Assembly: GCA_028279245.1 (NCBI GenBank) | Contig: JANQOE010000017.1 | Location: forward strand, 1 to 64,000 | Direction of reading: 5' to 3' | Origin: Alphaproteobacteria bacterium | Lineage (GTDB): Bacteria; Pseudomonadota; Alphaproteobacteria; UBA6615 | Length of the DNA: 64,000 nt | Part shown: piece by piece, positions 1 through 64,000 of the stretch | Layout of the letters: every line of letters starts with the position of its first letter | Numbering within the stretch: position 1 is the first letter of the stretch | Translations under genes and position numbers: made by a program | The notes under the pieces: model-generated | What the model was told of the DNA's origin: nothing | What the model saw: the letters and a program-made list of their open reading frames with translations, nothing else | Database searches by the model: none

Positions 1-934
1 GACCGGCGGCTGCCGCCGCCACAAACGGTGCCGCCAGCGACGTCCCGCTCTGCCGCCGCGTGCCACGCGGCCCAGGCGCCTCGACGTTCACGCCGGGTGC
101 GGCGAAGTCGATGTAGGCACCACGGTTGGCGTGCCGGTAAATCCGGTGGCGCCTATCCACGGCCGTGACCGCGATAACGTCGGGATGGGCGGCGGGATGC
201 GCCGGCTGCGCGCCGGCCCCGCCATTGCCGGCCGCCGCTGTCAGGATCAAGCCGCGTTCCGCGGCCCGCGCCAGAACCAGCGACAGCACTGGGTTCTCCG
301 CCGTCTCGAAGCTGAGATTGACGACTTTGACGTCATTGCTGGCGAGCCAGTCGAGCGCTTGCATGAAGGCGAGCAGGTCGAGGCGGAGTGAGCCGTCGGC
401 CTGCTGTTGCAGGGCTGCCGCCGCATAGAGTTCCGCATTCCGCAGGAGGCCGTGGGTTTGGCTGACGAGTAGGCTTGCGATCGCTGTTCCGTGGGTCCAG
501 GAAGGTGTTTCGGGCCCTGGCTCGGCAGAGCTCCACTGTTGAATGGATTGGGTCTCGAGATCGGGGTGGGTCCGATTGATCGGTGTGTCGACCATGCCGA
601 TCCGCACTGGAGCGTCACATTCGGCCAACGCATGTGGGCTGGGGCGAGCGGACGTCGCTACTTGGCTCAAGGCTGACTCTGCATTCAGCCATCGGCGGGT
701 GACGAGATCGCCGGCGACTGGACCAACGATGCCAGTCCGATCGACCTGCAACCCTAACCTATCGAGAATTAATGATTGGTCTGTCGCCTTGGCAGTTCCT
801 GGCGCCTGATCGATCTTCCGAACGACAAGAGGGGTCTCATCTACGCCTGTCACATCCAGTGGTGCGGTGGCCGGCATGCCGAAGGCAACGGCAAGGATCG
901 CGCAGCCTTGGGTAATGCGACTGAGTATGCGCAT
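1..934 (-). CDS. S8 (subtilisin-like) serine protease, partial, C-terminus runs off the left edge
   Basis: Own reverse-strand translation from ATG at 934: MRILSRITQGCAILAVAFGMPATA (signal-like)...RIGMVDTPINRTHPDL...SWTHGTAIASLL...ILTAAAGNGGAG...RRQSGTSLAAPFVAAAAG; Asp, His and Ser triad motifs all present. Not in the supplied ORF track. Confidence 0.85.
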   Translation of the reverse strand, partial: MRILSRITQGCAILAVAFGMPATAPLDVTGVDETPLVVRKIDQAPGTAKATDQSLILDRLGLQVDRTGIVGPVAGDLVTRRWLNAESALSQVATSARPSPHALAECDAPVRIGMVDTPINRTHPDLETQSIQQWSSAEPGPETPSWTHGTAIASLLVSQTHGLLRNAELYAAAALQQQADGSLRLDLLAFMQALDWLASNDVKVVNLSFETAENPVLSLVLARAAERGLILTAAAGNGGAGAQPAHPAAHPDVIAVTAVDRRHRIYRHANRGAYIDFAAPGVNVEAPGPRGTRRQSGTSLAAPFVAAAAAG

Positions 935-1300
935 ACGCCATCGGTAGGCCGCAGACCTTAATAAGGGCTAAAGTCCCCGCAGGAGATGAAACTCTCGCGA
1001 TCAACCGTTGGTTGGGGAGGTTGTGGGCACCCCGGCGTGGCTACCCCTCCTCGACAGGCGCCGGATGTCAGGTCAAGATGGCGGCGGAATACCTAGTATC
1101 GGCGTGGCTCGTAACTCGTCTTCATACTTTGAACCTGGATACCACCCTACGACTAAGGTCGTATCCCACCTTTTTTCACACCCCTTCCGGTTGTCCGTTT
1201 CCCGTCAACCGCTCATCATTGGCGAAGCCCTTTGCTCTGTTGCCCGGATGGTGGGAGTCCGGCGTGGCCTTAATTGCATGGGGTGGGGAGAGAGGAATTG

Positions 1301-3886
1301 ATGAAGTTTCGTCGGATGGTTGCCGGCCTGGCGACCCTTGCTCTGCTATTGCAGCCCATCCATAACGCCGCTTACAGCCAAGAGTTGCTGCCTGAGGCTC
1401 TGAGAACAACGCTATCCGAAGCGGCGACCGTGAGCGATGAAGCGCTCGTCGAAGCCGTATCCGTAGCGGTCCAGGCCAATCCCGAGTTGGCCCAAGCCAT
1501 CGTTGATGAAGCCATATTGCTGAATCCTGATTTGCAGGAAGAGATTGTGACGGCGGCGGCTGCCGCTGGCGGCGAGGTTCAGGTTGCAGCAGCCATTGGT
1601 CCGGCGATCGGACTTGGGCCGGCCCTGCTCGGTGTGGCGGGCGTCGGTGGTGTGGCCGCGGTAGCCGCTGGTGGTGGCGGTGGCGGCGGCGGAGACGATG
1701 GTGGAGGAGCGCCTGCACCGCCGCCCGTGACCCCCGGCGACCCCGACGACTTCGAGACGTCTGAGTACGATGCCCAGTTCGGGCTTGGCTCGGTCAACGC
1801 CAGCGACGCATATGCACGCGGTCTTTCGGGGAACGGGGTTGTCGTCGCCGTGATCGATTCCGGGGTCGACATCAACCACCCAGAATTCGCCGGCCGGATC
1901 GCCTCCGGCGGCTTTGACTTCATCGATGGCAGCGGGACCGTGAAGGATATTGCCGGACACGGCACGTCTGTCGCGGGTGTCATCGCAGCAAATAGGAACG
2001 GCACCGGGATGCACGGTGTCGCGTTCGGTGCGCAGATCATGCCGTTCAGGGCTGGCGGCACGTTCCGGAACGACCTCTCGCTGTCAACAGCCGCAATTAC
2101 GGCCTCCGTTAATCGAGCCCGTCAGCAAGGCGCGGACATAATCAACAACAGCTTTGGCATCGTAAACAGCAATATCGGCACCATCAGTTCGCGGCAGGAG
2201 TTGATCAACATACTCGGCACACCGCTCGTCGACGCCTATGACCAGGCGGCGCAGGCGAAGATCATCAACGTCTGGTCCGCTGGCAACAACGGTTTCTCGA
2301 ATCCGTCTTTCAATGCGGGCGCGCCGCGGTTTTTCCCGGAGGTTGAGGATCTATGGGTTGCCGTCGTGTCGACAAACGAGAACGGGCAAATCTCCGGGTT
2401 TAGCAACCGGTGTGGGGTTGCGGCCGCATGGTGTATTGCCGCGCCAGGCGGAGGCATCGTGACGACCGATACCGGTGGCGGATATCGGACCGTGTCGGGT
2501 ACTTCCTTCTCCGCTCCTCACGTTTCTGGAGCGCTGGCCATCTTGATGGAGTTGTTCCCTGGTCTAACGCCTGAAGCCATCATCGACCGGATGTTCGCGA
2601 CTGCGAACAAGAGCGGGATCTATGCCAACCAAGCCACGTTCGGCCAGGGCCTGTTGGATCTCGAAGCGGCCACGCGGCCGGTTGGCGCGGTTGCGGTGCT
2701 GACTGGCGACACGATTGATGGAGCGTCATTCGGCATTGGTACGACCACCATCAACCTGGGTCCGGCCTTCGGCGACGGGCTTAGGGCCTCTTTACAGGGC
2801 ACCACGCTTGCCGTGTTTGACTCTTACAACGCGACTTTCCTGGTCGATCTGGAACCGTTTGTCGCGCTGGCGGACACCAGTTTCGACATGGACGCGGCGT
2901 TGTCCAGGTTCGGTCAAGGGTCGCGTACCGAGACCATCGATCTGGGCAATGACATGGAGGTCTCCTACCGCTTCTCAAGCTCGCCGCACGTTGACGGCAA
3001 ACGCGAGGTCGTGTTGGGCGAGTTGTCGTTCCGGAGCCAAGTGACCAAGGAGACGGATCTGCTGTTCAACTACGACGTCTCTCCGGCCACCGCGTTTGGC
3101 CTGCTGCGAACCGGCGCCGTCGATCAGAACGAGATGGCGTCCACAGGTGCGTTCGGTACACCGTATCTGTCGTTCGCTGACGAAGGTTACAACTTCGGTA
3201 GCCGAACAAGTCTCGGGAAGAACGCCAGTTTCGGTGTGAGTTCGTTCTTCGGTAACCCTGAGAACGATGACGATGTCACAGCGTACGGATCTGCAGCGGA
3301 ACTCTCGATCAAATCGGACCGCGGGGAGGCGGGCCTGCAGTTTGGTGTCCTGGCGGAGCAGAATTCGTTCCTCGGGACCAAGACCGAAGGCGCGTTCGAT
3401 CTGGAGGCGGGTTCGCAAACCGTGTTTGCCGGGCTGTCCGGGTCGCTGCCGGTGTCGGCGAAACTGGACCTTGTCGGAAGTGTCTACGCCGGTTGGTCCG
3501 ACGCGCCGACCAGTGAAGACTCCCTGATATCCGACATGTCGATCATCCGTACGGAAGCCTTTACCGTCGGCCTCGTCGGCAATGAGGTTCTGCAGAAGCG
3601 TGACCGGCTCGGCTTCCTGGTCAATCAGCCGCTGCGGGTGGCGAATGGTGACGCGACCGTGTCGGCGGCAACCGGCCGCGACAGGGCTGGTAATCTGTTC
3701 AAGACCAGCTTCGATGCCGATCTGGCGCCGACCGGACGAGAGCTCGATTTCGAGGTCTTCTACAACATGCAGATGGCGGATGAATCCGACGTCTCGTTCA
3801 GCGCCATGTTGCGGTCCGACCCGGGTCACGTGGACGGCGTCGATGACGAAGGTATCTTAATGATGCGCTTCAATCATCAGTTCTAG
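1301..3886 (+). CDS. S8 serine protease with C-terminal autotransporter-like beta-barrel region
   Basis: Signal peptide; VVVAVIDSGVDINHPEF, GHGTSVAGVIA and GTSFSAPHVSGALA triad motifs; Gly-rich linker; C-terminus ends MMRFNHQF (terminal Phe, OMP-like). Track ORF starts at TTG 1274; ATG 1301 is preceded by GAGAGGAA. Confidence 0.88.
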   Translation: MKFRRMVAGLATLALLLQPIHNAAYSQELLPEALRTTLSEAATVSDEALVEAVSVAVQANPELAQAIVDEAILLNPDLQEEIVTAAAAAGGEVQVAAAIGPAIGLGPALLGVAGVGGVAAVAAGGGGGGGGDDGGGAPAPPPVTPGDPDDFETSEYDAQFGLGSVNASDAYARGLSGNGVVVAVIDSGVDINHPEFAGRIASGGFDFIDGSGTVKDIAGHGTSVAGVIAANRNGTGMHGVAFGAQIMPFRAGGTFRNDLSLSTAAITASVNRARQQGADIINNSFGIVNSNIGTISSRQELINILGTPLVDAYDQAAQAKIINVWSAGNNGFSNPSFNAGAPRFFPEVEDLWVAVVSTNENGQISGFSNRCGVAAAWCIAAPGGGIVTTDTGGGYRTVSGTSFSAPHVSGALAILMELFPGLTPEAIIDRMFATANKSGIYANQATFGQGLLDLEAATRPVGAVAVLTGDTIDGASFGIGTTTINLGPAFGDGLRASLQGTTLAVFDSYNATFLVDLEPFVALADTSFDMDAALSRFGQGSRTETIDLGNDMEVSYRFSSSPHVDGKREVVLGELSFRSQVTKETDLLFNYDVSPATAFGLLRTGAVDQNEMASTGAFGTPYLSFADEGYNFGSRTSLGKNASFGVSSFFGNPENDDDVTAYGSAAELSIKSDRGEAGLQFGVLAEQNSFLGTKTEGAFDLEAGSQTVFAGLSGSLPVSAKLDLVGSVYAGWSDAPTSEDSLISDMSIIRTEAFTVGLVGNEVLQKRDRLGFLVNQPLRVANGDATVSAATGRDRAGNLFKTSFDADLAPTGRELDFEVFYNMQMADESDVSFSAMLRSDPGHVDGVDDEGILMMRFNHQF

Positions 3887-3914
3887 CTGAGCGTTCGATC
3901 GTCTATGGATGAGT

Positions 3915-3939
3915 CGCCGGCGCCTTCTAGGTGCCGGCG
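3915..3939 (+). other. Stem-loop (10 bp stem with one G-T pair, 5 nt loop) between the S8 protease and PrcB-like genes
   Basis: CGCCGGCGCC-TTCTA-GGTGCCGGCG; no U-tract follows. Confidence 0.6.
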
Positions 3940-3962
3940 ATGAACGTAGTGGGGTGCGGCTC

Positions 3963-4400
3963 ATGGCGTTTCGAGCTTCAAGGGTGGTCGGAAGAATCGT
4001 AGCGGGTGCTCTGCTCTCGATCGTGGGTGGCGTGGCTCTGGCCGGTGACGGTCCTGAAGATGTAGCACAGTGGCGCGGAGCCTTCTCTGGTGTCGAGGCC
4101 GCGACGACCGTTGTCGCAGTGACAGAGACAGAATGGCGTGAGCTCTGGTCACGCATTGACGAGGTACCGCCGCTGGCGTTGCCCCAGGCGTCGGTCGGGG
4201 TGGGCGTGTTTCTTGGGGAACGGAAATCCGGTGGCTACGAGGTCGGACCGGTTACAGTTGCTCTGCGCGAAAACGCGATTACCATCCTCTACGAGGAGGT
4301 GACACCCGCCCCTAACGTGTTTGTCGCCGCCGCGATCACCACGCCGTACCTCATTCAATTGTTCTCGTTGGACGTCGCGAAGATCGAACGTCTTGAATAG
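3963..4400 (+). CDS. PrcB-like protein (protease-complex subunit family), secreted
   Basis: Signal-like N-terminus, then VGVFLGERKSGGYEVGPVTVALRENAITILYEE, resembling the PrcB C-terminal domain (FxGxxxTGGYxV); directly downstream of the S8 protease. Confidence 0.65.
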   Translation: MAFRASRVVGRIVAGALLSIVGGVALAGDGPEDVAQWRGAFSGVEAATTVVAVTETEWRELWSRIDEVPPLALPQASVGVGVFLGERKSGGYEVGPVTVALRENAITILYEEVTPAPNVFVAAAITTPYLIQLFSLDVAKIERLE

Positions 4401-4404
4401 GCCG

Positions 4405-4611
4405 TCAGGCGCAGCGTCCGCGTGGGGCGTCGCGGTTGTCGTTTTGGGCTGGTGTTGAACCGGCAGCAGCCCTTGGCATGAAGGGCCCGACCTCGGCTAG
4501 TCGGGGGCGCCGTAGCCAATTCAAGAACTGGGCGAAGGCTTTGGCCCGCTCCTGGCGCGCCGCCAGGAGGTAAGCATCCATCTGGTCGATGCTTTGGCGA
4601 CTGGCTTGCAT
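4405..4611 (-). CDS. Small hypothetical protein (68 aa)
   Basis: MQASRQSIDQMDAYLLAARQERAKAFAQFLNWLRR; compact ORF between neighbours, resembles small alphaproteobacterial basic proteins. Confidence 0.4.
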   Translation of the reverse strand: MQASRQSIDQMDAYLLAARQERAKAFAQFLNWLRRPRLAEVGPFMPRAAAGSTPAQNDNRDAPRGRCA

Positions 4612-4816
4612 GGGTGCCTCGCTTTCCTGGAGGTGAATCGTCCTATTCGCTAGGTGCGCTGCTTCAGAGTTGGAATCAAACGACTCTTTTTCAGCCTAGG
4701 CGTGAGAAAAACTCATGCTTCGATGTCGCGCCGCCGGCGGCCAAAATGGCCAAGTTCTCCGGTTAAATGGCTATTGAGGCGCGCGCGTTGCGGCGGAAAG
4801 AGCGAACATGCGTACG

Positions 4817-6196
4817 CTAAGAAGCGTCGGTGAGCTGGTCTAGATCGCTTTGGTTTGGTGAGCGGCCGTGGCGACGCCGAAAGGCGACGTGTTTATAGAA
4901 CAGATACCCTGTACCCAAAGCGAATAGACTGAATAGCGCAGTTCCGGATAACGCGGCGATTCGTTCGTCCGGATCATGAAGACCGGCCATGCTGCCCATG
5001 ACTAGCGAAAGGCAAAGTGCAAACCAGAGCCCAGTCCAACGCATCGAGAGCTTTGGGTTCAGCATGAGTGACATTGTGTGGCGGCCCTTAAAGGCATCGC
5101 CTGAGACGGGTTCAGCGTTAGGAAAGGAAGTGCGGAAACGGCGCCGACTTGATCGGATGGAGAACGGTGTCGCAATCGCCGCGAACAAGAACACCGAGCC
5201 CAGAACATACGCTGACGGTAGGGCCTGAGCGGCAATGATAGCCACCAGAATTGCGAGGAACATAGTGACGGTCCATTTCCGTCCACGCTTGAAGTCGTTG
5301 CGTCGGATCTCCTCAAAACGCGCGAAGTCGTCCTCATCCAATCGAAAAGCGCGTCTGAAACCCGGTGGGCGGACCACACCACCGTCTCCAAACACGCTCC
5401 TGGACATCATAGCGTTGCGCTGCTCTCGGTCGAGTGACTGTAGATACCGGTCAATCAGACCCGGTTGGGTTGGCTCGCCATTCTCCCGAACGCTTGTGTA
5501 TGCAACCGCAATCACGGCCGCGACCACGGCAATGCAGACTAGGGAGATTGCGGGTTCTAAGAAGGCATGGGCTACTGTCCACCCCGGATCACTGAAATCG
5601 GGGATCGCTAGAAGGGCAAGTGCGGCAGGGAGCGATAGAGGGACCAACACGAGGCAGACCCGCATTGACGCTCGGCGCCATTGACGGGACGGCCCTGATA
5701 TGCGCCGGCCAAGTGCTGTCGCCGGGAACGCGAATAAGAGCTTCGGAAACGCGACCGCGGTCAGAACGCACCCCAACACTAGGAGGCCTGTGACAGCTCC
5801 GCGACCCTCAACATCTGCTGAATTGTTAACGATGACGATGACAAATGCGAGGATGAAGACAATACCGAGACACACCGCGGAGAACAGTCCGGACCACAGC
5901 AGAAAGAAGAGCCAACTCTTGCTCGGAACCACGGAGAAGGCCCTTAGCCCCGAAGAGAATTCGCCCAACAAAACCCGGTAGGCTTGACAGGCAAATATGA
6001 CCGAAATCAGCAAAACAGCAGCCACGCCAGCGGCAAAAACGGTTCCCTCCGGCTCCGCCTGGCCAACGATGAGCGTGACCCCAGCCATCAGAGCGAACGG
6101 AACCAGCGCAGCCCTGAGGATTGCCCAGCGTTTCGCGACGAGCTTACCAAGTGCTGCGCCGGCTAATTCGGGGGCGCTTTGAACTTTGGGATTCAT
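4817..6196 (-). CDS. Hypothetical multi-pass membrane protein
   Basis: 459 aa ORF with several hydrophobic helices (LRAALVPFALMAGVTLIVG, FFLLWSGLFSAVCLGIVFILAFVIVIV); no family recognised. Confidence 0.75.
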   Translation of the reverse strand: MNPKVQSAPELAGAALGKLVAKRWAILRAALVPFALMAGVTLIVGQAEPEGTVFAAGVAAVLLISVIFACQAYRVLLGEFSSGLRAFSVVPSKSWLFFLLWSGLFSAVCLGIVFILAFVIVIVNNSADVEGRGAVTGLLVLGCVLTAVAFPKLLFAFPATALGRRISGPSRQWRRASMRVCLVLVPLSLPAALALLAIPDFSDPGWTVAHAFLEPAISLVCIAVVAAVIAVAYTSVRENGEPTQPGLIDRYLQSLDREQRNAMMSRSVFGDGGVVRPPGFRRAFRLDEDDFARFEEIRRNDFKRGRKWTVTMFLAILVAIIAAQALPSAYVLGSVFLFAAIATPFSIRSSRRRFRTSFPNAEPVSGDAFKGRHTMSLMLNPKLSMRWTGLWFALCLSLVMGSMAGLHDPDERIAALSGTALFSLFALGTGYLFYKHVAFRRRHGRSPNQSDLDQLTDAS

Positions 6197-6296
6197 AGTG
6201 CTGACCTTGAGGCCCGATGGGCGTTCTTTGGTAGCACAACTAAATGGCTACTCTCATTAATAAACCCACAACTTGGAGTGTTCGAGACTGGCGGAG

Positions 6297-7244
6297 CTAA
6301 AGGCCGGTCGCCTCGTGGAGGCCTAGCATCAGGTTGAGGTTCTGGACGGCTTGGCCGGAGGCGCCTTTGCCCAGGTTGTCGAGGACGGCGGTGATAACGG
6401 CTTGTTCGCGGGCGGGGTTGCCGAAGACGTAGAGACGCATCTCGTTGGCGCCGTTCAGAGCCTGCGGGTCGAGATTGGCGGCGTGGGCGATGGCTTCTTC
6501 CGGCGCGAAGACGGTGACAAAGCGGTCGCCGGCATAGTGGTCCGCCAGGGCCGCGTGGAGGTCGGCGGGGGTTGGTTTGTTGGGTAGCGACCAGAGTTGG
6601 AGCGGGACGGAGACGATCATGCCCTGGGCGAAGCGGCCGACGCTGGGGATGAACAGCGGGCGGTGGGCCAGGCGCGAATGGATCCGCATTTCCTCGACAT
6701 GCTTGTGCTCGAGGCCCAGGGCGTAGAGGTAGAAGGCGCTGTCGGTCGCGTTTGGGGCCTGTCGGTCCTCGAAGGCCTCGATGAGCCTGCGCCCGCCCCC
6801 GGAGTAGCCCGAGACCGCATTTACCGTGACCGGATGATCCGTGGGGATCAGACCGGCGGCGATCAGCGGGTGGAGGATGGCGATGGTGCCGCAGGCGTAG
6901 CAGCCGGGGTTGGTGACCCGGGCGGCGGCGGCGATCCGCTCGCGCTGGCCGGGGGTGTATTCCGGGAAGCCGAAGACCCAGCCGGGGTCGGTCCGATAGG
7001 CGATGGACGCGTCGATCAGCCGGGCGGCGGTCCCTTCGCAGAGGGCGACGGCCTCGCGGGAGGCGTCTTCCGGCAGGCAGAGGATCGAGACGTCGGCGGC
7101 GGCGAGGGCGTCCCGCCTGGCGGCGGGATCCTTACGGACATCGTCGGCCAGGCTGATCAGCGAGATGTCTTCCCGGCCATGCAGCCGTTCCCGAATCTGG
7201 AGGCCGGTGGTCCCCGCCTCCCCGTCTATGAATACCGTTGCCAT
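6297..7244 (-). CDS. argC: N-acetyl-gamma-glutamyl-phosphate reductase
   Basis: MATVFIDGEAGTTGLQIRERL...VTNPGCYACGTIAILHPLI...VSGYSGGGRRLIE; AGPR type 2 signature. Confidence 0.93.
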   Translation of the reverse strand: MATVFIDGEAGTTGLQIRERLHGREDISLISLADDVRKDPAARRDALAAADVSILCLPEDASREAVALCEGTAARLIDASIAYRTDPGWVFGFPEYTPGQRERIAAAARVTNPGCYACGTIAILHPLIAAGLIPTDHPVTVNAVSGYSGGGRRLIEAFEDRQAPNATDSAFYLYALGLEHKHVEEMRIHSRLAHRPLFIPSVGRFAQGMIVSVPLQLWSLPNKPTPADLHAALADHYAGDRFVTVFAPEEAIAHAANLDPQALNGANEMRLYVFGNPAREQAVITAVLDNLGKGASGQAVQNLNLMLGLHEATGL

Positions 7245-7322
7245 CTCGCCTGATTCCCTGGCCACCAATGAAAAGGGCGCCCCACCGGAGCGCCCTGATT
7301 TCGATCGAAACTGTTGTCCGGC

Positions 7323-7778
7323 TTAGCGTTTGGAGAATTGGAAGCTACGTCGGGCCTTGGCCTTGCCGTACTTCTTCCGCTCGACCACGCGGGCATCACG
7401 GGTCAGCATCCCGGCCCGCTTCAGCACCGGCCGCAGGGCTGGTTCACGCAGCGCCAGGGCCTTGGAGATGCCGTGACGGACGGCGCCGGCCTGGCCTGAG
7501 AGGCCGCCGCCGGCGACGGTGCAATAGATGTCGTATTCGCCGAGGCGCTCGGCCGTTTGGAAGGGCTGGCTGAGGATCATGCGCAGCACGGGGCGGGCGA
7601 AGTAGGACTCGCCGGTGCGGCCGTTGACCGTGAGTTGACCCTTGCCGGGCTTGATCCACACCCGCGCCACAGCATCCTTGCGCTTACCGGTCGCATAGGT
7701 GCGGCCATGCTCGTCTATTTTCGGCTCCGGCGGCGGCGCGGTCTCGACCGCGTCCGCGAGGGCAGACAGGTCGGTCAT
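7323..7778 (-). CDS. rpsI: 30S ribosomal protein S9
   Basis: [20 protein letters not shown]...[17 protein letters not shown]...[17 protein letters not shown]. Confidence 0.98.
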
Positions 7779-8242
7779 GCCGCGCTCCTTTTGTTCTTCG
7801 GGTTCATGGCTGCCAAATCGAGAGTCGCAGGCTGCTGCGCCTCATGGGGATGATCGGTGCCAGCGTAGACCTTGAGCTTGCGCAACTGGGCGCGGCCGAG
7901 GGGACCTTTCGGGATCATTCGCTCGACGGCCTTGCGAACAACACGATCCGCGTGATCGCCCGCCAGGATCTTGTCCGCGGTCCGGCTCTTGATGCCGCCC
8001 GGATAGCCGGTGTGCCAATAGTAGGTCTTGTCGGTCAGCTTGTTCCCGGTGAGCTTCACCTTGTCGGCGTTGACGACGACGACATGATCGCCGCAATCGA
8101 GGTTCGGCGTGTACATGGCTTTGTGCTTGCCGCGCAGGCGATCAGCGATCACCACAGCCATCCGGCCGAGAACCACGTCTTCGGCGTCGACGAGCCACCA
8201 TTTGCGCTCAATCTCAGCGGGTTTGGCGCTGTAGGTCTTCAT
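7775..8242 (-). CDS. rplM: 50S ribosomal protein L13
   Basis: [41 protein letters not shown]...HTGYPGGIK; upstream of rpsI. Confidence 0.98.
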
Positions 8243-8395
8243 TTCATTGTCCTAAACACAAAATCGGACGCTCTCGTCCCCGCGACGCGTCCGTAGCGGG
8301 GGAATATGCCACGGCAGCGGGTGATGTCAATCATGGTTGTGGGGCCCGAACCCCATACTGTCCTGCCGCCCCGCCGGCTCTGTTATAGTCCGGCC

Positions 8396-9184
8396 ATGAC
8401 CTCAGCTCAGGAACCATTTCTGAAGCGTTCGGACAAGGGTGGTGTTGCGACCCTGACCCTCAACCGGCCGGACCGGCTGAACACCCTCTCTGAGGGGATG
8501 CTGGCCGCCGTCCAGGCGGAGCTGGATGGGATTGCCGCGGATCGGGCGGTCCGGGTGGTCGTGGTGACCGGGGCCGGCCGGGCCTTCTGCGCCGGCCACG
8601 CGCTGGACGAGATGCGGGCCAATCCGACGCTCGCCTACCAAGAGGAGCTGTTCGCGACCTGCTCCAAGGTGATGCAGTCGATCATCGCCCTGCCCCAGCC
8701 GGTGATCGCCAAGGTTCAGGGCCTGGCCACCGCAGCGGGCTGCCAACTGGTGGCGACCTGCGATCTGGCCATCGCAGCCGAGGAGGCGCGGTTTGCGACC
8801 TCCGGCATCAATGTCGGGCTGTTTTGCACGACGCCGGGGGTGGCGCTGGGCCGCACGGTGGCGCGTAAGCACGCGCTGGAGATGCTGCTGACCGGTGAGT
8901 TCATCTCGGCAGCGCGGGCGGCGGAGATCGGCCTGATCAATCGGGCCGTCCCGGCGGGCGCGCTGGATGACGCGGTCGATGGCATGGCGGCGAGGATTGC
9001 TGGTTTGAGCGCCTGCTCGGTCGGCCTGGGCAAAGCAGCCTTCTACAAGCAGATGGAAATGGGGCTCAGCAACGCCTACGAGTTTGCCGGGCGGGAGATG
9101 GCTCGCAATATGATGACCCACGACGCGGCGGAGGGTATTGACGCCTTTCTCGCGAAACGCGTTCCCAACTGGCAGGATTCATGA
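8396..9184 (+). CDS. Enoyl-CoA hydratase/isomerase family protein
   Basis: GVATLTLNRPDRLNTLSEGML...VVVTGAGRAFCAGHALDEM; crotonase fold motifs. Start moved to ATG 8396. Confidence 0.9.
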   Translation: MTSAQEPFLKRSDKGGVATLTLNRPDRLNTLSEGMLAAVQAELDGIAADRAVRVVVVTGAGRAFCAGHALDEMRANPTLAYQEELFATCSKVMQSIIALPQPVIAKVQGLATAAGCQLVATCDLAIAAEEARFATSGINVGLFCTTPGVALGRTVARKHALEMLLTGEFISAARAAEIGLINRAVPAGALDDAVDGMAARIAGLSACSVGLGKAAFYKQMEMGLSNAYEFAGREMARNMMTHDAAEGIDAFLAKRVPNWQDS

Positions 9185-9672
9185 ACGAACTGTACTACCC
9201 GGACTGGCTGATCCGGCGCATCCTCCGGGAAACCGATACGATCGCCATGGTCGGCTTGAGCGCCAATTGGAACCGACCCAGCTACTTCGCGATGAAGTAC
9301 CTGCAGGAAAAGGGTTATCGGGTGATCCCGGTGAACCCTCGCGCGGCCGGTAGCGAGATCCTTGGCGAACTTGCCTATGCCAGCCTGCAAGATATCCCCG
9401 AGAAGATCGACATGGTCGATATCTTCCGGCGGTCCGAGCAGGTGGGGCCGATTGTTGAGGAGGCGATTGCCGTTAAGGCACCGGTGGTCTGGATGCAGCT
9501 CGGCGTGCGCAACGATGAAGCCGCGGCGGCCGCGGAGGCGGCGGGTGTGACGGTTATCATGGATCGCTGTCCGAAGATCGAATATGGGCGGTTGTCCGGC
9601 GAACTTGGATGGAGCGGGATCAACACCCGGGTCATCACCAGCCGGCGCAGCAAAAGGATCCGAGCCGCATGA
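9181..9672 (+). CDS. CoA-binding domain protein (YccU-like)
   Basis: TIAMVGLSANWNRPSYFAMKYLQEKGYRVIPVNPRAAGSEILGE...VVWMQLGVRNDEAA...IMDRCPKIEYGRL. Confidence 0.9.
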   Translation: MNELYYPDWLIRRILRETDTIAMVGLSANWNRPSYFAMKYLQEKGYRVIPVNPRAAGSEILGELAYASLQDIPEKIDMVDIFRRSEQVGPIVEEAIAVKAPVVWMQLGVRNDEAAAAAEAAGVTVIMDRCPKIEYGRLSGELGWSGINTRVITSRRSKRIRAA

Positions 9673-11000
9673 GCAAAGAGCCGAAGTACAAGCCGCCCGG
9701 ATTCGAGACCCGCGCGATCCATTCCGGCGCGGCACCTGACCCGACGACCGGTGCCCGGAATGTGCCGATCTATCAAACGAATTCCTTTGTGTTCGACGAT
9801 GTCGACCATGCGGCGTCGTTGTTCAATCTGCAGACCTTTGGCTACATCTATTCGCGGCTGACCAATCCCACCGTTTCGGCCTTGGAAGAAAAGGTCGCCG
9901 CGTTGGAGAACGGCCGGGGTGCGGTGGCGACATCGAGTGGCCATGCGGCGCAGCTCGTCGCGTTCTATGTGTTGATGGAGCCGGGTGACCGGTTTGTCGC
10001 CTCACGCAATCTGTATGGCGGGTCGATCACCCAATTCACCCACTCGTTCCGCAAGTTCGATTGGCATGTGGACTTCGTCGACCCGACCGATCCGGAAAAC
10101 TTCCGGGCCGCCATCACCCCCGAGACCAAGGCGATCTTTACGGAGAATCTCGCCAACCCCGGTGGCATCATCGTCGATCTTGAACCGGTCAGCGCGATTG
10201 CGCGGGAGGCCGGTATTCCGCTGATCGTCGATAACACAATGGCGACGCCCTATCTGTGCCAACCCTTCGACTGGGGCGCAGACCTGGTCGTGCATTCGAT
10301 GACCAAGTTTCTTGGCGGTCATGGCGCGGCGATGGGTGGTACGGTGGTCGAAAGCGGCCGGTTCGACTGGCAGCAGAACGACAAGTTCCCGGGCCTGACC
10401 CAGCCCGACCCGGCCTATCACGGGCTGACCTTCCATGAGACGTTCGGCGACTTCGGTTTTACGACCAAGGCTAAGGCGGTGGCGTTGCGCGACCTCGGCC
10501 CGACACTGTCGCCGATGAACGCGTTTCTTATCATGACCGGCATCGAGACCCTCTCGCTGCGCATGGCGCGGCATGTCGAGAATGCGCAGGCGGTTGCCGA
10601 GTTCCTTGAGGGGCATCCGGCGGTTTCCTGGGTGTCCTATGCCGGCCTTAAGTCTAGTCCGTTCCACGCGCTGGCGCAGAAGTACCTGCCAAAGGGCGCG
10701 GGCTCCGTGTTCACCTTCGGGGTCAAGGGTGGCTATCAGTCCGGCATCGGCATGGTCGAGAGTGTCGAACTGCTGAGTCACCTGGCCAACATCGGCGATA
10801 CGCGGTCGTTGATCATCCATCCGGCGTCGACGACCCATCGGCAATTGACCGAGGAGCAGCGCGTCGCGGCGGGTGCCGGGCCGGATGTGGTGCGGTTGTC
10901 GATCGGCCTTGAAACCGTGGATGACATCATCGCCGACCTGGACCAGGCCCTGGACCGGGCAATGAAAGCGCCGGTGTCGGTGAAGGCGGCGGCGGAGTAA
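9669..11000 (+). CDS. O-acetylhomoserine aminocarboxypropyltransferase (PLP-dependent Cys/Met metabolism enzyme)
   Basis: FETRAIHSGAAPDPTTGARNVPIYQTNSFVFDD...SMTKFLGGHGAAMGG...IIHPASTTHRQL; start at ATG 9669 overlaps the previous stop. Confidence 0.92.
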   Translation: MSKEPKYKPPGFETRAIHSGAAPDPTTGARNVPIYQTNSFVFDDVDHAASLFNLQTFGYIYSRLTNPTVSALEEKVAALENGRGAVATSSGHAAQLVAFYVLMEPGDRFVASRNLYGGSITQFTHSFRKFDWHVDFVDPTDPENFRAAITPETKAIFTENLANPGGIIVDLEPVSAIAREAGIPLIVDNTMATPYLCQPFDWGADLVVHSMTKFLGGHGAAMGGTVVESGRFDWQQNDKFPGLTQPDPAYHGLTFHETFGDFGFTTKAKAVALRDLGPTLSPMNAFLIMTGIETLSLRMARHVENAQAVAEFLEGHPAVSWVSYAGLKSSPFHALAQKYLPKGAGSVFTFGVKGGYQSGIGMVESVELLSHLANIGDTRSLIIHPASTTHRQLTEEQRVAAGAGPDVVRLSIGLETVDDIIADLDQALDRAMKAPVSVKAAAE

Positions 11001-11006
11001 CGACGC

Positions 11007-11498
11007 CTATTTGGCGTGGAGCGGCCGCGAACCCAGAGTCCGCTCCGCCGTGGCACGTGCCGCCAACAGTCCTTCGACCAGTTGCTGACCGGTGGCGTCG
11101 TTTTCGACGGACCTGTCGCAGACTATTTGGATCATCGTTGCAATGTGGAGGTCGACGACTTCCTGGAATAGCGGGTTCGAGTTCTCGACCCGGGTGACGA
11201 ACTCGCAGAGGCTGCTGCCGACCTGGGTCAAGAGTGGCAGGCCGAACGATCCGCCGAGACCGCGGAGTTCGTGACTGACCTCGAAGACGGTCCCTGTTCC
11301 TTCTGTTCCGCTGGCGTTGCGTAACTGCGTCAGGTCGTTTTTGGCATGTTGCCGAAACTCATTGGACAAGGTTTCGATCGCCCGCTCCGCCTCCCGCAGC
11401 TTGTCTGATACCGAGTGTTCACCGCTTCGCGAAACGTGGTCGCCTAGTTTGAGAGGCGTTGCGATGCGCTTTAGGGTCCGACCATTGGTCCGGGGCAT
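11007..11498 (-). CDS. HPt domain phosphotransfer protein
   Basis: VSHELRGLGGSFGLPLLTQVGSSLCEFV matches the HxLRGxxxxxG phospho-His motif; beside a response regulator. Confidence 0.75.
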   Translation of the reverse strand: MPRTNGRTLKRIATPLKLGDHVSRSGEHSVSDKLREAERAIETLSNEFRQHAKNDLTQLRNASGTEGTGTVFEVSHELRGLGGSFGLPLLTQVGSSLCEFVTRVENSNPLFQEVVDLHIATMIQIVCDRSVENDATGQQLVEGLLAARATAERTLGSRPLHAK

Positions 11499-11518
11499 GT
11501 CTGCGCTGCCTTGAAGGA

Positions 11519-12043
11519 TCAGAAAAAGATGACGTCGTCGGGTTCAGTTCGTCGTCGCTCGGCAGATCGCGGGCCGGCATTGGTTACCCGTCGGTCTGGA
11601 CCGAAATAGGTATCGGACTGGATGAAATCGGCCGGATGCTCAATCGTCCGGTGAATGCGCTCATACAAACTACGCGGAGAAATCGGCTTGGCTAGAACTT
11701 CATGTACGCCGGCTTGAGCCGCGCGCATGACATTCTCCTGGTCGGTCAGACCAGACAGGGCAAAGATTGGCGTAAAAGGTACTTTTTCACCACCCCAGGA
11801 CCGAATGGTCTTGGTCAGTTCGATCCCGTCGATTGGGCTCATCATGATGTCCGTGATCAACAGATGGACGTTATGCCGCTCCAGTTGGACGAAGACATCG
11901 GTCGGCTCATCAATGCACTTAACGCGCCGTACACCGAGGGCCTTGAGCATAGCCTCCATCAATTTCAGCATGAACATGCTGTCATCGACGACCATGATGT
12001 TCAGGCCGGACAGGTCGTAGGCGTCTGCTTCGAGTTCAACCAC
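11519..12043 (-). CDS. CheY-like response regulator
   Basis: NIMVVDDSMFMLKLMEAMLKALG...LLITDIMMSPIDGIELTKTIR...ALSGLTDQENVMRAAQAGVHEVLAKPISP; full receiver domain. Confidence 0.92.
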   Translation of the reverse strand: MVELEADAYDLSGLNIMVVDDSMFMLKLMEAMLKALGVRRVKCIDEPTDVFVQLERHNVHLLITDIMMSPIDGIELTKTIRSWGGEKVPFTPIFALSGLTDQENVMRAAQAGVHEVLAKPISPRSLYERIHRTIEHPADFIQSDTYFGPDRRVTNAGPRSAERRRTEPDDVIFF

Positions 12044-12128
12044 TAGGCCAGCCGAGATCTTGGTGCACTCGCCGGCTCACCCCTGCCACCGTTATAGGTA
12101 GAAACCGACCGGCGACGTTTCTAGCGAC

Positions 12129-12380
12129 CTAGGACTTAAGAGAGGGTAAGTGGACCCGAAAGTTCTGGCCGATGGATCCGGCCCTCGCCGCTAGGGCTCG
12201 GTCGCCACGGCTTCGCCGAGCAATCGAAGGCGCTCCTGCAGTCGTACCTTGCTCCGCTGAGCAACCCCGGCGACCAATGCGTAAAAGGAGGAAAGAACCG
12301 CTCTTGACCTCAACTCTCTCATGCAAATGTCCCTCCGTGATTACACTGTAATTACAGCGTAGGATGAACAGTCTATGCAA
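12129..12380 (-). CDS. Hypothetical protein (weak)
   Basis: 83 aa ORF with no family resemblance; its 5' end overlaps a 20 bp dyad. Confidence 0.2.
   Translation of the reverse strand: MHRLFILRCNYSVITEGHLHERVEVKSGSFLLLRIGRRGCSAEQGTTAGAPSIARRSRGDRALAARAGSIGQNFRVHLPSLKS
12342..12361. promoter_or_regulatory. Candidate operator: 20 bp dyad with perfect 12 bp core
   Basis: TACaCTGTAATTACAGcGTA. Confidence 0.4.
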
Positions 12381-12449
12381 TGATTATCGAATCGTATCTC
12401 GCACTATTACCTCTCTATTCTATGGCGTATTTAGGACAAATACTTTCCA

Positions 12450-13664
12450 TTATTCAGCCGGTGCGGGCGCCGGCCGAGGCATTACCGATACCGGTGGCAG
12501 GAACAGCGCCAGGCCAACCACCAGAGCCGCGGCCGCACCCATCAATGTGTAGAGGAGGACGAACTCGCCGGTGACGGTCTGGAGCCAGCCGACCAGCTTG
12601 ATACCCAGGGGCGCGGCGCCGAAGGCTAGAATGAACTTCACGCCAAAAATGACGCCGTGGCGCTCCGGCGGGGTGTATCGCGCCAGCAGGAGGTTCTCCG
12701 CCGGCAGGGACGCTGTGTTGGCCGAGGCCAATAACAAGGTGGCGAGCACAAGGACGGGGCCGCCAAGGATCGCCGCAAGCAGCAGTAGCGGTACCTGCAA
12801 GATCCAGGCCTGGAGGTAGACCAGCTTCAAGGACCAGCGGTCCGATGCCCAACCACCGATGAATTGGGCGAACGCGGCGACGCCGTAGACCACGAAGACA
12901 ATCACGCCGACGCCTGTGGTGCTCTCCCCCACCCAATCACGTATGCGCAGGTCGAACAGCTTCGGGGTGGCGGTCTGGGTGACGTGGAAGATCAGGCCGG
13001 CCAAGAACATGGTGGCCAGCAGGATGAGGAAGCCGCGCAGGGCTGCTTCGTTGCCTGTCTTGCCGCCATTCCCCGGCTGCCGCGCCGGCGGCTCAACGAT
13101 CCGTCCCGCCAAGATGAAACGGAGCATCCATAGGCCGGTGGCTGCACAGATCACGCCGGGCAGGATGAACGCGACCCGCCAGTTGAACAGGTCGATCAGT
13201 GCGCCGGCGACAAGAGCCGCCACACCGATGCCCAGGCCGCCGAAAATGCCATTCAGCGCCAGTGTCGTGCCGACGACCCGGGTTTGGGCGGATCGAATAA
13301 CCCAAGGGATAGCAATGGGATGGTAGATGGCGGCGAAAGCGCCGATGCCCGCCAAGGCGATCATCAGGCCAAGGGGGCCACCCACAAACCCGGCGGCGAC
13401 GGAGCTTACGCCGAGGCCGATAAAGAAGATCGCCATCATGCCGCTGAGGCTCCAGCGGTCGCCCAGCCAGCCGGCCGGTAAAGCGATAAGTCCAACCAGC
13501 AGCGAGGCCGGGAGCCACAGGTCCAGCAGGTCCGCATAGGACAACTGCCATGCATCCTCGAGCGCGAGGATGATGGTGAAATAGAACGCGGTGAAAAGGT
13601 GAATGTAGGTGTGGCCGACGCAGGAGAAGGCGATCGACAGCTTTCCGGAATCCCAGTTCTTCAC
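12450..13664 (-). CDS. MFS transporter
   Basis: Multiple TM helices; PAGWLGDRWSLSGMMAIFFIGLG and GGWASDRWSLKLVYLQA loop motifs. Likely GTG start at 13664 (VKNWDSGKLSIAFSCVGHTYIHLFTAFYF). Confidence 0.88.
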   Translation of the reverse strand: MKNWDSGKLSIAFSCVGHTYIHLFTAFYFTIILALEDAWQLSYADLLDLWLPASLLVGLIALPAGWLGDRWSLSGMMAIFFIGLGVSSVAAGFVGGPLGLMIALAGIGAFAAIYHPIAIPWVIRSAQTRVVGTTLALNGIFGGLGIGVAALVAGALIDLFNWRVAFILPGVICAATGLWMLRFILAGRIVEPPARQPGNGGKTGNEAALRGFLILLATMFLAGLIFHVTQTATPKLFDLRIRDWVGESTTGVGVIVFVVYGVAAFAQFIGGWASDRWSLKLVYLQAWILQVPLLLLAAILGGPVLVLATLLLASANTASLPAENLLLARYTPPERHGVIFGVKFILAFGAAPLGIKLVGWLQTVTGEFVLLYTLMGAAAALVVGLALFLPPVSVMPRPAPAPAE

Positions 13665-13714
13665 GTTGCCCCGCCCTTTTGGTGGCCCAGAACCGAGCGT
13701 GACAAGCGAAGCGC

Positions 13715-14038
13715 TCAGGCCGTCGGCTGCACCTCCCGTTCGATCCAATCCAGGTAATCTGGGTTGCCGCGTGCGAGCGGCAACTCGACGACGCAAGGTA
13801 CGTCGTAGCTGTGCAACTCTCGCACGCGGTACAACACGGCGTCCACCATGTCCGGGCGGGTCTTGGCGAGCAGCACGACCTCCTCACTCTCCTGCACTTC
13901 GCCCTCCCACCAGTAGCAGGAGCGCATGCCGGGAATGGCGTTGGTGCAGGCGACCAAACGGTCCTTGACCAGCGCGCGGCCGATCCGGCGTGCCTCCTCG
14001 TCGTTTTCGCAAGTGATGTAGATGAGGCTCGCGTTCAT
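13715..14038 (-). CDS. cutA: Divalent cation tolerance protein
   Basis: MNASLIYITCENDEEARRIGRALVKDRLVACTNAIPGMRSCYWWEGEVQESEEVVLLAKTR...ELHSYDVPCVVELP. Confidence 0.95.
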   Translation of the reverse strand: MNASLIYITCENDEEARRIGRALVKDRLVACTNAIPGMRSCYWWEGEVQESEEVVLLAKTRPDMVDAVLYRVRELHSYDVPCVVELPLARGNPDYLDWIEREVQPTA

Positions 14039-14142
14039 GGAGTCTCCTTTTCTAGGTATGCCGACTTCGGGTTGGCCATCCTCTCTAACTGCCGTACCAT
14101 CCCTCCAAAAGGGCATAAAGCTCGCTGATCAGGGAGACGGCG

Positions 14143-14451
14143 ATGGCAGAAATATCCGCCCGCGAAAGCAATGTGGTGTCGATTGGTTCGGTGCGACGCC
14201 AGCGGGCGAATACGGGCGGTTCGGTCAAGATGACCGCTGCCCAGCGGGCATGGCTCGGGCGGGGGATGACACAGCCGGGCGGCAAACTGCCGTTGTTCGA
14301 CACCAGCGGGCAAAAGGTGAGCGAGCGCACGGTACAGAGTTGTATCCGGCGGGGCTGGGCCGAACCGTGGTTCGATAATCCGCTGAAGCCGGACTGGACT
14401 GTTTGCAAGATCACGGCCGCCGGGCGGCGTGCCCTGGCCGACACGGCGTAA
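14143..14451 (+). CDS. Hypothetical protein, possible small winged-helix
   Basis: 102 aa, ...ERTVQSCIRRGWAEPWFDNPLKPDWTVCKITAAGRRAL. Confidence 0.6.
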   Translation: MAEISARESNVVSIGSVRRQRANTGGSVKMTAAQRAWLGRGMTQPGGKLPLFDTSGQKVSERTVQSCIRRGWAEPWFDNPLKPDWTVCKITAAGRRALADTA

Positions 14452-14461
14452 GTACGTTTCG

Positions 14462-15169
14462 TTAGTCGTCGTTGCCGGGTTGGGCGGCGCTGGCCCTGGC
14501 CGCAGCCGCGCGAAGGTGCTTGAGGCATCGGGTCCGCGCGGCCGCTTGATCGCCGGTGGCGACAGCCTCCACGACGCCTGCCAATTCTGTTTTGCTGAGG
14601 TCGATATCGAAGGGGCCGTCCGTGGCATAGGCCCGCCATGCCTCTAGATACTTTGAGCGGACGAAATCGGCGATGCCGATGAAGTAGGGGTTCCCCGTCG
14701 CCGCGGCGATGGATCCGCCGAGCTGCTGCTCGGCGGCCAGGTAGTTGGCTGCTGTCGTTGCTTGTTTCAGCTTGCGCAGGCCGCCTTCGATTTTCGTGAC
14801 ATCGATCGCGGTGCGACGGCGGGCGGCTAGCGCCGCGACGTTCGGTTCAATCGTGGTGCGGATCTCATAGACGAGTTGCAGGGACTGCTCGCTGTCGAGG
14901 TCGGCGTCGTCGATGTGTACGACGTGCCGCTTGTCACGGCTGACAAAGGCACCGACGCCGACCTTCGTGTCGACCAGGCCTTCGTGTTTGAGACGCGAAA
15001 ATGCCTCCCGGACAACAGTGCGACTGACCTTAAACGCGGCGGTGAGTTCGGACTCGCTGGGGAGACGGTCACCCGGTTTCAGCCGGGCCGTCACGATGTG
15101 TTCTTCGATCAGATCCGCAATCTGCTCGGGCAGCGTTTGCCCACGGGCGACGGGGCGGAAGCGGTCCAT
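14462..15169 (-). CDS. GntR/FadR-family transcriptional regulator
   Basis: LPEQIADLIEEHIVTARLKPGDRLPSESELTAAFKVSRTVVREAFSRLKHEGLVDTKVGVGAFV HTH plus FCD-like C-terminus. Confidence 0.93.
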   Translation of the reverse strand: MDRFRPVARGQTLPEQIADLIEEHIVTARLKPGDRLPSESELTAAFKVSRTVVREAFSRLKHEGLVDTKVGVGAFVSRDKRHVVHIDDADLDSEQSLQLVYEIRTTIEPNVAALAARRRTAIDVTKIEGGLRKLKQATTAANYLAAEQQLGGSIAAATGNPYFIGIADFVRSKYLEAWRAYATDGPFDIDLSKTELAGVVEAVATGDQAAARTRCLKHLRAAAARASAAQPGNDD

Positions 15170-15184
15170 ATGTCGATCACCTTA

Positions 15185-15197
15185 CCTGTCTGACAGG
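15185..15197. promoter_or_regulatory. Candidate GntR operator 1
   Basis: CCTGTCTGACAGG, perfect dyad with GTCnGAC core, 16 bp upstream of the GntR start. Confidence 0.65.
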
Positions 15198-15292
15198 ATA
15201 TCAAGATGCATTCGTTGGGTCACTTCTGTTTCCCTATTTTTGTTTATTTTCAGTATATTAATACACTCTTATCTCGTTTGACGGACTGCCAA

Positions 15293-15305
15293 CCTGTCTG
15301 ATAGG
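15293..15305. promoter_or_regulatory. Candidate GntR operator 2
   Basis: CCTGTCTGATAGG, one base from operator 1, 25 bp upstream of the LLM oxidoreductase start. Confidence 0.65.
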
Positions 15306-15329
15306 CTGTGTGGAAACGGGGAGGACTCA

Positions 15330-16424
15330 ATGAAGCTCGGCTTGTTCATGATGCCGCTGCACAGCATCGGCGGCGACTACACGGACATGTATCAGCAAGA
15401 CTATGATGCGGTCCTGCACGCCGACCGGTGCGGTTTCGACGAGGTGTTTGTCGGCGAGCACTACTCGGCACGAGTCGAGCCGATCTCCAACACGCTGCAG
15501 TTCATGTCGGCGCTGATCCCGACGGCGAAGAACATCACGTTCGGGACCGGCGTGCTGAATCTGCCACATCATCACCCGGCCAAGATCGCCGCGGATGCTG
15601 CGCTGTTCGATCACATGTCGCGCGGGCGGCTGATCATGGGTATCGGCCCCGGTGGACTGCCGTCCGATTTCGAGCTGTTCGGTACCGTTGAGAAGAACAG
15701 GTCGGAAATGATGGTCGAGTGCATCGACATGGTGCATCGGATTTGGGAGTCGGATCCGCCCTACGAGATCGACGGACAGCATTGGTCAATCAAGATCAAG
15801 GATATGATGATGGCCGATCTGGATATCGGTCCGATCCCCAAACCGTATCAAAAACCGCATCCGCCGGTCGCCGTTTCGGCAATGAGTCCGTTTTCCGGAA
15901 CGGCACGGTTGGCCGGGTCGCGCGGATGGAGCCTGATCTCCGCCAATTTTAATCCGTCGATCCACACACGAAGTCATTGGGAGGCCTATTCGCAGGGCTG
16001 CGAGCAGAGTGGACGGCAACCCGACCGGCAGAACTGGCGAATCGCGCGCAGTATTGTCGTGACCGAAACCGACAGCGAAGCCCGGGACTATCTGGCGCGC
16101 CCTGACAACTCTGTGACCGGGTACTATCACTATCTGCGGGAGCAGTTTCAGCGCGCCGGGCTGCTGAAGATCATGAAGCCGGACCTGGAGATGGACGACA
16201 GCCTGGTCACCGACGAGTTCTGCATCGAGACAATGGTGATCGCCGGCAGCCCGAACACAGTGCTCGACCGGCTGGCTGCCGAAATGGACCAACTCGGCCC
16301 CTACGGCACGTTGCTGTCGGCGTTCCATGAGTGGGACCAGCCGGCACTGTGGCGCCGGTCGATGGAGTTGCTGGCGACCGACGTCCTGCCCAAACTCGGC
16401 AAACTGGCGGACCAGCGGCACTGA
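15330..16424 (+). CDS. LLM class flavin-dependent oxidoreductase
   Basis: MKLGLFMMPLHSIGGDYTDMYQQDYDAVLHADRCGFDEVFVGEHYSARVEPISN...GTGVLNLPHHHPAKIAADAALFDHMSRGRLIMGIGPGG; luciferase-like monooxygenase signature. Confidence 0.92.
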   Translation: MKLGLFMMPLHSIGGDYTDMYQQDYDAVLHADRCGFDEVFVGEHYSARVEPISNTLQFMSALIPTAKNITFGTGVLNLPHHHPAKIAADAALFDHMSRGRLIMGIGPGGLPSDFELFGTVEKNRSEMMVECIDMVHRIWESDPPYEIDGQHWSIKIKDMMMADLDIGPIPKPYQKPHPPVAVSAMSPFSGTARLAGSRGWSLISANFNPSIHTRSHWEAYSQGCEQSGRQPDRQNWRIARSIVVTETDSEARDYLARPDNSVTGYYHYLREQFQRAGLLKIMKPDLEMDDSLVTDEFCIETMVIAGSPNTVLDRLAAEMDQLGPYGTLLSAFHEWDQPALWRRSMELLATDVLPKLGKLADQRH

Positions 16425-16523
16425 TCCGACACGCTTTTTTTGACCATCCCAGGTTTGCAGGCGTCCGGGACGCTGTGTAACCTGAGTGGCACCAATCAAG
16501 AAGCAATGTGGAGGAAGCAGATT

Positions 16524-18170
16524 ATGCGCCACTGGAAAACATTCCTTATGGCCAGCACGGTCCTCGCAACGGCCGGTGCTTTGACTGCCGCCCAGGCGGG
16601 TGAATTCGTCGACTGGAACGACGACGGGACTGTCGATATCAAACTCGGACCCGACTACGACAACACGGTCATCACGGTTCCCGCATCGGACATGGGCACC
16701 CTGTTCGGTCCGGATGAGAAGCCGTTCGAAGGCGTCGAGATTTCCATCACCGTCAACTCGGGCGGGCCGAAAGGCGGCATCTCCGGCCCGTTGCATGCGT
16801 TCCGGCCGGCTTGGGAAGAATTGTCCGGCGGCAAGCTGAACATCGTCGAACTGCCATTCGCCGAGCACTTCACGAAAATGACGACCGACCTGCGGACCGG
16901 GACCGGTCAGTTCGACGCATTCATGGTCGGCGCGTTCTGGTACGGCGACATCGCCGCCGGCAACTACGGCTTCCCGATCAACGATTTCCTCGACAGCGAC
17001 GAGTTCCCGCAGTGGACGATCGACTCTATGCCAGCGTCGCTGCGCACTCTGCATACCTGGGGTGACGATATCCTTGGCACGCTGAACGACGGCGATGCCC
17101 AGGCGCTGTATTACCGCCGCGACATCCTCGAGGACCCGGAGTGGCAGGCGCAGTACAAGGCCGAGACGGGCAAAGACATGAACGTCCCGCCGGCGACCTG
17201 GCAGGAAGTGCTGGAGATCTCACAGTTCTTCAACGGCAAGAACTGGGATGATGGCGACGACGAGGAAGACAGCGGCATGGTGCTCCACCTGAAGGTGGGC
17301 GAACAGGGTCACTTCCACTTCCAGTCCCTATCCGCATCGTTCGTGATCAATCCAGGCGACGAAGTCACGCAATTCGACAACGTCTACTGGTTTGATCCGA
17401 CCGATATGACACCCCTGATCAACAGCGAGGGGCACGTCGCGGCGCTCGACTTCCTGATGGAACTCAATGAGACCGGGCCGGACGCACAGGTTGGCTGGAG
17501 TCTCGGCGAGGCATGGGACTACTTCCTGCGCGGCAAGTCCGTGTTCGTCTTCAGTTGGGGCGATGTGGGTTCCCTGGTGCAGGACGAAACTCGGTCCAAC
17601 ATCAAGGGCAAGATGGGTGCGTCGGTGGTGCCGGCATCCGACACGTATTGGGACTTTGAGACCCAGGAATGGGTTTCGGTGCCAGAAGGCCGGATGGTCG
17701 GCAATACGGTGGGCGGTTCCTGGCATGGCGTCATCTCGGCGTTCTCCGAGAACCCGGAAGCCACCTATTCGATGCTGGCCTTGATGGCGATGAAGGATGT
17801 CTCCCTGTGGAACTCACAGAATGGCTGGACGGGCGTCGACCCAGGGTTCAGCTATCAGTTCCTGCCGCCACAGGGCGAAGCGAACCTCGACGACTTTGTC
17901 GCCGCGGGTTGGGATGCCGGCGACGCTGAGTCGTATCTGCAGGCCTACTCGGACACCTTCTTTGCCGATACGTCCCTGACCTACCTGCGTATCCCGGGCA
18001 CGTTCGAGTATTGGGATATCATGGACAAGAACCTGTCCGCCGCCATGTCGGGCCAGAAGACTTCGCAAGAGGCGCTCGACGACACGGCAGCGACTTGGGA
18101 ACAGATCACGGACCGGCTCGGCCGGGACGAACAACTGTCCCTGTACCAGGCTGCCATCGGGTACAAATAG
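16524..18170 (+). CDS. ABC sugar transporter, extracellular solute-binding protein
   Basis: Signal peptide (MRHWKTFLMASTVLATAGALTAAQA), AGNYGFPINDFL, DILGTLNDGDAQALYYRRDIL; upstream of two permeases; GGAGG before ATG 16524. Confidence 0.88.
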   Translation: MRHWKTFLMASTVLATAGALTAAQAGEFVDWNDDGTVDIKLGPDYDNTVITVPASDMGTLFGPDEKPFEGVEISITVNSGGPKGGISGPLHAFRPAWEELSGGKLNIVELPFAEHFTKMTTDLRTGTGQFDAFMVGAFWYGDIAAGNYGFPINDFLDSDEFPQWTIDSMPASLRTLHTWGDDILGTLNDGDAQALYYRRDILEDPEWQAQYKAETGKDMNVPPATWQEVLEISQFFNGKNWDDGDDEEDSGMVLHLKVGEQGHFHFQSLSASFVINPGDEVTQFDNVYWFDPTDMTPLINSEGHVAALDFLMELNETGPDAQVGWSLGEAWDYFLRGKSVFVFSWGDVGSLVQDETRSNIKGKMGASVVPASDTYWDFETQEWVSVPEGRMVGNTVGGSWHGVISAFSENPEATYSMLALMAMKDVSLWNSQNGWTGVDPGFSYQFLPPQGEANLDDFVAAGWDAGDAESYLQAYSDTFFADTSLTYLRIPGTFEYWDIMDKNLSAAMSGQKTSQEALDDTAATWEQITDRLGRDEQLSLYQAAIGYK

Positions 18171-18182
18171 TCGCGATGTTAT

Positions 18183-18212
18183 TGGGTGCCGGTCCCGTTC
18201 GGCCGGCACCCA
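18183..18212 (+). other. Intercistronic stem-loop after SBP (perfect 10 bp stem), followed by T-rich tract
   Basis: TGGGTGCCGG-TCCCGTTCGG-CCGGCACCCA then TTTCTTC. Confidence 0.75.
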
Positions 18213-18236
18213 TTTCTTCATGACATCCATCCATAG

Positions 18237-19181
18237 ATGACGAAAAACCAGGCAAAGCTCATCTTCCTGCTGCCCGCTGTTATTTGGGTCCTGGTCTTTA
18301 CGGTGTTTCCGCTCGGCTACTCGCTGGTCATCAGCTTCCATAACCTGGAGAGCAAAGTCGAAGTCACGCGGACGAAGGTCCCGGTGCTGGACGATGACGG
18401 CAATCCGGTACTGACCAGGAGCGGCAACCCGCGGACGCGGACCGTGGTGGAACGGGAGTCAGTCTCGACCTGGACGTTCATGGGCGGCAAGAACTTCAGC
18501 CGCATCTTCAACGACAATCAGGCCGGTACGTCGGCGCGGGTAACGGTGATCTTCGTGCTGGCCGCGGTGTCGATTCAGCTTGTGTTGGGTATGGGCCTGG
18601 CGGTGCTGTTTAACCGGCGACTGCCGGCGCGTGGTTTGCTGCGATCGGTGATGATCTTGCCGATTTTCGCCACGCCGATTGCTGTCGGGTATCTGTTTTT
18701 CACGATCTTCTTCGAGAATGGCGGGCCGTTGAGCTGGACGGGGATTCCCTGGCTGTCGCAGGCCAACTGGGCGCTGTTCTCAGTGATACTGGTCGACGTC
18801 TGGCAGTGGACGCCATTTGCGTTCCTGGTGTTTCTCGCGGCCCTGCAGGGCATTGACGAGGAGCAGCTGGATGCGGCGCGGTTGGAGACGTCCTCCGAAC
18901 GGAAGATCTTCTGGTACATCGTGCTGCCGGCGCTACAGCCGGTAATCATCATCGTGCTGCTGTTGCGGCTGGCCGAAGCGATCAAGCTGTTCGACATTCC
19001 GTTTGCGCTGACCGGTGGCGGGCCAGGCATCGCCACCCAGTCCTATACCTTCTTCGCCTTCCGCACCGGGCTCCGGTTCTTTGACGTCGGCTATGCGTCG
19101 GCGATGTCCTATGTGCTGCTGATTGTGGTGATGATCATCGTCACCCTGTTCTTCACCCGGCTCCGCCGGTCCTACGCCTGA
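18237..19181 (+). CDS. ABC sugar transporter permease (MalF/UgpA type)
   Basis: FLLPAVIWVLVFTVFPLGYSLVISF...EEQLDAARLETSSERKIFWYIVLPALQPVIII (EAA loop). Confidence 0.92.
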   Translation: MTKNQAKLIFLLPAVIWVLVFTVFPLGYSLVISFHNLESKVEVTRTKVPVLDDDGNPVLTRSGNPRTRTVVERESVSTWTFMGGKNFSRIFNDNQAGTSARVTVIFVLAAVSIQLVLGMGLAVLFNRRLPARGLLRSVMILPIFATPIAVGYLFFTIFFENGGPLSWTGIPWLSQANWALFSVILVDVWQWTPFAFLVFLAALQGIDEEQLDAARLETSSERKIFWYIVLPALQPVIIIVLLLRLAEAIKLFDIPFALTGGGPGIATQSYTFFAFRTGLRFFDVGYASAMSYVLLIVVMIIVTLFFTRLRRSYA

Positions 19182-19189
19182 GCCCGCGG

Positions 19190-20041
19190 ATGGAGAAGCA
19201 CCGGCAGTTCACCATGAAGGACACGATCTATTCGGTCGTGGCGATCTTCGCGGCCCTGGTGTTCTTCTTCCCGATCTACTGGGCGGCGTCGACCTCGCTG
19301 CGCAACCCGATCGACACCTTCACGGTGAGCGGTGTTGGGGTGCCGTTCCTGGATTTTGAGCCGACGCTCAACAACTGGGCGAACCAGTTGTCGACGCCGG
19401 AGACGCAGCAGGCGCTGATCAACTCGACGATCATTTCCACCGCGGCAACGCTGTTGGCGCTGCTGGTCGGGCTGCCGGCTGCCTATGCGCTGGCCCGCTA
19501 CCGCTATCAACGGATCAAGAACAAGGACCTGACCGTCTGGTTCCTGTCGCAACGGGTGCTGCCGCCGATTGCAACCGTGGTGCCGTTTTTCCTGGTAATG
19601 CGGACGCTTGGTCTGCTGGACACCCATCTCGCGCTCATCCTCATCAACGCGACATTCATCCTGCCATTTGTCGTGGTGATCCTGCGGCAGACCTTCGTCG
19701 AGCTGCCCTACGAGTTGGAAGAGGCGGCGATGGTTGACGGCGCGACCTTCTTCCAGGCCTTTCGCAAAGTGGCGTTGCCGCTGGCCCTCCCTTCGGTCGT
19801 GGCGACGGGCCTGATCATTTTTGCGTTTGCCTGGAATGAGTTCCTGTTCGCCATCACCATCTCGTCGCAGCGGGCGATCACCATCCCCGTGCATATGGCG
19901 GGCGCGGTCGATACGCGCGGCGTGCAGTTCTGGTTCATGGCGGTGCGGGCGTTGATCGCTATGGTGCCGCCGGTGGTGATTGCGCTGCTCGCGCAGCGTT
20001 ACATCGTGCGCGGCCTGACCCTAGGCGCGGTGAAGGGTTAG
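19190..20041 (+). CDS. ABC sugar transporter permease (MalG/UgpE type)
   Basis: YELEEAAMVDGATFFQAFRKVALPLALPSVVATGLIIFAFAWNEFLFA; ends GLTLGAVKG. Confidence 0.93.
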   Translation: MEKHRQFTMKDTIYSVVAIFAALVFFFPIYWAASTSLRNPIDTFTVSGVGVPFLDFEPTLNNWANQLSTPETQQALINSTIISTAATLLALLVGLPAAYALARYRYQRIKNKDLTVWFLSQRVLPPIATVVPFFLVMRTLGLLDTHLALILINATFILPFVVVILRQTFVELPYELEEAAMVDGATFFQAFRKVALPLALPSVVATGLIIFAFAWNEFLFAITISSQRAITIPVHMAGAVDTRGVQFWFMAVRALIAMVPPVVIALLAQRYIVRGLTLGAVKG

Positions 20042-20047
20042 CCGCCT

Positions 20048-21019
20048 CTAGCCGCCCAAGGCGATGTGCCCGGCCAGCAGGTGCGATAGCCCGACAAGGG
20101 CCGGCCAGCGGTAGTTGATCAGATACACCGGGATCGGCGTGACGAAGCTACTCAACCGGCCTTTTGCTTCGAACGCCGCGCGGAAGATGGCGCGGTCGAA
20201 CGCCGCACCCATGTTCCAGACGACGCCGCCGCCGACATAAACGCCGCCTTTCGCCCCAATCGTCAGGGCAACATCGCCGGCAACGGTACCGAGGACGCTG
20301 GCGAACATGCGGGCGGCCTCGACACAGGTGTCGTCTTCCTCCGCCGCCGCCTTTGCGGCGATGTCGCGCGGCGCGAGGTGTTCCGCGGCGCGGCCGTCCA
20401 TTGCGCAGAGGGCCTCGTACAGGTTGACCAGGCCAGGTCCGGCGACCGCCCGCTCAGCCGAGGCGTTGCCGTGGCGCTTGCGGATCCAAGCGGCAACGCC
20501 GGCCTCGCGCTCGGTCCGCTGGGGCATGGTGACGTGACCGCCCTCGCTGTGCAGTGGGATCCACTGCTGGCCGCTCCAGACCACCCCGGACACGCCAAGG
20601 CCGGTGCCCGGGCCGATCACCCCAATCGCACCTTGGGGCTTGGCCGGGCCACCGCCGACCTGCTCGACATCCGCACCGGTTAGATAGGGTACCGACATGG
20701 CGATGGCGGTGAAGTCGTTGACGACCGACAACCGCTCGACCCGCAGTTCGTCACGCAACCGGCTGATGGAGGTCGTCCAATCCCGGTTGGTGAGGGTGAA
20801 GCTGTCGCCCTCGACCGGGCATGCCACGCAATAGGCCGCCGCCGCGGGTGTGCTGGGCGGTCGTACCTGATCGAGATACGCCTGGGTCAGCGCACGCAAC
20901 CCGTCGTAATGCTCGTTGCGCATCACGACCGCATCGCCGGGCGGATCCCCGGGGCGCAACAACGCCAGTCGCGTCTTGGTGCCGCCGACATCGGCGACCA
21001 GGCAGGTGGATTCGGGCAT
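20048..21019 (-). CDS. glk: Glucokinase
   Basis: CLVADVGGTKTRLALL...SVVNDFTAIAMSVPYL...GVIGPGTGLGVSGVV...PLHSEGGHV. Confidence 0.9.
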   Translation of the reverse strand: MPESTCLVADVGGTKTRLALLRPGDPPGDAVVMRNEHYDGLRALTQAYLDQVRPPSTPAAAAYCVACPVEGDSFTLTNRDWTTSISRLRDELRVERLSVVNDFTAIAMSVPYLTGADVEQVGGGPAKPQGAIGVIGPGTGLGVSGVVWSGQQWIPLHSEGGHVTMPQRTEREAGVAAWIRKRHGNASAERAVAGPGLVNLYEALCAMDGRAAEHLAPRDIAAKAAAEEDDTCVEAARMFASVLGTVAGDVALTIGAKGGVYVGGGVVWNMGAAFDRAIFRAAFEAKGRLSSFVTPIPVYLINYRWPALVGLSHLLAGHIALGG

Positions 21020-21117
21020 GTTTCCCTCAGTCCGGATCGCGCCCGGTCGCACATTCCGAGCCTATCCGCGTTAGGCAAGCTGAGTGTTTCTAGCAACGGG
21101 CCGGCTCAGGCCGCAAC

Positions 21118-22017
21118 TCAGCGGTCGCCGGGGGTAATCTCTATTGTGATGCGATCGCGGTAGGTGCCGGCCCGCCTGTCGCCGACATCGCCGATTTGCA
21201 GACCCAGAGCGAGCCGATCCCCGGTGGCGGGCGTCGGGCCGTCAAATCTCAACTGTGTTCCGGCGCTGGCCGACAGATCTACCCGTCGGCCATCGAGGAT
21301 CGTTTCATAGTCGATACTCCAGGTCCGGCCGTCCGGGGCGATCTGTTCCAGGTTGCCGCCATTCTCCGACTTCAGGCGGATGCGGTAGTTCGAGGTGCTC
21401 CGCACGTCGAGGAACACCGGCGGCGCGCGCTTGCGGTCGGTGAGTTCGCCAAAGTCGACTTCCTGCTTTCGCCCGACTGCGCCGACGAAGGCGATCCTGG
21501 CCGCGGATGCAACCCGGGCACGAACGGGCGTGTCGGCGTTGTCGCGGCGTTCCAGCGCGCCGGCGACATCCTCGAACGCCGTGAATTGCAGGCGGCCGTC
21601 GTAGTTGCCACTTGACACGGACTGCTGCGACGGCAGCCGAATGGCGTAGGTGAGTTTCCGGCGTTCACCGGGTTCCAAGGTGAACGAGAAGTTCAGCCGA
21701 TTGTTCGACACCGGCTGATTCGATGCGGTTCGGATCTGATAGACTAGGGTCTCCTGCCCGGGACCTTTGAGGTCCGGTTTGCCGAACGGTTCGACGCGGG
21801 CCACGACGTCGCATGCGACACCGGCCGGGTCGGTATGCAGCACCTCGAGAGTGAACAGGTCGGAGAACGATGTGGCATCGAAGGCATCGTAGCCTCCACC
21901 CTGCCCGTTCCAGGACGCCGTTTGAATGTCCGTTAAGGCCAAATTGCAGGCAGCATGCGCGGGTGGCACCAGAAGAAGCATTGCAAGTGCGGCGAGTGGC
22001 ATTGGTTGGCGATGCAT
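21118..22017 (-). CDS. Pilus-associated secreted protein, spore coat U-like, probable tip/minor subunit
   Basis: Signal peptide, SCPU-like C-terminal pattern (YRDRITIEITPGDR); last gene of the chaperone-usher run. Confidence 0.6.
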   Translation of the reverse strand: MHRQPMPLAALAMLLLVPPAHAACNLALTDIQTASWNGQGGGYDAFDATSFSDLFTLEVLHTDPAGVACDVVARVEPFGKPDLKGPGQETLVYQIRTASNQPVSNNRLNFSFTLEPGERRKLTYAIRLPSQQSVSSGNYDGRLQFTAFEDVAGALERRDNADTPVRARVASAARIAFVGAVGRKQEVDFGELTDRKRAPPVFLDVRSTSNYRIRLKSENGGNLEQIAPDGRTWSIDYETILDGRRVDLSASAGTQLRFDGPTPATGDRLALGLQIGDVGDRRAGTYRDRITIEITPGDR

Positions 22018-22020
22018 TGG

Positions 22021-24636
22021 TTACGTCCTGCCAGGAATGGCGAGCGTGCCCGCCCGATAGAGCCCGACCGTGTCTTCGGGCACCTCGAATTCAAGGATAT
22101 CGCCGGCATCGGTGTTGAGGCGCAGTTCGTAGCGCCCCGGTCTTAGGCCGGAGATAGCAAACTTGCCGACACGGTTGGTGAACATGATGACAGGTTCGAA
22201 GCTGTCGTCGTCCAGCAGCATGGCCTGGCCGGATACAAGGCCAATTGGTTCGCCTTCTGCATCGGTAAGATTGCCAATCATCGTGACGGTCGCGGCGGAT
22301 CCGACCTCCAGGTTAAAGCCGCTGCGATAGCTCGGCAGCAGGGTGAAGGCGCCGGCGCCGAGGTCGTAGCCGAGCGGCAGATCGTCGACGTCGTATGTCA
22401 GGCGACGGGTGTTGTAAGCGCTGAGGGTCGGGACCAGGGCCGGGCCGAGAAGACCACTCGTCGCCACGTCGCCATCGTCGGATGGGTCGACGAAGACTTG
22501 GCGATCCTCCAGCGTGGGGTGAGTGGTGACGATGGCGAAGCTATCGCTAATTGGCCGGCCGACGGCGAGTTGGCCACCGGCGAACGCGATGGCCGTTTCC
22601 CCACGTAGCCGCGTGGTGGTCACACGCTCCGACCCGCGCAGCTCCGTGAGCCGCGTGTCGTGGTCGAGTGCCGCGCGGAAACGGTTACCGACATAGTCGG
22701 CCGAGGCTTCCACAGCTAACGCCTCTTCCTCGTTGCGTTCCAAGCCGGCCGAGAGGTTGAAATCGCCGATGCGGCTGCTGCCCTCGCGGAACGAGTAAAT
22801 GCTGCGCACCTCCCGGTTTGTGGAATCGACGGAGAGTTCTACGTCTTGTTTGCGGCCGAAGGGGATGACCAGGCTGGCGGTCACGCCGAACTCACTACTG
22901 CTTGGCGATTGTTCTTGTTCGTAGTCCAGATTGAGTGTCCAGCTTGCCGTGCCGAGGCGGCCGATCAGATTGCCACCAACACTATAACGGTCGCCGCGGG
23001 TACCGCGGCCCATGGCGTAGTTGGCGCCGATGGAACCGCGCATTGAGCCGAATAGGTCCTGGCTGTAGTCGATCGATAGGTCCAGCGCTGTGTCGTTCAA
23101 CGGTTCAGCGTCCGCCACGTCCTCGTTGCTGAAATCGGCGCCACCAAAGTCCGCACTGACATATTCGGCGGAGAACAACAGCCGCCGGTTGGCCGAATCT
23201 TCCTCGCCAAACGGGAACTCATAGTCGCCGCCGGCGGCCCAGCCTGCACCAAGGGCGTCGATGTTGCTGCCGGCCACATCGAAAGCAACGAGGCCGATAA
23301 CCGATGGCATGGTGGCTTGGATACCGGCTTGCTGCGCGGCGGTGCTGGCTTGGGCATTCACGCCCATGGTGAGTGACGGAAGAACGCCGCCCCGTACGAA
23401 AGCCGACACGACGGGTTCCTGAAAGTCATAGACAACTTCACTTTCCTCGATGTCGGAGAGATAACCCGCGCCGACCCCGAATGTGACAATGCCGGGGGCG
23501 AGCAGGTCGAAGTCGAAGAAGGACTGCAGCCGGATGCGGTCGACATTGCCGGCATCGTCTTCGATGACCAACTCGATGTCGTTGGCGCCGGTCGACAACG
23601 GGATGTCGCGCAGGTCGAAGGTCCCAGGGTCAAGACGAAGGCGGCGAAGGCGGACGCCGTTGACCAGCACGTCGACGGTCGATGGTCGTTCGATGGTGAA
23701 CTCGCGGCGCGCGGTCGGCCGGACGTTGCGCGTCGGCTGCAACGAGAAATCGCGGGCAAGGCCGAGGCCGAGCAGATCGATCGAGTCCTGAAAGCCCTCG
23801 CCTGATAGCAACAAGTCGCCTCCAGCATAGCGGAGGGCATGTTCAGCGTCATCGACGATGACACGGGTGCCACGGCGGAAGAACGCACGGTTGCCGTCAA
23901 GTTCGGTGTCTTCGATAGTGAATTCGGATTCGACGACCGGCCCAAAGATGCGGAGCGCCGTGTCAAGATCGATGGTCAGGTTGGTGAATTGACCCAAACC
24001 GCTCTGCTCCTCGTCCTGGCCATCGGAGGAATGAGTGATGCCGCCGAGGATATTGACATAGCCGCTAATGCCATTCGGCCGGGTAATGTCCGCCGGAACA
24101 ACGTCTTCCGCTGTAAGACTGAGAATCCGATCCCTGCGAAGTTCGACCGGCGTTGCCAGTCGTAGTTCCAGGAGACCGGAGTCGAACTCCAAGTCGAGAT
24201 CTGCGGCCGCAAAGGACTCGGGCGTGAGTTGTCCGTCAACAGCTGCGCTGACCAGTGCTTCCAGCACCTCGGCGTCCAGGATGTCTTCCAGCAGCGGCAG
24301 GACGCCTTGGGCGGTTACCGAAAGGCTGTCATCGGCACCGATGCGCAACACGACCGAGCCAATCTCGCGGTCGCCTTCCCTGAAGGGCACGCGTAGTTCG
24401 ATCATGCGGCCGGTCGGGTTGATCCGGGGCACCGTCGTATCAAGCAGCTTACCCGGGTCGGCTAGGTCGTTTGGGCCGGTCTGGGCAAGTTGGGGTAGCT
24501 TTACGATATAGGACCCGTCTTTCTGCTTGGTCACGGTGACGGCCGAAAGGCTGTATTCGGCCGTAATCCCAAGCAACAGGGCGACGACGAGGCCGTGTGC
24601 AAATGGCCGCAAGCGAGTCTTTTGGCGGCGTTTCAT
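22021..24636 (-). CDS. Fimbrial outer-membrane usher protein
   Basis: ERPSTVDVLVNGVRLRRLRLDPGTFDLRDIPLSTGANDIELVIEDDAGNVDRI...GVGAGYLSDIEES; usher beta-barrel and C-terminal YDVDDLPLGYDLG. Confidence 0.85.
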   Translation of the reverse strand: MKRRQKTRLRPFAHGLVVALLLGITAEYSLSAVTVTKQKDGSYIVKLPQLAQTGPNDLADPGKLLDTTVPRINPTGRMIELRVPFREGDREIGSVVLRIGADDSLSVTAQGVLPLLEDILDAEVLEALVSAAVDGQLTPESFAAADLDLEFDSGLLELRLATPVELRRDRILSLTAEDVVPADITRPNGISGYVNILGGITHSSDGQDEEQSGLGQFTNLTIDLDTALRIFGPVVESEFTIEDTELDGNRAFFRRGTRVIVDDAEHALRYAGGDLLLSGEGFQDSIDLLGLGLARDFSLQPTRNVRPTARREFTIERPSTVDVLVNGVRLRRLRLDPGTFDLRDIPLSTGANDIELVIEDDAGNVDRIRLQSFFDFDLLAPGIVTFGVGAGYLSDIEESEVVYDFQEPVVSAFVRGGVLPSLTMGVNAQASTAAQQAGIQATMPSVIGLVAFDVAGSNIDALGAGWAAGGDYEFPFGEEDSANRRLLFSAEYVSADFGGADFSNEDVADAEPLNDTALDLSIDYSQDLFGSMRGSIGANYAMGRGTRGDRYSVGGNLIGRLGTASWTLNLDYEQEQSPSSSEFGVTASLVIPFGRKQDVELSVDSTNREVRSIYSFREGSSRIGDFNLSAGLERNEEEALAVEASADYVGNRFRAALDHDTRLTELRGSERVTTTRLRGETAIAFAGGQLAVGRPISDSFAIVTTHPTLEDRQVFVDPSDDGDVATSGLLGPALVPTLSAYNTRRLTYDVDDLPLGYDLGAGAFTLLPSYRSGFNLEVGSAATVTMIGNLTDAEGEPIGLVSGQAMLLDDDSFEPVIMFTNRVGKFAISGLRPGRYELRLNTDAGDILEFEVPEDTVGLYRAGTLAIPGRT

Positions 24637-24656
24637 TGATCATTATGGCGGCGAGA

Positions 24657-25439
24657 CTATCGTGCCTCAAGAAGCTGTAAATCCACCGTCAAAGGACCGG
24701 ACCAATCTCCGTCACCAAGTGGTAGGCGCAAATGCCTGACTGAATCGGGAGGTAGAAGTGTCTCCATGTCCAAGGCAAGAATGTCCGCAGGCTTGAAGAC
24801 TTGCGCCTGCCGCGGGGATGCCACCGTAATCGTTAAGTTGCTAGCGTAACTGTATCGAGCGCCCGAGTTCTCAAGAGTTGCGTCTAGAAAGGTCGTGCCA
24901 TCGTCATCACTGCGTAGGTCCGCATCAATGACTTCTAAGACGGCCTCGGAGTTTGTCGGCGAAACGTGAACGGCGACGTTAAAAGCCAGGATGAATTGTA
25001 ACTGTGAATCGGCGTCTTCGGTCAGATCGATGGGAAGCTGAGTGACCTGTGCGTAGTACGACTGTGACTCCGAAATCTCTGGATTGCCGAGCCACTGAAT
25101 GCGGAGCGATTGCGAACCGCCGGAGGGTATGACAACCGATGGCGGGAAGACTAGAAAATCGCCATCTGCTGCGACCAGTGATTCGTTACCGTCTGCGTCG
25201 AAGGCACGCTGACTAATCGACACCTCTATTGGGAGTGGTTGATCGCTTGGGTTTCCGACGGTAAACGTAGAGCTTGATTGTCGGCCCAGGGGCTCCAAGT
25301 TGTGGATCAGCGGTCGAACCTCAAATGCATTGGAAATACTAGTTGTTGCTGCAAGAGCACACGGAATCAAGCACAAGCGCCCGACGTCATGTGCAAAGCC
25401 TTTTGAGATCGAATCTGACGACACTAGGCTCTTAGTCAC
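24657..25439 (-). CDS. Periplasmic pilus chaperone (PapD-like), paralogue 2
   Basis: DFLVFPPSVVIPSGGSQSLRIQWLGNPEISESQSYYAQVTQLPIDL. Confidence 0.82.
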   Translation of the reverse strand: MTKSLVSSDSISKGFAHDVGRLCLIPCALAATTSISNAFEVRPLIHNLEPLGRQSSSTFTVGNPSDQPLPIEVSISQRAFDADGNESLVAADGDFLVFPPSVVIPSGGSQSLRIQWLGNPEISESQSYYAQVTQLPIDLTEDADSQLQFILAFNVAVHVSPTNSEAVLEVIDADLRSDDDGTTFLDATLENSGARYSYASNLTITVASPRQAQVFKPADILALDMETLLPPDSVRHLRLPLGDGDWSGPLTVDLQLLEAR

Positions 25440-26181
25440 GCACTCTAATACTCAAATCCGTGTTGGATGGTGAGTAGCCATCAATTGCTTGCATGTGAAC
25501 CTCGCGGATTGAGTTGGGTAGCACTAGGCCACCCTTGATTGCCTGCGTCAGTTCCGGGCCCAGAAGGCTTCTCGTCTTTCCATTCCTATCTGTGAATACC
25601 CACTCGGTGGTTGCCAGGCGTATGTAGCGGCTCCCTGCGTTCTCGATGCGCACAATCCAAGTGTTGTCGCCTCCCTCTTCAGCAAGGAATGACTTTACCA
25701 ACGGCTCTGGCACGGCTCCGGTTGGAACGACATTGGCGAGCGTGCTGAAATTGACCACGACGCCAACAGCCGAGTCAGACTCGCCTAGCTCTACCGGCAA
25801 TTGATTCACTGATACCCTGTACGACTTCGAAACCTGCAGATCGGGATTACCGACGTATTTGACACGAATGGATTGCGAGCCCCCCGGCTGGACCACTGCG
25901 GTTGGTGGAAAAATAACAAATGCATCCTCAGCAAGGACGCGGGATTCATCTCCGCTCGTACTCACTTCTATTTCAGACGCAATAACCTCTATTGTCATCA
26001 CCGTTTGCGTCGTGTTGTCCACGGTTAGTGTCGCCTCCGACTCCGCGCCGGTTGGAGTCAGATCATAGACCATTGGGCGCACTCTCTGACCGACTGCGTC
26101 GCCTGGGGGCGCGATCAACGCTAGTACTAAGATAACGCCTTTGATCCAAACCGCTGACCGATTTGAGTACACTTCTGTCAT
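25432..26181 (-). CDS. Periplasmic pilus chaperone (PapD-like), paralogue 1
   Basis: AFVIFPPTAVVQPGGSQSIRVKYVGNPDLQVSKSYRVSVNQLPVEL; overlaps the next chaperone by 8 bp. Confidence 0.82.
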   Translation of the reverse strand: MTEVYSNRSAVWIKGVILVLALIAPPGDAVGQRVRPMVYDLTPTGAESEATLTVDNTTQTVMTIEVIASEIEVSTSGDESRVLAEDAFVIFPPTAVVQPGGSQSIRVKYVGNPDLQVSKSYRVSVNQLPVELGESDSAVGVVVNFSTLANVVPTGAVPEPLVKSFLAEEGGDNTWIVRIENAGSRYIRLATTEWVFTDRNGKTRSLLGPELTQAIKGGLVLPNSIREVHMQAIDGYSPSNTDLSIRVRD

Positions 26182-26216
26182 TCTCCAAACTGCGACATAA
26201 CAACAGATGATGTAGA

Positions 26217-26241
26217 GAGTGCGGGGATTATCCCCGCACTC
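26217..26241 (-). other. Intercistronic stem-loop between pilin and chaperone (perfect 11 bp stem, 3 nt loop)
   Basis: GAGTGCGGGGA-TTA-TCCCCGCACTC. Confidence 0.75.
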
Positions 26242-26250
26242 AAAACCCAG

Positions 26251-26748
26251 TCAGTTCGGCGCAATATCGAACACCAGAGTATCTTGATAGGAACCCGCGA
26301 AGATCGCAGCTTCGTCGAGTGTTACCTGGAAGTCTGCATTATCGGATGCCGGCAACGCCAACGCCGCCGATGCCGCAATGACGGTTGGAACGGAAGTCGG
26401 GGTGCCGGTGGCCGAGAGAGAAATTGCTGCCAGACCCAGTCCAGTCGTGTTGACGTTTACCGTGTAGTCAAGCGACTGGAAGCCATTTGTTAGGCCACCC
26501 TGCTGGGATTCCACGGTAAATGTGCCACCGTTCGGATCATTGCACTGGATTTGGAAGGGATCCGGACTGGCAGGCGCAACCGCCCCCAAAGTTAGCGACG
26601 CGAAACTGATCGACTGCGGCAAGTTGGTAACTTGACATGTAAGCGGTTGTGTGGCCGCGACGCCGGTGTTTGCAGCTTGCGCGTGCGGCGATATGAGCAT
26701 TGGACTAAGTGCGATGGCTGCGGCGGTAAAGAGAACAGATCTGCTCAT
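26251..26748 (-). CDS. Pilin, probable major subunit
   Basis: MSRSVLFTAAAIALSPMLISPHAQA signal peptide, paired Cys (LTCQV...IQCNDPNGG), C-terminal SYQDTLVFDIAPN. Confidence 0.65.
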   Translation of the reverse strand: MSRSVLFTAAAIALSPMLISPHAQAANTGVAATQPLTCQVTNLPQSISFASLTLGAVAPASPDPFQIQCNDPNGGTFTVESQQGGLTNGFQSLDYTVNVNTTGLGLAAISLSATGTPTSVPTVIAASAALALPASDNADFQVTLDEAAIFAGSYQDTLVFDIAPN

Positions 26749-26887
26749 TTTTTCCTCGTGATGTGTGTGGTATAGGATTGTTGCCTGGTTTGCAGAAACC
26801 AGGCTCTTCGTCAGCCGACCGTCCATTTTTGATCATGTCGACCGGCCAACGTTGGTTTGCGTGACAGAGTCTGCATCCTTGCCGCCC

Positions 26888-27505
26888 CTACACGCCGGCG
26901 CCAGCGTCGGCCGACACCGTGATTGTTATCACATCCTCGTAGCGTCCGGCGGGCAGTGGACCAGCAGGTTGCTCCAACTCGACAGTGAGCTCGCCGTTCG
27001 TCTCGAACGGGATTTGACTACCGGTGCTGTATGCAATGCCGCCGAGCAAGTCGGCGCTGTCGGCCGTTTCGCTGAAGCCAATCGAATCGATCGCGACTGT
27101 CGCACGGTAGGGAATACTGGCGACCCAGCCGTTGGCCTTGGCGGCGAGGGCCTGCATGGCCTCATTCACGAGTGCGCCGTTTTTTGACGACAACTCCAGC
27201 CGCATCGGGAGATTGCAGTCGATATCGAAACCGAAGCTCTTCGTGCCGCCGGCTTCCAGATCAATGGTGGCGTCGCCCGCGCCGAAGTTCAGGATTTCGC
27301 AGCGGGCGGCGATCTGGCCGGTGACATCCAGTTGCAGATCGTCGGTGTCCTGGGCCAAAGCAGCATGGCCACCGATTCCAAGCAGTGTGCCGAGACAGAC
27401 TGCAAAGATCCTGCCGAGTTGCGAGCGCAAGACCGCTTGCTGCCAGGGGTATGACTTTGTTACGCCCAACTTAATCCGTCCTTGTTCGTCGAGCGGAGTC
27501 TGCAT
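26888..27505 (-). CDS. Second pilin / spore coat U-like subunit
   Basis: LQLDVTGQIAARCEILNF...SFGFDIDCNLPMRLELSSKNGAL...AGRYEDVITITVSA. Confidence 0.65.
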   Translation of the reverse strand: MQTPLDEQGRIKLGVTKSYPWQQAVLRSQLGRIFAVCLGTLLGIGGHAALAQDTDDLQLDVTGQIAARCEILNFGAGDATIDLEAGGTKSFGFDIDCNLPMRLELSSKNGALVNEAMQALAAKANGWVASIPYRATVAIDSIGFSETADSADLLGGIAYSTGSQIPFETNGELTVELEQPAGPLPAGRYEDVITITVSADAGAGV

Positions 27506-27657
27506 GCGGTACAACCTGGCGTCGTCACCCAGATGGATGACGCTCGCTGGAAAGATGCAGGGTCGCTCGGGACTTGCCGGGTACCGAAGCACGATCCCTC
27601 GTGGGTGCGGCTATTGGGCCACACTGCCGACAACCTCCCCGCAGGGGTTCGGAATGC

Positions 27658-28827
27658 CTAGGCGGTGTGGTTTGGGTGAATGCTGGCGGACAGCAGCAGG
27701 CTTACGAGTTCGCCCTGGCGCTCGGTCTGGGTCTTGCCGAAGATGCGTCTTAGATGGGTACGGGCCGTGTTGTAGCTGATGTCTAGGGCGGCAGCGACGT
27801 CGGCCAGGCTTTCTCCGGTGGCGATGCGCGATGCCAACCGGGCCTCCGCCGCCGTCAATCCGTAGGTCGTGCGCAGACTATCTTGGTCGGGCTCGATGGG
27901 CCGGTCCGGATCGGTCACATAGACCACCGTGGATGTGGAATGGCCGCCGTTCGCTGCGGTTGACCCTGGCAGACCCGTGCGGCCGACCTGAGCGATCGTC
28001 ACCGACAGCGGATGCCGCGCCCCTCGCCGCGGGAGCGACAGGTTGGCGAAACCCCGGTGGGTGCCGGCGGCGACGGCACCTATCAGCTTACGCAGTTTCG
28101 AACCGGCGCCGTTGATCGTTGCCGACAATTGCCCGTTGGTCAGGGCGAGGCCGTCGCGCGCCTCGATCATCGATCGGGCCGCCGCGTTGGTGGCCAGGAC
28201 CTTGGCCTCCGCATCCGTCAGCGCGACGCCAATCGGCATGCGGTCCAATGCGGCGAGTGCCGCGTGTTGGAGCAAGCTGGATTGGCGCTGGGCCGCTTGG
28301 AAACTCAAGGCGAGATTGAGCTGTGGCAGGAACGCCTCAAGCCGTTGAGCGGCGCGTGGCGGCGGGCTATTGGCTGGGCCGAAGGCAACTGCGAGGACTG
28401 CCGTTGTGCCCGCCGTGACTTCCAGCTTGGCCCAGAGACAATGCCAGTCGGCTGGAGGACCCAGTTTGTCCGCTCCCCGGCGACCGCACAGGTCGCAGTT
28501 TGTGTCGAGATGACGCGCCAGCACTCGCCCTGGCTCGAAACCGAGTTTCTCGACCATGCCTAGATCCGCACGCAGTAGCTGGTCGAGGCACTGGCAGGTC
28601 GCGAGGTCCGGTTCGACGGAGTGCAGGTAGGTGGGGGTTTGCGGCGCGCCATCGTACCGGACCAAGATATCTGGTGCATCCCCCAGGAGCGTGCCAACCT
28701 CGTGCGGCAGGGCTTCCCACAATCTGCCCGCCGCGGCCGCCTCGAACAGACTTATAGCAACATCCCCGGCACCCCCCGGCTTGGGAGGCAGATCGTCTCG
28801 CAGCAGCATGTCAGACCCCACTTCCAT
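27658..28827 (-). CDS. LuxR-type HTH transcriptional regulator
   Basis: C-terminal LTAAEARLASRIATGESLADVAAALDISYNTARTHLRRIFGKTQTERQGELVSLLL. Confidence 0.9.
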   Translation of the reverse strand: MEVGSDMLLRDDLPPKPGGAGDVAISLFEAAAAGRLWEALPHEVGTLLGDAPDILVRYDGAPQTPTYLHSVEPDLATCQCLDQLLRADLGMVEKLGFEPGRVLARHLDTNCDLCGRRGADKLGPPADWHCLWAKLEVTAGTTAVLAVAFGPANSPPPRAAQRLEAFLPQLNLALSFQAAQRQSSLLQHAALAALDRMPIGVALTDAEAKVLATNAAARSMIEARDGLALTNGQLSATINGAGSKLRKLIGAVAAGTHRGFANLSLPRRGARHPLSVTIAQVGRTGLPGSTAANGGHSTSTVVYVTDPDRPIEPDQDSLRTTYGLTAAEARLASRIATGESLADVAAALDISYNTARTHLRRIFGKTQTERQGELVSLLLSASIHPNHTA

Positions 28828-29709
28828 GCCGGCTCAACCCCAGTTGTGCGTGCTCGCCGTATTGCTCGGCCGTCGAACTAGGCTCTCAATCTCCCCTATA
28901 GCGTTCTCATCGTATGAACCCGTTCGCACTGTGATCTTGCCGGAAGGCTGACCTGCCTTCAAACCATGCTGGATGGTGTAATGGTGGATAACAACCCGCG
29001 TACTGTGGATAAGGTGTTCCCGCCATCTGGCGGCCGAGATGAGGCCTGAAAATGTGCGCACTCATCGCCTCCCACGCCAAGATTGGCGCGCCTTGTTCTA
29101 TTTTCCCGTGTCCAGCATGGTAGATCTGGCTCAGGCCTATTGGGGACGGTAGCTCAGTTGGCCGACGACGGAAGTACGATTTGTTGGTATCGTTTTCCGG
29201 GAACCAATCCGTGTTGATACCCCTCAAACTCGGCTCGCGTTAACTTCCTCTTGTTCTAGTTGTTTATTGAGTCGATGGGGTTACCTCAGGATTCGGTTCC
29301 TCGACCGGCTGATAGCCACATTCTATGGTGGCTTCTTCTTGAGTGTATATCCCTCATCGCGGTTCGTTCATCACAAGGCAGCCGTTCTGATTTCGTTACT
29401 ATATTCCCTTTTTTCAATCGGTTATCTTGTCGTTTTTTCGCGGCTGTTCGGTGTTTGACCATTTTCATATGCTGCTGGCATGTTGTTGTCTTGCAACAAA
29501 CAAGCCTTGACTCGATGGGTCGGCCGGTTTCGCGACGGTGCCGACTTACTTTGCGATGTACTTGTTTTTCGGGAACTCCAGACCAAAGCCGACAGGTAAG
29601 GACGACCCTCTCCAAAAGAGGTGCAGATCATCCAGAAGGTTTGGGCGCCGATCGGCCACGATATTTAGTTTGGCAGATGATGCCTATTTGCAACACATGG
29701 AAGTTCCCT

Positions 29710-30405
29710 CTAAACGGGATGCGGGCCTCCTTGGTGAACCGCCTTGGACAAGTCGATGTTGCATTGAAAGGCGGTGCGTCCCTCATCCAGGATGAGCATG
29801 GTATCGACAATCTCCCGGCCCGCCCGATCCAGGGCCTCGCGGTAGGCGACTTTGAAGGCGGCTTGGTCGGCGATGGTGGGGAAGTCGTAGAAGGTCAAGG
29901 CCTGGGGCGGCAGGTTCATGGCGCGGGCGAGGATGCGCTTGATGATCTGGCCGCCGCTCAGATCGCCGAGGTAGCGGGTGTAGGCGTGGGCGATGAGCCG
30001 TGAGCCGTCGCCCGCCGCGGCTGCTTCGATGCAGCCGGCGTAGGCACGGGCGGCGGCCAACAGCGGGAGTTTGGCGGGCCAGTTTGATCCGGCCAGGCCA
30101 ACGAGATCAGACTCTAGGGCGGTGGCGCGGAACAGCGCCGGCATGGCGATGTGCCGCACGCCAGGTGAGGCCGCGTGGTGCCGCAGGCCCTTCTCCATGG
30201 CCTGATAGGCAGGGAGCAGGTTGCGCAGATAGAGTGCGTAGGCGGACCGGTCGGCGCGGCCTTTTAGGATGTCCTGAATGACGCCGGTCTTTTCGGCTTC
30301 CGTGTGTTGCGATTTGGTCGCTTCGCGGAGTGCCGCCGAGAGGGGGAGGCTAGTGACCTGCGCCTCGTCGGCCAGGACAGGTGCGTTGGCAACTTGCGTA
30401 TTCAT
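29710..30405 (-). CDS. Biliverdin-producing heme oxygenase (HO-1-like)
   Basis: LREATKSQHTEAEKTGVI...IAHAYTRYLGDLSGGQIIKRILARAM...EIVDTMLILDEGRTAFQCNIDLSKAV; proximal His and GDLSGGQ motifs. Confidence 0.93.
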   Translation of the reverse strand: MNTQVANAPVLADEAQVTSLPLSAALREATKSQHTEAEKTGVIQDILKGRADRSAYALYLRNLLPAYQAMEKGLRHHAASPGVRHIAMPALFRATALESDLVGLAGSNWPAKLPLLAAARAYAGCIEAAAAGDGSRLIAHAYTRYLGDLSGGQIIKRILARAMNLPPQALTFYDFPTIADQAAFKVAYREALDRAGREIVDTMLILDEGRTAFQCNIDLSKAVHQGGPHPV

Positions 30406-30544
30406 TGCCCCAGGCTTGCCGGGCTTGGGCCTTGCAACCAGCCCGCAAAAGCAATGCTTGGCCGGTCCATTCGGCAGGGCGCGTTAACCATTGACGGGAT
30501 CGGCTCTTTTGATCGGGTCGGACCCAGCATGGTAAAGCTCTGAC

Positions 30545-31750
30545 ATGGTTGATGCTTTTGTGTGTGATGCGGTGCGGACGCCGATCGGCAGGTACGGCGG
30601 TGGGTTGGCGAGTGTGCGGACCGACGACTTAGCCGCGGTGCCGCTCAGGGCACTGGTTGACCGCAATGCCGGTGTGGATTGGGCGGCGATCGACGATGTC
30701 GTGTTGGGCTGCACCAATCAGGCCGGTGAGGACAATAGAAACGTAGCGCGAATGGCCTTGCTGCTGTCGGGCCTGCCGCACGGTGTGCCCGGCAGCACGG
30801 TCAACCGGCTCTGTGCGTCCGGGCTCGATGCCGTCGCCACGGCGGCCCGGGCCATAAACGCGGGCGAAGGTGAGCTGTACGTGGCCGGCGGTGTGGAGAG
30901 CATGTCGCGCGCACCGTTCGTCTTGCCGAAATCCGACAAGGCTTTCGGGCGAAGCACAAAGATCGAGGACACGACCATCGGCTGGCGGTTCGTCAATCCG
31001 GCCGTGGAACGCGCCTATGGCGTGGATTCCATGGGTCAGACCGCGGAGAACGTCGCCGCGGAGTACGGTATCAGCCGGGCCGACCAGGATGCGTACGCGC
31101 TTCGGTCGCAGCAGCGCGCGGCGAGCGCCATTGCCAAAGGCCGGCTCGAACGAGAGATCGTCGCCGTTGAGGTGCCTGGCCGACGGGGGGAGACCCACAG
31201 GATCGATGCCGACGAGCACCCGCGGCCGCAGACGGACGCGGCGGCGCTGGCGCGGTTGGAGCCCGCTTTTCGGGAAGGCGGGTCGGTGACAGCCGGCAAC
31301 GCGGCCGGGGTCAACGATGGTTCAGCCGCGCTCATAATCGCGTCAGAGGCCGCGGCGGCGCGGCATGGGCTGACTCCCCGGGCGCAAATTACGACCGCGG
31401 CCTTTGCGGGCGTGTTGCCACGTGTGATGGGGATTGGCCCGGTCCCGGCGAGCCAACGCGCGTTGACCCGGGCCGGATTGGCGATCGAACAAATGGACGT
31501 GGTCGAACTCAACGAGGCTTTCGCGAGCCAAGTCCTGGCCTCAGGCCGTCAACTTGGGTTGGCCGATGACGCCGCGCATGTGAACCGCAATGGCGGTGCT
31601 ATTGCGTTGGGGCATCCGCTTGGCATGAGCGGGGCGCGGCTGGTGCTGACCGCGACCGAGGAGTTGGCGAGTGTCGGAGGCCGGTATGCACTGTGCACGA
31701 TGTGTGTCGGCGTGGGCCAGGGTGCGGCGATGATTCTGGAGAAAGTGTAG
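30545..31750 (+). CDS. Acetyl-CoA acyltransferase, probable 3-oxoadipyl-CoA thiolase
   Basis: [26 protein letters not shown]...[19 protein letters not shown]...[21 protein letters not shown]...[13 protein letters not shown]. Confidence 0.9.
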
Positions 31751-31762
31751 ACAAGTCGGGAC

Positions 31763-32830
31763 GTGCGCGTGTTCGTTCATACCAGTCTGCCTAGCCGCGT
31801 GGTCTTTGGCCCGGGGCGGCTGGACTGTCTGCCCGACGAGGTCGCGGCCGCCGGGTTCGAACGCGCGCTGGTCCTCTCGACACCCCGGCAACGTGGGCTC
31901 GCGGAGCGGCTGGCATCGATGCTGGGGCGGCGGGCAGCCGGTGTGTTCGACCAGGCCGTCATGCATGTGCCCGTGGAAACTGTCGACGCGGCGATCGCGG
32001 CGGCGGAACGGAACGAGGCGGACTCGTGCGTGGCGTTCGGCGGCGGTTCGACCATCGGCCTGGGAAAGGCAATCGCGTTGCGGCGCGGCCTGCCCTACAT
32101 CGCCATCGCGACGACCTACGCCGGGTCGGAGATGACGACGATCTGGGGGCCCACGGCGTCCGGTGCGAAGCAGACCGGGCGCGATCCGCGAGTGCTGCCG
32201 CGTACTGTCATCTACGATCCTGAGCTAACCCTAGCGCTGCCGCCGAGAGTTTCCGGCCCGAGCGGGATGAATGCGATCGCCCACTGTGTCGAGGCGTTGT
32301 ACGCGGACGATGCCAACCCGGTGACCAGCTTGATGGCGGAGGAAGGTGTTCGGGCGCTGGCGACTAGCCTGCCCGTCGTCGTGGCGACGCCGGACGATCT
32401 GGCGGCACGGAGCGAGGCGCTGTACGGGGCCTGGCTCGCCGGCTCATCTCTCGGTGCGGTTGGGATGGCCCTGCATCACAAGCTCTGCCACACACTCGGC
32501 GGAACGCTGAACGTTCCGCATGCGGAGACTCACACGGCGGTCTTGCCGCACGCGGTGGCGTATAACGCACCGGCCGCGCCAGAGGCGATGACCCGCGTGG
32601 CGCGGGCCGTGGGCAGCGACAGCGCTGCGGCCGGTCTGTTCGAACTCGCGGAACGCCTCGGCGCGACAATGGCGCTACGCGACCTGGGGATGAAGGAACA
32701 GGATATCGATGCTGTCGCGGAACTGGCGAGTGCGAACGCCTACCCTAACCCACGGCCGGTGACACCAGACGGAATGCGCGGCGTTCTTGAGGCGGCATTT
32801 CATGGGCGGCGGCCAGGTGACGGTGCCTAG
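31763..32830 (+). CDS. Maleylacetate reductase
   Basis: [16 protein letters not shown]...[40 protein letters not shown]...[29 protein letters not shown] (Fe-ADH family). Confidence 0.9.
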
Positions 32831-34746
32831 GACGATCGAATGGCCGTGACAGAAAAGGCATCCAGTTCGATACTATTTTGAACGGCTTGTCCGTCATCCG
32901 ATAATGGGTCTTGCCCGTCGTTTGATGGGACGCTGGCCGGGCTGAGGATGCAGGATGTAGCGCCAGCCGGCAAACCGTCGACCGACACCGATCGAGGCTC
33001 GGACCAAAGGTTTGCCAGAAACACCTCTACCCCGGCCGGTGCGTCGTAGGCGAAGCCTTGCACCTGGGTCCGATCCGAGATCTGTAGGTCGCGAACCCGC
33101 CGCCCCGCTGCAGCGGCTATCGCTCGGACGATGTGATAGAGTGGACAGACCTCGGACGCAGCGCCATCCGGCATCAGGCCGAACGTGCCAAACGGCGAAG
33201 CCAAGGTCAGGGTGTCGATGCCGCCGCGGATCATCTCCGCGGCATAGCCGAGCGACCAGGCCGCGCCGAACAGCCCGCAATGGCGTGGATCCGTCGACGC
33301 CATTGCGACACGGCCATTGCCGGGGTTCTCCGCCGGCGCGGCCCCGTAAGGATTTTGCCGCATGCCGATGGTGCTGGGCCCGACCCAGTATCGCTTGTCC
33401 CCGGCGAATGCGCGGGTCGAGGCGATGACGAAGGGTAGCGCCTCCAGCGTTTCCATGACCGACCGGTCGTCGGCGTCATGCACAATCGGACAGGTTGTGT
33501 GGGTCACATAGTCGATGGCGTCGGCGGGCGGACGCTTTCGGTTCAGTTCCGTGAAGTAACTCAACATGCCGCCGCCAACCTGTGCCTCGGGAAAGCACTG
33601 GCGAACAGCATCGTAGTACGCCTCGAGCGGCGGTAGGACAGGCCAGGCGGCGTCCGGTTGGTAACTCATCAGATAGGCCGCTGGTGACACCGCGACGGCG
33701 TTGACCGCGAGGCCGGCGCCGCGCACCGCCTTGGCCGCAGCCGAAACCGATGCGGCGGGTTCCGTATCGTCCGGCACAATGAGCTCTAGAGCGACTTCGC
33801 AGCCGGTTTTGGCCGCGGTCTCGGCGTAGCTTGCGAGAGCGCCGGTATCACCAAAGCACATATCGAGTTGGCAAAGGATGAGTTGGGCACCAACCGCACC
33901 AGCGCGATCAGCCGCGCGGGCTGACTCTTCGGCGATGTCGGGCGTTAGGGCGAGCCCGATGCGCGGCATGTGGCGGCCGGTCGGCCCGCCGAGCGTCACC
34001 TCGATCGGTGCCGCGCCCACTGTTGCGACGCTTGCGGTCGGGCTGCCGACAAACGCTAGGGTCACCGATTGCCGAACGCTCTCGTCCGCCGGAACGGTGT
34101 AGGGGAAAGGCTTCGACAGCGGCCGCACATATGTCTTGTATGAGGCGTCGGTCCAATTCCGCTGATCCTCCATCTCGTATGCATCGCCCTCCATCGTGCA
34201 GACCGCTGCAACACCTGGGCAAACCTGGTGGCTCAAGGCACGGATATCGAAGACGGGCTGACTTGGACTGATGTGGCGTGGGAACGCGGTTTCTTCCGTG
34301 GTTCCGTCCGTATGGGTGACCGTGAGCTTTTCGCCAGCGACGCCGACCAGGGGATGCAGGACGACGAAGCCGAGGCGATTGGTCGCGAAGTCAGTGTCAG
34401 GTGCCCCAACCACGTCGAAGGAAAGCCGGCCGTCTTGGCCGCCGGTGATCGTTGCCTGATAGGAGAACGCCTGCTTCTCGTCCGTGCATTGCGCACCATA
34501 GGTTACCCTGAAGCCACCGTCAGCCTGCTCAATCTGCAGGTCCGAGATGTCGGGTGCGTAGGTGCCCCAATTCACGTTGCGAACCAAGAAGGCAATACCG
34601 CGGATAACCTCAATGCCGCGGTACTTGATGTGCCGAAGAGCGCCGGCTTCCAGCTCCACCGTGACCGGCCCCGCGGTCAACAGTTCGCCGACGACCGGCT
34701 GCTCCTCCGTACCGTAGAGAACCAGGTTGCGGTTTGCTTGTGCCAT
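32827..34746 (-). CDS. apnL: Probable D-apionate lactonase
   Basis: 639 aa; MAQANRNLVLYGTEEQPVVGELLTAGPVTVELEAGALRHIKYRGIEVIRGIAFLVRNVNWGTYAPDISDLQIEQ; recognised ApnL-like N-terminus; clustered with the ApnO/OiaK/RLP genes. Confidence 0.75.
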   Translation of the reverse strand: MAQANRNLVLYGTEEQPVVGELLTAGPVTVELEAGALRHIKYRGIEVIRGIAFLVRNVNWGTYAPDISDLQIEQADGGFRVTYGAQCTDEKQAFSYQATITGGQDGRLSFDVVGAPDTDFATNRLGFVVLHPLVGVAGEKLTVTHTDGTTEETAFPRHISPSQPVFDIRALSHQVCPGVAAVCTMEGDAYEMEDQRNWTDASYKTYVRPLSKPFPYTVPADESVRQSVTLAFVGSPTASVATVGAAPIEVTLGGPTGRHMPRIGLALTPDIAEESARAADRAGAVGAQLILCQLDMCFGDTGALASYAETAAKTGCEVALELIVPDDTEPAASVSAAAKAVRGAGLAVNAVAVSPAAYLMSYQPDAAWPVLPPLEAYYDAVRQCFPEAQVGGGMLSYFTELNRKRPPADAIDYVTHTTCPIVHDADDRSVMETLEALPFVIASTRAFAGDKRYWVGPSTIGMRQNPYGAAPAENPGNGRVAMASTDPRHCGLFGAAWSLGYAAEMIRGGIDTLTLASPFGTFGLMPDGAASEVCPLYHIVRAIAAAAGRRVRDLQISDRTQVQGFAYDAPAGVEVFLANLWSEPRSVSVDGLPAGATSCILSPASVPSNDGQDPLSDDGQAVQNSIELDAFSVTAIRSS

Positions 34747-34771
34747 GCCGTCCTCCCTCGGACGTTGTTTC

Positions 34772-35869
34772 TTATTGGATCACAAGATCGGTTTCGGGAT
34801 CGATCAGAACGATGCGGTTCATGTCGAAAAACAGTGAGAGTTGTTCGCCGGGGCGCTCGACGTCATGGGCTTCCAGTTCGGCCATCACCGGTTCGCCAGC
34901 CAGTTGGAAGGTTGCGTAAGTGCGCGTTCCGGTCGGCTGGATCAGATCGATCTTCACGCGCAGCGAAGCCAGTCCCGCCCGACCGTTGGCGCCGCGATCG
35001 CGGGTAATGTGCTCGGTTCGGACACCAAATACCACCTCGCGACCCGGTTCCAGACCGGACACCCGATCGCTGGGCATCGGTAGGCTTAGGCCATCACTGA
35101 AGGCCACGTTTATCTGGCCATTCTCGGCCGCTAGTCGTGCCGGGATAAAGTTCATTGAAGGTGAGCCGAGAAAGCCCGCGACGAACCGGCTGACCGGCCG
35201 TTCGAACATGTCGAGGGGGGCACCCTCCTGCTCGATCTTGCCGTTGCGCAGCAGCACGATGCGATCCGCGAGGGTCATCGCTTCGATCTGATCGTGGGTC
35301 ACGTAGACCATGGTCTTGCCGAGATCCTGATGCAGGCGTTTGATTTCGACCCGCATCTCCTCCCGCAGTTTGGCATCGAGGTTCGACAGAGGCTCGTCAA
35401 ACAGGAATACCCGGGCGTCCCGCACGATTGCCCGACCGATCGCTACCCGCTGGCGCTGGCCGCCGGACAACTGCCGCGGCAGCCGGTCAAGTTGATCGGT
35501 TATGCCGAGCATGTCCGCCGCTTGGTGAACCCGTGTTTCGATCTCGTTCGACGGAAACTTCCGGGCGCGTAGGCCGAAGGCGATGTTGTCGTACACGTTC
35601 ATGTACGGGTAGAGCGCGTAGTTCTGGAACACCATCGCGATATTGCGGTCGCGTGGCGCCATGTCGTTGACCACTTCGTCACCGATTTCGATGGTGCCGG
35701 CGTCGATTTCCTCAAGGCCGGCCAGTGCGCGTAGCAGCGTGCTCTTGCCGCATCCCGACGGACCGACAATGACCGTGAACTCGCCCTCCGGGATGTCGAG
35801 GGAGATGCCGCGCACGGCGTGCAGCTCGCCGTAGAACTTCTCGATGTTGTTAAGCCTGACCCGCGCCAT
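34772..35869 (-). CDS. ABC transporter ATP-binding protein (MalK/UgpC type)
   Basis: Walker A GPSGCGKSTLLRALAG, signature LSGGQRQRVAIGRAIVR, Walker B VFLFDEPLSNLDAKL, C-terminal TOBE-like region. Confidence 0.95.
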   Translation of the reverse strand: MARVRLNNIEKFYGELHAVRGISLDIPEGEFTVIVGPSGCGKSTLLRALAGLEEIDAGTIEIGDEVVNDMAPRDRNIAMVFQNYALYPYMNVYDNIAFGLRARKFPSNEIETRVHQAADMLGITDQLDRLPRQLSGGQRQRVAIGRAIVRDARVFLFDEPLSNLDAKLREEMRVEIKRLHQDLGKTMVYVTHDQIEAMTLADRIVLLRNGKIEQEGAPLDMFERPVSRFVAGFLGSPSMNFIPARLAAENGQINVAFSDGLSLPMPSDRVSGLEPGREVVFGVRTEHITRDRGANGRAGLASLRVKIDLIQPTGTRTYATFQLAGEPVMAELEAHDVERPGEQLSLFFDMNRIVLIDPETDLVIQ

Positions 35870-35871
35870 TC

Positions 35872-36750
35872 CTAGCCTTTCACGGCTCCCATTGAGATTC
35901 CACGGACGATGAAGCGTTGCATCGCGGCGACCGCGAAGAAGATGGGTAGTGTCCCGATGACACTCATCGCGCCAATTTTGCCCCAGAACGTCTGCTGGTG
36001 ACCGAAGAACCGGGTCATCTGCACCGGGAACGTAGTGACCTCCGTGCGCGATAGTATGAGCGCGAAAATGAAGTCATTCCAGGCGAAGATGAAGGTGAAG
36101 ACCGCTGTTGCAAACAAACCGGCCCGCGCCATTGGGAAAACCACCCGCCACAGCACTTGCCACCTCGTCCACCCGTCGACCAAGGCGCTGTGTTCGAGCT
36201 CGATCGGTATGTCTTCGATGTAACCACGCATCATCCAGATGACGTAAGGCAGGTTGAAGGCGGTGTAGAGCAGGATCAGACCGTGGAAGGAATCGATCCA
36301 GCCGAGGAGCGCGTACATCAGGAACAACGGAAACACGATGGTGATCGGCGGGATCATGCGCTGGGAAATGATCCAGATCGCCAGATTGTCTCCGCCCGTC
36401 TTGAACCTGGCCAGGCTGTAGGCTGCTATGGTCCCGAAGAACATCGCGAAAACGGTGCTGGTTCCCGCGGTGATCAGACTGTTCATGACCGTGTTCACGT
36501 CGCCATCGCGGAACAACTCGACAAACCCGTCGAGACTAAAGTCGGATGGAAGCCATACCGGTGGCGACGCAAAGACCTCTTCCGGTGTCTTGAAGGCCAT
36601 AATGAAGAGCCAATAGACCGGGAAAAGGAATATGATCGTGACGATCGTCGCGACGATATAGCGGACGACGAGTCTGCGGTTGGCCTTCCGGGCCCACCAT
36701 CCCTTGCTACTCGCCACTCCCAGCGGCTGCTGCACGGACACGGCGGTCAT
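35872..36750 (-). CDS. ABC sugar transporter permease (MalG type)
   Basis: IPIELEHSALVDGWTRWQVLWRVVFPMARAGLFATAVFTFIFAWNDFIFA; ends GISMGAVKG; start placed at ATG 36750. Confidence 0.92.
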   Translation of the reverse strand: MTAVSVQQPLGVASSKGWWARKANRRLVVRYIVATIVTIIFLFPVYWLFIMAFKTPEEVFASPPVWLPSDFSLDGFVELFRDGDVNTVMNSLITAGTSTVFAMFFGTIAAYSLARFKTGGDNLAIWIISQRMIPPITIVFPLFLMYALLGWIDSFHGLILLYTAFNLPYVIWMMRGYIEDIPIELEHSALVDGWTRWQVLWRVVFPMARAGLFATAVFTFIFAWNDFIFALILSRTEVTTFPVQMTRFFGHQQTFWGKIGAMSVIGTLPIFFAVAAMQRFIVRGISMGAVKG

Positions 36751-37664
36751 CGCGCGAGTTCCACCCGGCGCAGGGCCAGAATGACAATGATCGACAGCAG
36801 GACGATCACGACGAAGGCGATCGCCGCCGTATAGCTCGTTTCGAACTGTTGGAAGCCCAGCACGAACGCGTACAGCGAAATGGTCTCGGTCGTCGTGCCG
36901 GGACCGCCCTTGGTCAGGGCCCAAACGATGTCGAAGAGCCGAAAGAGGTCCAGGCCGCGGATCAACAGGACGATCGCCAGGACTGGTTTGATGGCTGGTA
37001 GGACAATCTTGAAGAAGATCCGTAGCCCGGATGCGCCGTCGATCTGCGCCGCCTCAATCTGCGATTTGTCAACGTTGGACAACGCTGCCAGCAACAGCAG
37101 GAACATGAACGGCGTCCACTGCCAGACTTCGGTGATGAAGATGGCTGGCCAGACGAAGGCGCGGTCTACCGTCCAGGTGATGTCGACCGGCCCGCCGACG
37201 ATCCAACCGAGGATTTGATTGACCGGCCCGAACTGGGTGTCGAGCATGAGCCGCCACATGGCACCGGCGACGATGGGCGAAATGACCGTCGGAATGATCA
37301 GCAGTGCGACAAAGATACCGCGGCCGGGCATCCTGTCGACGAACAAGAGAGCCAGGAGAAGACCTAGGATGAGTTCGGCCGGGAGGGCGACCGCCGTGAA
37401 GGCAAGGGTATGCCAGATCGACTGCCAGAGACGGGCATCCTCGAACAGGCGCCCGTAGTTAAGACCGCCCTGAAAGGTCTTGTTCTCACCGATGATCGAG
37501 ATGTCTTGAAAGCTGACAATCAGCAGATTGATCAGCGGAAAGATGGCCACCAGCAGCAGTATGAGGACTGCCGGCCAGACCAAGAGATACTTGAAGCGAC
37601 GGTCCGCAAACACACTGACGCGGTAGCCGAATGATGTGTCAGCGATGGAGGTCGTCGCCTTCAA
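36747..37664 (-). CDS. ABC sugar transporter permease (MalF type)
   Basis: LVWPAVLILLLVAIFPLINLLIVSF...DKSQIEAAQIDGASGLRIFFKIVLPAIKPVLAIVLL. Confidence 0.92.
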   Translation of the reverse strand: MKATTSIADTSFGYRVSVFADRRFKYLLVWPAVLILLLVAIFPLINLLIVSFQDISIIGENKTFQGGLNYGRLFEDARLWQSIWHTLAFTAVALPAELILGLLLALLFVDRMPGRGIFVALLIIPTVISPIVAGAMWRLMLDTQFGPVNQILGWIVGGPVDITWTVDRAFVWPAIFITEVWQWTPFMFLLLLAALSNVDKSQIEAAQIDGASGLRIFFKIVLPAIKPVLAIVLLIRGLDLFRLFDIVWALTKGGPGTTTETISLYAFVLGFQQFETSYTAAIAFVVIVLLSIIVILALRRVELAR

Positions 37665-37679
37665 CTCCGGTAGAAAAGA

Positions 37680-37707
37680 ATAGGGCCAGCCAAGAGGCCG
37701 GCCCTAT
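37680..37707 (-). terminator. Hairpin plus U-rich tract between SBP and permease genes (partial terminator/attenuator-like)
   Basis: Minus strand ATAGGGCCgGCC-TCTT-GGCtGGCCCTAT followed by TCTTTTCT. Confidence 0.7.
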
Positions 37708-37718
37708 CGCAGATGTCT

Positions 37719-39161
37719 TCAGTTCGGATAAGCGTTTGGCTTTGCAGCCCAATCTGAATAGGCACGCTTCTGAACGTCGACGCCGATCCTGTCGGTTAGG
37801 CGATCCCATTCAGCAGCCGCCTGGTCCAGGGCGGCTTGCGGATCCTCACCGCCGAAGGCCGCGGTGATGGCCCGTGTCAGCGCCTCTTCATACGCTGCCG
37901 TGCTGCGGATGGAGAGATCGAGCAGGCCCGTCTCGGCACCCTTCTGCAGCGTATCGAGGTACTCGTTCGCGTTGCCCCAGGCGTTCTGATAGTCCTCGTT
38001 CTGGAAATGCGAGGTGCGGAACGGATCGCGCAAGGCGTAAGGCAACTGCACCCGTTCTATGCTGATCTCCTTGCTGTTGAGCCACTGGGCGAACAGGTAG
38101 GCGGCCTCCTTGTTGGCGCTGTCCGATGACACGGCCAGGGAGAAACCGGCTGCCAATTGTGGTGCACCACCCGGTGGGAGTGCATAACCGACCTTGCCAG
38201 CGACCTCCGAGGTCGGCACGAACGAGAGAACGTCGGCATCAAAGAAACCGTCGGACCAGCGTCCTGGCGGCGGCCACCAACCCATCATGGCCAGGTTGCC
38301 GGACAGCCAAGCGCTGAGGGTCTCAATCGGTCCCCAGGCTTCGACGCCGGGCGGCATGAATTGATGCTCCTCGATCATGCCGGCCAGCGCCTGGACACCC
38401 GCATCACTGTTGATCTGGGCGCGCATGGTTTCTTGGTCGAAGAAGCGACCACCGTTCGTGCGGAATCGTTCCTCAAAGAAGAAGTGGATCAGGCCCGGGA
38501 CACGGATCTGCGCGGACCCGAAGAAATCCGGACCAAGTTCCTCACTCTCTGTGAAGTACTGAGAGATCTCCAGGAACTGCTGCCACGTCTCCGGCGGCGC
38601 CAGGTCGTAGCCAAACCGGTCGCTGAACGCAGCGCGGTGGTTTTCGTCCGCGAACAGATCCTTACGGTAGTAAAGGATCAAGACATCGCCGTCGTCCGGC
38701 AGGCCGTAGACGGTGTCCTGATAGGCCATCTGATTGTCCCGGTAGACCGGTGCGATGTCCTGCAGTTCGTCGCGGTAGCCGTGTTGATCGATGAACGCGT
38801 CCAGCGGTTCGAGCGCCCCGGCTTCCGCCAGGTCGGGTATCCATGCCGGCACGACGTTCAACAAATCGAATGCGCCGGTGCCAGCACGGTGCTCGGCGAG
38901 CGTCTTGGTGAAGAGTTCCTGGATTGGGATCTCGACTACGTTGATCTTGATGCCGGTCAGTTCTTCCCATTTCGGCCCGGAGAACAGCAGCGGGTCCTGC
39001 GCTTGCAGGCCGGCTTCCCAGGTCACGTTAAGGGTCGTCCCCGCATATTGCTTCGCCGCCTCGACCGCGCGTTCCGCGGCCGACTGCGCCGACGCCGCAC
39101 TCGATCCGAGCGCAAGAGCAACAGTGGCGCCGAGACCGATTAGCGATCTCGCTAATGGCAT
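37719..39161 (-). CDS. ABC sugar transporter, extracellular solute-binding protein
   Basis: MPLARSLIGLGATVALALGSSAASAQS signal; LNVTWEAGLQAQDPLLFSGPKWEELTGIKINVVEIP...DTVYGLPDDGDVLILYYRKDLF. Confidence 0.92.
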   Translation of the reverse strand: MPLARSLIGLGATVALALGSSAASAQSAAERAVEAAKQYAGTTLNVTWEAGLQAQDPLLFSGPKWEELTGIKINVVEIPIQELFTKTLAEHRAGTGAFDLLNVVPAWIPDLAEAGALEPLDAFIDQHGYRDELQDIAPVYRDNQMAYQDTVYGLPDDGDVLILYYRKDLFADENHRAAFSDRFGYDLAPPETWQQFLEISQYFTESEELGPDFFGSAQIRVPGLIHFFFEERFRTNGGRFFDQETMRAQINSDAGVQALAGMIEEHQFMPPGVEAWGPIETLSAWLSGNLAMMGWWPPPGRWSDGFFDADVLSFVPTSEVAGKVGYALPPGGAPQLAAGFSLAVSSDSANKEAAYLFAQWLNSKEISIERVQLPYALRDPFRTSHFQNEDYQNAWGNANEYLDTLQKGAETGLLDLSIRSTAAYEEALTRAITAAFGGEDPQAALDQAAAEWDRLTDRIGVDVQKRAYSDWAAKPNAYPN

Positions 39162-39345
39162 TAGCTTCCTCCCTATGTTTTTTGGCGAGGTCTCAAGTCT
39201 CCAGTTGGTATAGTGATCCTACCAGTGTTCGAGGCAAACGCAACTGGGGGACAACAGCCTCGCATTCTCGAAAGAATGTTAGCTGTGGGACGAACGAAAC
39301 GCCATTTTTTTGCTGATGTGGGTGGCCGATGCGACCGGCCAAGGA

Positions 39346-40056
39346 TCAAAGGAAGCGCTGATAGAGCTTATTCGACCGATTCAGGTGGTCGCAAAGAGCG
39401 TTCTCGGCTTGATCAGCGTCTCGCTTTTCGATCGCGTCGACGATCGCCAGGTGTTCCGAAATCGTCAGGTCTTCGGAACCGGACACGCGAAGTTGGTCCA
39501 AGTAGAACTTTTGCAGCCAGGACAGGATTGCCATCGAGACAGCCGGATAGATGCTGTTGTCACCGACGGAGGCGATCCGCGTATGGAACTGCATGTCGCA
39601 GCGCATGAACGAACCCGCATTCTGTTCGTCTTTCGCGGCGGCTTGCTGGCGGACCAGTTCACGCAGCGCGGCCACGTCCTCTTCGGTTCCTGTCTCCGCA
39701 GCCCGCCGGACCATCTGCCGCTCAAACAGCAGCCGGGCTTCCTTCATTTCGCCCATCATCTTGTCCGACTTGTTCAGCAGAAATTGGGTCGTCACACCCA
39801 TCTGCTCGAACACCCGACCAAAATCGAGCTGTGAAATGCGGGCACGTTCGCCGTGGGAAATTGTCACGAAACCGAGGCGTTCCAGGTTCTGCAGGGCCTC
39901 CCGCACCGTTGGACGACCGACCTCGAACCAGGTCATGAGTTCGCGCTCGGACGGTAACTGGTCGCCAGGCTTCAGCTTTTCGGACTGGATGAAGTCCAAC
40001 AGTCCGTTGGTGACTTCTTCGTAGAGCTTGCGGCGGCGCACCGGTTCTGGGCGCAT
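39346..40056 (-). CDS. GntR/FadR-family transcriptional regulator
   Basis: LLDFIQSEKLKPGDQLPSERELMTWFEVGRPTVREALQNLERLGFVTISHGERARI HTH. Confidence 0.93.
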   Translation of the reverse strand: MRPEPVRRRKLYEEVTNGLLDFIQSEKLKPGDQLPSERELMTWFEVGRPTVREALQNLERLGFVTISHGERARISQLDFGRVFEQMGVTTQFLLNKSDKMMGEMKEARLLFERQMVRRAAETGTEEDVAALRELVRQQAAAKDEQNAGSFMRCDMQFHTRIASVGDNSIYPAVSMAILSWLQKFYLDQLRVSGSEDLTISEHLAIVDAIEKRDADQAENALCDHLNRSNKLYQRFL

Positions 40057-40239
40057 GGTTGACCTCCGTCAGATGTCAGGTTGTCGCATGTTTCACCGAT
40101 CGCCTGAAGAGAAAACCCCAACCCATTGAAAAAACTACATTACCGATTCATGGGCCCACCCAGGTGGGATCTCATGGCGCCGACCTTCCCGCGGAAGCAT
40201 TCTCCTGAAGATGAAACAACATGTTATCATCTTATTGTG

Positions 40240-40250
40240 TTGTCCGACCA
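40240..40250. promoter_or_regulatory. Candidate FadR-type GntR operator
   Basis: TTGTCCGACCA, one base from TGGTCCGACCA, in the GntR/SBP divergent region. Confidence 0.45.
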
Positions 40251-40360
40251 CCTGATTGTATAATCTGCGCGCCTTGAGGGTAACTTAATTCGGCTTGTCA
40301 TTTCCCGGTTGAGACACGTTTGGCCGGAATGACCAGCACGTACAGCAAGGGAGGATGAGG

Positions 40361-41371
40361 ATGCGCGTAGTGCATCTGGGCGCCGTCGCGATGGCGAGCG
40401 CCCTGTTTGTCGGAGTCAGCGGTTCGTCCGCGCAGGCACAGACGATCTGTTTCGCCTTTCAGGATCTCGAGACTGAGTTCTGGGTCGCCGGTCACAAGGC
40501 CATCACAACAACACTGGAAGAAAAGGGAGTCCGCGTCATCGAGCGGAATGGCAACGAGGATGCCAACCGCCAGCTTGAGCAGGTCCGTGACTGCATCGCG
40601 CAGGGTGTGGACGGGGTCATCATCATTCCGCAGGACGGCGAGAGCGCGGTGACCATCGTCAAGGAATCACAGGAGAATGATGTTCCGATTGCCGTGTTCA
40701 ATCGGCCACCATCCGACCTGAGCCGCGGCCTGGTGGTTGTTGCCGACAACGAAACCATCGCCCAACAGGCGGTCGAGTTCATGGCGCAGAAGGCGATAGC
40801 CAGGTTCGAGGTCACGGGCGAAAAGGCCACGCCGCTCATCATGGTCGGTGACCTGGGCGACCCGAATGCGGTCGGACGCCGCGACGGCTTCTTCAACGTG
40901 ATGGAGAAGTATCCGCAGTACTTTAACGATCCAATCGAGGTGTCGACCGAGTGGGATGCAGCAACCGCGCTCGCCAACCTCGAGGCGGCGGTTACCGCCA
41001 ATCCGGATGTCGACTTCCTGTTCACCTCATCGGATTTCTTGTTTCCGACGATCCGTTCGGTGCTTGAGCCGCGGGGCAAATGGCTGCCTGCCGGTCAGGA
41101 AGGACATGTGATCATGGGTGGCCTCGACGGTGATGCGACGGCGTGCCAACTCATCAAGGACGGATTTGTCACCGCCACGGGCGTACAGGATCTGTTCTTC
41201 GAGGCGGAAGCCGCAATGGATGCCATCCTGACAGCCATTGATGCCGGCGAAACGCAGCCCAACCAGGTTATTGAGGACCCCGGCTTCGCCTTGACCGCAG
41301 CCAACCTCGATGTCCGTGAGATGGACATGTGGGGTTGTGTATTGTTGGCCGAGGGCTTCTTGGATCAGTAG
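40361..41371 (+). CDS. ABC transporter substrate-binding protein (RbsB-like, CUT2)
   Basis: Signal peptide; TICFAFQDLETEFWVAGHKAITTTLEEKGVRVIERNGNEDANRQLEQVRDCIAQGVDGVIIIPQDGESAV. ATG 40361 is well spaced from AAGGGAGG. Confidence 0.92.
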   Translation: MRVVHLGAVAMASALFVGVSGSSAQAQTICFAFQDLETEFWVAGHKAITTTLEEKGVRVIERNGNEDANRQLEQVRDCIAQGVDGVIIIPQDGESAVTIVKESQENDVPIAVFNRPPSDLSRGLVVVADNETIAQQAVEFMAQKAIARFEVTGEKATPLIMVGDLGDPNAVGRRDGFFNVMEKYPQYFNDPIEVSTEWDAATALANLEAAVTANPDVDFLFTSSDFLFPTIRSVLEPRGKWLPAGQEGHVIMGGLDGDATACQLIKDGFVTATGVQDLFFEAEAAMDAILTAIDAGETQPNQVIEDPGFALTAANLDVREMDMWGCVLLAEGFLDQ

Positions 41372-41380
41372 AACGACGAC

Positions 41381-41409
41381 TTGGAGCCCGGCTGGTCGCC
41401 GGGCTCCAA
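41381..41409 (+). other. Intercistronic stem-loop after SBP (perfect 12 bp stem, 5 nt loop)
   Basis: TTGGAGCCCGGC-TGGTC-GCCGGGCTCCAA. Confidence 0.8.
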
Positions 41410-41437
41410 TACTCGCGAAGAAAGGTTGGACCGGCAG

Positions 41438-42586
41438 GTGTCCACAATCGAATCTGGGAGCGCGCCGGCGCAGGTAGGGTCAAAGGGCTGGGCCTCGCCG
41501 GTGCGGCGGGTGCTGCTGTCTGAGTACTTCGTCCTCTATCTGACGATTGTCTATTTCCTGATCCTGCTGCCGTTTCTGCCGACGCTTTCCAATCCGCAGA
41601 ACCTTAGTAACGTCCTCTCCAATATGTGGCCGTTGTTGGCGGTGGCGGTCGGCCAAACGCTGGTTCTCACAATTGCGGGCATCGACCTATCTCAGGGTTC
41701 CGTCATTGGCCTGACAAGCGTGGTCGGTGCCGCACTAATAGCAACGGCGGCGTCGAGCGACGTTCTGTCCAACAGCGTGTTATGGGGGTTGGTCATCACC
41801 GAGCAAGGCGGGCTGTTCGCCGGCAAGAGCTGGGCGGTCCCGGCCGGGATAGTGGCGATGCTGCTGGTCGGTGCATTGATCGGTCTGATCAACGGTATCG
41901 CCGTCGCTCTCCTCCGCATGCCGCCTTTCATGGTGACGTTGGTCGGCTTGATCGCGTTTGGCGCCTTCGCAATCTTCCTGACTCAATCCGAGAACATCAG
42001 AAACCTGCCGGATGCCTACATCGCGCTCGGCAAGGGCGATATCGTCTCCGTTTACCTCGGCGAACAATCGACACCTCAGATACCCCGGCGGCAGATCTAC
42101 TCCTTTATCACCTACCCGATGATCATCTCGATCACACTGGCGGTGTTCGCGCACTTTCTGCTGAGTCGCACGATGTTCGGCCGTCATGTGTACGCGGTAG
42201 GTGCCAATCGTCGCGCCGCCGAGATATCCGGTGTGCCGGCGAAGCGCATCATCATTCAGGTCTTCGTCTTCAGCGCGGTGTGCGCCACGATCGGCGGCAT
42301 CCTGTTCTCCGCCCGCCTGGAAGCCGGCCGGCCCACCTTGGGCGAAGGGACATTCCTGCTGGATGTCATCGGGGCCACGGTGATTGGCGGCACCAGCCTG
42401 TTCGGCGGGAAGGGCAAGATCGTTTGGACGTTCTTTGGCGTTCTGTTCTTTGTGTTGTTGTCGAATACGCTCAATCTGATGAACCTGTCATCATTCCACA
42501 TCGACATGGTCAAAGGGAGCGTCATCCTGGCGGCAGCATTGCTGGACGTCACTCGCAGGCGGCTGCTGGCCGGAGGCCTAGCATGA
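41438..42586 (+). CDS. ABC transporter permease (RbsC-like)
   Basis: LAVAVGQTLVLTIAGIDLSQGSVIGLTSVVGAAL...TMFGRHVYAVGANRRAAEISGVPAKRIIIQVFVFSA...GATVIGGTSLFGGKG. Track start 41381 lies in the hairpin, so GTG 41438 is preferred. Confidence 0.88.
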   Translation: MSTIESGSAPAQVGSKGWASPVRRVLLSEYFVLYLTIVYFLILLPFLPTLSNPQNLSNVLSNMWPLLAVAVGQTLVLTIAGIDLSQGSVIGLTSVVGAALIATAASSDVLSNSVLWGLVITEQGGLFAGKSWAVPAGIVAMLLVGALIGLINGIAVALLRMPPFMVTLVGLIAFGAFAIFLTQSENIRNLPDAYIALGKGDIVSVYLGEQSTPQIPRRQIYSFITYPMIISITLAVFAHFLLSRTMFGRHVYAVGANRRAAEISGVPAKRIIIQVFVFSAVCATIGGILFSARLEAGRPTLGEGTFLLDVIGATVIGGTSLFGGKGKIVWTFFGVLFFVLLSNTLNLMNLSSFHIDMVKGSVILAAALLDVTRRRLLAGGLA

Positions 42587-44088
42587 GCATCCTGCTGGAG
42601 ACTCGCGGTCTCACCAAGTCCTTCTTCGGCGTCCCGGCCCTCCGCGACGTGTCGTTGACGATCCACGAGGGCCGTATTCTTGGTCTGATCGGTGAGAATG
42701 GGGCGGGCAAGAGCACCCTGATGAATGTCGTTGACGGCGTGTTTCCGGCGACCGATGGCAGCATGTTTTTACGCGGCCTTCCCTATCAGCCCCGGTCGCC
42801 AGCCGATGCGACGGGTCATGGCATCGCGTTCATTCACCAGGAGCTCAACCTGTTCTCGAACCTGACTGTTGCCGAGAACATCTTCGTCGACGCGTTTCCG
42901 ATGCGCGCGGGCTTTATCGATCGGCGGTCGATGCGCCGGGAGACGGAACGGCTCCTGGCATCGCTGGACCTGGAGATTGCTCCCGACACCCTGCTCGACC
43001 GGTTGGCACCGGGTGAGCGGCAACTCGTCGAGATCGCCAAAGCATTGCGGTCAAACCCGCAGCTCATCATCTTCGATGAGCCCACAAGCTCCCTCACGGC
43101 CCGGGAAACGGAGCGACTGTTCGAGGTTATCCGTCGACTGCGGGATGAGGGCAAGACCTTGATCTACATCTCGCACATGCTGAGCGATGTCAGAGCTCTC
43201 TCAGACGACATCGCCGTGTTGCGCGACGGTGAACTGGTCGGCAGCGGCCCGGCTGAGGAGCTGGATACGAGCCGCATGATCGAGCTGATGATCGGCCGCG
43301 AGCTCGCGCAGCTTTATCCGCCAAAGACTGCGGCGCCCGGTCGTGATCCAGTGCTGCGAGTTGCGGCGATGACGCAGCCTGGCGTGGTCCAGGACGTCGA
43401 CTTGGAGGTCCGTGCGGGCGAGATTGTCGGGCTGTTCGGCCTCATGGGCGCGGGGCGGACCGAACTTGCCAGGATGGTCTTCGGTTTGGACGAGTTCGCG
43501 CACGGTGAGATACGGATCGGCGGCACGCTGTTACGCGGACAGTCACCCACCGATCGGATTGAACACGGCATGGCGTTCGTCACGGAGAACCGGCGCGAAG
43601 AGGGCTTGCTGATGGAGTCCACCATCGCCGACAACATCGCGCTGGTTTCGCTCGCGTCCTACGCGCGCACCATTCTGCGCTTTGTCGACGCCCCAAAGCT
43701 GTCGGCCGTCGCCCAGCAGATGGCGGACGATCTCCAGATCAAGGCCCACGACATCGGCGGGCAGCCGGCGAAGAGTCTCAGCGGCGGCAATCAACAGAAG
43801 GTCGTTATCGGCAAGTGGCTAATGCGGCAGCCCAAGCTGTTCGTCTTGGACGAACCGACACGCGGTGTCGACGTCGGCGCCAAATACGAGATCTACAGTC
43901 TGATGGATCGCCTCGCCCGCGAGGGGAGCGGCGTCCTATTCATCTCGTCGGAAGTCGAAGAGCTGATGGCGATGTGCGACCGCATCCTGGTGATGAACCG
44001 CGGTGAGGTTAGTGGCGAGTTTGGTGAGCGTCCCTTCAAGCAAGACCAGCTCCTGCGCGCAGCATTCCGCGAGGACTTGGCCGCATGA
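42583..44088 (+). CDS. Sugar ABC transporter ATP-binding protein (RbsA/MglA type, duplicated ATPase)
   Basis: MSILLETRGLTKSFFGVPALRDVSL...GENGAGKSTLMNVVDG...LSGGNQQKVVIGKWLMRQPKLFVLDEPTRGVDVGAK. Confidence 0.94.
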   Translation: MSILLETRGLTKSFFGVPALRDVSLTIHEGRILGLIGENGAGKSTLMNVVDGVFPATDGSMFLRGLPYQPRSPADATGHGIAFIHQELNLFSNLTVAENIFVDAFPMRAGFIDRRSMRRETERLLASLDLEIAPDTLLDRLAPGERQLVEIAKALRSNPQLIIFDEPTSSLTARETERLFEVIRRLRDEGKTLIYISHMLSDVRALSDDIAVLRDGELVGSGPAEELDTSRMIELMIGRELAQLYPPKTAAPGRDPVLRVAAMTQPGVVQDVDLEVRAGEIVGLFGLMGAGRTELARMVFGLDEFAHGEIRIGGTLLRGQSPTDRIEHGMAFVTENRREEGLLMESTIADNIALVSLASYARTILRFVDAPKLSAVAQQMADDLQIKAHDIGGQPAKSLSGGNQQKVVIGKWLMRQPKLFVLDEPTRGVDVGAKYEIYSLMDRLAREGSGVLFISSEVEELMAMCDRILVMNRGEVSGEFGERPFKQDQLLRAAFREDLAA

Positions 44089-45131
44089 ACCGGCTGGATC
44101 AGCTCCGGTCGCAGCTCCTGCGCAATTCGACGCTGGTGATGTTCGTGCTCATCTTCCTGTTCTTCGGTCTACAGGAACCGCGGTTTCTGCAGCCGGAGAG
44201 CCTGGGGAACATCATCAAGCAATCCTCTTTCATCGGGATCGCCGCAGTGGGGATGACATTTGTCCTGCTGACAGCGGGCATTGATCTGTCGGTCGGGTCG
44301 GTCATGTACCTGGCGCCGCTGATAGCCGGCTTCGCCATGCGCAACTATGGATTGGATGTCGAGTTCGCGCTGGTGCTGGCTATTTTCGCTGGCTTGGTGA
44401 TGGGGGCGATCAACGCGTTCTTCATCGTCGTGCTGCGGATCATCCCCTTCATCGTGACCCTCTCGACTCTGTTCTTCTTTCGCGGTGCTGGCACGTTCCT
44501 TACACAATCGCGGCAACTCGACTTTCCGCGAGAAGTGCTCGATTTCGGACTGGCGAGGGTTCTGGGTATCCCGCTTCCCATCATCATCTTCGCCCTGGTC
44601 GTCGCAGCCGCGTTCGTCACGCTGACACGCACACCGTTCGGACGGCACGTCTACGCGGTGGGTAATGACATCAACGCGGCGCGCAAGGCCGGCATCAACG
44701 TCGACTGGATTGTCTTCCGTGTCTACCTGATCAGCAGCGCGTGCGCGGCGCTGGCCGGGTTCATCGTCATCGCGCAGATCGGCCGGCTGGATCAGTCTTT
44801 CGGCGAGGGTCGGGAGTTCGATGTGATCGCGGCCGCGGTCCTTGGTGGCGCGAGCCTGTTCGGGGGTGTCGGCAGTGCGCTAAGTCCCTTGATCGGCGCC
44901 ACGATGATCCAGACGGTGAAAGCGGGCCTGATCTTCAACGGCACCAACTTGTATGCCCAACCCATCATGCTGGGCGCAGTCATCTTTGCCGCTGTGTTGT
45001 TTGACAGTCTGCGGCAAATGAACCTGCAGAAGTCGCGCCGGCGCTTCATCCGTCCGATTCAAACGGAGACGGAACCGGCCGAGCGGAACAAAGGACCGAG
45101 ACATCCAGCCGGCGCAGCGGCGCGGACGTAG
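44085..45131 (+). CDS. ABC transporter permease (RbsC-like), second
   Basis: AAVGMTFVLLTAGIDLSVGSVMYLAPLIAG...TPFGRHVYAVGNDINAARKAGINVDWIVFRVY...VLGGASLFGGVGSALSPLIGA. Confidence 0.93.
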   Translation: MNRLDQLRSQLLRNSTLVMFVLIFLFFGLQEPRFLQPESLGNIIKQSSFIGIAAVGMTFVLLTAGIDLSVGSVMYLAPLIAGFAMRNYGLDVEFALVLAIFAGLVMGAINAFFIVVLRIIPFIVTLSTLFFFRGAGTFLTQSRQLDFPREVLDFGLARVLGIPLPIIIFALVVAAAFVTLTRTPFGRHVYAVGNDINAARKAGINVDWIVFRVYLISSACAALAGFIVIAQIGRLDQSFGEGREFDVIAAAVLGGASLFGGVGSALSPLIGATMIQTVKAGLIFNGTNLYAQPIMLGAVIFAAVLFDSLRQMNLQKSRRRFIRPIQTETEPAERNKGPRHPAGAAART

Positions 45132-45141
45132 GGTAAAAGCC

Positions 45142-46398
45142 ATGGGCGTTTCACGTATCGAGGCAGACTATCTGATCGAAACCGCATTCGATCCCCGCGC
45201 CGCGGCAGAGGCCATGGCCGGCGAACAGTCCTCCGGGACATTCGTCAAGGTCCCGGGTCAGACCGCCGAACTGGAAGCGCGATCAGCAGCGCGCGTGGAG
45301 GCCCTGAGCGCACTCGAGCCGATTGAGACCCCTTCCCTGCCCGGTGCCCGACGCCCGGACAACGCGCCGATCCAGCGGGCAACTGTTACGCTGTCTTGGC
45401 CCATCGACAACCTCGGCCCATCGCTGCCAAACCTGATGGCAACGGTGTCCGGTAACCTTTACGAACTCGGCCAGTTCTCCGGGTTGCGGTTACTCAACTT
45501 GCGGTTGCCCGATGCGTTCGCTGATGCCTATCCCGGCCCGCGCTTCGGGGTCGAGGGTACCCGACGGCTGTCAGGCGTCGTCAGCGGTCCGCTGGTAGGC
45601 ACGATTATCAAGCCGAGCGTCGGCTTCGGACCTCAGGAAACCGCCGATCTGGTTCGCGCGCTGGCGGAAGCCGACATCGACTTCATCAAGGACGACGAGT
45701 TGCAGGCCGACGGACCCACCTGCCCGTTTGACCAACGGGTCGAGGCGGTGATGACCGAGATCGATCGGGCTGCCGACAAGACCGGCAAGAAGATCATGTA
45801 CGCCTTCAACCTGACCGGCGATCTGGATCAGATGCGGCGGCGGCACGATCTGGTGGTCAAGCGCGGCGGCACTTGTGTGATGGCCAGTCTGAACAGTGTT
45901 GGCCTTGTCGGCATGATCGAACTGGGCCGCCACGCCAAGCTGCCGATCCATGCCCACCGGAATGGCTGGGGGTACCTGTCGCGTCACCCAAGCCTCGGGT
46001 TTTCTTATGTGGCATGGCAGAAGTTCTGGCGCTTGGCCGGTGCCGACCACATGCATGTGAACGGTATTCGCAACAAGTTCTGCGAGGATGATGAGAGCGT
46101 CATTGCGTCGGCGCGCGCGTGCCTGACACCTCTGTTCGACGACAAGCCGTGCCTGACTATGCCGGTGTTCTCGTCCGGCCAATGGGCCGGGCAGGCGTTC
46201 GACACCTATGCAGCGCTGGGATCGGCCGATCTGATCTACGCCGCGGGCGGCGGGATCATGGCGCATCCGGCCGGGCCGCGCGGCGGGGTCGAGAGTATTC
46301 GCGCGGCGTGGGCCGCAGCGCAGGCTGGAGAAACTCTGGAAAGCACCGCGGCGCGGATCCCAGCCGTAGGCCAGGCGGTGGAGAAGTTCGGCGGATGA
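45142..46398 (+). CDS. RuBisCO-like protein, probable 3-oxo-isoapionate-4-phosphate transcarboxylase/hydrolase or decarboxylase
   Basis: RLP fold: VGTIIKPSVGF, ADIDFIKDDELQ (Lys at the carbamylation site), LPIHAHRNGWGYLSRHPSLGFSY, AGGGIMAHPAGPRGG; adjacent kinase and ApnO-like genes. Confidence 0.85.
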   Translation: MGVSRIEADYLIETAFDPRAAAEAMAGEQSSGTFVKVPGQTAELEARSAARVEALSALEPIETPSLPGARRPDNAPIQRATVTLSWPIDNLGPSLPNLMATVSGNLYELGQFSGLRLLNLRLPDAFADAYPGPRFGVEGTRRLSGVVSGPLVGTIIKPSVGFGPQETADLVRALAEADIDFIKDDELQADGPTCPFDQRVEAVMTEIDRAADKTGKKIMYAFNLTGDLDQMRRRHDLVVKRGGTCVMASLNSVGLVGMIELGRHAKLPIHAHRNGWGYLSRHPSLGFSYVAWQKFWRLAGADHMHVNGIRNKFCEDDESVIASARACLTPLFDDKPCLTMPVFSSGQWAGQAFDTYAALGSADLIYAAGGGIMAHPAGPRGGVESIRAAWAAAQAGETLESTAARIPAVGQAVEKFGG

Positions 46399-47768
46399 CG
46401 TCGCTGCCCGACGGTCTGTTGCTCTCGTTTTACGGAGACGACTTCACCGGGTCGGCGGCGGTGATGGAGGTGTTCTCCTTCGCTGGTCTGCCGGCCATTC
46501 TCTTTCTCGATATCCCAACCACCGAGCAGCTGGCGAACTTGACGAGTTACCGCGCGGTGGGGATCGCCGGCGTGGCGCGCGCCAAGAACCCGGACTGGAT
46601 GGAAGTCAATCTGCCGCCAGTGTTCCGGACCCTGCGGGAGCTGAACGCACCCCTGGCCCATTACAAGGTCTGTTCCACCTTTGATTCCGCTCCGACCACC
46701 GGTTCGATCGGCAAGGCCATTGACATCGCCGCGCCAATCCTCGGCGGCCGGTGGCATCCACTGTTGATCGCTGCGCCGACGATCCGTCGTTACCAGGCTT
46801 TCGGAAACCTGTTCGCCGCCGTCGACGGATTCGCCCACCGGCTCGACCGCCATCCGACGATGAGCCGTCATCCGACTACGCCGATGAACGAGGCGGACGT
46901 CCGATTGCATTTGGGTGAACAGACGGAGAAGCAGGTTGGCCTGCTTGATCTCCTGGCACTGCGGACGGACGATCCGCGGCACGCGCTCGCGCAAGAGATG
47001 GTGAATGGCAGCGAGGTCATCGCGCTCGACGTGATCGACGATGCGGGTCTTGCCGCGGCCGGTCGTCTGATCTGGCAGGAGCGCGGCGAACGCCTGCTCG
47101 CCATTGGGTCCCAGGGCGTGGAGTACGCGTTGGTCGCCCATTGGCGAGAAGCGGGACTGTTACCTGATGAACCCGGGTCCTTTGCCGCGGGCAAGGAGGA
47201 TCGGATCGCCGTTGTCTCCGGCTCCTGCTCGCCGGAGACCGCCCAGCAGATCGAGTGGGCCGGCAGCAATGGTTTCGCGCTGATCCGGATCGACCCCAGC
47301 CTGGTAACCGATTCCGCGGCATGGCAAGGCGAAGTCGGCCGCGCCACGCAGGCAGCCTTGGACGCGGTCGGCCAAGGCCGAGATCCAATCGTATTCACGG
47401 CCAAGGGCCCGGACGACCCGGCCATTCAACGCTTCAACGAGTCCGTCGACATAGCGCGGCTTGCGCCCGCGGAAGCAAATGCGCGCGTCGGAAACGGCCT
47501 CGGTGAGTCTCTCAACAACGTCATGGGCCGCTCTGGGCTGCGCCGATGCGTGATCGCCGGCGGCGATACGTCGAGCTACGGCGCGCCGGCACTGGGAATC
47601 TACGCCCTCACCGCGCTGGCGCCGACGGGCGTGCCCGGTGCTGCGTTGTACAAGGCACATTCGAATGCCACGGAATATGCCGATTTGGAGATCGCCCTCA
47701 AGGGCGGACAGATGGGAACACACGACTACTTCGGCCAGATCAAAGAGGGCGGCCGGCTGGGTCCATAG
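46395..47768 (+). CDS. oiaK: Four-carbon acid sugar kinase family (DUF1537), probable 3-oxo-isoapionate kinase
   Basis: LLLSFYGDDFTGSAAVMEVFSFAGLPAILFL...YKVCSTFDSAPTTGSIGKAID...CVIAGGDTSSYGAPALGI; ATGA overlap with the RLP gene. Confidence 0.8.
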   Translation: MTSLPDGLLLSFYGDDFTGSAAVMEVFSFAGLPAILFLDIPTTEQLANLTSYRAVGIAGVARAKNPDWMEVNLPPVFRTLRELNAPLAHYKVCSTFDSAPTTGSIGKAIDIAAPILGGRWHPLLIAAPTIRRYQAFGNLFAAVDGFAHRLDRHPTMSRHPTTPMNEADVRLHLGEQTEKQVGLLDLLALRTDDPRHALAQEMVNGSEVIALDVIDDAGLAAAGRLIWQERGERLLAIGSQGVEYALVAHWREAGLLPDEPGSFAAGKEDRIAVVSGSCSPETAQQIEWAGSNGFALIRIDPSLVTDSAAWQGEVGRATQAALDAVGQGRDPIVFTAKGPDDPAIQRFNESVDIARLAPAEANARVGNGLGESLNNVMGRSGLRRCVIAGGDTSSYGAPALGIYALTALAPTGVPGAALYKAHSNATEYADLEIALKGGQMGTHDYFGQIKEGGRLGP

Positions 47769-47780
47769 GGAGGAAAGACG

Positions 47781-48617
47781 ATGACGAGCATAGCTTTGCT
47801 GGGCGCCGGGGGAAAAATGGGCTACCGGCTCTCGAAGAACCTGAAAGGCTCCCGTTTCGACGTCCGCCACGTCGAGATCAGCGATGCTGGCCGGCAACGC
47901 TTGAAGGACGACCTTGCGGTCGATTGCGTTGATCAGGATGCCGCGCTTGACGGCGCCGATGTCGTCGTCCTGGCGGTCCCTGATGTGCTGATCGGCCGGA
48001 TCTCGCACGGCATCGACGACAAGCTATCCAGCAGCACAATGGTCATGACCCTGGATCCGGCGGCGCCTTTCGCCGGCGAACTGCCACAACGGGCTGACCG
48101 AACCTATTTCATCACGCATCCATGTCACCCCCCGTTGTTTAACGATGAGACCACGGTGGAAGCGAAGCGTGACTTCTTCGGGGGCCTTCACGCGAAGCAA
48201 CATATCGTCTGTGCGCTGATGCAGGGGCCGGAGGACGCCTATGCACTCGGCGAGGAGATCGGCCGCACGATCTACGCGCCGGTTATGCGGTCGCACCGCG
48301 TGACGGTCGAACAGATGGCGATTCTAGAGCCGGCCTTGTCCGAGACGACGGCAGCGACGTGCGTGAGCGTGCTGCGCGAGGCGATGGACGAGGCCGTTCG
48401 TCGCGGTGTGCCGCCAGAGGCCGCGCGCGATTTCCTGCTGGGTCACCTCAACATCGAGATCGCGATTCTGTTCGAGGAGTTCCCTGGTGTCTTCTCCGAC
48501 GCCGCCAACAAGGCGATCAAACGGGCGAAGGACAAGATCTTCCAGCCGGACTGGAAATCAGTGTTCGAGCCCGAAGACGTCAAACAGCAGATCTACGATA
48601 TTACGAGGCCCGACTGA
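47781..48617 (+). CDS. apnO: Probable D-apionate oxidoisomerase (phosphogluconate-dehydrogenase-like)
   Basis: TSIALLGAGGKMGYRLSKNLKGSRFDVRHVEISDAGRQRL Rossmann start; FITHPCHPPLFNDE; context with RLP and kinase. Confidence 0.75.
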   Translation: MTSIALLGAGGKMGYRLSKNLKGSRFDVRHVEISDAGRQRLKDDLAVDCVDQDAALDGADVVVLAVPDVLIGRISHGIDDKLSSSTMVMTLDPAAPFAGELPQRADRTYFITHPCHPPLFNDETTVEAKRDFFGGLHAKQHIVCALMQGPEDAYALGEEIGRTIYAPVMRSHRVTVEQMAILEPALSETTAATCVSVLREAMDEAVRRGVPPEAARDFLLGHLNIEIAILFEEFPGVFSDAANKAIKRAKDKIFQPDWKSVFEPEDVKQQIYDITRPD

Positions 48618-48658
48618 CCGACGAGGGAGGCCGCGGTTACGCGTACCCTTAGTTGAGG

Positions 48659-48735
48659 TGGTCGGGACGCCCGGATTCGAACCGGGGACCTCCACCTCCC
48701 CATGGTGGCGCGCTACCAGGCTGCGCTACGTCCCG
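48659..48735 (-). tRNA. tRNA-Pro(GGG)
   Basis: Reverse strand CGGGACGTAGCGCAGCCTGGTAGCGCGCCACCATGGGGAGGTGGAGGTCCCCGGTTCGAATCCGGGCGTCCCGACCA; 7 bp acceptor stem, GGG in loop ATGGGGA, encoded CCA. Confidence 0.96.
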
Positions 48736-48775
48736 TGCGGCGGACTATAGCCGGACCGTCGGCAAATAAGAAAGC

Positions 48776-49309
48776 TTAGGATGAGCGATCGGGCAGCATT
48801 GACCGCAGCGCTTTGAGCTCTGCAAGGATTTCTTTGAGCTCGCCCCGGAGGGCCTCGTCAGGGCCAGCAGCCGCTGGGGCCTGCTGTTCGGTGACCGGCT
48901 GGACCGCGTCTGCTTGGACTGGGCCGTTCTGGACGGGCTCGGCAGCCCGCGGCTGTTCCGGAGCGGGGGCCGTTGGCTGTGGTTCCGGTTCCTTTAGGGC
49001 GTGGGCGCGTTTGACGGTTGCGATGGTCGCAGCTTTCAGGCTGCCGTCGCGGAGGAGGCGTTGGACGCCTTTGATGGTGTAGCCGTCGTCATACAGCAGT
49101 TCGCGAATGCGCTTTAGGAGTTGGACGTCTTCCGGGCGATAGTAGCGGCGGCCGCCACCCCGTTTTAGGGGGCGGACCTGGCTGAACTTGGTTTCCCAGA
49201 AGCGCAGGACATGCTGTTGCACGTCGAGTTCGTCGGCGACTTCGCTGATGGTGCGGAACGCGGCAGCGGATTTCTCCGTACGGCGCGCGGTCGATGGTGC
49301 GGGCGCCAC
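48776..49309 (-). CDS. MerR-family transcriptional regulator
   Basis: [70 protein letters not shown]; likely GTG start 49309, just after ihfA. Confidence 0.9.
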
Positions 49310-49314
49310 GCGGC

Positions 49315-49620
49315 TTAGACCTCGGTCTGCGCCGCGTTGATGCGGTCCTTCAGAACATGACTTGGCCGGAAGACGAGCACGCGCCGTGGGCGGATTGGGA
49401 CCTCTTCGCCGGTCTTGGGATTGCGCCCCATGCGCTCTCCCTTCTGGCGCACCGAGAAGCTGCCGAATGACGAGAGTTTCACCATCTCCCCACGACACAG
49501 CGCATCGGCCAATTCCGACAGCACAAGTTCGACAAGGTCAGATGATTCGTTTCGCGACAGCCCGACTTCTTGATAGACGGCCTCACTCAATTGGGCGCGC
49601 GTGACAGTCTCCCCCATCAT
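49315..49620 (-). CDS. ihfA: Integration host factor subunit alpha
   Basis: [32 protein letters not shown]...[41 protein letters not shown]. Confidence 0.96.
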
Positions 49621-49729
49621 TCCTCTCTCCCACGCAACGAAGAACCCTCGGCCGAAATGGTATACAGGGTCAATAAATGCGTCAATATCAAAGGATTGCG
49701 GGGCAAGCTTAAACTGACTTTCCGACTCG

Positions 49730-50740
49730 TTACCAACGCAAAATGGCTGAACCCCAAGTGAGGCCGCCGCCGAGCGCCTCTAACACAACCAGTTGTCCCG
49801 CCTGAATGCGGCCGTCCGCCGCCGCTTCCGCGACCGCCAAGGGGATGGACGCCGCCGATGTATTGGCGTGCCGGTCGATTGTCATAACGACTCGCTCCGG
49901 CCCCAGCCCCAGTTTGCGGGACGTGCCATCGATGATGCGCTTGTTGGCTTGATGCGGAATGAACCAATCGATCTGTTCCGCCGGCAGGCCGGTGGCTTCC
50001 AGGGCTTCCTCGACGACGGCCGCCATCTTTTCGACACCGTGACGAAAGACCTCGCGGCCCTGCATGCGGAGATAGCCGGCTGACCCGGTCGATGACGGTC
50101 CGCCGTCGACGTACAGCATGTCGTGGTATCTGCCGTCGGCGTGCAGGTGGGTCGAGAGGATACCCCGATCCGCCGTCGTTCCCGCGCCGTCCTCGGCCCG
50201 CAATACCATCGCACCGGCGCCGTCGCCGAACAGCACGCAGGTGGTGCGATCCGTCCAGTCGAGAATGCGGGAGAAGGTCTCTGCCCCAACGACCAGCGCG
50301 GTTTCTGCTTGGCCCGCCTTGATGAAGTTGTCCGCCGTGGCGAGTGCGTAAACGAACCCACTGCAAACGGCTTGGACATCGAACGCGGCGCCACGGGTCA
50401 TCCCCAAAGCTTTCTGAATGACGGTAGCTGTGGCGGGAAAGGTCTCATCTGGGGTGGAGGTTGCCACGACTAGAAGATCGATGTCGGAGCCGGTCATGCT
50501 GGCGTCGTCCAGCGCGCGCCGGGCCGCCGCAATCCCGAGATCGGAGGTCAATTCGCCATCCGCCGCAATGTAACGCTGGCGGATGCCGGTTCGGCTGGTG
50601 ATCCATTCGTCGGAGGTGTCGATGCGTTTGGCCAACTCATCGTTGGTGACCACGCGTTCCGGCAGATAGGCCCCCGTGCCGACGGCGCATGAACGGCGGG
50701 TCGTCAAGAGACCGCTGCCTGCGCTTTTTCCTCGGCCCAC
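49730..50740 (-). CDS. fabH: 3-oxoacyl-ACP synthase III
   Basis: [39 protein letters not shown]...[16 protein letters not shown]...[13 protein letters not shown]. Confidence 0.97.
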
Positions 50741-51756
50741 CGACCGGCGATCTGCGCGACCTGATCAGAGATCTTGCGGTTCACCGCCTGCCGGATCATG
50801 TCGGCCGCCACCCCAATCGCAGTGGCGAAGCCGAGCGCATCGGTGCCTCCATGGCTCTTCACACACACGCCGTTCAGCCCAAGCAACATGGCACCGTTAT
50901 AGCGCCGCGGATCGGTGCGTAGCCGCAATTTGTCGAGGGAGCGTTTGGCGAAGACGTAGCCGATCTTCGCAGCGAACGAACTGCGGAAGGCCTCGCGGAC
51001 AAAAACGCTGATCAGCTTCGCGGTGCCTTCCGCCGTCTTCAGAGCAACGTTGCCGGTGAAACCGTCGGTGACGATGACGTCGACCACCCCGGTCGAGATG
51101 TCGTCGCCTTCGATGAACCCTTGGAAATCAAGCGGCAGGTCGGACTCGCGTAGGATTTGTGCGGCCTGACGAAGGGGCTCGGTGCCCTTGATGTCTTCGG
51201 ATCCGATGTTGAGCAGGCCCACCTTCGGCTGTGGCGCGCCAAGCACGGTGCGGGCGAAGACCTCGCCCATGATCGAGAACTGGACCAGGTTCTTGGCATT
51301 GCAGACCGCGTTGGCGCCGAGGTCGAGCATGACGCTTTCGCCGCGCATCGTCGGGAAGAACGAAGTCATCGCCGGCCGATCGATACCCGGCAGTGTGCGC
51401 AGGACTAGGATCGCCATAGCCATCAGGGCGCCGGTATTACCGGCGGAGACGATGCCGTCGGCCCGGCCGTCCTTCACCGCATCGATCGCCAGACGCATGC
51501 TGGTGCTACGCCCGCTGCGCATGACCTGGGACGGCTTGTCGTCCGACTTGACGACATCGGTCGTGTGGTGGAGTTCGGCCACCTCGGAAAGCCCTTTGAG
51601 TTTCCGCAGACGATCTTCGATTTGGGCCGAGTCGCCGAACAGCAAAAACCGCAGGTCGGGGTGCCGCTGCCGGGCCATATTGGCGCCCGCGAGCACGATA
51701 TGGGGAGCGTTGTCGCCGCCCATCGCATCGAGGGCAATCGTGATCGGCTCGCTCAA
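50704..51756 (-). CDS. plsX: Phosphate acyltransferase
   Basis: [26 protein letters not shown]...[30 protein letters not shown]. Confidence 0.97.
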
Positions 51757-51809
51757 GAGGCTACTCTATGTCGGCTCTGATGGCGCCGAGCGGGGTCAGA
51801 GGCCGCGCC

Positions 51810-51992
51810 CTAGGCGCCGGCAACCTCCGCTACTTCCCGTCCGTCATAATACCCGCAGTGGGGGCACACATGGTGTGGCCGCTTCAGCTCGCCGCAATTC
51901 GGGCATTCCGCCGACGAGGCTGCCTTCAGGGCGTGGTGGGAGCGGCGCATGTCGCGGCGCGATTTCGAAACCTTTTTCCTTGGAACTGCCAT
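51810..51992 (-). CDS. rpmF: 50S ribosomal protein L32
   Basis: [24 protein letters not shown]...[25 protein letters not shown]. Confidence 0.98.
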
Positions 51993-52077
51993 ATGGGGAT
52001 CCCTTCGCTGGCCGATCCTTGGCCCGGCCAGCGCTATTATACAAAAAATCGTTTCCGAGCAAGAAGTGAGCGCATTC

Positions 52078-52566
52078 TTAGCGCTTTAGCTGGCGAAGTA
52101 CAGCAAAAGGGCTCTCGCCATCTTCCCGGTAGCGAGAGTCTAGAGTTGCTCCCGGCGCGCGGGGGTACGGATCCAGCGCCAACCCGAATTCCTGGGCGAC
52201 CAGTTCCCCCAGATCGAGTTCCGGCGTCAGTGGCTCCGTATCCTCATCCGGCTGCTCCGGCAGCTCTGGGTCAATCGGGCTCGCGGTGTAGCGCCGCCTG
52301 AAAGCGGCTTCGACGCTGGTTGGAAACGGCTCCAGCGTGACCACGCAGACCTGCTGCGCCGTAGCTTCTAGCGAGCCGGAAACGACTACATCGCCACTGT
52401 CTTCCCGGTAGGCCTCCAGGCGCGCGTTCACGCTTTCCAGCGCTGGAATGCTGAAACGCTCGGCTAGCCGCGCCCGCTGCGTTTCGTCCGCCTCCAGGTC
52501 GAAAACGCTGGCTTCCGGGCCCAGGGCATCGGCTGCGACGACCTTGGTGAAGCTACGCGGACTCAT
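52078..52566 (-). CDS. YceD/DUF177 family protein
   Basis: [27 protein letters not shown]...[23 protein letters not shown]; beside rpmF. Confidence 0.88.
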
Positions 52567-53114
52567 TCCCTAGCCCCTACCGGCGGCTGACCGAAGGCGG
52601 CGCGGCCGGTCAGTAATTCGGCACAATCTTGGGACGCCAGATGCTCGGCCTCTCGCCGGATGTAGGACCCAAGGCTGGCGACCTGTTCAGCGGAGGGCTG
52701 AGAGTCACTATAGAGATTGCGCCTAAGCGCTTCCGTCAGAGACTCTTCCGCCCTGAGGCTGCCATCGTAGGCTTGGATCCGGCCATAGAGGTTCGTGGCG
52801 AGTTGCTTGACCTTTTTGCCGATGCTCATGTCGCCGATGCCCATCTCCCGCAGGCTGCGGTCCATGTCGGCAAACATCAGGTCATGTAGCTCCTGGGCCC
52901 GCGCCCGCCCCGGCTGGCCGCAAGCCTTCAGGCGGCGGAACAGCAGGAATACGTGGACGCAAATCAGCTCAAACCGGCCCCGGACGGTGTCGGCAACCCC
53001 CTGATACAGATAGAATTCCTCGCGGCGGGCCTGGGCCACGGCAGCGGCATAGAGGTGTTCGGCCGGGGTGTCGCCGGCCCGCAGACGCTGGGTGAGTTTA
53101 GCTAGTACGCGCAT
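52563..53114 (-). CDS. Ubiquinol-cytochrome c chaperone (CBP3-like) family protein
   Basis: HLYAAAVAQARREEFYLYQGVADTVRGRFELICVHVFLLFRRLK. Confidence 0.88.
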   Translation of the reverse strand: MRVLAKLTQRLRAGDTPAEHLYAAAVAQARREEFYLYQGVADTVRGRFELICVHVFLLFRRLKACGQPGRARAQELHDLMFADMDRSLREMGIGDMSIGKKVKQLATNLYGRIQAYDGSLRAEESLTEALRRNLYSDSQPSAEQVASLGSYIRREAEHLASQDCAELLTGRAAFGQPPVGARE

Positions 53115-53198
53115 ATAGCCTCCAAGCGGCGGCCGATTGACACCGGTTCCAGCCAGGTGTCAAGTTCAGCGCCGAGTGCTTTGGAACCATGAGACCTT

Positions 53199-53639
53199 GT
53201 GATGAAATATAGGGCGTTTGCGGCGGTCGTTGGGGCTGGCCTTTTCTTGGCCGCATGTTCGCCGGTGGTCTCGACCCATGGGCTCGAGCCGGATCCCGAC
53301 GCACTGGCCGCGGTCACGCCCGGCCAAAGCGACAAGGCGGACGTCGAGACCAAGCTCGGCACTCCAGCCACCGTCAGCACCTTTCATGACGATGTCTGGT
53401 ACTACATGATCGAGACGCGATCACAACGCGCGTTTTTCGACCCCAAGGTCTTGGAGCGAAAGATCATCGCGATCACGTTCGATCAGCAGAGCGTTGTCGA
53501 CGACGTCTTTACCTACACCGAATTGGACGGCAAAGACGTGAAGATCGTCAGCCGCGTCACCCCGACCGCGGGGAACGAGCTGACGATCCTGCAACAGCTG
53601 TTCGGCAACCTCGGCAGATTCTCCGGGGCGTCGAACTAG
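53199..53639 (+). CDS. bamE: Outer membrane protein assembly factor BamE (SmpA/OmlA)
   Basis: Lipobox FLAAC; VTPGQSDKADVETKLGTPATVSTFHDDVWYYMIETRSQRAFFDPKVLERKIIAITFD. Confidence 0.88.
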   Translation: MMKYRAFAAVVGAGLFLAACSPVVSTHGLEPDPDALAAVTPGQSDKADVETKLGTPATVSTFHDDVWYYMIETRSQRAFFDPKVLERKIIAITFDQQSVVDDVFTYTELDGKDVKIVSRVTPTAGNELTILQQLFGNLGRFSGASN

Positions 53640-53642
53640 TCC

Positions 53643-55751
53643 CTAGGCAAGTCCCGCTAGCAGCAGCAGCGCGACAATGTTGGTGATCTTGATCATCGGG
53701 TTCACCGCCGGGCCGGCGGTGTCCTTGTAAGGATCACCGACCGTATCGCCGGTCACCGCCGCCTTATGGGCTTCCGAGCCTTTGCCGCCATGGTTGCCGT
53801 CTTCGATGTACTTCTTGGCGTTGTCCCAGGCACCACCACCGGCAGTCATGGAGATTGCGACAAACAAGCCGGTCACGATAACGCCGAGCAACATGGCCCC
53901 GACCGCAGAGAATGCCGCTGATTTCCCGGCGATGATCAGCACCACCACGTACACGACGATCGGGGCCAAGACCGGCAGCAGCGACGGCACGATCATTTCG
54001 CGAATAGCCGCCTTGGTGAGCAGATCGACGGCCCGGCTGTAGTCCGGCTTGCCGGTGCCTTCCATAATGCCGGGGATCTCTTTGAACTGCCGCCGCACCT
54101 CAACGACGACTGCGCCCGCGGCACGGCCGACGGCAGTCATGCTCAGCGCGCCAAACAGGTATGGCAACAAACCGCCAATGATCAGGCCGACCACGACGAA
54201 CGGATTGTTCAGCGAGAAGTCGAGTTCGATCCCCTCGAAGTACGGATGGCTGGCCGGGTCCGCGATAAAGAAGTCCAGATCCGACGTGTAGGCGGCGAAC
54301 AGCACCAGCGCGCCGAGACCTGCGGAAGCAATTGCGTAGCCCTTGGTCACGGCCTTGGTGGTGTTGCCCACGGCGTCCAAAGCATCGGTGGTCTTGCGAA
54401 CGTCCGCTTCGAGGTCCGCCATCTCGGCGATGCCGCCGGCGTTGTCGGTGACCGGACCGTAGGCGTCCAACGCCACGACCATACCGGCAAGGGCCAGCAT
54501 GCTGGTGACGGCAATTGCGATGCCGAGCAAGCCAGCTAGGAGGAACGTGATGATAATGGCGGCGCAGATGATGATGGCCGGCACAGCTGTCGCCTCCATA
54601 GAGACGGCAAGGCCTTGAATCACGTTAGTCCCGTGACCGGTTGTGGAGGCCTGGGCCACGGACCGGACCGGTCGGTATTCGGTGCCGGTGTAGTATTCGG
54701 TGATCCAGATCATCAGTCCGGTGACGATGATGCCGACGACCGCGGAGAGGAACAGTGAGAAGCCGCTGAATGTCTTCCCGCCAACAGTGAAGCTCTCACC
54801 GAAGCCGATAACCAAACCGGTCACTATGGCAATGCCGACCAAGGACAGCGCTGCGGCGGCGATGAACCCACGATACAACGCGCCCATAATGCTTTGGTTG
54901 TCGCCAAGCTTCACGAAGTAGGTGCCGGCCACTGAGGCGATGATGCAGACGCCGCCGATCGCCAGCGGATAGACCATCATCGGCGCCATCTGTTCGCTGC
55001 CAAAGAAGAAGATCGACGCCAACACCATCGTCGCGACAACTGTCACCGCGTAAGTTTCGAATAGGTCGGCGGCCATGCCAGCGCAGTCACCAACATTGTC
55101 CCCGACGTTGTCGGCGATCACCGCGGCGTTGCGCGGATCGTCCTCGGGAATGCCGGCTTCAACCTTACCAACCAGGCCGGCGCCGACGTCGGCGCCCTTG
55201 GTGAAGATACCGCCGCCGAGACGGGCGAAGATCGAGATCAGCGACGCGCCGAAACCGAGCGCCACCAGCGGATCGATCAGATGCCGCTCCTCAGCGCCCG
55301 AGGAGAGCAGGTATCCGAAGTAACCGGCGACCGCGAGCAGCGCCAGGCCCGCAACCAGCATTCCGGTAATCGCGCCGGAACGAAACGCGATGTCGAGCCC
55401 CTCACCCAAACCTTTGCGGGCGGCTTCCGCGGTGCGCACATTGGCACGGACCGAGATGTGCATGCCGATGTAGCCGGCAGCGCCGGACAGGATCGCGCCG
55501 ATGATGAAGCCAATGGCGACCCGCAGGTCGAAAACAAAGAACAGAATGACGGCAATGACAATGCCAACAATACCGATCGTCGTGTATTGGCGGTTCAGGT
55601 AGGCACTGGCGCCTTCCTGGACCGCGCCCGAGATCTCCTGCATCCGCGCGGAGCCTGCGCTTGCCCCAAGCACGGCTCTGGAGGTCCAAATGCCGTAGGC
55701 AACCGCCAGGATGCCACAAGCGATTGCAAACCAGACTGTCGCAGTCATCAT
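53643..55751 (-). CDS. hppA: Membrane-bound H+-translocating pyrophosphatase
   Basis: [89 protein letters not shown]. Confidence 0.98.
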
Positions 55752-55863
55752 CGTTCCTTAAGTGGATTAACGGAGGTCGTTTCCCGCGGCGCAGGACGCG
55801 AAAGCGCCGGGAACATGCCAAAAAGGTTACACTAAGGCAACTGCGGGCTGTGAGCCGGCCGGA

Positions 55864-56310
55864 TTACCCGCTGTGGCTTCGGGTGACCCCCTCGACCAGC
55901 ACCTCGTCCACGACCCCTTTGCCGAACAGGTGGTCGGCGACCAGCTGAAAGGCCCGTTTGATCTCAATCGGGCCGTATTCCTGGTTCAGGCGGCTCTCGG
56001 TCTCGGCAAGTTGATGGAGGGCGCGGACAAACGCATCTTCCAGTTTTGGCATCTGCTCCAGGACGGTCGCGCGTTCTTCGTTGCCGGTCACCTCGAGTAG
56101 CACGAGCGCGGATAGGATCCCCACCGGCTTGTCGCCATCGAATAGCGTTGCCGAAAACTGGGGCAGCCGCAGCAGCGCCGATTCGCCGCCGCCTTTGCCC
56201 TCATCCTTGCCACCACCAGCCGCCATGGCTGACGTGGCGGTTGTCCCGACGATGGCCGCAACGATGAGGAGGATGGCGAACGCCTTAAGGTATCGAGAAG
56301 TGAGTGAAAC
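55864..56310 (-). CDS. Hypothetical membrane-anchored protein, FliL-like
   Basis: N-terminal TM (YLKAFAILLIVAAIVGTTATSAMA), then VLLEVTGNEERATVLEQMPKLEDAFVRALHQLAE; start uncertain (overlaps thiL). Confidence 0.6.
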   Translation of the reverse strand, partial: VSLTSRYLKAFAILLIVAAIVGTTATSAMAAGGGKDEGKGGGESALLRLPQFSATLFDGDKPVGILSALVLLEVTGNEERATVLEQMPKLEDAFVRALHQLAETESRLNQEYGPIEIKRAFQLVADHLFGKGVVDEVLVEGVTRSHSG

Positions 56311-57274
56311 CTTGCCGTTCGATGGAGACTGTTGCGCCACTGCCGTCAACAACTCTAACTCCCTCACCCTTGGTGATCCGGCCGACCTTGGTTAACGGCA
56401 GGGCAAGTTCTTCAGCGAGCCTCTCGACCGAAGGTGCCTGGTCGGCACGGGCGGTGAACGCCAGTTCGTAATCGTCGCCGCCGGTTATCAGGCTAGTTAA
56501 CAGGTGTTGATCGTTGGTTACTTCCCCGGCGGCGACGGGCGACAGGGGGACCGCCGGGGCTTCCAGGGTGGCCCCCACCCCGGAGGCGGCGCAAAGGTGG
56601 CCCAGATCGGCCACCAGACCATCGGAGATGTCCAAGCAGGCGGATGCCAGGCCGCGGAGGCGGCGGCCCAGGGCGACCCGGGGTTCCGGGCGGTGGAAGC
56701 GGCCCGTTAGGAATGTGGCCGAACCCCGGTCCAGATCTCTCCCGTCGCGGGCCACCAGTAGGCCCAGATGGGCGTCGCCGATCGTTCCGCTGACATAGAT
56801 CTCGTCGCCCAGGCTGGCGCCTGCTCTGGTCAAGGCCTGGCCCTGCTCGACCCAGCCGAGTGCCGTGATCGAAAAAAGGTTGGCCGGGGCGCGTACCGTG
56901 TCGCCGCCGATGAGGTGGAGATCAAAAGCGGCCTGGTCCGCTGCCAGCCCGCTGACGAACGCTTCGAGCCAACCGAGGGACGTCTCCGCAGTGCACGCCA
57001 GGGTGAGGAGATAGGCTGCCGGTGCGGCCCCCATACTAGCCAGATCCGACAGATTCACGCGCAACAGCTTGCGGCCGATTTCCGCCGGCGGATCGTCTGG
57101 CAGGTAGTGCACGCCGGCTGCCATGGCGTCGGTGGTCGCGACCAGGTCGAAGCCAGACCTCGGCGTTAGCAGCGCGGCGTCGTCGGTTAAGCCAAATGAT
57201 CCTGCCGCTTCTTTGGCAAGGGGCGCGAGAAGCCGGTCAATGAGACCGAATTCGTCGAACTGCCCCGGTGGCAT
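56285..57274 (-). CDS. thiL: Thiamine-monophosphate kinase
   Basis: FGLTDDAALLTPRSGFDLVATTDAMAAGVHYLPDDPPAEIGRKLLRVNLSDLASMGAAP. Confidence 0.96.
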   Translation of the reverse strand: MPPGQFDEFGLIDRLLAPLAKEAAGSFGLTDDAALLTPRSGFDLVATTDAMAAGVHYLPDDPPAEIGRKLLRVNLSDLASMGAAPAAYLLTLACTAETSLGWLEAFVSGLAADQAAFDLHLIGGDTVRAPANLFSITALGWVEQGQALTRAGASLGDEIYVSGTIGDAHLGLLVARDGRDLDRGSATFLTGRFHRPEPRVALGRRLRGLASACLDISDGLVADLGHLCAASGVGATLEAPAVPLSPVAAGEVTNDQHLLTSLITGGDDYELAFTARADQAPSVERLAEELALPLTKVGRITKGEGVRVVDGSGATVSIERQGFTHFSIP

Positions 57275-57283
57275 GGCGGTTTC

Positions 57284-57790
57284 TTAGGCTTCCAGGTCGC
57301 GCAAGCTCCGCGCCGCGCGGTCCAACACGGCATTCACCAGGGCCGGTTCCTTCCCTGCATAGAAGGCATGGGCGATGTCGACATACTCGTTGATGATGAT
57401 GGCGACGTCGACGTCCGGCCGGTCACGGAGTTCGAGCACGCCGCAGCGCAGAATGGTCCGGAGCAGCACTTCGAGCCGTTCGGACCGGTTCTCACGGGAG
57501 AGCGCGGCGGTAATCGCCTCGTCCAGCGCCGCCGCCGATGCGCTGACGTTGCGGACGATGTCGGCGAACAGCTTCTGACCACGGGCGGGGATCGTGCCGT
57601 AGGCGCGGGCGGACTCGTCCAGGCGATGCTCCAGGAACTCTTGGAGAATGGTATCCGCGGCGGCCCCGGTCATCTCGTGTTGGTAAACGGCCTGCACGGC
57701 CAGCAAACGGGCGGTTCGGGTTCGCTGTGGCGGCGCGGCGGGCGCCGAGCCCGCCCGCTCTGCCTCGTTCGGTTCGGCCACCGCGATCAC
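57284..57790 (-). CDS. nusB: Transcription antitermination factor NusB
   Basis: RLLAVQAVYQHEMTG...LRTILRCGVLELRDRPDVDVAIIINEYVDIAHAFYAGKEPALVNAVLD. Confidence 0.95.
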   Translation of the reverse strand: MIAVAEPNEAERAGSAPAAPPQRTRTARLLAVQAVYQHEMTGAAADTILQEFLEHRLDESARAYGTIPARGQKLFADIVRNVSASAAALDEAITAALSRENRSERLEVLLRTILRCGVLELRDRPDVDVAIIINEYVDIAHAFYAGKEPALVNAVLDRAARSLRDLEA

Positions 57791-58251
57791 CGGGGGTACA
57801 GGTTGAAGTGCCGCTTCACGTCGAGCATCTGTAAGCAGGCCCGGGCGGCCTCGCCCCCTTTGTTCCGACGGTCGACGGCGGCGCGCTCCTTGGCTTGGTC
57901 GCGGTTTTCGACGGTGACGATGCCATAGCCAACGGCAAGGCTGTAGCGGCAGGCTAGATCCTGCAGGGCCCGCGCCGACTCGCCGCAGACGTAGTCATAG
58001 TGGCTGGTTTCGCCGCGGATGACGCAACCGAGGGCGATGAAACCGTCGAACCGGCGGCGCCCGGCATAGAAGTCCATCGCCCGCACGGAGATGGCGATGG
58101 CGGCGGGAATCTCGAAGGCGCCGGGCACTTCAACACGTTCGTAGATGGCTTCCCGTTCATCCAGCACCGCGGTCGCGCCACGCACCAACTCGGCGCAGAT
58201 ATCCTGGTAGTAGGGCGCCTCGACGATGAGGATATTGGGTCGGTCAACCAC
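57787..58251 (-). CDS. ribH: 6,7-dimethyl-8-ribityllumazine synthase
   Basis: NILIVEAPYYQDICAELVRGA...VPGAFEIPAAIAIS...FDGFIALGCVIRGETSHYDYVCGESARALQDLA. Confidence 0.96.
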   Translation of the reverse strand: MVDRPNILIVEAPYYQDICAELVRGATAVLDEREAIYERVEVPGAFEIPAAIAISVRAMDFYAGRRRFDGFIALGCVIRGETSHYDYVCGESARALQDLACRYSLAVGYGIVTVENRDQAKERAAVDRRNKGGEAARACLQMLDVKRHFNLYPR

Positions 58252-59437
58252 GCGCGTTTGGTCCCTTTTTCAGCGGCTCCGTTCCCACGATCGAAAGGCC
58301 GAAGCCGTCCAAGCCAATCACCGCTCGCGGGGCGTTGGTGAGCAGTATCATCTCGCGCACGCCGAGGTCGATGAGTATCTGGGCACCTACGCCGTAATCC
58401 CGAAGTTCGCCAGGATGCGTCGCAGCGCCGGACTGATCCTGGTTTAGGCGGTCACTGAGGGCCGTGGGCCGTGGCTCCCGAATGAGCACGATGACTCCCC
58501 TGCCCTCCGCTGAGATCCGTTCCAGCGCAGCCTCGAGCCCACCCGCGGACCGCGAGGTGTCTCCCAAGACGTCGCTAAAGAGATCAAGCGCGTGCATGCG
58601 GACCAGAACCGGGCCATCGGCCGCCACATCGCCCTTCACCAGGGCCACATGTTCAGCATATTCGACCGTGTTCCGGTAGATCCGAACGTCGAAATCGCCG
58701 CCAAAACGGCTGTTCAGCTTGGTCTCGGTCAGGGGCTCGACGATGCGGTCGTGGCGGCGCCGAAAGGCGATGAGATCGGCGATCGTGCCGACCTTCAAGC
58801 CATGTAGCTGGGCAAACTGCAGCAAGTCCGGCAGACGGGCCATCGTCCCGTCTTCCTTCATGATCTCGCAAATCACGCCGGCCGGATAAAGGCCGGCCAG
58901 GCGGGCGAGGTCGACCGCCGCTTCGGTATGGCCGGCCCGGACCAGAACGCCGCCGTCCCGGGCGGCCAGCGGGAAGATATGGCCGGGGGTACAGACGTCT
59001 TCCGGCTGCGTGGTTTGGTCGATGGCAACGGCAATGGTCCGCGCGCGGTCCGGCGCCGAGATGCCCGTGGTCACGCCATGGCGCGCTTCGATCGAGACCG
59101 TGAAGTTGGTCTGCAGGCGGTTGGCGTTGGTCTGCGGCATCAGGGGCAGGCCAAGATGGCGCACCCGCTCCTGGGTCATGGCCAGGCAAATGAGGCCGCG
59201 GCCGTGGGTCGCCATGAAGTTGATGGCGTCCGGTGTGGCCATTTGGGCGGGGATGACCAGGTCGCCTTCGTTCTCGCGGTCCTGCTCATCGACCAGAATG
59301 AACATCCGGCCGTTCCGCGCGTCCTCGACGATTTCCTCGGTCGACGACAAGAACGAACTGTCTTCGTCGTGCAGCCGAGGATCGTGGACACTGAGGCGCT
59401 GTAGCGATGACGGGTCCGGGTTCAACGTTGGCTCCAA
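58244..59437 (-). CDS. ribB: 3,4-dihydroxy-2-butanone-4-phosphate synthase fused to a degenerate RibA-like domain
   Basis: MFILVDEQDRENEGDLVIPAQMATPDAINFMATHGRGLICLAMT...ISAPDRARTIAVAID...GHIFPLAARDGGVLVRAGHTEAAVDLARLAG; C-terminal half lacks the GTPCH II Cys motif. Confidence 0.93.
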   Translation of the reverse strand: MEPTLNPDPSSLQRLSVHDPRLHDEDSSFLSSTEEIVEDARNGRMFILVDEQDRENEGDLVIPAQMATPDAINFMATHGRGLICLAMTQERVRHLGLPLMPQTNANRLQTNFTVSIEARHGVTTGISAPDRARTIAVAIDQTTQPEDVCTPGHIFPLAARDGGVLVRAGHTEAAVDLARLAGLYPAGVICEIMKEDGTMARLPDLLQFAQLHGLKVGTIADLIAFRRRHDRIVEPLTETKLNSRFGGDFDVRIYRNTVEYAEHVALVKGDVAADGPVLVRMHALDLFSDVLGDTSRSAGGLEAALERISAEGRGVIVLIREPRPTALSDRLNQDQSGAATHPGELRDYGVGAQILIDLGVREMILLTNAPRAVIGLDGFGLSIVGTEPLKKGPNARG

Positions 59438-60018
59438 TGGAGGATCTGCGCGGCATAGCGGGCCAGCACATCGACCTCAAGGTTAACATGCGCCCCGGGC
59501 GCCGACGAACGGAAGGTCGTGTTGGCCCAAGTGTGGGGTATCAGATTGACCTCGAACCAGCTGTCGCCAACCTCGTTCACTGTGAGTGAAACACCGTCGA
59601 CCGCTACTGAGCCCTTCGGCGCGATCATTGGCATGAGTTCGCGCGGCGGCTGGAATCTGACCCGATGACTGTCGCCGACGGCTTCAATCCCAACGATCGT
59701 CCCGACACCGTCGACGTGGCCCTGGACAATATGGCCGCCAAACTCGTCGCCGGCGCGCATGGGCCGCTCCAAGTTGATCGGGGTCCCGACCTGCCAGCGC
59801 CCTAGGGTCGTGCAATCCAGCGTTTCCTCGGAGGCCTCGGCGGAAAACCAATCGCGCCCTCGGTCGACCATCGTCAGGCAGATGCCGCTGCAGGCGATCG
59901 ACGCACCAATGCTGGCCTCGATCAGATCGTGCGCGGTTTGCACCGTGAGCCTGCGCCCCTGGTTGGTTGGCTCGACAGCGGTGACGGCACCCACGTCTGT
60001 GACTATGCCGGTGAACAT
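59422..60018 (-). CDS. ribE: Riboflavin synthase subunit alpha
   Basis: MFTGIVTDVGAVTAVEPTNQGRRLTV...GASIACSGICLTMV...GGHIVQGHVDGVGTIV...SLTVNEVGDSWFEVNLIPHTWANTTF. Confidence 0.96.
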   Translation of the reverse strand: MFTGIVTDVGAVTAVEPTNQGRRLTVQTAHDLIEASIGASIACSGICLTMVDRGRDWFSAEASEETLDCTTLGRWQVGTPINLERPMRAGDEFGGHIVQGHVDGVGTIVGIEAVGDSHRVRFQPPRELMPMIAPKGSVAVDGVSLTVNEVGDSWFEVNLIPHTWANTTFRSSAPGAHVNLEVDVLARYAAQILHWSQR

Positions 60019-60027
60019 TGATCGGTC

Positions 60028-61125
60028 TCAGGCGGTTATTCGGGTCAGAGTTTCCATCAGATCATCTCCAAACCGCCGTTGGTCAACGCGCTTGAAGCGA
60101 GGCGCGGCGGCGACCTCGGACAGGCCGAGTTCGGCGAATGCGGGGCGGGCATCGCCACCAAGCAGGATCGGGGCACGAAACCAGACGATGGTATCGACGA
60201 GATCCCGCCGCACCAGTCCGGCGGCAAGGCGCCCGCCGCCTTCGACCAGCAGCCGGGTCACGCCACGGCTGGCCAAGAGCTTGAGGGCTGCGGCCAGGTC
60301 CAACTCCGTGCCCGCGCCCTCGACGGGAATGATCTCGACACCGGCAGCGGTAAGCGCTTCCGCCGGCTTGCTCCTGGCCGCCGCCTTCTGGGTCAATACC
60401 CACGTCGGCTGTTGCCGGGCCGTCACTGCGAGCTGGCTGGTCGGGGGAAGGCGAAGCGAGGTGTCGGCGACGATGCGGATGGGCGATCTGGTGGCAAAGC
60501 GCGGGAGCCGGCAGTTCAGCTTCGGGTCATCCGCGAGGGCCGTACCGATGCCAACCAGCACGGCATCGTGGGTCGCCCGCAGCAGGTGGCCGCGCGCCCG
60601 CGCCCGTGGGCCGGTGATCCATTTGGACTGGCCGGCGGCGGTGGCAATGCGGCCATCGAGACTGGTTGCGGTCTTCAAGGTGACGTGAGGCCGGCCCAGC
60701 TCAACCTTAGTGAAGAAACCGGCGTTCTGATCGCGCGCGTCGACCTCGCCGACACCCAACTCGACCTCGATACCGGCCTCACGCACGCGCCGTATGCCGC
60801 CGCCATTCACCCGGGGGTCCGGATCACGACAAGCAACAACCAGCCGGGCGATCCCGGCTTCAATCAAAGCATCGGCGCACGGCGGCGTTTGGCCATAATG
60901 GGCACACGGTTCCAGTGTGACATAGGCAGTCGCACCCCGGCTGGCATTGGCGCCGTGGCGCCGCCGGGCATCGGCGAGGGCTTCGGTTTCGGCATGGGGC
61001 CGTCCGCCGGGCTGGGTCCAGCCGCGGCCGACCTCCTGTCCCTCTTTTACCAGCACGCAGCCGACGGCCGGGTTTGGTGCGCAGGTGCCGAGGGCCCGGG
61101 CCGCCAAGCGCAGTGCCACTGCCAT
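60028..61125 (-). CDS. ribD: Bifunctional deaminase/reductase RibD
   Basis: MAVALRLAARALGTCAPNPAVGCVLVKEG...GGRPHAETEAL...AYVTLEPCAHYGQTPPCADALIEAGI; start moved to ATG 61125. Confidence 0.95.
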   Translation of the reverse strand: MAVALRLAARALGTCAPNPAVGCVLVKEGQEVGRGWTQPGGRPHAETEALADARRRHGANASRGATAYVTLEPCAHYGQTPPCADALIEAGIARLVVACRDPDPRVNGGGIRRVREAGIEVELGVGEVDARDQNAGFFTKVELGRPHVTLKTATSLDGRIATAAGQSKWITGPRARARGHLLRATHDAVLVGIGTALADDPKLNCRLPRFATRSPIRIVADTSLRLPPTSQLAVTARQQPTWVLTQKAAARSKPAEALTAAGVEIIPVEGAGTELDLAAALKLLASRGVTRLLVEGGGRLAAGLVRRDLVDTIVWFRAPILLGGDARPAFAELGLSEVAAAPRFKRVDQRRFGDDLMETLTRITA

Positions 61126-61159
61126 CCAAGCCCGGTCTGTATCGGCGAACGCCGTTGGC

Positions 61160-61624
61160 TTAGTCGTCGTCGCCGGCAAGGCGGTGGTTGCCAATGAAGT
61201 CTTCGAAGTCCTTGGCCTCCCGGAAGTTCCGGTAAACCGAGGCGAAGCGGACATAGGCAACCGAATCGAGATTGGCGAGCGCGTCCATGATGGTCTCGCC
61301 AATCTGCGCCACATCGATCTCCGTCTCGCCGGAAGATTCGAGGCGCCGCACAATGCCGCTGATTACCCGATCCACCCGCTCCGGATCGACCGGCCGTTTG
61401 CGGAGGGCGATGCGCATCGACCGCTCCAGCTTGTCACGGTCGAATGGCACCCGCTGGCCGGACTTCTTGATGACGGTCAGTTCTCGCAGATGCACCCGCT
61501 CGAAGGTCGTGAAGCGGGCGCCGCAATTTGGGCAAAAGCGGCGCCGCCGAATGGACGTGTTGTCCTCGGTCGGACGGGAGTCCTTAACCTGGGTGTCTTC
61601 GTGACCGCAAAACGGGCAGCGCAT
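61160..61624 (-). CDS. nrdR: Transcriptional repressor NrdR
   Basis: [44 protein letters not shown]. Confidence 0.97.
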
Positions 61625-61639
61625 CGTAACTCCTCGGCC

Positions 61640-62965
<1,326 letters not shown>

Positions 62966-62970
62966 GGCAT

Positions 62971-63402
62971 TTATCCAAGTTTGGCGACGCGGGGCGCGTG
63001 GCGACCACCCGCGAATTCCGTGTTCAAAAAGGCGATTACGCAGTCAAAAGCCGTGCTGGGGCCAATGACGCGTGCACCGAGAGCCAGAACGTTCGCATCG
63101 TTGTGCTCCCGCGACAGCTTGGCGGTCGTTACGTCATGGCACAGAGCAGCCCGCACGCCGGGCACACGGTTGGCGGCGATCGATATCCCAATCCCCGTGC
63201 CACAGACGGCAATGCCCCAGAGGGCTTGGCCGTTGCCAACGGCTTCCGCCAGGGTGCGGCCGAAATCGGGGTAGTCGACCGACCGGTCGTCGAAGGTGCC
63301 CAAATCGAGTTGGTCGTAGCCCTCCCGCTCAAGCAGACGGCGTATCTCCTCCTTGAGAGCAAAGCCCGCGTGATCGCTTGCCACGGCAACGACCTGACCC
63401 AC
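62971..63402 (-). CDS. rpiB: Ribose-5-phosphate isomerase B family
   Basis: [45 protein letters not shown]...[50 protein letters not shown]. Confidence 0.95.
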
Positions 63403-63755
63403 AAAAACAACGCCTATACTGTCGAAGAAAACCTATCGGTTGTTACCATATCTGGTCTCCGCACGCCAACCCGCCACAAGACTGTCGGGCAACGAATGGA
63501 AACTGGCCGGACCGCCGCGACTCAATAAAGACTCATTGGGTCAAGGGGTCGCCGATGAATTCGCTGGTCCTAGTCAAGAAACGGCGGTGTCTCGGATGGA
63601 ATTTCGCATGTTAAGCAGGTTCTTTAGTTGGTTTTCTTTAGTGAAGGCGACGCTGGAAATCGGTTATTACTGATCTTAGATTTGGATTCTCCTTGACACC
63701 TTGATTTTCGCGTGTCTAGAAGGAAAACTAGGAAGTGGTATTGAAGGATAGCGCA

Positions 63756-64000
63756 ATGGCTGAAAGCACAGCCGAAAAGATACCGCAGGGCGAAATGCTC
63801 AAGATGACTACGCAAGTGGTGTCTGCTTACCTGGGCAATAACCCCGTTCCGGCGTCCCAGATCCCCGACGTCATTCGGTCTGTGTTCTCTAGTCTAACCA
63901 ACCTTGACGGCGGCACCGCGGAAATACTGCCGCAGTCGCAAAAGCCGGCGGTGACGGTGAAGAAGTCCGTCACGCCCGAGTACATCGTGTGTCTCGAGGA
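63756..64000 (+). CDS. MucR/Ros-family transcriptional regulator, partial, runs off the right edge
   Basis: Own translation from ATG 63756: MAESTAEKIPQGEMLKMTTQVVSAYLGNNPVPASQIPDVIRSVFSSLTNLDG...KKSVTPEYIVCLE. Not in the ORF track. Confidence 0.88.
   Translation, partial: MAESTAEKIPQGEMLKMTTQVVSAYLGNNPVPASQIPDVIRSVFSSLTNLDGGTAEILPQSQKPAVTVKKSVTPEYIVCLE

Follow-up and report, generated by a model that had tools for sequence, protein, structure and literature searches.

The window, a 64,000-nt stretch at the start of an alphaproteobacterial contig (JANQOE010000017.1), belongs to a genome assembly of 4.34 Mb in 137 contigs that is 93% complete. A search of this genome recovered no 16S rRNA gene; in another genome of the same class, the region around the rRNA operon has its best matches among alphaproteobacterial records. 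Between positions 32827 and 48617 it carries a gene cluster with the following features:

32827-34746, minus strand: ApnL-like protein, predicted D-apionolactonase, 639 aa (NCBIfam NF049900, matched at full length)
34772-35869, minus strand: CUT1 sugar ABC transporter ATPase of the UgpC/MalK type (Pfam ABC_tran and OB_MalK; NF008653 452 bits, above the cut-off)
35872-36924, minus strand: CUT1 permease (BPD_transp_1); the 350-aa open reading frame runs into the next gene, and the real start is probably downstream
36747-37664, minus strand: CUT1 permease (BPD_transp_1), 77% identical to that of apionate locus L208
37719-39161, minus strand: CUT1 solute-binding protein (SBP_bac_1), 76% identical to that of L208 and 67% to that of apionate locus L022
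39206-39224, no strand: putative regulator binding site TGGTATAGTGATCCTACCA (TGGTA-N9-TACCA), a recurring palindrome
39346-40056, minus strand: GntR/FCD regulator, NanR-like (GntR and FCD domains; NF003011 274 bits, cut-off 260)
40355-41371, plus strand: CUT2 solute-binding protein (Peripla_BP_4)
41381-42586, plus strand: CUT2 permease (BPD_transp_2)
42583-44088, plus strand: CUT2 ATPase, 501 aa, with two ABC_tran domains; the start is an ATG overlapping the preceding stop
44085-45131, plus strand: CUT2 permease (BPD_transp_2), 60-68% identical to those of apionate loci
45142-46398, plus strand: RuBisCO-like protein (RLP), 418 aa, pointing to the OiaT type (Pfam RuBisCO_large, E 1.5e-61)
46395-47768, plus strand: OiaK, predicted 3-oxo-isoapionate kinase (DUF1537/SBD_N-NBD_C; NF042436 545 bits)
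47781-48617, plus strand: ApnO, predicted D-apionate oxidoisomerase of the PGDH_C family (PF16896 E 8.6e-71; PDB 5t57 E 2.6e-109)

The RLP, OiaK and ApnO genes are packed exactly as the sequence-only reading had described: the OiaK ATG at 46395 overlaps the RLP stop codon as ATGA, and a 12-bp gap separates the OiaK stop (47768) from the ApnO start (47781). Between the ApnL-like gene and the RLP gene lie a complete CUT1 ABC transporter (34772-39161, minus strand), the regulator gene and a complete CUT2 ABC transporter (40355-45131, plus strand); the CUT1 genes are directly upstream of the ApnL-like gene, and the CUT2 genes run into the RLP gene. A tRNA-Pro(GGG) gene on the opposite strand (48659-48735), the sole match in an Rfam search, begins 41 bp past the ApnO stop and could mark an insertion point, the cluster being patchy in its bacterial family. 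On the other side, a 3-oxoadipyl-CoA thiolase gene (PcaF, above the cut-off) and then a gene for an iron-containing alcohol dehydrogenase (30545-32830) converge on the ApnL-like gene with a 4-base overlap. These two genes probably serve aromatic degradation, and they were dropped as cluster members as they have no match among the compared apionate loci. Positions 22021-26181 hold genes for a fimbrial usher and two PapD-like chaperones.

The enzyme families named in the sequence-only reading were recovered in the present analysis. The ApnL-like lactonase scores 665.6 bits (E 6.8e-200) on NF049900, below the cut-off of 750, while ApnL proteins of other clusters score 816-1054 bits, with one at 313, and are 46-49% identical to it. 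Its context and homology argue for a divergent relative that would work like ApnL. The DUF1537-type kinase has the SBD_N and NBD_C domains, and its 545 bits fall below the NF042436 cut-off of 700. The Xanthobacter OiaK passes this cut-off with 810 bits, and the kinases of OiaX operons (435-469 bits) fail it too, indicating that the cut-off is narrow. The phosphogluconate-dehydrogenase-like protein contains the PGDH_C domain and the HPCHPP motif noted earlier (as THPCHPP), and it is 67-70% identical to ApnO in rhizobial apionate operons. The DFIKDDE motif of the RLP is located at residues 180-186. The hits to the ApnL, OiaK and OiaX models all stay under the curated cut-offs, which counts against the overall reading proposed here.

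We compared the cluster with related RLP loci. Within the DNA available, an OiaK-type kinase gene is present in 86 of 91 related RLP loci, and an ApnO gene in most of them, indicating that the arrangement is not due to chance. Many of these loci add ApnL, a Gfo/Idh/MocA dehydrogenase, a NanR-like regulator and sugar ABC transporters. The recurrence of the gene set in dozens of loci bears out the earlier proposal of a D-apionate pathway built from these families and running from D-apionolactone onward, and the comparison of loci yielded no evidence against a D-apionate reading. The CUT2 binding protein is 65-78% identical, and the CUT2 permease at 41381-42586 is 58-72% identical, to their counterparts in apionate loci L040, L041, L043, L051 and L012; the CUT2 ATPase is 57-60% identical to those of apionate loci, and the CUT1 ATPase is 63% identical to that of L022. 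Because the binding proteins of both systems match those of apionate loci, including L208 from the window's own bacterial family, both transporters recur in apionate loci.

The cluster resembles three known arrangements to different extents. In the Xanthobacter autotrophicus operon, ApnO, RLP and OiaK adjoin each other as in the window (63%, 60% and 47% identical, respectively), but the gene order differs, and the window adds ApnL, the GntR regulator and two ABC transporters. A plasmid of Microvirga ossetica (NZ_CP016618) holds CUT2, ApnL, a NanR-like regulator, RLP (72% identical), OiaK, ApnO and CUT1 in one cluster as well, but it has a DUF2291-type CUT2 system and carries ApsD inside the cluster, whereas the ApsD candidate of the window's genome is on another contig. 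Rhizobium OiaX operons (for example R. phaseoli, NZ_CP013536) share the NanR-like regulator, RLP, OiaK, ApnO, CUT2 and ApnL, but their RLPs are only 44-46% identical and belong to another clade, and they also carry TIM (LerI-like), RpiB (DerI-like) and DhaKL genes.

The palindrome TGGTA-N9-TACCA has 11 matches with the 9-nt spacer in 2.3 Mb of apionate loci, versus one in total for spacers of 5-8 and 10-13 nt. It occurs in ten loci besides the window; in six of the ten, the distance to the GntR gene is no more than 600 bp. The only match in the window, TGGTATAGTGATCCTACCA, is located 44 bp before the start of the CUT1 binding-protein gene, ahead of the transporter-lactonase operon, and differs by one or two bases from the copies in the Herbaspirillum and Collimonas loci. 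The GntR/FCD regulator is 38-49% identical to the regulators of other apionate loci, and we infer that it binds this putative site. Another candidate site, a generic FadR-type operator at 40240 (TNGTNNNACNA), was discarded, as relatives do not conserve it.

The sequence-only reading had named the RLP as OiaC/OiaX, and this part of it did not hold. To our knowledge, OiaC does not belong to the RLPs. Among the NCBIfam models, OiaX matches the RLP best (NF042437, E 5e-140) and is the only one covering this RLP group, but the score of 467 bits is below the equivalog cut-off of 700 bits, whereas the RLPs of annotated OiaX operons score 760-786 bits. Ten plasmid-borne relatives of the RLP score 409-518 bits on the same model. 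Maximum-likelihood trees unite the OiaX proteins in a single clade (support 100/100) that excludes the window RLP, and the window RLP falls together with the Xanthobacter RLP, to which it is 60% identical, in a 17-row clade (support 99/98). The Xanthobacter genome, which we take to be that of X. autotrophicus Py2, has only one close RLP, and its gene is in the ApnO-RLP-OiaK operon. In the window, the RLP gene likewise stands together with the ApnO and OiaK genes, as expected for OiaT. The X. autotrophicus RLP is reported to be OiaT, a 3-oxo-isoapionate-4-phosphate transcarboxylase/hydrolase (Carter et al., 2018, via PMC6302742); the passage concerned lists organisms and activities in matching order but does not say "respectively".

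The active-site residues differ between the two RLP groups. In RuBisCO numbering, E60, N123, K175, K201, D203, E204, H294, R295, H327 and K334 are kept in the window and Xanthobacter RLPs, and both have Ser for K177 and Phe for W66. Thus, in the RuBisCO set of K175, K177, K201, D203, E204, H294, H327 and K334, only K177 is replaced. The OiaX proteins, by contrast, have D, G and Q at the positions of E60, N123 and H327, which correspond to residues 28, 105 and 305 of the window RLP. This pattern suggests that residues with a part in RuBisCO hydration and C-C cleavage persist in RLPs with a hydrolytic reaction and have disappeared from those that simply decarboxylate. Together, the sequence, the tree, the active-site residues and the genome context point to an RLP of the OiaT type rather than OiaX, so the predicted route most likely ends in 3-phosphoglycerate and glycolate.

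Genes that could act downstream and upstream of the cluster were searched for in the related loci and in the host genome. TIM-like and RpiB-like genes are present in the OiaX operons of Rhizobium sp. CCGE531, R. phaseoli and Rhizobium sp. N621, where they fit L-erythrulose-phosphate processing. LerI/DerI-type genes were found in none of the 91 non-OiaX loci; because they are also not in view in six of nine OiaX loci, their absence beside the RLP gene is weak evidence alone. The host genome has a single TIM gene and a single RpiB gene (62971-63402 in the window), the latter adjoining glyA (serine hydroxymethyltransferase) in a housekeeping arrangement, indicating that this 93% complete genome holds no spare LerI/DerI pair. 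It also encodes GlcD, GlcE and GlcF in a row, a full glycolate oxidase that allows the use of glycolate and is consistent with glycolate as a product. The cluster itself has no ApsD gene; a homologue 60% identical to ApsD, a Gfo/Idh/MocA protein, is encoded on another contig (C19) between isoprenoid genes (dxs/ispE) and an SDR gene, unlinked to the cluster. This homologue, a likely candidate for the D-apiose dehydrogenase, is found in two of 24 family genomes (the host and G011), and the RLP cluster is present in both; related RLPs with an identity of at least about 50% occur in three of the 24 (the host, G011 and G016). The ApsD candidate elsewhere in the genome also amends the reading from the sequence alone, since D-apiose itself may be the entry point of the route.

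Other readings of the cluster were weighed against these results. If the RLP were a decarboxylase with OiaX function, the route would lead to L-erythrulose 1-phosphate and then D-erythrose 4-phosphate. The best-match annotation and the upstream enzymes shared with OiaX operons favor this, but the sub-threshold score, the separate OiaX clade, the different residues of OiaX at E60, N123 and H327, and the lack of a second TIM gene or of any RpiB gene other than the glyA neighbor in the host genome make it unlikely. It is somewhat more doubtful still that the same chemistry serves another sugar acid, such as another branched-chain aldonate, for which CUT1 and CUT2 systems, an unusual pairing, would be the importers. 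In favor of this, ApnO and ApnL are missing from some members of the wider RLP-kinase superclade, which stand beside other dehydrogenases, so that other routes seem to have taken up the RLP-kinase pair; the window, however, has ApnL, ApnO and OiaK together, its RLP shares a clade with the Xanthobacter enzyme, and the ApsD candidate occurs alongside. Reading the RLP as a true RuBisCO or a methionine-salvage enolase unrelated to apionate is scarcely credible: most RuBisCO active-site residues are kept, including K201, D203, E204, H294, R295, H327 and K334, but K177 and W66 are replaced, the gene context is catabolic, and the protein scores 208 bits on the RuBisCO III model (cut-off 497) and 137 on MtnW (cut-off 514). 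In the tree, it belongs to the apionate RLP superclade and is far removed from the RuBisCO and RLP2 types, and the grouping with DK-MTP-1P enolases or other non-apionate RLPs that would speak against a D-apionate role was not seen, as far as it could be tested. A very speculative variant is that the cluster acts on a sugar acid other than D-apionate, with the RLP subgroup having a further RLP function and CUT1 importing an apiose-like glycoside.

Two sets of relatives may illustrate such other uses. A separate RLP clade (L166, L203-L206, L118 and L211), which includes the solved B. fungorum RLP (PDB 3nwr), has kinases only 33-38% identical to OiaK; the loci examined are without ApnO or ApnL, one has adjoining TRAP transporter genes, and the clade is a candidate for a new RLP route. 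In L011 and L167, RLP-kinase pairs without ApnO stand beside LysR-type regulators, TRAP transporter genes, an SDR/glucose-dehydrogenase gene and pyruvate kinase, which suggests recruitment for another sugar acid.

We consider it likely, with a probability of about 0.8, that the window holds a D-apionate (D-apiose) catabolic cluster with an OiaT-type RLP. In this D-apionate route, the two ABC transporters would import D-apionate, D-apionolactone, D-apiose or an apiose-containing compound, and the Gfo/Idh/MocA protein on the other contig would be the likely D-apiose dehydrogenase. The ApnL-like protein would convert D-apionolactone to D-apionate, ApnO would convert D-apionate to 3-oxo-isoapionate, and OiaK would phosphorylate the latter to its 4-phosphate. 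The RLP would then carry out a RuBisCO-like hydration and C-C cleavage of 3-oxo-isoapionate-4-phosphate to give 3-phosphoglycerate and glycolate, the latter to be oxidized by GlcDEF. The NanR-like GntR regulator probably controls the cluster via TGGTA-N9-TACCA.

The cluster is thus a well-supported further case of the known D-apionate pathway, not a new system, and it places the OiaT-type route for D-apiose, a plant cell-wall sugar, and D-apionate in another alphaproteobacterial lineage. A large group of RLPs would be misnamed after the nearest NCBIfam model, OiaX: best-hit annotation would predict CO2 release and a tetrose phosphate in place of glycolate and 3-phosphoglycerate. Strain LCG007, able to grow on D-apiose, has been annotated with an OiaX-like decarboxylase (PMC11747546). 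The contrast at E60, N123 and H327 offers a simple, testable rule that would separate OiaX from OiaT RLPs, and it bears on how the RuBisCO scaffold may have turned from hydrolytic cleavage to decarboxylation.
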